Assembly: GCA_016871725.1 (NCBI GenBank) | Contig: VHCL01000013.1 | Coordinates: 1-40,534, forward strand | Origin: Verrucomicrobiota bacterium | GTDB lineage: Bacteria > Verrucomicrobiota > Verrucomicrobiia > Opitutales > UBA953 | Direction: 5' to 3' | DNA length: 40,534 nucleotides | Part shown: positions 1 through 40,534 of the stretch, piece after piece | Position numbering within the stretch: position 1 is the first letter of the stretch | How the letters are laid out: the number at the start of each line of letters is the position of its first letter | The notes under the pieces: model-generated | The model's input: only the letters and a program-made list of their open reading frames with translations | Database searches by the model: none | Told to the model about the DNA's origin: nothing | Position numbers and translations under genes: made by a program

Positions 1-1
1 G

Positions 2-3000
2 GGCGGTCTCCTGACCATCAGCGGCGACGCGGCCCTCGGCCACGCGGCCAACTCGGTCACCCTCGCCGCGAACGGCGCCACCGCCGCCACCGGCCTGAAC
101 GTCACCGGCACCTTCGCCACCGCCCGCCAGTTCAACCTCAACGCGGCGGCGAACTCGCTCGGCGTCCAGCTCGGCCGGACCCTGACGGTCTCCAATCCGT
201 TCGTCTTCTCGGCGGCCGGCAACAGCCTCGTCAAGCAGGGCGCGGGCGTCCTCGTCCTGCCCTCGGCCAACGCCGGCTGGACCGGCGGCCTGACCATCAA
301 CGGCGGCGTCGTCCGCCTGGGCGACGCCCTCGCGGCCGGCACCGGTCCGATCTCCATCGCGCCGACCTCGGCGGCCCGCGGCACGGCCCTCCAGCTCGTG
401 GGCGGCTTCGAGCTCACCAATGCGATCACCCTGCAGGGCACGGCGGCGCAGCTCCAGGGCGGCGTCGATTTCGGCGGCCAGCTGCAGAGCGTCAGCGGCG
501 TCAACACCGTCTCCGGCCTGATCACCCTGCCGTACGGCGGCGTGATCGGCGCCGACGCGGGCTCGACCCTGCGCATCTACGGCGGCATCCAGAACACCGT
601 CGGCAACAACACCCTGATGCTCGCCGCCAACGGCGACATCGTCCTCGGCAACACCGAGATGAGCTTCGGCGGCGCGACCCGCTTCAACTCCGTCGAGAAG
701 CTCGGCGCCGGCACCCTCCGCATCGAGTCCTCCAACGTCACCGAAGTCATCGACCAGAACACCAACGGCCTGCTCATCCGGCAGGGCACCGTGCTCGTCG
801 ACGCCAACGGTTCCTGGCGTTCCCGCGTCTTCCTGGACGTCGGCTCGACCCTCCGCCTGGACAACACCGCGGTCAACTTCGCCACGGGCCGCATGAGCAC
901 CACCGCGGGCTCCGTCTTCAAGAACATCACCTTCCGCGGCGGCTGGCTCGACATCCTCGGCGGCACCATGTCCGCGAACGCCACCGTCGAAGGCTTCCAG
1001 GACACCACGTTCGGCAAGGGCCTGAGCACGATCAGCCTCAAGCAGCAGAGCCTCGCCCTGCAGCCCACCAACCTCGTCTTCCGCGGCGCCGCCTGGGGTA
1101 ACAACGCCCCGACGCAGGGCACTTCCGCCCCGGGCGTCTCCATGGTGTTCCGCGGCGTCGGCCAGACCCCCGGTTCCGGCCGCGCCTCCGTCCAGTTCAC
1201 CGCCGCCCCGACGCTCTCCGGCGAGACCGGCGCGGCCGGCGTGCGCAACCGCGGCATCCTGCCGTGGGCCATCGTCGACATCAACTACTCCGGCGCGTTC
1301 GGCACGAACGTCTCCTTCGCGACCCTCGGTTCGGTGAACAACAACATCCGCTGGCTCGACGCCGCGGAATATGAGATCGACCCGACCGTCTTCGGCGGCG
1401 TCGCCCAGGGCGTCGTCACGAACTCCAACCTGCTGCTCACCGCGGCCAGCGCGGCCAACACGGCCGTCGCCGTCAACACGCAGCGCAACTCGCTGACCAT
1501 CGAGGGCGGCGCCGGCCTGGCGCTCGCCGACGGCGTGCAGTTCAGCCTCCGTTCCGGCGGCATCCTCGTCCGCCCCGGCAGCGTCTCCACGATCAGCGGC
1601 GGCGTCATCAACCAGGTCGCCGCCTCCACGGCCGGCCTCAACGTCTGGACCCTCGGCGACCTGACCATCTCGTCGGCCCTCGCCGGCGGCAACGGCGTCG
1701 GCAACGGCAGCCCCTCGCTCATCAAGGCAGGGGAGGGCACGCTCACGATCGCTCCGCCCCTCTCGGCCGTCAACGGCCTCGGCGCGCTCGGCACGAACAC
1801 CATGAGCGGCCTGTTCATGCTGAACCAGGGCACCGTCAGGCTCGGCAGCCTGAACGCCATCCTGGCCAACAACTACTTCTCGGCCATCGGCGGCACGCTG
1901 GACCTCAACGGCAAGTCGCAGCTCTTCTTCGGCACCTTCACGGAGTCGACGATCACCAACCAAGGCACGAACATAACCAGCAGCAACGGACTCGGCCACC
2001 TGCTCATCAACGCCGACAACAGCGGCCGCCAGTTCGCGGCCCGGGTCACCGGCAACGTCAGCTTCACCCGTTCGGGCCTGAACACCCTCAATCTCTGGGG
2101 CGTCAACAGCCACACCGGCGTCACCACGATCACCGGCGGCAACACCGTCATGTACGGTGACGCGGCGTTCACGGCGACCAGCGCCCTGGACATCAGCTAC
2201 GGCAACCTCTACCTCGACAACGACAACAGCCTCCGCGCCAGCGCCGACCGCATCAACGACGCGGCGGTCGTCAACCTCCGCCAGGGCTACCTCGAGCTCC
2301 GCGGCCGCGACCAGACGGCCGTCAGCGAGGCCGTCGGCACCGTCAACCTGCTCGAAGGCAACTCGTTCCTGTACAACCTCGCCAACGGCAACGGCGGCAC
2401 GGTCACCCTCACGCTCGGCAACCTCGTCCGCAACGTCCGCGGCGGCACGGTGAACTTCTCCTCCGGCGGCAGCCCGAACCGGATCATGCTGACGCAGCTC
2501 AACGGCAGCCCCGCCACCGCCGCCTCGGTCCTCGTCAACGGGATGCTCGGCGCCTGGGCGGTCAGCGGCCTGAACGCCAACGGCAACTCCCACTTCGCGT
2601 CCTACTCCGACACGCTCGGCGTCGGCTCGCTCGGCGCCGCCGGCTTCCCGGCCTACGCCAACGTCACCTCCGACGCGAACACCCTCGTCGCGCCGGCGGC
2701 CACGGCCAACATCAACCTCAACACCGCGGGCGCCAACGTCCCGGTCGCGAACGACCTGACCATCAACTCGCTGCGCTTCGGCGACCAGACGACGATGCAG
2801 GTCAACATCGCGGCGGGCAAGACGCTCACCGTCGCCTCGGGCGGCATCCTCTTCGCCGGCACGGGCACCAACTCCCATTACCTCCAGGGCGGCACCGTCA
2901 CCACGACCGCTCCCGAGCTCGTCTTCCACTCGGTCGGCGGCGGCTGGCAGGTCGTCCGTTCCGTGCTCGCCGGTACCGGCGTGACCCTGGTGAAGTCGGG

Positions 3001-6000
3001 TAACGGCCCGGTCTTCGTCGAGAACGTGATCAACACCTACGACGGCGGCACGGTGGTCAACCAAGGCTGGCTCGGCATCAACGCCAATTCCAACATCCCG
3101 CTGGCGGCCGACGTCACCAAGGGCCTCGTGATCAACGGCGCCCAGGTCGAGACCTACGGCGCGGGCGTCATCGCCGCGGGCAACGAAGTGACCCTGAGCG
3201 GTCCGGCCCAGCTCCGCTACTTCGGCGACAACACCGTCGCCAAGCTGACCATCGACAACGTGGGCTCCAACGGCACGGGACTCGTCCGCACCTTCGCGGC
3301 CAACCAGCAGAACGGCGCGGGCTCCCGCGGCGTGCTGACCATCGGTGCGGGCGGCCTCTGGGCCACCTCGGCGAACGTGACGACCTTGCCTTTCATCGAA
3401 GGCCGCGTCGATTTCGGCGCCACCGCCAACTTCGTGAACGTCGCGCCGATCTCGGTGGGCGGCTTCGCCGACGTCGATCCGCTCCGTCCGACGCTGGCCC
3501 TCCAGGCGATCGTCGGCTCGGCCGGCGGCATCACCAAGAACGGCAACGGCGTGCTTGATTTCCGCGCCCAGTCGTTCTTCGGCTCCGACTTCACCGTCGC
3601 GGCGGGCGGCATCCGCACCGGCGTGACCAACGCCGGCTCCCGTCTCTCGACCCTCGTCCTGAACGCGGGCACCCGCTTCGACCTCAACAACCTGAACACC
3701 ACCTGGGGCGGCCTGTCCGGCTCCGGCGACGTCTTCAGCGCGCTCGGCACGCCGACCCTCAGCGTCGGCTTCAACAACGCGGACACGACCTTCTCCGGCC
3801 GCTTCATGCGGTTCAACGACGCCGCCTTCCCGCAGATCAACAAGATCGGCACGGGCACGCTGACCCTCACCGGCGCCCAGCCGTCGACGGGTTCGTACGG
3901 CTCGATCTCGGTGAGCGGCGGCACGCTGGCCTACGCGGGCGCGAACGGTTCGGCCTTCGTCACGACGAGCGCCGCCAACAGCGTCTTCAACGTCAACGCG
4001 GGCGGCACCCTGCTGCTCGACAACGCCGGCGGCAACCGGAACAACCGTCTCGGCGCCGCCCTCGGCGGCACCGTCAACCTCCAGGGCGGCGTCCTCTCCG
4101 TCCTCGGCTCGGCCGCCGCTTCCACGACGGAGAACCTGGCCTTCCTGTCCGTGCTGAACGGCGGCGGTCGCCTGGAACTCCGTCCCGACGCCGCGCAGTC
4201 CCTCGCCCTCGCCGCGGGCGTGCTCTCCGCCGCCTCCCCGACGGGTTCCCTCGTCGTGGCCGGCGTGAGCCGCTTCCCGGGCGCGGGCCTCGCCAACGTC
4301 TCCGTGACCACCCCGAACTTCTCGGGCACCCAGGGCGGCGGCACGAACGGCACCGCGACCATGTCGGTCCGCGGCGACATCCTCGTCGCCGAGACCGCCA
4401 CCGGCGCCGGCGCCGGCTTCCTGACCGTGGATTCGTCCACGGGCCTGGTGCGCGCCCTCGACGCCGTCAACGAGACCTTCCTCCTCGAGAACACGATGGG
4501 GGCCGGCTTCAACGCCCGCCTGGCCGGCGCCCGGACGCTCACCGCTCCGACCACGGTCAACACCCTGACCAGCTCGGGCACGGCTTCCGTCGCCTCCGGC
4601 CTGGCCGCGGACGTCTTCGGCAAGTACGGTCCGTCCGGCGACCTGCTCTCGCTCTCCCTCGCCAACGCCGCGGGCATGCTCGTCCTCGACGGCACCACGA
4701 CCTTCGACATGGGCACGCTCGTCGGTCCCGCCGCCGGCGCCGCCTACTTCCACGTCCTGCCGGGCGCCACGCTCAACGTGAACGCTTCGCTGATCCCGGC
4801 CGCCACGGGCGGCTTCGTCCTCGACAACGGCGGCACGATGGTGCTCGGGGCGATCACCGGCGCCTTCACCGGCACCGTCGCGATCAACAACGGCACCCTG
4901 CGCCTCGCTTCGGGCCTGGACAACACGCTCGCCATCTCGGCGTCCGCCGGCGCCATCGGCCTGCCGTTCGTCGCCTTGAACGGTCCGAACGCGGTGCTCG
5001 ACATCGGCGCCCGCAACCAGGCCGTCCGCGGCCTGTCGAGCTCCAACCCGCTGCCCGGCATGGGCGGCACGGTCACCGGCCTCGCCGGCTCGGTCTTCTC
5101 GACCCAGGACAACAGCACCTTCGGCGGTCGTCTGACCGGCGGCCTCAGCTTCGTCCGCGGCGGCAACACCACGACGACGCTCACCTCGGCCAGCGACTAT
5201 ACCGGCACGACCGTCGTCCGCGGCGGCACGCTCGAGCTCCGCGACGGCGGCGCCATCGCCAGCACGGCCGGCCTGCGCCTCGCGCAGGGCACGCTCACCT
5301 GGAACAACTTCGGCCTCAACGCCGTCGCCAGCCCGGTCCGTCTGGCTCCCTCCAACGCGGTCACCCTCGCCGGCGGCACGTTCACGGTCATCGGCGGCGG
5401 TTCCGCGGACAACGTGGTCAACCTCGACAGCATGACCGCCCAGCTCGGCGCCAACCTGCTGAATTCCAACCCGTACATCAGCATGGGCGCGACGAACCAG
5501 ATCACCATCGGGGACTTCGTCCTCGGCGGCGGCGGCGCCCGTCCGACGGTCAACTTCAACGGCTGGACGACGCTCAACAGCGGCGGCACCAACACCCTCG
5601 GCAGCCCCGGCCTGACGGCCTCGTCGACCCTCAAGCTGACCAAGCTCAACGGCGTCACCTTCAACGCCGCCAGCATGACCCTGACCAACGGCATCATCGG
5701 CGGCTGGGCGATCGCGGACGGCGCGACCTTCGCGACCTACTCCGACGTCTTCGGGATCTCGCAGATGGGCGCCGTCTACAACGGTTACACCGCGCCGGGC
5801 TTCACGGGCGGCGACATCTCCGTCGCCACGGTGGCCACCGGCAACTACTCCGAAGGCGCGGCGGCCCGCACGATCACCGGCGCGCGCGCGGCCAACAGCT
5901 GGCGCTTCCAGGTCGGCACCGGCGTCACCAACCAGGACATCACGCTCACCAACGCCCCGGTCACCCTCGGCGTCGGCATCGTGACGAACAACGGTAACAC

Positions 6001-9000
6001 CATCACCCTGCAGGGCGACGGCGCCGGCAGCTCACTCACCTCCGCGACGGGCGACCTGTACGTCTTCACCAACCAAGGCACGATGAACATCAACGCCCGC
6101 CTCACCGGCTCGATGAACTTCATCAAGTCGGGCGGCGGCACCCTCCGCCTGTCGACCCCGACCGCCCCGGTCTCGAACGACTTCGTCGGCACGACCTTCG
6201 TCAACCACGGCACGCTGAACCTCGGCGCCGCCGCCGGTTACGTCCTCGTCCCCGGCGACCTCGTGGTCACCGGCATGGCCTCGGCCACCAACACCTCGGT
6301 CGTCATGCAGACGAACGAAGGCCAGATCGCCGCGACGGCCAACGTCAGCCTCCTGGGCGGCGGCAACCTCACCCTGGTCGGCACGAACACGCTGCGCGCC
6401 GTGACCTTCGACAACGAAGGCGCGATGTCCAACCCGACGCTCGCCGTCGGCGCCTCCCTGATCCTGTCCGAGCCGAACGCCGTCACCGCCTCCAACCAGT
6501 CCACGGTCTCCGTGCCGGTCATCAGCGGCACCTCCCTGCAGTTCAGCAGCGCCAATCCGGTCCTCACCGTCAACGCCGGCCTGGCCGCGACGGGCCTGAC
6601 CATCAGCGCCCCGATCACGCAGAACGCGGCGATGCTCTCGCTCACCAAGTCCGGCGCCGGCCTCCTCGCCCTCAGCGGCCAGAGCACCTTCGCCTCCGAC
6701 TTCACCTTGGCGGCCGGCGCCCTCATGCTCGGCGCCAATTCCACGCCGGTCAGCGGCGCCGTCACCAGCGGCCCCGTCGGCCGCGGCGTCCTCCAGATCG
6801 GCGCGGGCACCTCGCTCCTCAGCGACGGCACCGTCCGCACCATCGCCAACCTCGTGAACGTCAACGGCGACTTCGCCTTCGGCGGACGCGGCGCCGGCGC
6901 CGGCGTCACGCTGGCCGGCAAGGTCAGCCTCGGCGCCGCCGCGCGCACGATCTCGGTCACCAACTACGGCGTCACGGCCACCCTCAACGGCGGCCTATCC
7001 ACGGACCTCACCGACCGGAGCATCGCCCTGACGAAGACCGGCAACGGCGTGCTCGTCCTGGGGTCCCCCTCGACCGGGGCCGACCTCAAGGGCGCTTCCG
7101 TCCGGGTCTCCGGCGGCGTGATCCGCTGGGCCGGCAACGACAGCCTCCCGGCCGACACCTTCCTCGTCGCCGGCACGGCCTCGGGCTTCGACCTCGCGGG
7201 CTTCAGCCAGACCACCCACCAGATCTCCGGCACGGGCTTCTTCACCAACTCCTCGCTGACCACCCCGAGCACGCTCACGGTCGGCGGCGATGACAGCTCG
7301 TTCACGTTCTCCGGCGCGCTCACCGACAACGCCGGCGGCGGCGGCGCGGCCCTCGGCCTCACCAAGGTCGGCACGGGCGTGCTGAGCTTCGGCGCGGTCA
7401 ACAACTACACCGGCCTGACCGACATCCAGGCCGGCCGCCTCGACATCACGAACATCGGCTCGTTCGGCCTCGGCATGGTCAACATCGCCGCGGGCGCGGA
7501 ACTGCGCATGGACCGCACCGGCACGCTCAACTTCCCGAACGAGCTGTCCGGCGCCGGCGACGTCCGCTCGGTCGGCGCGGGCACGACGATCCTCACCGCG
7601 GCGAACTCCGGCTTCAACGGACGTTTCCTCGTGGACAACGGCGTCCTCCAGGTGGGCAACGGCACGCAGCTCGGCGATACCGGCGACCTGGGCTCGGCCC
7701 AGCAGGTCATCGTGACGCTGCCCGGTCAGCTGCGCTTCAACTACTCCGTCGACTACAGCCTCTTCCGCGTCATCCGCGGCAACGGTACCGTCGTCCAGGA
7801 AAGCACCAAGGTGCTCAGCATGGGTGGCACCTACGGTGGCAATCCGTTCGCAGGCCGCGTCCAGGTCAACAACGGCACGATCGAGGTCAACGCGCAGGGC
7901 ATCCTGGCGGCCTCGACCGGCATCATCGTCAACCGCGGCAACTACTTCGACCTGGTCGCGAACCAGGTGCAGCCCGGCTCCTTCTTCAAGGTCACCGGCA
8001 ACGATGCGGTCGGCACGCCCTCCTACGGCGTCCCGATGACCTTGAACGGCGGAACCGCCGACGTCCGTACGTTCAGCGCCTACCTCGGGCTCGTGACGCT
8101 CAACGGCGGCGACCTCACCAGCGACACCGTCACCCAGCTGGATCCGCTCCTCACGCCGACCCCGTCTCCGTCGTGGGTGCTGCTGGGCAACGTCGTGGCG
8201 ACCGACGACTCCACCATCTCGGCCGAGTTCGTCGACTTCGGCGGCGCCAGCGCTTCCCGCGACTTCAACGTGTCGGCCGGCAAGAAGCTGACCATCAGCG
8301 GTTCGTTCGGCGACCGCGGCGCGGCCGTGGCCAGCTACTCGAAGTCCGGCGCCGGCACGCTCGAGCTCACCGGCTCGGCGAAGACCAACTCCGGCACGGT
8401 CACCCTCAACGGCGGCTTCCTCAAGTTCGCCGACGCCGCCCAGCTCGGCCTGTCCTCCGCGGCGGTCCACGGCAACCTGGTGTTCGCCGGCGGCTCGGTC
8501 GAGTACACCGGCGCCGGCTCGTTCGGCCGTAACTTCCTCGTGAAGGACGGCGGCGCGGGCTTCCACGCCACCAGCGGCGCCAATCCGCTGCTCATCAACG
8601 GCCTCGACCAGATCGACTTCGACGACGCGGCTCCGCTCAGCGCCCGTGCGCTGACCCTCTCGGGCACCAGCACGCTGGCCAACACCTACAACGGCGACCT
8701 GCTCGACAACGCCGACGCGGCGCGCGCCTTCTCGGCGGTCGTCAAGAACGGCGTGGGTCAGTGGATCGTCGACGGCGCGGGCGCCACGCTCGCTCCGGAC
8801 GCGGAAGTGAACGTCAACGGCGGCGTCCTCGGCTTCTACATGAACGCCCTGGGCACCACCGCCAGCACCGGCGGCATCAACCTGGCGAACAACGCGACGC
8901 TGCGCTGGGAAGCCACGAACAACCAGGACCTCGGCGCCCGCCTGCGGGTGGTCGACGGCGCCACGGCCACCATCCAGGTCGAGAACAACACGACCTTCAA

Positions 9001-9856
9001 CGGCGGCCTCGACTTCGCGGCCGGCGCCAACACCGGCACGGGCGCCCTCGTCAAGACCGGCGCGGGCAACCTCGTCCTCGCGGGCGCGGCCGGCACGTTC
9101 TCCGGCGGTCTCACGGTCGCCCAAGGCACCGTGACGGTCAACCAGACCGGCGCCCTCGGCACCGGCACGGCGACGATCGGCTCCGGCGCGACCATGGTCG
9201 TGAACAACGCGGTCACCAACAACATCGTGGTGTCCGCCGCGGGCGCGGCTCCGGCCGGCGGCCAGCTGGTCGCTGCGGCCTCCGTGGGCAACGTGACCGT
9301 CGGTTCCGGCGCCACCATCGGCCGCGGCCAGACCCTCGGCGCCTTCACGGCGACGGGCATGACCCTCGCGGGCGGTTCGCGTCTCGAGTTCAAGATCTGG
9401 GACATCAACACCCAGTCGGCGGGCGTCGGCTACGACCAGTACGCCTTCGGCAACCTCGACCTCAGCGGCGCCTCGGTGTCCAACAAAGTCGTGATCAAGC
9501 TGATCTCGATGTCCACCGCGTCGACCCTCGGCGCGGCCGGCAACCTGTCGCTCCTGCAGGGCGCCGCGGGCATCCAGACCTTCAGCTTCGGTTCGTTCAA
9601 CACGGCCGGCCTGAACCTCGGCGCCAACAACAGCGCCAACATCAGCGACCTGTTCACGTTCGACACCAGCCAGTTCACCTACACGGGTGGCACGGCCTCG
9701 GCGGCGAGCCTCTGGGCGATCGACTTCAACACCAACAGCGGCGCCATCACGCTGACCGCGGTGCCGGAGCCTTCGACCTACGGTCTGGGCCTCGGCGCCC
9801 TGGCCCTCGCGGCCGCGGCGATCCGCCGCCGCAAGCGGCAGGAGAAGAGGGCCTGA
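2..9856 (+). CDS. giant autotransporter-type beta-strand-repeat protein with PEP-CTERM tail (5' end outside window)
   Basis: The frame is open from base 2 to the TGA at 9854-9856 (3284 residues visible), so the start lies upstream; an internal GTG at 398 is not a credible start because the same repeat-type sequence continues before it. The protein is a long series of Gly/Asn/Thr/Ser-rich beta-strand repeats of the passenger-associated (autotransporter-associated beta strand) kind, with recurring phrases such as KTGAGNLVLAG, GGTLELRDGG and NNYTGLT. I saw no cysteine in the visible sequence. The C-terminus is a canonical PEP-CTERM signal: VPEPSTYGLG, a hydrophobic Leu/Ala helix, then IRRRKRQEKRA. 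By family knowledge such proteins are exported, processed by exosortase and kept at the cell surface or in extracellular polymer. A segment with a GAWAV...FASYSD...LGAAGF pattern (bases ~2540-2660) recurs in diverged form at ~5690-5790, pointing to internal duplication. Substrate or partner is unknown. Confidence 0.93.
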   Translation, partial: GGLLTISGDAALGHAANSVTLAANGATAATGLNVTGTFATARQFNLNAAANSLGVQLGRTLTVSNPFVFSAAGNSLVKQGAGVLVLPSANAGWTGGLTINGGVVRLGDALAAGTGPISIAPTSAARGTALQLVGGFELTNAITLQGTAAQLQGGVDFGGQLQSVSGVNTVSGLITLPYGGVIGADAGSTLRIYGGIQNTVGNNTLMLAANGDIVLGNTEMSFGGATRFNSVEKLGAGTLRIESSNVTEVIDQNTNGLLIRQGTVLVDANGSWRSRVFLDVGSTLRLDNTAVNFATGRMSTTAGSVFKNITFRGGWLDILGGTMSANATVEGFQDTTFGKGLSTISLKQQSLALQPTNLVFRGAAWGNNAPTQGTSAPGVSMVFRGVGQTPGSGRASVQFTAAPTLSGETGAAGVRNRGILPWAIVDINYSGAFGTNVSFATLGSVNNNIRWLDAAEYEIDPTVFGGVAQGVVTNSNLLLTAASAANTAVAVNTQRNSLTIEGGAGLALADGVQFSLRSGGILVRPGSVSTISGGVINQVAASTAGLNVWTLGDLTISSALAGGNGVGNGSPSLIKAGEGTLTIAPPLSAVNGLGALGTNTMSGLFMLNQGTVRLGSLNAILANNYFSAIGGTLDLNGKSQLFFGTFTESTITNQGTNITSSNGLGHLLINADNSGRQFAARVTGNVSFTRSGLNTLNLWGVNSHTGVTTITGGNTVMYGDAAFTATSALDISYGNLYLDNDNSLRASADRINDAAVVNLRQGYLELRGRDQTAVSEAVGTVNLLEGNSFLYNLANGNGGTVTLTLGNLVRNVRGGTVNFSSGGSPNRIMLTQLNGSPATAASVLVNGMLGAWAVSGLNANGNSHFASYSDTLGVGSLGAAGFPAYANVTSDANTLVAPAATANINLNTAGANVPVANDLTINSLRFGDQTTMQVNIAAGKTLTVASGGILFAGTGTNSHYLQGGTVTTTAPELVFHSVGGGWQVVRSVLAGTGVTLVKSGNGPVFVENVINTYDGGTVVNQGWLGINANSNIPLAADVTKGLVINGAQVETYGAGVIAAGNEVTLSGPAQLRYFGDNTVAKLTIDNVGSNGTGLVRTFAANQQNGAGSRGVLTIGAGGLWATSANVTTLPFIEGRVDFGATANFVNVAPISVGGFADVDPLRPTLALQAIVGSAGGITKNGNGVLDFRAQSFFGSDFTVAAGGIRTGVTNAGSRLSTLVLNAGTRFDLNNLNTTWGGLSGSGDVFSALGTPTLSVGFNNADTTFSGRFMRFNDAAFPQINKIGTGTLTLTGAQPSTGSYGSISVSGGTLAYAGANGSAFVTTSAANSVFNVNAGGTLLLDNAGGNRNNRLGAALGGTVNLQGGVLSVLGSAAASTTENLAFLSVLNGGGRLELRPDAAQSLALAAGVLSAASPTGSLVVAGVSRFPGAGLANVSVTTPNFSGTQGGGTNGTATMSVRGDILVAETATGAGAGFLTVDSSTGLVRALDAVNETFLLENTMGAGFNARLAGARTLTAPTTVNTLTSSGTASVASGLAADVFGKYGPSGDLLSLSLANAAGMLVLDGTTTFDMGTLVGPAAGAAYFHVLPGATLNVNASLIPAATGGFVLDNGGTMVLGAITGAFTGTVAINNGTLRLASGLDNTLAISASAGAIGLPFVALNGPNAVLDIGARNQAVRGLSSSNPLPGMGGTVTGLAGSVFSTQDNSTFGGRLTGGLSFVRGGNTTTTLTSASDYTGTTVVRGGTLELRDGGAIASTAGLRLAQGTLTWNNFGLNAVASPVRLAPSNAVTLAGGTFTVIGGGSADNVVNLDSMTAQLGANLLNSNPYISMGATNQITIGDFVLGGGGARPTVNFNGWTTLNSGGTNTLGSPGLTASSTLKLTKLNGVTFNAASMTLTNGIIGGWAIADGATFATYSDVFGISQMGAVYNGYTAPGFTGGDISVATVATGNYSEGAAARTITGARAANSWRFQVGTGVTNQDITLTNAPVTLGVGIVTNNGNTITLQGDGAGSSLTSATGDLYVFTNQGTMNINARLTGSMNFIKSGGGTLRLSTPTAPVSNDFVGTTFVNHGTLNLGAAAGYVLVPGDLVVTGMASATNTSVVMQTNEGQIAATANVSLLGGGNLTLVGTNTLRAVTFDNEGAMSNPTLAVGASLILSEPNAVTASNQSTVSVPVISGTSLQFSSANPVLTVNAGLAATGLTISAPITQNAAMLSLTKSGAGLLALSGQSTFASDFTLAAGALMLGANSTPVSGAVTSGPVGRGVLQIGAGTSLLSDGTVRTIANLVNVNGDFAFGGRGAGAGVTLAGKVSLGAAARTISVTNYGVTATLNGGLSTDLTDRSIALTKTGNGVLVLGSPSTGADLKGASVRVSGGVIRWAGNDSLPADTFLVAGTASGFDLAGFSQTTHQISGTGFFTNSSLTTPSTLTVGGDDSSFTFSGALTDNAGGGGAALGLTKVGTGVLSFGAVNNYTGLTDIQAGRLDITNIGSFGLGMVNIAAGAELRMDRTGTLNFPNELSGAGDVRSVGAGTTILTAANSGFNGRFLVDNGVLQVGNGTQLGDTGDLGSAQQVIVTLPGQLRFNYSVDYSLFRVIRGNGTVVQESTKVLSMGGTYGGNPFAGRVQVNNGTIEVNAQGILAASTGIIVNRGNYFDLVANQVQPGSFFKVTGNDAVGTPSYGVPMTLNGGTADVRTFSAYLGLVTLNGGDLTSDTVTQLDPLLTPTPSPSWVLLGNVVATDDSTISAEFVDFGGASASRDFNVSAGKKLTISGSFGDRGAAVASYSKSGAGTLELTGSAKTNSGTVTLNGGFLKFADAAQLGLSSAAVHGNLVFAGGSVEYTGAGSFGRNFLVKDGGAGFHATSGANPLLINGLDQIDFDDAAPLSARALTLSGTSTLANTYNGDLLDNADAARAFSAVVKNGVGQWIVDGAGATLAPDAEVNVNGGVLGFYMNALGTTASTGGINLANNATLRWEATNNQDLGARLRVVDGATATIQVENNTTFNGGLDFAAGANTGTGALVKTGAGNLVLAGAAGTFSGGLTVAQGTVTVNQTGALGTGTATIGSGATMVVNNAVTNNIVVSAAGAAPAGGQLVAAASVGNVTVGSGATIGRGQTLGAFTATGMTLAGGSRLEFKIWDINTQSAGVGYDQYAFGNLDLSGASVSNKVVIKLISMSTASTLGAAGNLSLLQGAAGIQTFSFGSFNTAGLNLGANNSANISDLFTFDTSQFTYTGGTASAASLWAIDFNTNSGAITLTAVPEPSTYGLGLGALALAAAAIRRRKRQEKRA

Positions 9857-9882
9857 GGACACGAGGGCTCGAGGATAGGGAA

Positions 9883-9906
9883 GGGCGGCTTCGGCCGCCC
9901 TTTTTT
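9883..9906 (+). terminator. rho-independent terminator of the PEP-CTERM gene
   Basis: A 7-bp perfect GC stem (GGGCGGC, loop TTCG, GCCGCCC) is followed at once by six T residues, 26 nt after the stop codon. This is a textbook intrinsic terminator in the orientation of the preceding gene. Confidence 0.93.
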
Positions 9907-10504
9907 GTGCCTGGGTGAGAGTATGGAGTATCGAGTATGGAGTATCGGGGGAGTGTTTGCCTTGGGGTAGGGTTGAGCGCCCTCGCTCGACCGCCCGGCC
10001 GCCGAAGGGCGGCCGAAGGTAGGGGTGTGGCTTCGCCGCGCCCTCCGCAGCAGAGGTCACGATGAAACGTGCCCCTACCTGGGTTCGCCCAGCGGCGAAC
10101 GGCTGACCGGGGGCGGTCAGCCCTACCCAAGACTGGTATCGGCGGTTGGCGTTAAGCGATTGGCGGTTGGGAGCACAGTCGAGCAAAGGGAAACCGGAGA
10201 CCGGATGATTGGCTGGGGTGCCCATTTCAGGTCTCGGGTCTCGGCCATCAGGCGCCTGGTCAGGTGTTCTGGTTCAGGTGCAGGTTCGGAAAATCTGCCA
10301 TCCGTCATCGATTCAGCCATCGCTCCATTTCGGGTGGCAGGCGGCAGCCGGCGGGACTGATCCATTCAGCCCTCCATTCGGTCCTCCACGCAGTGCTCAA
10401 TTCAGTCATCCGTCATCTGTCCTCGATTCAGCCCACTGTCCCAGCCTTTCCCATCCCCTCATTTCTCCCTTTCCCCGGCCTCTCCGCCTGGTAAGGTCTT
10501 TCCC
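9907..10504. repeat. intergenic mosaic repeat region R1 (modules A, B-like, C, E, F, G)
   Basis: No gene is seen here. Module map: A, tandem GGAGTATC/GAGTAT, 9917-9955; hairpin-rich B-like block 9960-10136, including GGCTGACC/GGTCAGCC at 10101-10122; C (GGCGGTTGG type) 10140-10175; E (GGGAAACCGGAGACCGGATG and its tail ending in TCTCGG) 10183-10290; F (ATTCAGTCCTCC type, degenerate 12-bp period) 10296-10435, interrupted by a G fragment near 10332-10352. C, E, F and G lie in the opposite orientation to A, so the region looks like a join of two oppositely oriented composites. A short purine stretch at ~10493-10497 (TAAGG) may serve as ribosome binding site for the following gene. Confidence 0.85.
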
Positions 10505-12088
10505 ATGACCCCGCCCCTCCACCCCCTCCCCGGGTCGGCACGGTTTGATCGGCGCGCCTTCGTGACCGCAGGCGCGGCGTGGCTGTCCGTAGCGGCGCTG
10601 TCTTCGCAGGGCGTCTTCGGTCGTCCTTTGCTCGCCGCGAAGCCGGCGGCTTATCCTTTCACCCTCGGGGTGGCCTCGGGCGACCCGGCTCCCGACGGGT
10701 TCGTGATCTGGACTCGCCTGGCGCCGCGTCCCTTCGAGCCTGACGGCGGCATGCCGCCCGAGCCCGTCGAGGTGTCCTGGGAGGTCTCCGCCGACGAGAA
10801 ATTCACGCAGGTCGTCCGCAAGGGCGTCCAGGTCGCCACGCCGGAGTGGGGCCACTCGGTCCACGTCGAGATCGCAGGCCTCGCGCCCGACCGCTGGTAT
10901 TGGTACCGCTTCACGCTCGGCGGCGACGCGAGTCCGGCCGGCCGTTCCCGCACCTTCCCCCGGCGCGAGGCCGACGCGGGCAAGCTGCGCTTCGCGGTGG
11001 CCTCCTGCCAGCACTTCGAGCAGGGGCTCTTCACGGCCTATGAGCACATGGCCCGCGAGGAGCTCGACGCGGTGGTCTTCCTCGGCGACTACATCTACGA
11101 ATACAAGGGGCAGGACAAGAAGGCGCGGAAGCATCTCGGCGGCGAGATCATGACCTTGGGCGACTATCGCGTGCGCTACGCCCAGTACCGCGGGGACGCC
11201 GCGCTGGCCGCCATGCATGCGGGCGTGCCGTGGATCCTGACCTGGGATGACCACGAGTTCGACAACAACTGCGCCGGCGACATCTCGGAAGAGAAGGGCG
11301 TGGACCGGGAGGCCTTCCTCCGCCGGCGCGCCGCCGCCTACCAGGCCTATTACGAGCACATGCCGCTCCGGCGCGCCGCCCTGCCGAAGGGTCCGGACAT
11401 GAAGCTCTATCGCCGTGTCCCGTTCGGGCGTCTCGCCGACTTCTTCGTCCTGGATACCCGGCAATACCGGACCGACCAGCCGTTGGGCGACGGCCATCAC
11501 CCGAACCACCCCGATCAGCTCGACCCGGCCGGCACCTTGCTCGGCAAGGAGCAGCGCGAGTGGCTCTTCCGCGGCCTCACGGGTTCGCCCTCCCGCTGGA
11601 ACGTCCTGGCCCAGCAGATCATGGTGGGACACGTCGACCGCAAGGCCGGGCCCGCCGAGGCCTTCGAGATGGACCAGTGGCCGGGCTACGAGTTCGAGCG
11701 CCGCAATCTGCTCCGCCATTTCCGCGACGCCAAGGTGCGCAATCCCGTCGTGCTGACCGGCGACATCCACACCAACTGGGCGAACGAGCTCGGGCTGGAC
11801 TTCGAGCGGCCCGAGGAGGGTTCGGTCGGCGTCGAATTCGTCGGGACGTCGATCTCTTCCGGCGGCGACGGCACGCTCGCGCCCAAGACCCTGGCGGACA
11901 CCTACCGCGAGAATCCGTTCGTGAAGTTCCATAGCGCCGAACGCGGGTACCTCGTCTGCGAGGTGACGCCGAAGGCCTGGCGCACCGATTACCGCGCCGT
12001 CCCGTTCGTCACCAAGCCCGGCGCGCCCGTGCTCACCCGCGCGACCTTCACCGTCGAAGACGGCGCCCCCGTCCTCCGCCGAGGCTGA
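10505..12088 (+). CDS. phoD: PhoD-family alkaline phosphatase/phosphodiesterase, Tat-exported
   Basis: A 527-residue metallophosphoesterase of the PhoD family, which by family knowledge releases phosphate from mono- and diesters outside the cytoplasm using Fe3+ and Ca2+. The N-terminus FDRRAFVTAGAAW (14-26) is a twin-arginine export signal. A fibronectin-like PhoD N-terminal domain with the family's YPFTLGVASGDP opening (50-61) is followed by catalytic-domain motifs in order: ASCQHFEQG (166-174), LGDYIYEY (193-200), WDDHEFDNN (247-255), DTRQYR (317-322), LTGDIHTNW (417-425) and EFVGTSISSGG (444-454). The expected metal ligands Cys168, Asp195, Tyr198, Asp420 and His422 are all present. TAAGG lies just upstream of the ATG. 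The next phosphoesterase gene starts 10 nt after the stop, so the two are probably co-transcribed. No pho box was recognised. Confidence 0.93.
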   Translation: MTPPLHPLPGSARFDRRAFVTAGAAWLSVAALSSQGVFGRPLLAAKPAAYPFTLGVASGDPAPDGFVIWTRLAPRPFEPDGGMPPEPVEVSWEVSADEKFTQVVRKGVQVATPEWGHSVHVEIAGLAPDRWYWYRFTLGGDASPAGRSRTFPRREADAGKLRFAVASCQHFEQGLFTAYEHMAREELDAVVFLGDYIYEYKGQDKKARKHLGGEIMTLGDYRVRYAQYRGDAALAAMHAGVPWILTWDDHEFDNNCAGDISEEKGVDREAFLRRRAAAYQAYYEHMPLRRAALPKGPDMKLYRRVPFGRLADFFVLDTRQYRTDQPLGDGHHPNHPDQLDPAGTLLGKEQREWLFRGLTGSPSRWNVLAQQIMVGHVDRKAGPAEAFEMDQWPGYEFERRNLLRHFRDAKVRNPVVLTGDIHTNWANELGLDFERPEEGSVGVEFVGTSISSGGDGTLAPKTLADTYRENPFVKFHSAERGYLVCEVTPKAWRTDYRAVPFVTKPGAPVLTRATFTVEDGAPVLRRG

Positions 12089-12098
12089 CCCTGCTTTC

Positions 12099-13157
12099 AT
12101 GATCATGCGCCCGCTCCGCCCCCTCCTCGCCTCGCTCCTCGCCTTGGTCTCGCTGACCGCGGCGGAAGCCGCCCGCGACCTGACCTTCTACCTGGTCTCC
12201 GACGTCCACGTCGGCATGGACTACCGCAAGACGACGCCGCCGTTCGGCGCCGACGCCTTCAACGCCCACGTCGCCAAGACCTTGGAAGTCCTAGGCGAGG
12301 TCCCCGGCACGCCGTGGCCGGCCGAAGGCCCCGTCGCCGAGGCCATGAAAGGGAAGGGACCCGTCCCGCGTCCCGCCGGCATGATCGTCGCCGGCGACCT
12401 CACCGAGGTCGGCAACGCGAAGCAGTGGCAGGAGTTCGACCGCCTCCTGCCCTGGCAGGGTTCGACTCCGGGCAAGTATCCGACCTACGCCCTCGCCGGT
12501 AATCACGACGGCGGCAGCGCCGGCCCGGTCCGCCAAGGGCTCCGCGAGCGCAACCGCGGGATGCTCGCCGCCGGTCTGGTCACGGTCCTTTCCGACGACG
12601 CGCTGCACTCCTATTGGGTCTGGCAGGGCGTGCACTTCATCAACGTCAACCTCTACCCCGGCGACGGCGCCAAGGAAGGCGCCAAGGAGACGTCGATGTG
12701 GAATCCCGAGGGCAGCCTGTCGTTCCTGAAGGCCCGCCTCGCGAAGATCGGCGCGACCGAGCCCGTCGTGATCGCGACCCATCTGGACTTCAGCGCCCGC
12801 AGCACCTGGTGGGATCAGCCGAAGCGCAAGGCTTTCTACGAGGCCATCAAGGGCCATCACATCATCGCGCTCCTGCACGGCCATACGCACGACATCACCC
12901 GCCTGCGGTTCCCGGAAGACAAGGATTACGCCGACTTCGGCGGCACGGGTCCGCGCTTCGATTGCTTCTCCGCCGGCGCGTTCAAGCCCGACGCCAAGGA
13001 CGGCAAGCCTTTCCCCGGCCCGCGCTATCCCTGCGAGTGCTACGTGTTCCGCATCGTGGACGACGTCCTCGTCGCCGCGCATTACACCGCCGAACCCGGC
13101 GGCTGGAATACCAGCAAGCACGCCCCGCAGCTGACGTTCGTGAAGAAGATCAAGTGA
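12099..13157 (+). CDS. secreted calcineurin-like metallophosphoesterase
   Basis: A 352-residue protein with a Sec-type signal (MIMRPLRPLLASLLALVSLTAAEA) followed by a calcineurin-like phosphoesterase core: SDVHVG near residue 35 (metal-binding DxH), VAGDLTE (GD), LAGNHDGG (GNHD), ATHLDFS and LHGHTHD (GHxH). All five blocks of the metallophosphoesterase fold are intact, so an active binuclear-metal enzyme is expected. The architecture resembles single-domain secreted phosphodiesterases; the substrate cannot be read from the sequence. It begins 10 nt after the phoD-like stop and probably forms a phosphate-scavenging pair with it. An ATG two codons downstream (12105) is an alternative start; no clear Shine-Dalgarno sequence separates the two. 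Confidence 0.88.
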   Translation: MIMRPLRPLLASLLALVSLTAAEAARDLTFYLVSDVHVGMDYRKTTPPFGADAFNAHVAKTLEVLGEVPGTPWPAEGPVAEAMKGKGPVPRPAGMIVAGDLTEVGNAKQWQEFDRLLPWQGSTPGKYPTYALAGNHDGGSAGPVRQGLRERNRGMLAAGLVTVLSDDALHSYWVWQGVHFINVNLYPGDGAKEGAKETSMWNPEGSLSFLKARLAKIGATEPVVIATHLDFSARSTWWDQPKRKAFYEAIKGHHIIALLHGHTHDITRLRFPEDKDYADFGGTGPRFDCFSAGAFKPDAKDGKPFPGPRYPCECYVFRIVDDVLVAAHYTAEPGGWNTSKHAPQLTFVKKIK

Positions 13158-13564
13158 AGTAGGGGTTGGCGGTAAGCGGTTGGCGGTTGGGAATACAAAC
13201 GCGTAAAGGGGAATCGGAGACCGGATGATTTGCTGGGGTCCCCTTTTTCAGGTCTCGGCCGTCGGGTGTCTGGTGCAGGTTCAGAGCCGCGATTAATCGA
13301 TACAGCCCTCTGTCATCCGTCATCGACTCAGTGCTCAATTCAGCATCGCTATGTCGTGACGCGGTCCCGACCCTACCCAGCGCGGCGGAGCCGCGAGGTG
13401 GAAGCGGTTAGCGGTTGGCGGCTGGGAACACAGCCAAGGCAGCTAGGGCAGCACGCGGTGCCGCCCCTGTCCCAAGACCAGCACTCCCCCTATACTCCAT
13501 ACTCGATACTCCATACTCTCGGTATCCGGCCCTCGAGTCCTCGTGTCCTCCTGTCCTCGTTTAC
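13158..13564. repeat. intergenic mosaic repeat region R2 (inverted order C-E-F-D-C-B-A)
   Basis: Lies between converging genes and holds no gene. Module map: C 13159-13198; E 13203-13285; F 13295-13345; D (TCGTGACGCGGTCCCGAC) 13350-13372, followed by a GCGCGGCGGAGCCGCG palindrome; C 13401-13442; B 13446-13466 (imperfect hairpin, one A.C mismatch); A 13488-13520 as TACTCCATACTCGATACTCC. This is close to the reverse complement of the order seen in regions R4-R7, showing that the composite can sit in either orientation. Confidence 0.85.
13446..13466. repeat. B-type hairpin, imperfect copy
   Basis: Arms GGGCAGCAC and GTGCCGCCC around loop GCG. One position is mispaired relative to the perfect copies at 18792, 20219, 21312 and 23486. 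Confidence 0.7.
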
Positions 13565-16189
13565 CTACTTCACCTTCGCCCTCCGCCACACCTGCTTGTC
13601 GGGGGTGACGAGGATGACTTCGAGGTTCTCGCGTTCGGCGAGAAGCTTGGCGGCTTCGAACCCGACGGCCATTAGCGCGGTCGACCAGGCGTCGGCCTGC
13701 ACGCAGTCCGGATGGAAGACCGCCGCGAGTTCGAGCGTGGTCGCGATCGGTTCCCCGGTCTTCGGCGAGAGGATGTGCGAGGCGGGCTTTCCGGCGGCCG
13801 CCTTGCGCGCGCGGTACAGGCCGGAGACGCCCAGGGCGCGGTCGGTGAGCACGACGGTCTCCATGGTCATCCGTGGCTGGAAGGGGTCCTCCAGTCCGAC
13901 GCGCCAGGTGCCGGCCGCGAGGATCTCGCCGCCGACCTCGATGAGGAATTCCTCGAGGCCTTCGCGTCGGAGGATCCGCGCGGCGCGGTCCGCCGCGTAG
14001 CCTTGCAGCAACGACCCCAGGTCGAGGCTCAGCTTTTCGTGCTGCTTGGCGAGCGTCAGGTTGGCCTTGTCCAAGGTCAGTTTCCGCCAGCCCACCTGCG
14101 GAAGCGTCGCCAGGATCTGCGCCGGCGTGGGCGTCGGGCGCTGGCCGTCGGGTCCGTAGCCCCAGAGCGACGTGAGCGGAGCCACCGTCAGGTCGAAGCC
14201 CCCGTCGGTGGCGCGGCTGAGCGCGAGCCCGAGTTCCGTCAGCTCGGCGAGTTCGGGCGTGATGCCGAAGGGCTGCGTCGATTCGAGCTGATTGAAATCC
14301 GCCGTCGCCGAGGAGGCGCGCCAATGCGAGAGCGAGAACTCCACGCGGTTCATCTCGGCCTCGAGCTCGCGCTTGAGCAGCTCGGCGTCGACTTGGTCGC
14401 CGCGCACCTTGACCGTCCACGTCGTCCCGAAGGCAGCGCCGTGGAGTTCGGTGACCGGCCGGCGGGCGGAGGCTTCGGCCGGCGCGGCGGCCGCGGCGTC
14501 GGCGCCGGGGAAGTAGGCGATGGCGGCGCCGACGGCGAGGACCGCGGCGGCGACCGTATCCCGCCGCGCCCAGGACTCCTCGGCGCTGCTCGTGCGCACG
14601 AACTTCAGGAGCGCGCCGGTCGGGCAGCCGTACTTGCAGTAGGCCTGGGGGACGAAGACCGAGGCCACCAGGCCGGCGATGGCCAGTGCGAGGGGCACGG
14701 CCACGGCGGTGCCCAGAATCCAGGCGTCGAAAGGCTCGGCTTCGCCCAAGGACCAGCGGGGCCAGGCCAAGGCGGCCAGGAAGGCCCCGCCAAGGGCCAT
14801 GGCGGGCAGTTTGCCCAGCCAGCCATGCCAACGGGCGGGGACGGCCACATGAAGGCGCCGGAAGCCTCCTAGGAGCTCTTGGGCGGCCCCGTGGGGGCAG
14901 ATCTGGTGGCAGTACGTCTGCCGCCGGGCGGCCCAAGGGATGAGCAGGGCCACGGCCGCCAGAGCCAGGAGGGCGGGGGCGGTACCCCAGGGCACCCCGT
15001 GGCGGGCCCAACCGGCGAACAGGGAAAGGGAAAGCAGCTGCCCGAGCCAGAGGCCGAGGCCGCCGACCAGCAGCAGCTGCCAGAGCCGCCGGACCCACGG
15101 GCGCGCGTGCAGCGCCGTGAAGGTCATCAGCAGCGCGCCCAGGATGAAGGCTCCGAGGGCGACTGATTTCCAGAAACGCATGGCCGCCTCGCGTTCGCGC
15201 CGGCCGCCGTGCCGGTCGTCGGCGAAGCGCGTCTGCAGGCCCTTCGCGATGGCGTAGCTCGTGAGCGTCGCGCCGGCGACCGTGTCGAGCTCGGCCTTGC
15301 GGAAGTCGAATTCGGCCCACTCCCGTGTGTTCCATTGGGTGAGCTTCGAGAGGTAGGTGCGGCCCTGCGGGTCCGGCTCCTCGTCTTGGATCCGGCTGAC
15401 ATAGTCGGCGGTGTCGTAGGTCGAGCGCAGGACGACCTTGCGGAGGCGCAGGGCGTCGGTCTCGAGCGCGATGAGCGTCTCGCTCGGGCCGGCGTAGCCG
15501 GGGACCTCGTCGGCCGACGGCGAGGAGCGCACCACGTAGCCGAGGTGCGCCCGGTTGGCGCCGCGCACGAGGTTCCAGCCGAGGCGCGGGACGTTGGGTT
15601 CGAAGCCCGTCGCGTCCGGGAAGCCCGCCGCCTGGACTTCCATGAGGGTGAGCGGCAAGGGGAAGCGCAGGGAGACGTAGTTACCGGACAACCGCTGCTG
15701 GATCGACTCGGCGATCGCGTAGGCCGTGAGCGTCGAGCCGGCGTAGCCGTCGAGCTTCGGGGCGGGCTGCGCGGACGGCCGCCAGGACTTGAAGGAATCG
15801 TCGAACGCGTTCGAGCGGCGCAGCTGCTCGACGTGTTCCGGCGTGTCCTGGCTGGAGAGGACGCGGGTCCCGACGATCTGGTCGCGGAGGTCGAGCGCCA
15901 CGAGGACGTTGCTCGGCCCCGCGTAGCCGAGGATCGCGTCGGCGTCGGGCGAAGTGGTCAGGAGCCGCCCGAGGCGGTTGCCGGCCTGGTCCTCGACCAG
16001 GAGGGTCTGGCTCGGGCCCGACTTCAGGCGGCGCGCCTCCGGGAAGAAGGCCTTGGCGTCGGCCAGCCCGAGCCGCGCCAGCGCCGAATCCGTGACCGGG
16101 TTCGTGCGCTGCAGCAGCAGGGCGGCGAACAGCAACGCCCCGAGACGCCAGCCTCTGACCAGCCAGGCGCTGACGCGGGGCGTAAGCAT
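13565..16189 (-). CDS. fusion of two FMN-binding domains, NosR/NapH-like membrane domain and ApbE flavin transferase
   Basis: An 874-residue protein. Residues 11-27 form a membrane anchor. Two FMN_bind domains follow (~80-170 and ~215-322) with acceptor-type motifs DGYAGSTLTAYA (147-158) and DTVAGATLTSYA (302-313); Thr153 and Thr308 are the likely FMN-carrying residues. About six membrane helices lie between 341 and 560, with CHQICPHG (427-434) and CKYGCPTG (518-525), the paired CxxxCP motifs of NosR/NapH-type polyferredoxins. From ~580 to the end is ApbE (FAD:protein FMN transferase): GAAFGTTW, TDGGFDLTVAPL, LDLGSLLQGYAAD, EVGGEILAAG, SHILSPKTGEP, ADAWSTALMAVG. The usual KGY lysine is Gln here. 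Helix counting places both Cys motifs in the cytoplasm and the FMN and ApbE domains outside. The inferred role is self-flavinylating transmembrane electron transfer. It starts 3 nt after the FAD oxidoreductase gene. Confidence 0.88.
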   Translation of the reverse strand: MLTPRVSAWLVRGWRLGALLFAALLLQRTNPVTDSALARLGLADAKAFFPEARRLKSGPSQTLLVEDQAGNRLGRLLTTSPDADAILGYAGPSNVLVALDLRDQIVGTRVLSSQDTPEHVEQLRRSNAFDDSFKSWRPSAQPAPKLDGYAGSTLTAYAIAESIQQRLSGNYVSLRFPLPLTLMEVQAAGFPDATGFEPNVPRLGWNLVRGANRAHLGYVVRSSPSADEVPGYAGPSETLIALETDALRLRKVVLRSTYDTADYVSRIQDEEPDPQGRTYLSKLTQWNTREWAEFDFRKAELDTVAGATLTSYAIAKGLQTRFADDRHGGRREREAAMRFWKSVALGAFILGALLMTFTALHARPWVRRLWQLLLVGGLGLWLGQLLSLSLFAGWARHGVPWGTAPALLALAAVALLIPWAARRQTYCHQICPHGAAQELLGGFRRLHVAVPARWHGWLGKLPAMALGGAFLAALAWPRWSLGEAEPFDAWILGTAVAVPLALAIAGLVASVFVPQAYCKYGCPTGALLKFVRTSSAEESWARRDTVAAAVLAVGAAIAYFPGADAAAAAPAEASARRPVTELHGAAFGTTWTVKVRGDQVDAELLKRELEAEMNRVEFSLSHWRASSATADFNQLESTQPFGITPELAELTELGLALSRATDGGFDLTVAPLTSLWGYGPDGQRPTPTPAQILATLPQVGWRKLTLDKANLTLAKQHEKLSLDLGSLLQGYAADRAARILRREGLEEFLIEVGGEILAAGTWRVGLEDPFQPRMTMETVVLTDRALGVSGLYRARKAAAGKPASHILSPKTGEPIATTLELAAVFHPDCVQADAWSTALMAVGFEAAKLLAERENLEVILVTPDKQVWRRAKVK

Positions 16190-16192
16190 CGC

Positions 16193-18559
16193 TTACTCGG
16201 CGGGGACGAGCTGGAAGGCGTCGGCGTGCACGTTGCCCTTGGCGCCTTCGGTGGAGAGGACGAGGGTATGGGTGCCGGCCGCGAAGGTGAACTTGCCGAG
16301 GACGGCGGGCTTTTCGATCTCGCCGACCTTCTGGTTGAGGCGGAGCGCGACGGGCTTCTCGCCGTCGCGGTTGATCGTCAGGAGGGAGTTGCCCGAGCGG
16401 TTCTCGTGGCCTTCCCAGTAGCCGCGGATCTCATACTTGCCGGCGGTCTTCACTTCGAAGGCGTAGGTCGCGCGGTTGCCGGCGCCGGCGGCGTAGTGGT
16501 AGCCCGCGCCGAGGTGGCCGATGCCGTGGCCGGAGGTCCACTTGCCTTCCAGCTTCGCCTGGGCGTCGTCGACGACGATGCCGCCGAGCTTGGCCAGCTC
16601 CTGGAGTTCGTCGGCGCTGAGCTTGGTCGGCGCGCTCTTGTGCAGGTCGGCGTTCATCCGGCCCACGGGGAGTTCCTTGAAGTCGGCGATCGACGTGTCG
16701 AGGAAGAGGTCGGAGCGCAGGTCGCTGCGGCGCATGCGGCCGGGCTGTTCCATGAGCTTGATCAGCTCGGGCAGGTGCTTCTGGTAGACGCCGCGCGGGT
16801 CGGTGTTCTCGCGGACGGCGAGGTAGGCGGCCTTGCCGACGACTTCGCCCATCATCCCGATGGTGCGCATCACGCGCACGGTGCCGAGGGCCTCGTGCGT
16901 GACGGAGATGTGGCGGCCGGCGAAGAAGAGGTTGCTGATGTTCTTGGAGTAGAACAGGCGGTAGGGCAGGGGGTAGCCGTTGCGACGGTCGACGGCGGCG
17001 ATGTGCTTGCCGCTGGCGTCCACGTAGCCGAAGGCCGCGCGGGAGATGAACGGATTGTCCGGGAACTTCTTGGCGAACTGCTCCTTGGCGTAGTGGAGGT
17101 CGATGTCCCAGGTCGTGGGCACGCAGCCGTCCGGGAAGTCGGTGCGCTGGACGATGTTGTCCTTGTTCAGGATGATGTCGCCGTCGAAGAGGCGCGATTC
17201 GCGCGGGCCGCCGACGTGCGAGGCCCACTTGAGCTCGGAGAGGGCATACTTGTCCTTCTGCGGGCCGTTCTTGAGGGCGGAAAAGGCGCCGTACATGGCG
17301 CGGAAATTCCAGTCGCGGATATACTCGAGGTCCTTGATCGGATCCTGGTCGAAGCCGGATTCCCAGAACCACTCGGCCTTCATGAAGGGCTTGTCGTCGA
17401 GCTTGGACTTGGACTTCTGGAGGAGCGGGAAGTCGCCCATCTCGAGGGGCAGGGCCCACGGGGTGGCCGGCCAGGTCGAGGCCTGCGCTTCGTCCTGGTA
17501 GAACCACATGTTCGACATGCCCATGCGCTTGTTCGGCTCGACGCGGAAGGTCGCGCCGGCGTAGGCGCCCACCCAGCCGTGGCCGGTGGTGTCGGCCACG
17601 AACTTCGCGCGGAAGACCTTCTCGCGGCCGGTCTTGACGTCGATGGCCTTGACGGCGGCGATGCGGTCGCCGGCCATCACGACGCCGGTGGCGAAGTGGC
17701 CGAGGAAGAGGCTGATGTTCTTCTCCTTGCGGACGACCTGTTCCTTGAGCTCGTCGCCGAAGCTGTCGACGCGACCGGGGCTGTCGGGCGAGCGGTCGCC
17801 GATCTCCTCGATGATCTCGCCGAGGTGCGGATACTTGCCGCGGGTGGTGCCGCCCATCGCCCAGACGCCGATCTCGGAGCTGCCGTTGCCGCCGAGGACG
17901 AAACGGTCCTGGAGGAACGCGACCTTGAGGGACTGACGCGAAGCGGAGAGCGCGGCGCCGAGGCCGCCGTAGCCGCCGCCGACGACGACGAGGTCGAACT
18001 CACCCTGGTCTTCGGCGCCCTTGGGGCTGTTCCACCGCGAGCGGGCCGTGACGAGCGCGGCGCCTTCGGGCGGAACGAACGAGGCGTCCTTGCTGAAGAC
18101 GATGGCGTCGGCGCGACCGGCGAAACCGGTGAGATCATGCAGGGCGATCTTCACGTCGCCGGCGGGCAGGGTGACCTTGCCGCCTTCTTGCCAGTGCCAC
18201 TCGGCGCCTTTGGTGCCGAACTCGGCGGCGACCGGCTGGCCGTTGACGATCAGCTGGAAGCGGCCAGGGGTACCGGGGGCCTTCCAGTGGGCGACCCAAT
18301 CCTTGGTGCGCACCCAGACGCGGTATTCGCCCGCGGCGGGAATCCGCACGATGCCGGTGGCGTCGGCGACGGGCTTGCCGAGGCCGTGGGCCAGGAGGTA
18401 GGGCGAGCCGACGATGTTGGTGAAAGCCGTGTCGAGCTTCCAGCCGCCATGGGAGGCCAGGGATTCGGCTTCGACGAAGACGGTGTCGGCGGATTGCGCG
18501 CGGCCGGTGGCGGCGGCGAGCAGGGACAATCCAAGGAGGGAAAGGACGCGGGGGGACAT
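16193..18559 (-). CDS. exported FAD-dependent oxidoreductase with carbohydrate-binding-like flanking domains
   Basis: 788 residues from the ATG at 18559, chosen because it begins a Sec signal peptide (MSPRVLSLLGLSLLAAATGRAQS). The frame stays open for 145 codons further upstream, but that part is only intergenic repeat. Residues ~24-158 form a beta-rich, ligand-binding-like domain (FVEAESLASHGGW ... GEYRVWVRTKDW). The FAD domain starts at FDLVVVGGGYGGLGAALSAS (188-207, GGGYGG dinucleotide fold) and continues with FVLGGNGSSEIG, VADTTGHGWVGAYAGA (321-336) and NLFFAGRHISVTHEALGTVR (543-562), typical of the FAD_oxidored family found near polysaccharide-use genes. A second golvesin/CBM-like domain (~685-787, GKYEIRGYWEGHENRSGNS) closes it. 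The substrate is unknown. The next gene begins 3 nt after its TAA and encodes a membrane FMN/Fe-S/ApbE protein, a plausible electron partner. Confidence 0.87.
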   Translation of the reverse strand: MSPRVLSLLGLSLLAAATGRAQSADTVFVEAESLASHGGWKLDTAFTNIVGSPYLLAHGLGKPVADATGIVRIPAAGEYRVWVRTKDWVAHWKAPGTPGRFQLIVNGQPVAAEFGTKGAEWHWQEGGKVTLPAGDVKIALHDLTGFAGRADAIVFSKDASFVPPEGAALVTARSRWNSPKGAEDQGEFDLVVVGGGYGGLGAALSASRQSLKVAFLQDRFVLGGNGSSEIGVWAMGGTTRGKYPHLGEIIEEIGDRSPDSPGRVDSFGDELKEQVVRKEKNISLFLGHFATGVVMAGDRIAAVKAIDVKTGREKVFRAKFVADTTGHGWVGAYAGATFRVEPNKRMGMSNMWFYQDEAQASTWPATPWALPLEMGDFPLLQKSKSKLDDKPFMKAEWFWESGFDQDPIKDLEYIRDWNFRAMYGAFSALKNGPQKDKYALSELKWASHVGGPRESRLFDGDIILNKDNIVQRTDFPDGCVPTTWDIDLHYAKEQFAKKFPDNPFISRAAFGYVDASGKHIAAVDRRNGYPLPYRLFYSKNISNLFFAGRHISVTHEALGTVRVMRTIGMMGEVVGKAAYLAVRENTDPRGVYQKHLPELIKLMEQPGRMRRSDLRSDLFLDTSIADFKELPVGRMNADLHKSAPTKLSADELQELAKLGGIVVDDAQAKLEGKWTSGHGIGHLGAGYHYAAGAGNRATYAFEVKTAGKYEIRGYWEGHENRSGNSLLTINRDGEKPVALRLNQKVGEIEKPAVLGKFTFAAGTHTLVLSTEGAKGNVHADAFQLVPAE

Positions 18560-18791
18560 GGGGCTATTAGATGCCAAGGGGATGGGAGAGTTCCAGAGGA
18601 AAAGGGGTGGAAGAATGGGGGAGGGGCAGGGGTGGGGGTAGGTGATGCTGAGAGTGTCGAGTATGGAGTATCGAGTATCGGGGGAGTGCTTGGGGTAGGG
18701 ACGGCACTGGTGCTGCCCTAGCTGCCTGGGCTGTGTTCCCAACCGCCAACCGCTAACCGCTTCCACCTCGCGGCTCCGCCGCGCTGGGTAG

Positions 18792-18812
18792 GGGCAGCAC
18801 CGCGTGCTGCCC
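18792..18812. repeat. B-type hairpin, perfect copy
   Basis: Arms GGGCAGCAC and GTGCTGCCC, loop CGC, set in the flanking frame GTAG...; identical in arms and loop to the copies at 20219, 21312 and 23486. Confidence 0.85.
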
Positions 18813-19149
18813 AAGTTTGCCGCGGTTGACCACGGAGGGCTGAACGGAGGGCTGCGTTGACTTTGCACCACCCGCCACCTGCCACCCGGGGCCGCCACCT
18901 GCCACCTGAAACGGAGAGATGGCTGAATCGATGACGGATGACTGAGTCGATGACAGAGGAAAAAGGGGAGGGCCGAATGGATCAGGCCTACCACCTGAAA
19001 CGACTCGCCCGCTCAATGGGAAACCGGAGACCGGAATTAACGCTTCGGTCATATGTCCTCAGCTATCTATCCGGTTTCCCTGTGCTGCCCCCTTGAGTGC
19101 CGTGTTCCTCCGGTTTCCGGTCTCTCTTTGAGTGGCTGTCACGAGGTAG

Positions 19150-19171
19150 GGACGTGATCACTATCACGTCC
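19150..19171. repeat. variant hairpin with compensated arms
   Basis: Arms GGACGTGAT and ATCACGTCC, loop CACT, preceded by GAGGTAG like the B copies. Five of nine arm positions differ from B, yet all pairs are kept. Confidence 0.7.
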
Positions 19172-19195
19172 TCCCCTGGGGCTGAGGCGTGATTA

Positions 19196-19216
19196 GGACA
19201 GCACGTGGTGCTGTCC
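19196..19216. repeat. B-type hairpin with covarying pair
   Basis: Arms GGACAGCAC and GTGCTGTCC, loop GTG. Compared with the common B arms, a G-C pair is replaced by A-T, with both partners changed. Confidence 0.8.
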
Positions 19217-19316
19217 CTGCCTTGAACCGCAGTTCAGCGAGGGCGCTCAAACCTACCTAATGTCTGAGTCTGCCCTCGATTCGGTGCTCAACTCGGTCTT
19301 CTATTCGGTCATCCCC

Positions 19317-20159
19317 ATGATCCTCCGTCTGATTGCTTTGCTTTGCGTCGCTGCTTCCTTCGCCGCTGAAATCCCCGCCGTTGGTCTCCTGGTCGATCTC
19401 GACGCCACCAAGGGCATCACGCTCGACGCGCAGGGACGCGTGACCGCGTGGACGAACCAGGCCGGCCCGGCGGAGCTCCGGTCGTTCGTCGGGCAGCCGA
19501 AGGGACGCACGGAGCCGAACTCGGGTCTGCCGTCGGTCGTGAAGGCGCCCCGCATGGCGCTCTCGTTCCGTCAGCAGGAATTGGTCTGCCATGATGAGTC
19601 GGCGCTCGACGGAATCATCCGCGGCGCGGGCTGCACGTGGGTCGCCGTGATCAAGGTCTACCCGCAGCGCGTCGGCCTGAAGGACGTGAATTCCTTCTTC
19701 GGCAACCTGCGCAACGGCCAGAAATACGAAGGCCTCTGGGGCTGTCTGGACGACGATAACACCGTCTGGTGGGGCGCCCGCAACGGGCTCACCTTCGGCC
19801 GCTTCGACGTCAATAATCCCAAGCTCGTCGGCCCGAAGCTAGAGGAAGGGCGTTTCCATTTCCTCGCCGGCCGCATGGGCGCCGGCCAGCCGCAGCGGAA
19901 TTCCTTCGTCGACGACCTCGGCGTGGGCCGGACCGAAGCGCTGCTGGAATTCTTCGTCAACGACCTGAAGCCGTGCGCGACGGCGCAGTTCCCGGTCAAT
20001 CCCAAGGCCGACGCCTCCAAACTCGCCATCGGTCAGGAACGCGATGCGATCCAGCATCCCGGGAAGGAATCCTTCGACGGCGAGATCGCCCGCTTCCTGC
20101 TCTGGGATCGTCCGCTCACCGACGCGGAGTTGAAGAGGGTATTTGAGAAGGTGAAGTGA
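19317..20159 (+). CDS. small exported LamG/concanavalin-like domain protein
   Basis: 280 residues from ATG 19317, chosen because it opens a Sec signal (MILRLIALLCVAASFAAEIP). An in-frame ATG at 19260 would only add 19 residues encoded by intergenic repeat F. The body (GLLVDLDATKGITLDAQGRV, WTNQAG, MALSFRQQELVCHDESALDG, WVAVIKVYP) and the end (EIARFLLWDRPLTDAELKRV) match the layout of LamG/concanavalin A-like jelly-roll domains that occur in many verrucomicrobial secreted proteins; the closing phrase 'DGEIARFLLWDRPLTDAEL' is the strongest sign. No catalytic residues can be assigned, so a carbohydrate-binding or structural role is only inferred. It stands alone, flanked on both sides by mosaic repeats and divergent from the FAD oxidoreductase gene. 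Confidence 0.8.
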   Translation: MILRLIALLCVAASFAAEIPAVGLLVDLDATKGITLDAQGRVTAWTNQAGPAELRSFVGQPKGRTEPNSGLPSVVKAPRMALSFRQQELVCHDESALDGIIRGAGCTWVAVIKVYPQRVGLKDVNSFFGNLRNGQKYEGLWGCLDDDNTVWWGARNGLTFGRFDVNNPKLVGPKLEEGRFHFLAGRMGAGQPQRNSFVDDLGVGRTEALLEFFVNDLKPCATAQFPVNPKADASKLAIGQERDAIQHPGKESFDGEIARFLLWDRPLTDAELKRVFEKVK

Positions 20160-20607
20160 GCGCTGAGAGTATCGAGTATGGAGTATCGAGCATAGGGGGA
20201 GTGCCTGTCTTGAGGTAGGGGCAGCACCGCGTGCTGCCCTAGTTGCCTTGGCTGTGTTCCCAACCGCCAACCGCTAACCGCTTCCATCTCGCGGCTCCGC
20301 CGCGCTGGGTAGGGTCGGGACCGCGTCACGACATAGCGGTGCTGAATGGATGACTGAATCGATGACAGATGACGGATGGCAGAATCGATCAGGGAGGACT
20401 GCGTTGAGGGCTGAATAGAGGACTGAATGGATGATGCCTGCCACCCGCCACCCGGGGCCGCCACCTGCCACCTGAAACGGATGCTATCTAATCCTCCGGT
20501 TTCCGGTCTCCCTTTGAGCGTATACCTCTCTGGCCAGCCGGCCAACTGATCAACGGATCAACTTATCCAGCCCAAGCCCTGTGCCTCGCGGCCGCTACGC
20601 CGCCGCG
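20160..20607. repeat. intergenic mosaic repeat region R4 (A-B-C-D-F-G-E-H, most complete)
   Basis: No gene. This is the best example of the full module order: A 20164-20203; B hairpin 20219-20239; C (inverted, CAACCGCCAACCGC) 20250-20283; D (GTCGGGACCGCGTCACGAC) 20288-20345; F 20341-20436, with a clear 12-bp period; G (CCACCTGCCACCTG type) 20437-20478; E (inverted, shortened) 20490-20520; H (GGCCAACTGATCAACGGATC and AGCCC tail) 20532-20580; then a GC-rich, imperfectly palindromic stretch running into the stop codon of the gene at 20608. Confidence 0.88.
20219..20239. repeat. B-type hairpin, perfect copy
   Basis: Arms GGGCAGCAC and GTGCTGCCC, loop CGC, flanked by GTAG and TAG. Confidence 0.88.
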
Positions 20608-21150
20608 TCACTTCTTCCCCTTCTGGAACTGCTGGCCGCGCTGCTTCATGCGCTCTTCGAGGGCGTCGAGCACTTTGTCGACGACATCGCCGGTCAGTTC
20701 GTCATCGGCGGCGAGCATGGCCTCTTTGGTCGCCTTGCGGAGGTCGAGCGCGGCCTCTTCGAACTGCGGACGGAGATTCTTCTTCTCGTCGTCGGACGCG
20801 TATTCGGCCTCTTTGCGGAGTTCGTTCTGCCTTGCGCGGGCGGCTTTGACGCCTTCGTCCTGGAAAGACTTGAACATCGCCGTCCGGCACTTGTTGAGCT
20901 GCTCGGGCGTCACGCCCTCGATCTCCTCGGGCAGGAAACCACCGGTCTTGCCGCCGAACTTCGGGGCGGCTTGCTTACGGGGCGCGTCGGGCACGTCGCC
21001 TTCCGGAGCCTTGGGCCTGGCGGCGAAGGCGGGGCCGGCGGCCTTGGGCTGCTCAGCGGTGGCTTGGGCGGGCTGGCGGGCTTCCATCGCGAAATAGGTG
21101 GCGGCGGAACCGACGGCGGCGGCGAGGAGGAGGGGGAAGAGTTGTTTCAT
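20608..21150 (-). CDS. small exported helical protein, 90-residue-domain family member 1
   Basis: 180 residues, no recognised function. An N-terminal signal or anchor (MKQLFPLLLAAAVGSAATYF) is followed by a Pro/Ala/Lys-rich linker and one charged, helical domain at ~79-167 (GVTPEQLNKCRTAMFKSF, NELRKEAEYASDDEKKNLR, DLRKATKEAMLAADDEL, VLDALEERM). This domain aligns without gaps over ~70 residues with the second domain of the protein encoded at 21640-22560: KEAEY/F.S..EKKN.R, DLRKAT and DA.E.R are shared. The VTPEQL opening recalls the LTxxQ motif of Spy/CpxP-type periplasmic proteins, but that similarity is weak and only suggestive. It is the last of four minus-strand genes of this kind, each separated from the next by mosaic repeats, so they are probably not one simple operon. 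Confidence 0.8.
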   Translation of the reverse strand: MKQLFPLLLAAAVGSAATYFAMEARQPAQATAEQPKAAGPAFAARPKAPEGDVPDAPRKQAAPKFGGKTGGFLPEEIEGVTPEQLNKCRTAMFKSFQDEGVKAARARQNELRKEAEYASDDEKKNLRPQFEEAALDLRKATKEAMLAADDELTGDVVDKVLDALEERMKQRGQQFQKGKK

Positions 21151-21311
21151 GGGATAGGGGTTCGGGGTAGGCTATTGAAGGAACCCCGGGAGGAGGGGAA
21201 AGTTGTGGGGTAGAATGGAGGACTGAATCGATGACGGAGGGCGGATGGCGCTATATTGAGAGTATCGAGTATGGAGTATCGAGTATAGGGGGAGTGCCTG
21301 TCTTGGGGTAG

Positions 21312-21332
21312 GGGCAGCACCGCGTGCTGCCC
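21312..21332. repeat. B-type hairpin, perfect copy
   Basis: Arms GGGCAGCAC and GTGCTGCCC, loop CGC, flanked by GTAG and TAG. Confidence 0.88.
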
Positions 21333-21616
21333 TAGTTTGCCGTGGGTAGGGTCGGGACCGCGTCACGACACAGCGGTGCTGAATGGAGGGCTGCGTTGAG
21401 GACTGAATGGAGTACTGAATGGATAAAGCCCGCCACCTGCCACCTGGGGCTGCCACCTGCCACCCGAAAGGGGAAGATGGCCGAGACCATAAAATGGGCA
21501 CCCCGCCAATCATCCGCTTTCCGGTCTCCCTCCGAGCGAATGACTCCCGGGCCAGCCGGCCAATTGATCAACAGGTCAACTAAATCAGCCCCAGCCCTAG
21601 CCCCAGCCCTGTCCCT

Positions 21617-21637
21617 CGCGGCAGCTTCGCTGCCGCG
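21617..21637 (-). terminator. stop-adjacent hairpin, possible terminator without T-run
   Basis: A perfect 9-bp stem (CGCGGCAGC, loop TTC, GCTGCCGCG) begins 2 nt after the stop codon of the minus-strand gene 21640-22560. No T-run follows it on that strand, so termination or 3'-end protection is inferred from position only. Confidence 0.5.
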
Positions 21638-21639
21638 CC

Positions 21640-22560
21640 TCACTTCTTCTCCCCGAACGGGAAAGGCTTGAGCGGGGTCTTGGCGGCCTTCTTCTTGCCG
21701 GACTTCTCGAGGGCTTCGCGGGCGCGGGTCTCGATCGCGTCGTAGATCTTCTCGAGGGTCTCCTTGGAGAGGTCGGGCGCGGCCTGGGCGATGGCGGCGA
21801 GGGTGGCTTTGCGGAGGTCCGCCTGGACCTGCTCGAAGTCGCCGCGCATGTTCTTCTTCTCCTCCTGGGACAGGAATTCGGCTTCCTTGCTGAGCTGGGT
21901 GCGCTTGGCCTTGATCTCCTTCACCTTCGGGTCGCGCTGGGCCTTGAAGGCGGCCGCGCGGAACTTGCGCATGTCTTCGGCGGAGACCCCTTCGACGTCG
22001 GCGAGCAGGTCGGCCGGGCTGACGGGCTTGGCGGGTTCTTCCTTGGCGGCCGTCTCGGCGGCCGGCTTGCCTTCCTCCTTGGGTTGCTTCGCGGCGGCGG
22101 CGCGCTCCTCGGCGGAGGCCTTCTCCTGGGCGGCGCGGGCGGCTTCTTGGCTGCGCTTCTTCACCATTTCTTCGACCGCGTTAAGCGTCAGGACCAGGGC
22201 TTCCTTCTCGACGGTCGGGTCGGCTTTCTGCACCGCGGCGATGGTGGCCTTCACCATGGCGTCGCGGGCGGTTTCGAAATCGAGGCGAAGGTCCTCGGTT
22301 TCGTTACGCCCTTTCACGAAGCGGGTCCGCTCCTTGACGTCGGCGAGGCGCTTGCGCGCCGCGGTGATGGCTTCGTCCCCGTAGGTCGCCATCAGGGCCC
22401 GGCGGATCTTGGCGAGCTGTTCCTCCGTCACGCCGGCGACGCTTTCGGGGAGAGCGGTGCCGGCTCGGGGGGCTTTCTTGGCCGGCTTGGCCGCGGGTTC
22501 GTCGGCGGCAGGGAGCGGGAGCGCGAGCAGGGCGAGGGCGAGAAGGGGGAGGAGGCGCAT
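21640..22560 (-). CDS. exported helical protein with two copies of the 90-residue domain
   Basis: 306 residues from ATG 22560, chosen for the signal peptide MRLLPLLALALLALPLPAAD; the open frame upstream is repeat F/G read in frame. It holds two related helical domains, ~43-136 (AGVTEEQLAKIRRALMATYG ... KATIAAVQKADPTVEKEAL) and ~190-283 (EGVSAEDMRKFRAAAFKAQ ... EAEFLSQEEKKNMRGDF ... DLRKATLAAIAQAAPDL), joined by an Ala/Glu/Lys-rich, coiled-coil-like linker (137-185). The second domain is clearly homologous to the protein at 20608-21150. Function is not recognised; an extracytoplasmic, highly charged helical protein is all that can be said. The leader just upstream of its ATG resembles that of the gene starting at 23384. 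Confidence 0.8.
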   Translation of the reverse strand: MRLLPLLALALLALPLPAADEPAAKPAKKAPRAGTALPESVAGVTEEQLAKIRRALMATYGDEAITAARKRLADVKERTRFVKGRNETEDLRLDFETARDAMVKATIAAVQKADPTVEKEALVLTLNAVEEMVKKRSQEAARAAQEKASAEERAAAAKQPKEEGKPAAETAAKEEPAKPVSPADLLADVEGVSAEDMRKFRAAAFKAQRDPKVKEIKAKRTQLSKEAEFLSQEEKKNMRGDFEQVQADLRKATLAAIAQAAPDLSKETLEKIYDAIETRAREALEKSGKKKAAKTPLKPFPFGEKK

Positions 22561-22604
22561 GGTAATGATACACCGAAAAGCGAGAAAGGTTTGAGCGGAT
22601 AACA
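22561..22604 (-). promoter_or_regulatory. leader element shared with the gene starting at 23384
   Basis: Reading toward the minus-strand ATG at 22560, TATCCGCTCAAACCTTTCTC is followed by CGGTGTATCAT and then ATG. The same two blocks, with few changes and nearly the same spacing, precede the ATG at 23384. A shared promoter or mRNA leader is likely, but its nature is unknown. Confidence 0.5.
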
Positions 22605-22925
22605 GAATGGAGGACTGCGTGGAGGACTGAGTAGAGGGCTGAATGGAGGACTGAATAGATGAAGCCTGCCGCCCGGGCAGATGGCTGAGTCGATGACGGA
22701 TGACTGAATCGATGACAGATGGCGGATTTCCCGCCACCCGCCACCCGGGGCTGCCATCCGCCACCCGAAAGGGTAAGATGGCTGAGGCCTTTGACCTGAA
22801 AACGGCTCCCCCGCCAATCATCCGGTTTCCGGTCTCCCTTTGAGCCAATGCCTCCCTGGCCAACCGGCCAACGGATCAACTTATCCAGCCCTAGCCCTGG
22901 CCCTCACCGCCGCTTCGCGGCGGTG
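22605..22925. repeat. intergenic mosaic repeat region R6 (F-G-E-H, lacking A-B-C-D)
   Basis: No gene. Map: F 22605-22728 (12-bp period GGAGGACTGAAT, interrupted by GCCCGGGC near 22671); G 22731-22770; E (inverted) 22785-22845; H 22850-22900; terminal hairpin 22905-22925. Modules A to D are absent, so this copy is a one-sided truncation of the composite seen in R4 and R7. Confidence 0.86.
22905..22925 (-). terminator. stop-adjacent hairpin, possible terminator without T-run
   Basis: A perfect 9-bp stem (CACCGCCGC, loop TTC, GCGGCGGTG) directly abuts the stop codon of the minus-strand gene at 22926. It has the same TTC-loop design and position as the hairpin at 21617-21637, but different arm sequence. 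Confidence 0.5.
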
Positions 22926-23384
22926 TCACTTCTTCTTCGGCTTGCCGGCGACGTCGGGCTTCTTCTGGTGCGTCGATTCGACGTAGTCGCGGATGAGCTG
23001 GACGTTCAAGGAGGGGTCGGCTTTCTGCATCGCCTTGACGCGGGCGGCGTCGAGCGCCTCGCGGGCTTCTTTGGCGTCGCGGGCGCCGCCTTCCTTCTTC
23101 TCGCCCTTGCTCTTCTTGGGCTTTTCGCCGCCGCCGAGCTTGGCCAGGGCGGCCTTGAAGTCTTCGTCGGTCTCGGCCTTAAGCCAGGCTTCCTGAAGTT
23201 TCACGCCGTCGGCGAGCCCGACTCCGGCCGGGATCTCCGGGGCGTCGAGGCCCTTCTTCTTCTTTTTGACCGCGGGCTCCGTCTTCTCGGCCGGCTTGGC
23301 CACGGGTTCGACGGGCTTCTTCTCGTCGGCGGCGAAGAGCGGGAGAGAGGTGAGGAGGGCGAGGAGCAGGGCAGGGGGGCGCAT
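22926..23384 (-). CDS. small exported Lys-rich protein
   Basis: 152 residues from ATG 23384, which starts a signal peptide (MRPPALLLALLTSLPLFAAD). The mature part is Lys/Ala/Glu-rich, with a KKKKKG cluster near 40 and a second basic stretch (GGGEKPKKSKGEKKEGG, 84-100). Its C-terminal helix AREALDAARVKAMQKADPSL (107-126) resembles the A..KADP.L helix of the neighbouring 21640-22560 and 24033-24473 proteins, so it may be a diverged or shortened relative. It ends in a basic tail (KPKKK). No function is recognised. The frame stays open ~174 codons upstream, but that part translates mosaic repeat. The leader matches that of the 22560 gene. Confidence 0.72.
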   Translation of the reverse strand: MRPPALLLALLTSLPLFAADEKKPVEPVAKPAEKTEPAVKKKKKGLDAPEIPAGVGLADGVKLQEAWLKAETDEDFKAALAKLGGGEKPKKSKGEKKEGGARDAKEAREALDAARVKAMQKADPSLNVQLIRDYVESTHQKKPDVAGKPKKK

Positions 23385-23427
23385 GCGGATGGAACACCGG
23401 GGGAGGAAAAAGGTTTTAGCGGATAGG
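23385..23427 (-). promoter_or_regulatory. leader element shared with the gene starting at 22560
   Basis: Toward the minus-strand ATG at 23384 the blocks TATCCGCTAAAACCTTTTTC and CGGTGTTCCAT appear, matching the leader at 22561-22604. Their conservation amid unrelated coding starts suggests a shared control element or a recent duplication of gene plus leader. Confidence 0.5.
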
Positions 23428-23980
23428 GATGATGAGAGTATTGAGTATGGAGTATCGAGTATCGGGGGTGCATGCCTTGAGGTAGGGGCAGCACCGCGTG
23501 CTGCCCTAGTTGCCTCGGGTCGGGTCGGGACCGCGTCACGACGTAACGGCGCAGAATTGACGGCTGAATCGATGGCAGATGACGGATGACAGAGGGCCGA
23601 ACCAATCACTGAGGACTGAATGGAGGACTGAATGGAGGACTGCGTTGAGGGCTGAATGGAGGGCTCAATTGACTTTGCACCACCCGCCACCTGCCACCTG
23701 GGGCTGCCACCCGCCACCTGAAGTGGAGATGACAGAGTCGATGGCTGAATCGACGACGGATGACAGAGGACGGATTTACCAAACCTGCACCCGAACCTAA
23801 ATGCCCGGACCAGGCTCCTGACGGCCGAGACCCGAGACCCGAAAATAGATCCCCCAGCAATCTTCCGGTCTCCGGTTTCCCTTCGCGTGGCTGCCTCCCT
23901 TGCCAACCGGCCAACTGATCAACGGATCAACTCATCTGTCCTCTGCCATCGATTCAGCCATCGATTCTTCCACCTGCCCC
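23428..23980. repeat. intergenic mosaic repeat region R7 (A-B-D-F-G-F-E-H-F)
   Basis: No gene. Map: A 23432-23470; B hairpin 23486-23506; D 23518-23545; F 23553-23672, including the clearest 12-bp tandem (23611-23665, unit GAGGACTGAATG); G 23680-23722; F 23726-23775; E with its full tail (inverted) 23777-23882; H 23896-23932; F in opposite orientation 23934-23970. It stops just before the terminator of the gene at 24033. Confidence 0.87.
23486..23506. repeat. B-type hairpin, perfect copy
   Basis: Arms GGGCAGCAC and GTGCTGCCC, loop CGC, flanked by GTAG and TAG. Confidence 0.88.
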
Positions 23981-24010
23981 AAACAAAAGACCCCGGTCGC
24001 CCGGGGTCTT
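23981..24010 (-). terminator. rho-independent terminator of the gene at 24033-24473
   Basis: On the minus strand a 10-bp stem (AAGACCCCGG, loop GCGA, CCGGGGTCTT) is followed by a T-rich run (TTTTGTTT, first two T in the stem). It lies 22 nt past the stop codon. Unlike the stop-adjacent hairpins nearby, it has a T-run and is a convincing intrinsic terminator. Confidence 0.9.
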
Positions 24011-24032
24011 GTTCCAGCCAATGATCCGAGGA

Positions 24033-24473
24033 TTACTTGGCTTCGGGCTTCTTGCCGCCCTTGCCGCCCTTGTCGCCCTTGCCCTTGCCCTTACCGCGGG
24101 CTTCTTCGAGGGCCTTGAACACGGACTCGAGGGAGGCGTCAGCCTTGAGGATGGCGGCCCGGGTGGCTTCCATCACGGCCTTGCCGGCGGCCTGCTTCTC
24201 TTCCGGGGTCTTGGCTTCGCCGGCCTTGGCCTTGGCGGCCTTGACGGCCTCGTCGGCCTGGGCGGCCTTCTGCGCGTCCAGGAACTTCTTCCAGGTGGCT
24301 TCGTCGACGGATTCCGGACGCTGGGGGGCGACCTTCTTGCCGCCCTTGTCGCCCTTGCCTTCGCCCTTCTTGGCGGGGGCGTCGCCCTTGGGGGCGTCGG
24401 GCTTGGGAGCGTCCTGAGCGAGGAGGCCGGCCGAGGTGACCAGGGCCAGGAGGAGTGCGAGTTTGATCTTCAT
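24033..24473 (-). CDS. small exported Ala/Lys-rich helical protein
   Basis: 146 residues with a clear signal peptide (MKIKLALLLALVTSAGLLAQ). A low-complexity segment of PDAPKGDAPAKKGEGKGDKG type (23-46) leads to one helical domain at ~54-125 (SVDEATWKKFLDAQKAAQAD, EKQAAGKAVMEATRAAILKA, SVFKALEEA), and the protein ends in a Gly/Lys repeat (GKGKGKGDKGGKGGKK). The pattern DEAVKAAKAK ... EATRAAILKAD parallels the A..KADP helix of the other small exported proteins in this stretch, so distant kinship is plausible but not proven. No enzymatic motif. Its own T-run terminator isolates it from the downstream gene at 22926-23384, so this array is unlikely to be one transcript. Confidence 0.78.
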   Translation of the reverse strand: MKIKLALLLALVTSAGLLAQDAPKPDAPKGDAPAKKGEGKGDKGGKKVAPQRPESVDEATWKKFLDAQKAAQADEAVKAAKAKAGEAKTPEEKQAAGKAVMEATRAAILKADASLESVFKALEEARGKGKGKGDKGGKGGKKPEAK

Positions 24474-24514
24474 GGTATGTATGGGGATGGGCGGATGGAA
24501 CCCCGCCCCCGTGG

Positions 24515-24550
24515 CCGAGTTGCAGGATTCTGAATTTAATTATGACACGC
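24515..24550. promoter_or_regulatory. AT-rich divergent promoter candidate
   Basis: The 124-bp gap between divergent genes starting at 24473 (-) and 24598 (+) contains one AT-rich island (TTCTGAATTTAATTATGAC) in otherwise GC-rich DNA. On the plus strand TTGCAG and TATGAC are 15 nt apart, a sub-optimal sigma70-like pair; on the minus strand CATAAT could act as a -10. Assigned from composition and position only. Confidence 0.3.
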
Positions 24551-24597
24551 CGGCGGGGTGCGGTCCGGGCGCCTCCGGGCTTAAGGTCAGGGCCGCC

Positions 24598-25356
24598 ATG
24601 ACCCCTCTCCTCGTCCACCTCCCGCACGACGCCACGGTCATCCCGCCGGACGCACGGGCCGACTTCCTGCTCTCGGCCGAAGAACTCCGGGCGGAATGCC
24701 TCCGGCTGACCGACCGGCACACCGCGGCCCTGTACGCCGACGGTCTGACCCCGGCCGATTTCGTCCGTGCCGAGGTCTCCCGCCTGGTCGTCGACGTGGA
24801 GCGCATCGCCGACGACGCCTCGGAGCCCTGCGCGCAGGTAGGCATGGGCGCGACCTACGTCCGTACCGCCGACGGACGCCCGCTCCGCGCCCTCACGCCG
24901 GAACGTCGCGCGGAGCTGATGGCCCGCCATTACTGGCCGCACCATCACGCGCTCGACGCGGCGGCCGACGCCCGTCTGGCCCACTTCGGCCGCTGCGTGG
25001 TCCTCGATGCGCATTCCTACCCCACGGGCCCGCTGCCCACGCAGGTCGCCTTCGGGCCGTCGCCCGAGATCGGCATCGGCACCCAGTCCGGGCATACGCC
25101 GCCGGCCCTATGCGATATCGCCGTCGATTTCTTCCGAACCCACGGGTACGGCGTCGGCATCGACGTGCCTTTCAGCGGGGCGATGGTGCCGAACGCCTGC
25201 ATCGGGCTAGACCCGCGCCTTTGGTCGGTGATGATCGAGGTGCGCCGCGACCTTTACATGGACGAAGCCACCGGCGAGCGCCACCCGGGATTCGCGCGGA
25301 TGCAGGCGGTGCTGACGGAATTCCGCGCGGTGCTGCTCCGGCTGGCGGTCACTTGA
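24598..25356 (+). CDS. N-formylglutamate amidohydrolase family protein
   Basis: 252 residues from ATG 24598, preceded by TTAAGG 10 nt upstream; the longer open frame back to 24436 runs through the divergent gene's leader and is not needed. Family motifs are present: VHLPHDATVIP near the N-terminus (the vPH..G.xIP zinc-site block), RHYWPHHHALD, CVVLDAHSYP (DxHS), GPSPEIGIGTQSG and GIDVPFSGAMVPN. By family knowledge these zinc hydrolases cleave N-formylglutamate to formate and glutamate in histidine degradation, or act on related N-acyl amino acids. No other hut gene is seen nearby, so the exact substrate is open. Its last 8 bases overlap tail-to-tail with the minus-strand gene ending at 25349. 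Confidence 0.87.
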   Translation: MTPLLVHLPHDATVIPPDARADFLLSAEELRAECLRLTDRHTAALYADGLTPADFVRAEVSRLVVDVERIADDASEPCAQVGMGATYVRTADGRPLRALTPERRAELMARHYWPHHHALDAAADARLAHFGRCVVLDAHSYPTGPLPTQVAFGPSPEIGIGTQSGHTPPALCDIAVDFFRTHGYGVGIDVPFSGAMVPNACIGLDPRLWSVMIEVRRDLYMDEATGERHPGFARMQAVLTEFRAVLLRLAVT

Positions 25357-25861
25357 CGCCCGCTTCGCTCGCCGACTGCTCGACCTCGGTGCGGAGCAGG
25401 CCCATCGCTTCATCCCACATCGCCTGCATGCGCGGCAGTTGAGCCGCCTTCGCGTCCTCGTCCTGCGTCTTCCAGCCGGCCTCGATTTCCTTCCATTCCG
25501 CGACGAGGGCCTTCGTCTTGGGGTGCTCGCCCCAGCGCTTGGCGGCGCCATCGAAGACCTGCGGGTGCATGAACTTGAGTTCCTGGATCGTGCCGATTCC
25601 TTCGCGAATGATATTCTCGCGGCGCGCGTCCGGCGGGCGGCTGTCGACGGAGACGTCTTCCTGAGCGGAGGGGATGAGGCCGTTGGCGCTACGTGGCGCG
25701 CCGACCGGGCGGGCGGCGCCGGACTTGGGCACGACGACGGAGCGGGCCGGGCGGGCCGAAGGCTTGGGCTCGTCGGTCGTCTGGGCGAACCACCACCCAC
25801 CCGCCAAGGCGAGTACCGCAAGCACGCCCAGCAGGACCAGACGGCGCGAGGCGGGGTTCAT
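25349..25861 (-). CDS. membrane-anchored helical protein, unknown function
   Basis: 170 residues, not recognised. A single N-terminal hydrophobic helix (RLVLLGVLAVLALAGGWWFA, 7-26) with preceding arginines predicts an inner-membrane anchor and a periplasmic body. After a Pro/Arg-rich linker comes SANGLIPSAQ (58-67), then a charged helical region with Trp residues (AKRWGEHPKTKALVAEWKEI, WKTQDEDAKAAQLPRMQAMW). It lies 18 nt downstream of the gene at 25880-26527, whose product shares the anchor-linker-helix plan and carries an NGLSPSA phrase. The two are probably co-transcribed and functionally linked. No catalytic motif is visible. Confidence 0.78.
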   Translation of the reverse strand: MNPASRRLVLLGVLAVLALAGGWWFAQTTDEPKPSARPARSVVVPKSGAARPVGAPRSANGLIPSAQEDVSVDSRPPDARRENIIREGIGTIQELKFMHPQVFDGAAKRWGEHPKTKALVAEWKEIEAGWKTQDEDAKAAQLPRMQAMWDEAMGLLRTEVEQSASEAGVK

Positions 25862-25879
25862 TTCGGCTCGGGAGCCGGT

Positions 25880-26527
25880 TTATTCGAACGTGACCGGAGC
25901 CACGGGCGCCGGAGCCGCGGGCGCAGGGGCGGACGGGGAAAGGCCGTTGGTGTCCCGGACGACGCCCGCCCCGGTGACCGTGACGGTCGGCTGATTGGAG
26001 GGGGGCGCGCCAGCGGCGGCCTGCTTGAGCATGCCAAGTCCGCGGGTGCGGATCGTGGAGAGCTCGTCCATGATGGCCTGCTTCTGGTCGTCCGTGGCGC
26101 CGCGGTACTGGCTTTCGAGTTCGCGCATGCGGCCGAAGTTGGCGCGGAATTCCTCGTTGGCCATCGCCGCGCGGAAGGCGTCGCCGATCTTCTGGCGGTC
26201 ACCGCCGAACATGTCCTCCACCGCCTTGCGGCCGTCGTCGCGCCAGGTGGCGAACTTGGCGTCGAGTTCGGCGACGGGCTTGGACTGTTTCACGAGGTCC
26301 TTCTCCTCGACCTCGGTGCCGACGTCGTCCTTGCGGCTGAGCTTGAGCGCCTTGGCCGCGCGGGGCTTGCCCGTCTCGGTCGTCAGCTTGCTCACGGGGG
26401 AGGTGGTGCGCTTGGCGGTGCTCTTCACCACCTGGCCTTCGTCGGCCTGGGTCCACTGGTAGGCGGCGTAGGCGCCATAGCCGAGCACGGTCAGACCGAG
26501 GATCGCGTAGAGAGGGGTCCTGTTCAT
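25880..26527 (-). CDS. membrane-anchored helical protein, unknown function
   Basis: 215 residues, not recognised. The N-terminal helix (PLYAILGLTVLGYGAYAAYQ, 5-24) predicts a membrane anchor. A Lys/Thr-rich linker leads to a helical domain at ~85-170 (KFATWRDDGRKAVEDMFG, AFRAAMANEEFRANFGRMRE, QKQAIMDELSTIRTRGLGML) and a Pro/Ala-rich C-terminal tail containing RDTNGLSPSAPAPAA. The NGL.PSA phrase also occurs in the downstream protein (25349-25861), though there it lies before the helical domain. It follows the YugP-like gene after 63 nt and precedes the 25349 gene by 18 nt on the same strand, so all three may form one transcription unit. Confidence 0.78.
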   Translation of the reverse strand: MNRTPLYAILGLTVLGYGAYAAYQWTQADEGQVVKSTAKRTTSPVSKLTTETGKPRAAKALKLSRKDDVGTEVEEKDLVKQSKPVAELDAKFATWRDDGRKAVEDMFGGDRQKIGDAFRAAMANEEFRANFGRMRELESQYRGATDDQKQAIMDELSTIRTRGLGMLKQAAAGAPPSNQPTVTVTGAGVVRDTNGLSPSAPAPAAPAPVAPVTFE

Positions 26528-26590
26528 TGGGATAGGTTATCAGATATAACTCCGGAGAGAAGACGAAGTTGCCGGGCGGCGGCGAACGGC

Positions 26591-27265
26591 TCAGGAAAAC
26601 AGCAGCCGCAGCCACGTTTTCGAGTAGGGCAGGGCCAGATGGTCGAGCCGTGACGCCAGGAAGGCGGCCTCGATCTCCTCCTCGGGATGACCGTCGAGCA
26701 GCTTGGCGCCCTCGAGCTCACGCCGGCCGCGCCGGGCGGCGTCCTGCACGTGGGTGTGCTTCAGAAGGTGGCCGCCGGCGAGGAGGATGGCGAGGAGCGC
26801 GAACCCGATGGCGGCCCACATGAACCGGCCCTTGGTCGCCAGGACGAGCACGACGAGGAGCACCGGCCAGGCGTTGCCCCAGAGTATCATGAACGAATCC
26901 CACGAGGCCAGTCCGCCGAGCTTACGGTCGCGGTGCTGGAGCGCGTGCCCCGCGAGACGCGCGGCCCGGGCCACGTCGAAGAGGCGTTTGCCTTCATACG
27001 TCGCCGGCGAGAGCTTGATGGCGGGTTCGAAGGCCGAATAGAAATCCGTCACGGACACCGAACTCTCGTCGACGTCGACCTGCGGGATCTCGCCGCGCAG
27101 GAGCACGATGCGGGCGGCCTGGGCGCCGGAGACGCCGCGCACGAGCAGGACGCGGCCATACTTCGCTTCGAGGCTCCGGACGCGACGCCAGGCCCACCAG
27201 GGCAGGCCGAGGGCGAAGAGGCCGGCCAAGGCGAAGAGCAGGACGATCTTGAGTTCAGGGTGCAT
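26591..27265 (-). CDS. YugP-like membrane protein with degenerate HExxH (probable pseudo-peptidase)
   Basis: 224 residues. An N-terminal membrane helix (VLLFALAGLFALGLPWWAW, 8-26) is followed by sequence that tracks the YugP/neutral zinc metallopeptidase family block by block: SGAQAARIVLLRGEIPQVDV (46-65; family SGAxVAR.IL..), SVTDFYSAFEPAIKLSPATY (71-90; family L.DHYDP..k.vrLS..vY) and VARAARLAGHALQHRD (98-113; family VAAHExGHALQ). In the last block the catalytic His-Glu of HExxH is Arg103-Leu104, and the DHYDP His is Phe, while the second zinc His (107) and the QH after it remain. Two further membrane helices follow (~130-144, ~148-165). Zinc hydrolysis is therefore unlikely. It is divergent from hemF and heads a probable three-gene minus-strand unit. 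Confidence 0.75.
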   Translation of the reverse strand: MHPELKIVLLFALAGLFALGLPWWAWRRVRSLEAKYGRVLLVRGVSGAQAARIVLLRGEIPQVDVDESSVSVTDFYSAFEPAIKLSPATYEGKRLFDVARAARLAGHALQHRDRKLGGLASWDSFMILWGNAWPVLLVVLVLATKGRFMWAAIGFALLAILLAGGHLLKHTHVQDAARRGRRELEGAKLLDGHPEEEIEAAFLASRLDHLALPYSKTWLRLLFS

Positions 27266-27414
27266 GGCCGACTTGGGACGGTGCCGATTCCTGGGTTCCC
27301 AGCAAGGACTACCTAGATTGCGGCCGCATAGGGGGGATAAGCCGCCGTGGATTCTCCGGGGGCGCCGCGGCGCTACGTTGACCCGCGGGCTCCCCTCGGA
27401 TTGTCTGGTCCTCG
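27266..27414. other. divergent gap between the YugP-like gene and hemF
   Basis: 149 bp that must hold both promoters. TTGACC at 27378-27383 is a -35-like hexamer for hemF, but the sequence 17 nt on (TTGTCT) is a poor -10 and would put the transcript start almost at the ATG. No confident promoter and no recognisable Shine-Dalgarno sequence before the hemF ATG. None of the mosaic repeat modules occur here. Confidence 0.4.
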
Positions 27415-28305
27415 ATGAATCCCGATTTCGTCCGTACCTACCTGACCGGCCTGCAGGATCGCCTTTGTGCGATCATCGAGGAAGTGGACGGTCAGGCCAA
27501 GTATCACACCGACGAATGGCAGCGCGCCGAGGGCGGCGGCGGCCGGACCCGCGTCATCGCGGGCGGACCCGTGATGGAGAAGGGCGGGGTGGCCTTCTCC
27601 GACGTCCGCGGGCACGCCTTGCCGCCTTCCGCCACGGTCGCTCGTCCCGAACTCGCCGGCAAGGGCTTCCGCGCCATGGGCGTCTCCGTCGTCCATCATC
27701 CGCGCAACCCTTACTGCCCGACCTCGCACATGAACGTGCGTCTGTTCTGCACCGACGGTCCGAACCCGGTCTGGTGGTTCGGCGGCGGTTTCGACCTGAC
27801 CCCTTATTACGGCTTCGACGAGGACGCGGTCACCTGGCATCGCGCCGCCCGCGAGGCCACGGGCGCCCATTACCCGAAGTTCAAGGCCTGGTGCGACGAC
27901 TACTTCCTGCTCAAGCACCGTCAGGAGCAACGCGGCATCGGCGGGGTGTTCTACGACGACTTCACCGAGGGCGGCTTCGAGGCGGCCTTCGCGCTCATGC
28001 AGCGGGTCGGCGACGCCTACGGCCAAGCCTACGCCGAGATCCTGCGCCGTCGCAAGGACACCCCTTACGGCGAGCGGGAGCGCACCTGGCAGGAGATCCG
28101 CCGCGGACGCTACGTCGAATTCAACCTCGTCCTCGACCGAGGCACCATCTTCGGCCTGCAATCCGGCGGCCGGACGGAGTCGATCCTGATGTCCCTCCCG
28201 CCCCATGTGCAGTGGCATTACGGCCACCTGCCGGCCCCGGGCACCCCGGAGGAACGTCTGCTCTCGCATTATCTGAAACCTCAGGATTGGCTCAAAGGGT
28301 CCTGA
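27415..28305 (+). CDS. hemF: oxygen-dependent coproporphyrinogen III oxidase
   Basis: 296 residues, close to the usual ~300 for HemF, which uses O2 to decarboxylate two propionates of coproporphyrinogen III to give protoporphyrinogen IX. Signature blocks are intact: [13 protein letters not shown] (54-66), [16 protein letters not shown] (94-109) with the conserved histidines, [13 protein letters not shown] (120-132), WH at 141-142, [11 protein letters not shown] (173-183) and [20 protein letters not shown] towards the C-terminus. A cytoplasmic enzyme (no signal). The stop codon TGA shares its A with the ATG of hemE, which indicates translational coupling. An oxygen-dependent enzyme suggests that the host can live aerobically. 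Confidence 0.97.
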
Positions 28306-29330
28306 TGAACTCCCGCGACCGCTTCCTCGCCGCCCTCCGCCGCCAGCCCCATGACCGGGCGCCGGTCTGGATCATGCGTCAGGCCGGCCGTTACCTCCCG
28401 GAATACCGCGCCCTCAAGGCCAAGTCGGACTTCGTCACGATGGTCCGCACCCCCGACCTCGCGGTCGAGGTCACGCTCCAGCCGCTCCGCCGCTTCCCGC
28501 AGCTCGACGCCGCGATCCTGTTCTCGGATATCCTGGTGATTCCCGAGGCCCTCGGCGTCGGCTACCGTTTTCGCGACGAAGGCGGCATCGCGATGGAACG
28601 CGCGCTCTCCTCGCCGGCCGATGTCGCCACCCTGAAACTCGCAGGCTCGGCCGACCGCCTCCAATACGTCTATGACGCCCTGACGCTGCTGCGCAAGGAA
28701 CTCGGCCTGAACAAGACCCTGCTCGGTTTCGCCGGCTCGCCCTGGACGCTCGCCTGCTATCTCGTCGAAGGCGGCGGCTCCGAAGATTTCCCGAGGACCA
28801 AGGCGCTGCTCAAGGCCGACCCGAAGATGATGCACCGCATCCTCGAGATCCTGACCGACGCCGTCGCGCAGTATCTCACCCGCCAGTTCGCGGCCGGCGC
28901 CGACGCGATCCAGATCTTCGACAGCTGGGCCGCCGCGCTCACCGGCGCCGATTACGAGGAGTTCTCGCTGCGCTACATCCGTGCGGTGCTGGAACGCCTG
29001 CCCGCCGGCGCGCCCGTCATCCTTTACGCCAAGGGCAAGTCCCCGCAGGCCGCCGCGCTCGCCCAGACCGGCGTGCCGTGCCTCGGCGTCGACTGGACCA
29101 TGCCCCTCTCGCAGGTGCGCCAGCTCGCCGGCCGCCCGATCTGCCTGCAGGGCAACCTCGATCCCGAGTTCATGACCGGCGAACCCGCCGCGGCGGTCGC
29201 CGCGACGAAGGCCGTCCTCGCCGACAACGCCGGAGACCCCGGTCATATCTTCAATCTCGGCCACGGCATCACTCCCCAGGCCCGCATCGAGACCTTCCAG
29301 GCGGTGGTGGAGACCGTGGTTAAGGGCTGA
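28305..29330 (+). CDS. hemE: uroporphyrinogen decarboxylase
   Basis: 341 residues, the normal size for HemE, which removes four carboxyls from uroporphyrinogen III to give coproporphyrinogen III, the HemF substrate. The start at 28305 overlaps the hemF stop by one base (TGATG) and has AAAGGG 6 nt upstream. Active-site blocks: RAPVWIMRQAGRYLPEYR (18-35; substrate arginines 25 and 29), ILFSDILVIPEALG (71-84; Asp75), AGSPWTLACYLVEGGGS (143-159; Tyr152), IFDSWAAALTG (204-214) and FNLGHGITP (316-324; His320). The gene order hemF-hemE puts two consecutive steps in one transcript, with ferrochelatase converging from the other side. Confidence 0.97.
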   Translation: MNSRDRFLAALRRQPHDRAPVWIMRQAGRYLPEYRALKAKSDFVTMVRTPDLAVEVTLQPLRRFPQLDAAILFSDILVIPEALGVGYRFRDEGGIAMERALSSPADVATLKLAGSADRLQYVYDALTLLRKELGLNKTLLGFAGSPWTLACYLVEGGGSEDFPRTKALLKADPKMMHRILEILTDAVAQYLTRQFAAGADAIQIFDSWAAALTGADYEEFSLRYIRAVLERLPAGAPVILYAKGKSPQAAALAQTGVPCLGVDWTMPLSQVRQLAGRPICLQGNLDPEFMTGEPAAAVAATKAVLADNAGDPGHIFNLGHGITPQARIETFQAVVETVVKG

Positions 29331-29356
29331 ATGGAGGACTGAGTAGAGGACTGAAT

Positions 29357-29522
29357 GGAGGACAGCGTGGAGGGCTGAATGGAAGTTGGCCCTTATCTGT
29401 CACCTATGACGAATAGGGATGGCGGCCTTACTTTTAATCACGAAGCGGGAAATGACGACATGCTGCTCCTGAGGCTGATCATATCAATTCAGTCCTCAAT
29501 TCAGTCCTCCACGCTGTCCTCC
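29357..29522. repeat. inverted F-module pair enclosing ~112 bp (region R8)
   Basis: Between the convergent genes hemE and hemH. The left arm 29357-29383 and right arm 29496-29522 match as reverse complements in 25 of 27 positions (core GGAGGACAGCGTGGAGG). More F units lie outside on the left and beside the right arm. The enclosed DNA is not repeated elsewhere in the window, is less GC-rich than its surroundings, and has no ORF of note. It could act as a two-way terminator or be a small non-autonomous element; the sequence alone does not decide. Confidence 0.65.
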
Positions 29523-29550
29523 ACTTGGTCCTCTTCTTTTCTTCGTATCG

Positions 29551-30576
29551 TCACACGTGACTCGGCGTCCACTTGGCGGCGCGGTCGGCGAGATACTTCA
29601 CGTAGATGTCCTGGTCGTTGAGGCAGGGGATCTGTTCGAAGGATTCGCCGCCGGCGTGCAGGAACTCTTCCTTCCCTTCCTCGCTGATCTCCTCGATGGT
29701 CTCGAGGCAGTCGGCGGTGAAGGCGGGGCACATCACGAGGAGCTTCTTCACGCCTTCGGACGGCAGGGCTTCGAAGCGTTCGTCGGTGTAGGGCGGGACC
29801 CACTTCTCCGGTCCGAAGCGCGACTGGAAGGACATCTCGAACTTGTCGGGCGAAAGACCGGCGCGCTTGGCGAAGAGCAGGGTGGTCTGCACGCACTGGT
29901 GCTTGTAGCAGTTGGCGTGCGACGGGCTGGCCTGGAGGCAGCAGTCCTTGACCTTGGTGCAGTGCGCCTTGGAGGCGTCGCCCTTGCGCAGGTGGCGCTC
30001 CGGCACGCCGTGGTAGGAGAACAGGATCTTGTCGAAGGGCTTGCTGAGCCAGGGCTTGGCCGACTCCACGAGGCAGTCGATGTAGGCCGGGTCGTTGAAG
30101 TAAGGCTGGAGGACGTGATACTTCAGGTTCGGCGCGAGGCGGGCGAGTTCTTCCTGGATCTTCACCACGACGGTCTCGTAAGACGACATCGCGTAGTGCG
30201 GATACTGCGGCATCACGAACAGGTCCTCGATGCCTTGCTTGAGGACTTCCTGGACTGCTTCGGCGCAGGACGGGGTGCCGTAACGCATGCCGGTGATGAC
30301 CGGCAGGCCGGTGGCGGCCTCGAGCTTCTTGCGGAGCTTCTCGGTGGTGACGAGGAGCGGAGCGCCTTCGGGGGTCCAGACGGTCGCGTAGGCGGCGGCG
30401 GACTTCTTCGGGCGGGTGCGCAGGACGATGCCTTCGAGCAGCGCGAAGCGGAAGACGGCCGGATAATCGATCACGCGCTCGTCGCCGAGGAACTCGCGCA
30501 GGTATTCCCGCACGTGGGGCACCGAGGTGCTTTTCGGCGAACCGAGGTTGAGGAGCAGGATGCCTTTGCGAGCCAT
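29551..30576 (-). CDS. hemH: ferrochelatase
   Basis: 341 residues from ATG 30576; an in-frame GTG two codons earlier is possible but less likely. It inserts Fe2+ into protoporphyrin IX as the last step of heme synthesis. Motifs: KGILLLNLGSPKS at the N-terminus, ITGMRYGTPS (94-103), MPQYPHYAMSSYET (122-135), LFSYHGVPERHLRKGD (185-200; catalytic His189), SFQSRFGPEKWVPPYTDE (249-266) and CPAFTADCLETIEEI (283-297; catalytic Glu292). A cysteine-rich insert at 206-228 (C206, CC212-213, C223, C228) matches the variant found in many Gram-negative ferrochelatases and could ligate an Fe-S cluster, though that is not shown here. Convergent to hemF-hemE, so heme genes cluster without forming one operon. 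Confidence 0.96.
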   Translation of the reverse strand: MARKGILLLNLGSPKSTSVPHVREYLREFLGDERVIDYPAVFRFALLEGIVLRTRPKKSAAAYATVWTPEGAPLLVTTEKLRKKLEAATGLPVITGMRYGTPSCAEAVQEVLKQGIEDLFVMPQYPHYAMSSYETVVVKIQEELARLAPNLKYHVLQPYFNDPAYIDCLVESAKPWLSKPFDKILFSYHGVPERHLRKGDASKAHCTKVKDCCLQASPSHANCYKHQCVQTTLLFAKRAGLSPDKFEMSFQSRFGPEKWVPPYTDERFEALPSEGVKKLLVMCPAFTADCLETIEEISEEGKEEFLHAGGESFEQIPCLNDQDIYVKYLADRAAKWTPSHV

Positions 30577-30824
30577 GCCCACAGGAGGAAGGGATAACGG
30601 GGGGATGTCAATTGACTCAGGGATAGGGAAAGGTATTGGCGGTTAGCGGTTGGCGGTTGGGGATGAAAGAGGCCAGAGGGCAGAGTTCCTGCCACCTGGC
30701 GCCCGGGGCTGCCACCCGCCACCTGAAATGACCCCCAGTCAGTCAACCGGTCTCCGGTTTCCCTTTGAGCGTATCGTTTTCCCAACCGCTATCCGCCAAC
30801 CGCCAACCGCTTACACCTACTGTC
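30577..30824. repeat. intergenic mosaic repeat region R9 (C-G-E-C)
   Basis: Between two minus-strand genes and without a gene. Map: C 30635-30664 (GGTTAGCGGTTGGCGGTTGG); G 30689-30728; E (inverted, AACCGGTCTCCGGTTTCC) 30744-30775; C in opposite orientation 30780-30818. The two C copies therefore flank G and E as an inverted pair, unlike any other region in the window. Modules A, B, D, F and H are missing. Confidence 0.82.
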
Positions 30825-32090
<1,266 letters not shown>

Positions 32091-32094
32091 GGGA

Positions 32095-35000
32095 TCAGTA
32101 GTGGAGGAATTCGGGGGAGTTGACGAGCGCCCAGACGACGTCTTCGGCGCGGCGACGCCAGGCGTCTTTCAGCTGGGCGGTGGCCGGGTCGCCCTTGCGG
32201 GCCGCGGCCTCCTGCTGCATGCGCACCGTGGTGGCCAGGTCGTTGAGGTGATTGGACCACGAGACGTAGTACTCGGGCCTGCGCTTTCCGGTGGTCGGCA
32301 GCCCGACAGCGACGCTCACACATCGTCCCTCGAAGCCCTCGGCGAGGTAGGCCGCATACTTAGCCTTCTCCGTGGCGGTCGGGTGGCGTGTGAGCACGCG
32401 CAGGAACAGGGTGTCGACGAACTCGGCCGGCGATTTCGCTCTGAAGGCGGGCGTTGTGAAGCCGTGGTCGTCGCTGAGGCGCGTGATCCAGGTGCCCATG
32501 GTGCCGTTGCTGAGGATCGCGGGTTGCAAGGAGTTCGCGGAGGACTCGCGGTCGGTCACGGGATCCGGCCGGCTGGCGCGCCAGCCGAAGGCGGCCAGGA
32601 CGTCGCAGACGGCTTGGATGCGGGGCAGGGCGAGGGCGGGTCGGTCGCGTTCGTTGGAGGTCGAGGTCAGCATCCAGGCGCGGCGCGGCTGGCCGAGGGT
32701 GACGGAGTTCGCCTGTTCGCGGATGCTGTCGATGTCGAGGCTGGCCTCCTCCGTGCGGAAGGGCTTGCCGGTCGTCGCGAACATCGAGTCCACGACCTGC
32801 TCGGCGGAGAGCCGGCGTGGGGCGGGGGCCACGTAGAGCGGGTTCGGCAGCTTCTGCGCGAGGTCCGTCGCGCGCTGGTAGGCATGGGAGTTCAGGATCA
32901 GGCGCCGGACATGATCGGCGTCATAGCCGCTGCGCACGAGCTCGCGGCCGAGCCAGCGGAGCAGCTCCGGATGCGAATGCTTGGAGCGTTCCCAATCCCA
33001 GGGCTGCTCGACGAGGCCGCGGCCCATCAGGCGGGCCCAGATGCGGTTGGCCATCACCTGCGCGAAGCGTTCGTTCTGCGGGGCGGTGATCAGCGTGGCG
33101 AGCCGGTCGCGCGGATCCTTGGGGTCGAGGGCGAGTTCGTCGGCGACGCTTTCCTGGGAGAACTCCGGATACGGCCAGTGCGGCTCGACGGCGGCGCCCG
33201 GCTCGAGGGTGACCTCGATCAGCGGCTTGCGGCCGCCTTCGCGGAGCTTGGCCAGCGAGACGCTGCTCGTGGCCGGGACCTTGACGGCCTTGGTCTCGAG
33301 GAGCGCGGCGAGGGCGAAGACCTGCTCCTGCTTGGCGGTGTGGGCCGGGGCGTCGTGGCAGCGCGCGCACTTGGTCTCCACGCCGAGGAAGGCGGTCGTG
33401 ACGATGGTCGCCTTGGCGGCCATGGGGACGTCGTTCTGCGAGGCGATGCCGAAGCCGGCCGGACCGCCGGCGGCGGACGAGCCCTTGAGCCGCAACAGCT
33501 CGGTGACCATCAGGTCCAGCGGCTTATGGTCGATGAGCGATTCGTAGATCCACCAGCGGAAGGGGCCGGAGTTGTTGAGGGTCGGGTTGAGGATGTTCGG
33601 GTTCTCGGCGAGGACGTCCTGCCAGTAGCCCATGCCGTGGTCGGCGGCGCGCGGATCGGCGAGCAGGCGGTCGATGGCCTGGGCTCGCTTGTCGGCGGAA
33701 GGATCGGCGGCGAACGCGGCGATCTCGTCGGCGGAGGGCGGCACGCCGACGGTGTCGAGCGTCACGCGGCGCAGGAACGCGAGATCGTCGGTCAGCGGCG
33801 TCAGGCGCGTCGAGAGCGGGCGGTATTCCGGCCAGGCGGCGCCTTCCTTGATCCACTGCTCGATGAGCGCGACGTCGGCCGCGGCGAGGCGATGGCCTTT
33901 CGGCGGCATCATCTCATCAGGGTCGTCGGAGCGGATGCGGGCGAGGAGCGAGCTCTTGGCCGGGTCTCCGGGCACGATGGCCGCGCCGTCGCTCTTGCCG
34001 CCCTTGAGCGCGCCGGCGAGGGTGTCGAGGTGCAGGCCGCCCTTGGGCTTGCCGCCCTGGTGGCATTCGAGGCAGCTGGCCTCGAGGATCGGCTGGATCT
34101 TCGCGTAGAATTCGACGCCGCCTTGCTTCACGGCCTTCACCTGGCCTTGGTAAGCGACGATCTTCTCGGCGAGGAAATGGTCGATGGGGTTGTTCGCCGG
34201 GAAGCCCGGAGCCAGCGCGGGCACGGGAGTCTCCGGCGTGCTCGCGAGCCACTGCTTCGCGGCTTCACGACGTTTCTGCCAATACTCGCCTTGGCGGGCG
34301 CGGGCGGCGGCGCGGGCGGCGGCGTCGATCTTGGCGAGGCGTTCCTCTTCCTGCGCGGCGTGCGCGGCCCAGCCGGCGTCGTTGTAAGCCGGGGTTTCTC
34401 CGGACGGCGAAAGCAGCTGCCAATCGTTGCGGCCGGCGAGCGAGACGGCGGCGACGGTCTCGCCGAGCTCGGGCCGGCGGCGCGAGCCCTTGGTGTTGAT
34501 GACATAGCCGACGACCGATTCGAGGATGATACGGTGTTCGCCGCCCTTGGTCTCGAATTCGGCCCACGCGTCGCGGTTGCCGGGCGGGGCGAAGCGGAAG
34601 TCTCCGCCAAGGTCGAGGTAATCGTCCTGCGCCTTGACCGGCTTGTTGTCGGTGCCGGGCGGCGGGAACGGCGTCTTGGCGATGAGCTTGCCGTCGACGA
34701 AGAGCGCCGAGGCGCCGCGACCGCGCAGGAGGAGGCGGTGCTTGCCGGCGGGGAGCTTCACCACGCCGAGGGCGCGGAAGAAATAGGGGTGGCCGCGTTC
34801 GGCGCGCACGCCGGTGTCGACGTATTTCTCGGGCACGCGGGCGAAGCCGAAGGCCGGGGCGACGTAGCTGTCGGTCACGGCGAGCGGCTTGTCGGGCCAG
34901 ACGTTGGCCGTCGGGTGCCAGTCCTCGCAGAGTTCGACGCGTACCTGGCCGTTGGTCACGGTGGTCCAGTCGACCTTCGGCGCCGTCCGGGCGATTTCCG

Positions 35001-35853
35001 GGACCTTGGCGGCCTTCGTGCCGCTAGCGCTGTCGTTGCCGGCATTCGGGCTCGGTCCGACCTGGGCGACCTCGGCCTTCACGACCGGGGGGAGGGTGGT
35101 GGCGAAGCGGCCGGCGATCTCGGCGGAGGGGACGAGCGTGCGGTAAAGCCGGATCTCGTCGATCGCGCCGCGGAAGCTGCTGTTGGGGAGGCCGCCCTGC
35201 GAGGAGCCGATCCAGACCGGGGCGTCGTCGACGATCGGGGCGTCGGTCGTCGCGCCGTCCATGTCCCACGAGCCCTTGATCTCCTTGCCGTCGATCCAGC
35301 CGCGGATGCTCTCCGGCTGGCCGAATTCATAGCGCACCGCGACGTGGTGCCAGCGGCCGTCGTTGGGGAAACCCGTCGGAGTCGTCCAGCGATGCCACTT
35401 CACGCCTTTCTCGGCGGGCGAGGCGAAGAGGAAGTTGAGGCAGGCGGAGTCATAGAGCACGCGCAGACGCACGGCCCAGTTCTGGTTGCTCGGGTTCGGG
35501 GCCTTCGGGTCCGTGCGGCCTTTGCCGATGATCGTGGCGTTCTCGCCCTTGCGCAGGCCGTCGGGGCGGACCCAGGCCTCGAGCGTGAAGGCGTCGCCGT
35601 TCTTGAAATCGAAGACGCTGTCCGTGCCCTGGTCCTTGATCACGAGGCGCGCACCTTGGCCGTCGAAAGTCGGCGCGACGTTCTGGGTATCGAAGCGGGG
35701 ATAATCAGGGCGACGCGGACCGGCCTGCTTGAGGCGCACGTTGCCCACGGCGGCGAGCTCCGGGCCGGGCTGTCCGTCGAAGGTCCAAGCCGGGACCGTC
35801 TCCGCGGCGGCAAGGGCGGTGAGGCTCAGGAGAAGGGGCAGAAGACGGCGCAT
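32095..35853 (-). CDS. PSD1 (DUF1549/DUF1553) protein with LamG-like and cytochrome c domains
   Basis: 1252 residues with a Sec signal ([20 protein letters not shown]). Domains in order: LamG/concanavalin-like at ~22-255 ([14 protein letters not shown] ... [20 protein letters not shown]); a second beta-rich PA14-like region at ~297-480; the DUF1549 opening motif [11 protein letters not shown] (555-565); a planctomycete-type cytochrome c (PSCyt1) at ~582-675 with heme site CLECH (594-598) and a MMPPKGHRL block; the rest of DUF1549 ([20 protein letters not shown], 691-710) with a second CxxCH, CARCH (829-833); and DUF1553/PSD1 from ~905 ([31 protein letters not shown]-type block) ending VNSPEFLHY. 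The cytochrome domain is set inside DUF1549 rather than before it. A periplasmic heme protein acting with the DUF1501 partner; substrate unknown. Confidence 0.9.
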
Positions 35854-35977
35854 CTGAATGGGAGGACAGGGGAGGGGCGTAGGGGTTCCGCCGCTGGGTA
35901 AGATTCCAAGGGCACCTCCGGAAGGGTCAACCCTTTCGCAGGATTGCCTGCCCGGAGCGGGGCCCTAATTTGCCCCC
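35854..35977. other. divergent gap between PSD1 gene and aminotransferase
   Basis: 124 bp holding the promoters of a probable PSD1-DUF1501 operon (left) and the aminotransferase gene (right). No confident -35/-10 pair, operator or repeat module was identified. Confidence 0.4.
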
Positions 35978-37132
35978 ATGCCTTCGACCGCCCGCCGTCT
36001 CGCCGGTTTCACCGAGTCCGTCATCCGCGGGATGACCCGGTTGGCCAACCAGCATGGGGCCATCAACCTCTCGCAGGGTTTCCCCGACTTCTCTCCGCCC
36101 GAGGAGCTCCTGGCGGCCCTGGAGCGCGCCACCCGCGGGCCGCATCACCAATACGCCGTCACCTGGGGCGCCCCGCGCTTCCGCCAGGCGTTGGCCAAGA
36201 AGATCAACCGCTTCAGCGGCCTGGCGATCGACCCCGACCAGCATCTGGTCGTCACCTGCGGCAGCACCGAAGCGATGATGGTCGCGATGATGACCGCCTG
36301 CAATCCGGGCGACAAGGTGATCGTCTTCTCGCCCTTCTACGAGAACTACGCCGCCGACGCGATCCTCTCGGGCGCCGAGCCGATCTACGTGCCTTTGCGC
36401 GCGCCGGACTTCGCTTTCGACCCCGATGAGCTCGCCAAGGCCTTCGCGCAGAAGCCCAAGGCGATCATCGTCTGCAATCCGTCGAATCCTTGCGGCAAGG
36501 TCTTCACGCGCGACGAACTCCTGACGATCCTGCGGCTGGCCGAAGAGCATGACGCGTTCGTCATCACCGACGAGCCCTACGAGCACATCGTCTACGCCCC
36601 GCACGCGCACGTCCATTTCGCCGCGTTGCCCGGCGCTTTCGAGCGCACCATCACCTGCAACTCGCTGTCGAAGACCTATTCCATCACCGGGTGGCGTCTC
36701 GGTTACGTGCAGGCGGCCCCGCATGTCATCGCCCAGGCCCGCAAGGTGCACGACTTCCTGACCGTCGGCGCCGCCGCGCCGTTGCAGGAAGCGGCCGTCG
36801 CCGGCCTCGAATTGCCGGATTCGTATTACGCCGGCCTCGGCGAGCTCTACGCGGCCAAGCGTGCGCTGTTCACGTCGATCCTCGCCTCGACCGGCCTGAA
36901 GTTCACCGAGCCGCAAGGCGCTTATTATTCGTTGCTCGACGTCTCGCCGCTCGGTTTCAAGACCGACACCGCCGCCGCCGAGTGGCTCATCAAGGAGATC
37001 GGCGTCGCCGGCGTGCCCGGCTCCTCGTTCTTCCGCGAGCCTGAGCATCGCTACGTCCGTTTCCACTTCGCCAAGAAGGAGGAGACCCTGCGGGCGGCCG
37101 GGGAGAAGTTGGGACGGATCGCAAAGCGATAG
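35978..37132 (+). CDS. class I/II PLP-dependent aminotransferase (methionine/kynurenine aminotransferase type)
   Basis: 384 residues, standard for fold-type I aminotransferases. PLP-site blocks: GAINLSQGFPDFSPPEEL (27-44), HHQYAVTWGAPRFRQALA (56-73), CGSTEAMMVAMM (94-105), CNPSNPCGKVFT (166-177; Asn170), ITDEPYEHIVY (196-206; Asp198, Tyr201) and NSLSKTYSITGWRLGY (228-243; Schiff-base Lys232), with RYVRFHFAKKEE near the end providing the carboxylate-binding Arg. The INLSQGFPDF opening is typical of the kynurenine-oxoglutarate / YbdL-type methionine aminotransferase group. A cytoplasmic enzyme; the exact amino acid substrate cannot be fixed. It sits alone between two PSD1-DUF1501 operons on the opposite strand. 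Confidence 0.92.
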   Translation: MPSTARRLAGFTESVIRGMTRLANQHGAINLSQGFPDFSPPEELLAALERATRGPHHQYAVTWGAPRFRQALAKKINRFSGLAIDPDQHLVVTCGSTEAMMVAMMTACNPGDKVIVFSPFYENYAADAILSGAEPIYVPLRAPDFAFDPDELAKAFAQKPKAIIVCNPSNPCGKVFTRDELLTILRLAEEHDAFVITDEPYEHIVYAPHAHVHFAALPGAFERTITCNSLSKTYSITGWRLGYVQAAPHVIAQARKVHDFLTVGAAAPLQEAAVAGLELPDSYYAGLGELYAAKRALFTSILASTGLKFTEPQGAYYSLLDVSPLGFKTDTAAAEWLIKEIGVAGVPGSSFFREPEHRYVRFHFAKKEETLRAAGEKLGRIAKR

Positions 37133-37162
37133 GGGTAGGGGTTGGGGTAGGGGTAGGGTAGG
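37131..37162 (+). repeat. G-tract array, potential G-quadruplex, with inverted partner at 37255-37285
   Basis: Directly at the end of the aminotransferase gene: GGGGTAGGGG, TT, GGGGTAGGGG, TAGGG. Five tracts of three or four G separated by two-base spacers satisfy the intramolecular G-quadruplex pattern. A C-rich near-complement (CTACCCCTACCCCC ... CCCTACCCCTGCCC) lies at 37255-37285, so the pair could also form a long hairpin around ~92 bp. Confidence 0.7.
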
Positions 37163-37287
37163 ACCGAGACTGCATCCCGACCTAGTTATATCCCGTTAGC
37201 TTTGGGGGAGAAACGTGGGTATAGCGCGTCGTAGCCAGGCCCCTGCCATTATTAGCTACCCCTACCCCCGTCCCTACCCCTGCCCAT

Positions 37288-37322
37288 GATCGTCGGTTAG
37301 CGCCGTGCGCTAACCGACGATC
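37288..37322 (-). terminator. perfect 16-bp hairpin overlapping the stop codon of the DUF1501 gene
   Basis: Arms GATCGTCGGTTAGCGC and GCGCTAACCGACGATC with a 3-nt loop (CGT). The minus-strand proximal arm encodes the last residues Ile-Val-Gly and the TAG stop. No T-run follows, so it may be a 3'-end stabiliser or a terminator of another kind. Confidence 0.6.
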
Positions 37323-38740
37323 TTCTTATACGGCTCGCCTTCGTTCTGCGTCGGGCGTTCCGGGCGGCCTTTGTAGCGGTAGGTCAGGCCCATGTTGTCG
37401 ATGCCGAGCAGCCAGAGGATGGTCGCGTGGAGGTCGTGGACGTGCAGCGGGGTCTCCGCGGCGCGCAGGCCGAGGTCGTCGGTGCTGCCGATGGTCTGGC
37501 CGCCTTTCACGCCGCCCCCGGCCATCCACATCGAGAAGCCGGTGGGGTTGTGGTCGCGGCCGTCGCCCTTCTCGGACATCGGGGTGCGGCCGAATTCGCC
37601 GCCCCAGACGACGAGCGTGTCTTCGAGCAGGCCGCGGGACTTCAGGTCCTTGAGCAGCCCGGCGACGGGCTTGTCCATCGAAGCGCAGAGGCCGGCGTGG
37701 TTGCTCTCGATCTTCGTGTGGGCGTCCCACTTCGAGCCGGCGCCGTGGTAGATCTGGACGAAACGCACGCCGCGCTCGACCATGCGGCGCGAGAGCAGGC
37801 AGAGGCGGCCCATGCTTTCGGTCGTCTTGTCGTCGAGTCCGTAGAGCTTGCGCGTGGCCTCGGTCTCGCCGGTGAGGTCGACGACGCCGGGCGCTTCGGC
37901 CTGCATGCGGGCGGCCATCTCGTAGCCGGCCAGGCGGGCGCCGAGCTCGGAGCGGTCCGGGTAGCGGGCGGCGAAGTCCTTGTTCACGCTGTTGATCAGG
38001 CGGAGCTTGCTGGCCTGCAGGTCGGCCGCGACCGCTTCGGGCGTATTGAGGTTCGGGATCGGCTCGGAGCCGCCCTGGATGCGCACGCCCTGGTAGCCTG
38101 CGGGCATGAAGCCCGCGCCCCAGTTGCGCGGCCCGTTGATGACCGTGTTCTGGTTGTCCTGCATCACGATGAACGCGGGGAGGTTGCTGTTCTCGGAGCC
38201 GATGCCGTAATTGATCCAGGAGCCGAGCGACGGCTTGCCGGCGAGGATCGAGCCGGTGTTCATCTGGCAGACGCCGGCGGAGTGGTTGATGCCGTCCGCC
38301 TTGCAGGAACGGATGACCGCGAGGTCGTCGGCGCAGGAGGCGATGTGCGGGATCCAGTCGGAGAACCATTGGCCGGACTGGCCGTGCTGCTTCCACTCGC
38401 GCTTCGAGCCGAGCAGGGGCGCCTTGGCCTCGCCCATCGCGGTGATGACGGTGCCGAAGCTGTCCGGAAGGCGCTGGCCGGCCAGCTGGTTCAGGAGCGG
38501 CTTAGGGTCCAGGAGGTCCATCTGCGACGGGCCGCCTTCCATGAAGAGGAAGATGACGCTCTTCGCGCGAGGCTTGATCTGGCCGACGCCGGGCTGCAGG
38601 GGCGTGCCGGGGGCGGGCACGACGATCTCCTTGGCGAGCAGGTCGCTGAAGGCCATGGCGCCGAGGCCGAGGCCGGCGTTGAAGAGGAAGTCACGGCGCG
38701 ACGTCGAGGCTTCGAAGCGATGGCAGCGGGGGTCGTTCAT
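37310..38740 (-). CDS. DUF1501 family protein, Tat-exported
   Basis: 476 residues. TSRRDFLFNAGLGLGAMAFS (13-32) is a twin-arginine signal. The DUF1501 domain shows the standard VIFLFMEGGPSQMDLLDPKP (62-81), CKADGINHSAGVCQMNTGSI, RFVQIYHGAGSKWDAHTKIE, LVVWGGEFGRTPMSEKGDGR and DHNPTGFSMWMAGGGVKGG blocks, including the usual GGPSQ that the other DUF1501 protein here (30825-32090) lacks. Its ATG overlaps the stop of the upstream PSD1 gene (ATGA at 38740-38737), implying translational coupling. The product presumably acts outside the cytoplasm with that PSD1 protein; the reaction is unknown. Confidence 0.93.
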   Translation of the reverse strand: MNDPRCHRFEASTSRRDFLFNAGLGLGAMAFSDLLAKEIVVPAPGTPLQPGVGQIKPRAKSVIFLFMEGGPSQMDLLDPKPLLNQLAGQRLPDSFGTVITAMGEAKAPLLGSKREWKQHGQSGQWFSDWIPHIASCADDLAVIRSCKADGINHSAGVCQMNTGSILAGKPSLGSWINYGIGSENSNLPAFIVMQDNQNTVINGPRNWGAGFMPAGYQGVRIQGGSEPIPNLNTPEAVAADLQASKLRLINSVNKDFAARYPDRSELGARLAGYEMAARMQAEAPGVVDLTGETEATRKLYGLDDKTTESMGRLCLLSRRMVERGVRFVQIYHGAGSKWDAHTKIESNHAGLCASMDKPVAGLLKDLKSRGLLEDTLVVWGGEFGRTPMSEKGDGRDHNPTGFSMWMAGGGVKGGQTIGSTDDLGLRAAETPLHVHDLHATILWLLGIDNMGLTYRYKGRPERPTQNEGEPYKKIVG

Positions 38741-40534
38741 TCGACGTAGAGGAATTCGGAGGAATTGAGGAGGGCGTGGCAGAGCGCGGCCATGGGGAGG
38801 TGCTCGGTCCTGGGCGCGGCGGCCGCCTTGGCGACGCCGACGGAAAGTTCGCGGCCGCGGCCCGAGGAGTCGCTCATCGTGCCGCTCTTGGTCTCGAAGC
38901 GCCAGAAGCCGAGGGTCGTGGGGCGGACTTCTTCGGTCGCATAGAGGAGCTGTTCTTCCGGCAGCGCGCCGGCGCTGAAGCGGACTTCGTCGACGACCCC
39001 GTGGAAGGAACCTTCGACGTCGGTGTTCTTGCCGCCCAGCTGAAGGGGAGCCGTCGCGGTGCCGGCCTTCACGCCGGTCAGGCTCAGCTTCACGGTGTCG
39101 TGGAGCAAGGGCTCGTCGTCATTGGCGAGATCCTTGAGGGTGAAGGCGACCTCTCCCGGCTTGCCCGGGGTGGCGTAGCGGACGGAAGCGGCGACGAAAT
39201 AGGGCTTGTTGAGTTCGATGCGCAGGTTGGAGAAGGCGACCGCCTCGCCGAAGGCCCCGCCAAGGAGCGGACCGTAGGCCTGGAGCACGAGGACTTTCGG
39301 GGCGCGGCGGGACTTCTGGCCCGTGACGCCGAACTGCCAGAAGCCCTCGTCCTTGCCTTTGCCGGTCTGCGCGGCGATCACGCGCACGGCGCCGCTGTCG
39401 CTGATCGAGCGGGGGACGATGACGGCCTCGATGGTGAAGCCGGCGGCGAGGTCGCTCTCCTTGGCGCCGGGGGCGGTGAACGGCCGGCGGTGGCCGGCGG
39501 CGAGCTGCGCGCCCTGTCCGTCGCGGAACGGGACCTTCTCCGGCTGGAAGTCGCGGGCGATGGCCGCGGTGACGACGGCGGTGGTGCGTTGGCCGCGGAC
39601 TTCCCGGAGGAAGGCGTCGGCGCGCTTGGCTTCGTCGGCGGAAGGCGCGCGGGCGTAGAGGAGCTGGTAGAGGCGACGGACCTGCGCGGCCTCGTTGCCC
39701 GGCTCGTCGGCGGTCACGCGGCGGGCGAGGGTCTCGCTGCGCTTCAGCATGAACGGGCTGTTGAGCAGGAGGAGCGATTGGATCGGCGTGGTGGTCACGT
39801 CGCGCGAGGACGCGCTGCTGAACCACTGCGGGGCGTCGAAGATGTCGGCGAGCGGGTCGCGGTTGTTGCGCATGATGCGCGTGAAGATGCTGCGCACGGG
39901 CTCGCCGTAGATCACGCTGGGTCCGGCCTGCTTCTCTGCCTTGAGGTCGCCGCAAGCGGCGTAGAGCGCGTCGCGGATCTGCTCGGCTTCGAGACGCTGC
40001 GGCTGGAAGCGCCAGAGCAGGGTGTTCTGCGGATCCTTGAGCTGGCCGCGGGCGACGTCGGGGTGCTGGCTGGAGCGGCGGTAGGCGGCGCTCGTCACAA
40101 GCAGGCGGCTCATCGCCTTCTGGTCCCAGCCCTTGGCCATGAACTCATCGGCGAGCCAGTCGAGGAGCTCGGGGTGCGTGGGCGGTTCGCCGAGGTTGCC
40201 GAAGTCGCTCGCGTAAGGCGTCAGCCCGCGACGGAAGCAGAGCTGCCAGAGGCGGTTCATCGCCAGGCGGGCGGTGAAGGGGTTGGACTTGTCGGTCAGC
40301 CAGCGGGCGAGCGTGGCGCGGCGCCCGGTGGAGCTGCCGTCGGCGGCGGGCGCGATCGTCGCGGGCGGGGCCGGATACTGGGAGCTCAGGACGGTGAGGA
40401 AGGCCGGCGGGACGACGGTGTTCTTCTTCGGGATCACCGCGTCGAGGCCTTGGGCGCCGGTCTCGCGGACGGCCAGCACGTAAGGGGGCTCGGCCGGCTT
40501 GAGCTTGTCGTGTTCGGCGAGCTTCCGCTTGAGG
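38737..40534 (-). CDS. PSD1 (DUF1553) protein with internal LamG-like domain (5' end outside window)
   Basis: The last 598 residues; the frame runs on past the window edge, so the apparent GTG at 40479 is not the start. The visible part is DUF1553/PSD1: NTVVPPAFLTVLS, RRATLARWLTDKSNPFTARL, NRLWQLCFRRGL, FGNLGEPPTHPELLDWLADE, RLLVTSAAYRRSS, LWRFQPQRLEAEQIRDALYA and TTTPIQSLLLLNSPFMLKRS. After FLREVRGQRTT, a LamG/concanavalin-like domain of roughly 250 residues is inserted (AGFTIEAVIVPRSISDSGAV ... GVVDEVRFSAGALPEEQLLY), and only then comes the family's closing motif AALCHALLNSSEFLYVE. An N-terminal signal, cytochrome c and DUF1549 domains are expected upstream. Overlaps the DUF1501 gene by four bases. 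Confidence 0.9.
   Translation of the reverse strand, partial: LKRKLAEHDKLKPAEPPYVLAVRETGAQGLDAVIPKKNTVVPPAFLTVLSSQYPAPPATIAPAADGSSTGRRATLARWLTDKSNPFTARLAMNRLWQLCFRRGLTPYASDFGNLGEPPTHPELLDWLADEFMAKGWDQKAMSRLLVTSAAYRRSSQHPDVARGQLKDPQNTLLWRFQPQRLEAEQIRDALYAACGDLKAEKQAGPSVIYGEPVRSIFTRIMRNNRDPLADIFDAPQWFSSASSRDVTTTPIQSLLLLNSPFMLKRSETLARRVTADEPGNEAAQVRRLYQLLYARAPSADEAKRADAFLREVRGQRTTAVVTAAIARDFQPEKVPFRDGQGAQLAAGHRRPFTAPGAKESDLAAGFTIEAVIVPRSISDSGAVRVIAAQTGKGKDEGFWQFGVTGQKSRRAPKVLVLQAYGPLLGGAFGEAVAFSNLRIELNKPYFVAASVRYATPGKPGEVAFTLKDLANDDEPLLHDTVKLSLTGVKAGTATAPLQLGGKNTDVEGSFHGVVDEVRFSAGALPEEQLLYATEEVRPTTLGFWRFETKSGTMSDSSGRGRELSVGVAKAAAAPRTEHLPMAALCHALLNSSEFLYVE

Follow-up and report, generated by a model that had tools for sequence, protein, structure and literature searches.

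Background

Flavinylated NapH-like systems, some of which feed electrons to reductases, have been described by Meheust et al. in 2021 (PMC8238504). According to the main text of that paper, the partners of these systems include nitrous oxide and organohalide reduction systems, the nitrite reductase NirS and the alcohol oxidase ExaA, and for most NapH-like systems the reaction is stated to be unknown; the same main text, taken apart from its supplementary tables, mentions neither PF12831 nor Verrucomicrobia nor Planctomycetes. In PceC, FMN is attached at Thr168, in a site of the GST type (PMC5928378). Those supplementary tables excepted, we found no literature that links PF12831 to flavinylation or gives the subfamily studied here a redox partner.

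The DNA analysed in this paper is a stretch of 40,534 nucleotides (the window; contig VHCL01000013.1, assembly GCA_016871725.1) from a Verrucomicrobiota bacterium of the order Opitutales. It contains an operon in which the gene of an FAD-dependent oxidoreductase of the family PF12831, predicted to be exported, is followed by the gene of a membrane protein, here called the conduit, that combines two FMN_bind domains, a transmembrane domain with CxxxCP motifs and an ApbE domain. We consider it rather probable that the two proteins form a periplasmic redox module centred on an exported FAD dehydrogenase. In this paper, we describe the anatomy of both proteins, their co-inheritance in public genomes, and the likely course of the electrons.

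Organization of the operon and its surroundings

Both genes lie on the minus strand, and the enzyme gene (16193..18559, 788 aa, ATG at 18559) is followed by the conduit gene (13565..16189, 874 aa) after a gap of 3 nt, the junction being GAG-TAA-gcg-ATG. The open reading frames, with their coordinates, order, spacing and motifs as given in the original prediction, were all confirmed in the window. A scan of the 2.37 Mb host genome found no FMN_bind domains other than the two of the conduit; it also revealed seven strong PF12831 matches, i.e. six besides the operon enzyme, and three matches to the COX1 family of heme-copper oxidases, which support an aerobic capacity.

The flanks of the operon in the window encode phosphoesterases, enzymes of haem biosynthesis, DUF1501/PSCyt proteins and proteins without a match. 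A sugar operon in the host genome was considered and found to be unsupported, as the flanking genes are of other kinds or have no Pfam match. The region 19284-26527 encodes small proteins, mostly without a Pfam match, which loci of the same genus (L041-L044) also keep beside the operon; coproporphyrinogen III oxidase, uroporphyrinogen decarboxylase and ferrochelatase, all of haem biosynthesis, are encoded at 27415-30582; and two DUF1501 genes, each adjoining a gene of the DUF1553/planctomycete-cytochrome type, are found at 30825-35853 and 37310-40479, such neighbours being typical of the superphylum. At the other end of the window, an open frame of ~3,284 aa (2-9856), which runs past the window start, contains autotransporter-type PATR repeats and a PEP-CTERM motif. 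In addition, a 96-nt intergenic repeat occurs as two inverted copies, 95% identical, that bracket the operon (13359-13454 and 18710-18805), with a third copy near 20264-20304; a 24-nt piece of this repeat was found in none of the related loci fetched.

The predicted exported FAD-dependent enzyme

The enzyme matches the FAD_oxidored profile PF12831 with 185.1 bits against a gathering score of 27, over positions 1-412 of the 416 in the profile. Its catalytic core (16772..17995, minus strand) carries the dinucleotide-binding motif GGGYGG, and the positions WxWE, RD, RE, DLH and PYR are invariant. Residues ~1-23 (MSPRVLSLLGLSLLAAATGRAQS; 18491..18559, minus strand; cleavage site placed by eye) resemble a signal peptide with a hydrophobic core, and a start of this kind is found in 39/39 class homologues and in 62/64 rows of a wider set, in good agreement with the signal peptide originally predicted and consistent with export of the enzyme.

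An AlphaFold2 model with a pLDDT of 92 comprises an N-terminal beta-sandwich (residues ~25-160; 18080..18487, minus strand, delimited by AlphaFold2 secondary structure), the FAD core and a C-terminal beta-sandwich of the Golvesin_C type (66 bits; 16205..16576, minus strand). The last of these resembles the C-terminal domain of a Paenibacillus xanthan lyase (6f2p; 9e-17, rmsd 2.1 over 136 columns). Mean identity is 61% in the N-terminal flank, 60% in the FAD core and 41% in the C-terminal flank; the N-terminal sandwich is present in the aligned class homologues, and the C-terminal one is missing from many homologues. As the N-terminal flank is conserved as strongly as the FAD core, it is probably part of the catalytic unit, and the appearance of an optional accessory binding module, perhaps one for carbohydrate, is confined to the C-terminal flank. 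Therefore, of the two carbohydrate-binding-like flanks originally proposed, the C-terminal one is retained and the N-terminal one is not. No close solved relative of the enzyme subfamily was found in structure searches, and the best-ranked Foldseek match (a Cry protein, TM 0.13) was rejected as an artefact of the beta-sandwich.

The predicted membrane conduit

The conduit contains two FMN_bind domains (15689..15928, 33.6 bits; 15233..15499, 24.9 bits; this and all following features on the minus strand), each with a predicted flavinylation motif, i.e. DGYAGSTLT (residues 147-155, 15725..15751), which is of the same type as the PceC site, and DTVAGATLT (residues 302-310, 15260..15286). The transmembrane domain that follows (residues ~330-563, 14501..15202, from hydropathy and AlphaFold2 helices) holds the CxxxCP motifs CHQICP (residues 427-432, 14894..14911) and CKYGCP (residues 518-523, 14621..14638), both cysteines of each being invariant in alignment A3, and Fer4_5 (PF12801) is matched in two stretches with 52 bits. 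Hydropathy gives 6 clear helices, i.e. at least 5 hydrophobic segments besides the N-terminal one, and AlphaFold2 suggests more; the AlphaFold2 model of the whole protein is moderate (pLDDT 76, pTM 0.48). The C-terminal ApbE FMN transferase domain (13613..14431, 230 bits) matches solved ApbE structures, with a TM-score of 0.85 to 6nxi and a Foldseek E of 6e-20 to Vibrio ApbE, and the FMN part shows a weak structural match to RnfG. From the motifs, covalent FMN on the conduit is predicted, and an arrangement with the FMN domains and ApbE outside and the CxxxCP motifs inside would be consistent with the hydropathy and, for the FMN domains, with the topology of PceC.

Both the flavinylation and the CxxxCP motifs are kept in most conduit rows. 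In several conduits of family f12 the flavinylation motif is missing or altered; L066, L071, L072, L075 and L078 of this family keep CxxxC, but no flavinylation motif can be recognised in their FMN_bind region.

The C-terminal ApbE domain would attach FMN to its own conduit protein. One could also imagine that the ApbE and FMN domains serve to assemble or modify the FAD enzyme with no catalytic exchange of electrons, as ApbE forms part of the conduit protein here and adjoins the conduit elsewhere. However, ApbE is missing from the locus or encoded separately in many species that retain the FMN_bind/CxxxCP part, and a role in maturation would not need FMN domains together with CxxxCP centres, so we regard such a role as most improbable.

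Co-inheritance of the two genes

Among 384 genomes drawn at the level of the class, 46 matched the membrane protein, of which 40 had the FMN/CxxxCP core; together with the genome of the window, 41 conduit genomes were counted, which belong to many families. An enzyme of at least 500 bits was present in 54/384 genomes, and every one of the conduit genomes had it (41/41; Fisher p=3.7e-44, a value that ignores shared ancestry). The two genes were directly adjacent in 18 of 40 class loci, within ~4 kb of each other in 4 and elsewhere in the genome in 18. Apart from ApbE, no other widely conserved gene family was found beside the pair in the class loci, nor in the named contigs.

In public genomes scanned with the enzyme alignment, to include other phyla, the two genes proved to be neighbours in Opitutales, other Verrucomicrobiota, Pirellulales, Rhodopirellula, Rubripirellula, Pirellula and Gimesia. 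In a draw of 216 Pirellulales genomes (the order labels of this draw and of the Cytophagales draw below were taken from the centre genomes, Rhodopirellula and Dyadobacter, respectively), 56 carried the conduit and 53 an enzyme of the close subgroup, and each of the latter also had the conduit (53/53; p=2.4e-47); 34 of these pairs were adjacent, 5 lay within 5 kb, and 14 were unlinked or on other contigs. The conserved linkage anticipated for a dedicated electron conduit of a periplasmic flavoenzyme was thus found, with the pair kept in two phyla and co-occurring even where unlinked. Chance neighbourhood of the two genes is ruled out by their co-occurrence in genomes where they are unlinked.

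It might be argued that the conduit is a general hub serving all exported flavoenzymes of the cell, its adjacency to this enzyme being merely historical. The host genome, with its six further strong PF12831 matches and its single FMN_bind protein, would agree with this, as would the many genomes that contain 10-20 PF12831 genes (up to ~20 copies per genome) and one conduit. However, the conduit tracks the enzyme subgroup of the operon almost exactly and does not track other PF12831 subgroups: the next enzyme subgroup in Pirellulales (435-800 bits) was accompanied by the conduit in only 1/19 cases. A dedicated partner is therefore favoured, and we consider a general hub quite improbable. In the enzyme tree, a clade of Verrucomicrobiota and Planctomycetota (90 rows, support 100) holds 64/65 of the conduit-labelled rows, some of the rows labelled as lacking a conduit being merely cut contigs or unlinked pairs.

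The pairing is not absolute, given the f12 conduits with a lost or altered motif and the genomes that have the enzyme and lack the conduit. In 13 of the 384 genomes of the class draw, an enzyme of at least 500 bits was present and no conduit reached the cut-off used, and a PF04205 scan found FMN_bind in only 3 of these 13; another electron acceptor must therefore be possible. No CxxCH, CxxxCP or flavinylation motif was found within 6 kb of the enzyme in 9/10 conduit-less Verrucomicrobiota loci scanned. Among Verrucomicrobiota genomes with a close enzyme homologue and no FMN_bind protein found (L111-L116), L111 and its relatives have the enzyme behind several consecutive esterase-like genes (AXE1, glucuronoyl esterase, GDSL), with no cytochrome or flavin carrier near it.

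A second carrier-like protein in Bacteroidota

The relatives of the enzyme in Bacteroidota are ~600 aa long and 38-47% identical, and have no conduit nearby; they sit in polysaccharide-utilisation loci with SusD, TonB plug, GH2 and sulfatase genes. At seven loci (six from Bacteroidota and one on a contig labelled Leptolinea), the enzyme relative is directly adjoined by the gene of a ~360-aa protein, predicted to be exported, that has no Pfam match and carries the motif DxxTGAT or a close variant. These proteins, encoded at L219:6846-7931, L208:6635-7795, L200:7003-8001, L206:6876-7949, L209:3980-5116, L215:9860-10921 and L223:2387-3412, also have an invariant pair of cysteines. In a draw of 213 Cytophagales genomes, the order of Dyadobacter, 23 contained the carrier-like gene, 21 contained the enzyme and 18 contained both (p=6.8e-19); in several genomes with the carrier only, it adjoins another PF12831 paralogue. 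An hhalign comparison of the carrier-like family with FMN_bind aligned the flavinylation motifs with a probability of only 3.7%, and no relative was found in the PDB.

Judging from its motif, the ~360-aa family is a candidate new flavinylated family, which would make it a further candidate substrate of ApbE beyond FMN_bind, DUF2271 and DUF3570. We hold with evenly balanced confidence that the widespread family of exported FAD enzymes would constitute a new class of periplasmic dehydrogenases with covalently flavinylated acceptors. These acceptors would have been recruited at least twice, as the transmembrane FMN_bind/NapH-like conduit of the Verrucomicrobiota and Planctomycetota and as a soluble carrier, dissimilar to the conduit, of the Bacteroidota.

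In Verrucomicrobiota and in Bacteroidota, Parabacteroides distasonis among them, a protein of ~800 aa without a convincing Pfam family was also noticed, whose gene lies close to that of the FAD enzyme or immediately upstream of it (L064:226-2643, L124:6073-8469, L132:5808-8246, L069:14001-16385, L224:1098-3566, L219:4350-6815 and L215:5383-7845), and is possibly a partner enzyme.

Proposed mechanism and direction of electron flow

In the module that we propose, the most likely role of the exported FAD enzyme is the oxidation of a small organic compound, our first guess being a sugar-type alcohol. The electrons would be passed from the enzyme to one or two of the FMN-bearing domains of the conduit, from there to iron-sulfur centres that its membrane domain holds by means of the CxxxCP motifs, and then through the quinone pool to the aerobic respiratory chain. 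As to the substrate, the suggestion of a sugar or polysaccharide derivative found no support at the conduit-linked loci, where a Pfam tally of neighbours found no shared carbohydrate genes, a polysaccharide-utilisation context being seen in Bacteroidota only. The proteins that the FAD core matches in fold (Z 16-17), i.e. dihydrolipoamide dehydrogenase, Thi4, thioredoxin reductase, urocanate reductase and others, make for a generic picture, and the substrate therefore cannot be named from the fold.

We favour the oxidative direction because the host genome also encodes heme-copper oxidases and because the Bacteroidota homologues are set in carbohydrate-utilisation loci. Its main rival is a reverse flow, in which quinol would supply electrons through the CxxxCP centres and the FMN domains, and the FAD enzyme would use them to reduce a periplasmic substrate, as happens in NosR, PceC/RdhC and flavinylated systems of the fumarate-reductase-like kind. 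This is the main rival because most characterised relatives of the conduit, NosR- and PceC-like ones among them, feed reductases (PMC8238504, main text; PMC5928378), and flavocytochrome c is found along with urocanate reductase among the fold matches of the core. However, the FAD core is not close to those reductases: its match to PF00890 (fumarate-reductase-like) reaches 18.5 bits, below the gathering score of 20.4, and the shared folds are generic. Together with the oxidases of the genome and the setting of the Bacteroidota relatives, this makes reverse flow unlikely in our estimation, and transfer from the enzyme to the quinone pool remains the reading that we prefer.

Comparison with known systems

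As described in the main text of PMC8238504, the NapH-like systems combine a PF12801 membrane protein and an N-terminal extracytosolic FMN_bind domain, clustered with an extracytosolic oxidoreductase and ApbE. The conduit is alike in having PF12801 with several helices, and FMN_bind and ApbE fused in the same protein; the operon differs in having a PF12831 FAD enzyme as the partner. The closest likeness is to PceC/RdhC (PMC5928378), which share with the conduit an FMN_bind domain, predicted to lie outside in the conduit too, several helices, two CX3CP motifs and an FMN site of the GST type, predicted in the conduit, whereas the conduit usually has a second FMN_bind domain and ApbE as a fusion; Pfam scans around the operon and across the window found no reductive dehalogenase. 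NosR resembles the conduit in its FMN_bind domain, its CxxxCP membrane domain and ApbE as maturation factor; the NosR equivalog of NCBIfam scores 33.2 bits on the conduit against a cut-off of 1000, no additional 4Fe-4S domain was found in the conduit, and there is no nosZ in the window.

On the side of the enzyme, FrdA of Listeria and UrdA are similar in that an exported FAD enzyme is joined to covalent FMN carriers, but the operon enzyme is a member of PF12831 rather than PF00890, and the FMN domains that go with it reside in another protein, located in the membrane. ExaA with its NapH-like conduit likewise represents a proposed periplasmic oxidation with electrons leaving via a flavinylated NapH-like protein; ExaA is a quinoprotein, whereas the operon enzyme is an FAD protein. 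With a partner conserved in two phyla, the electron acceptor of the FAD_oxidored enzyme, and an assay for it, become directly testable. Among the known flavinylated conduits of the NapH-like kind, the operon represents an additional type of partner, and its PF12831 enzyme extends the list of the enzyme kinds that such conduits serve.
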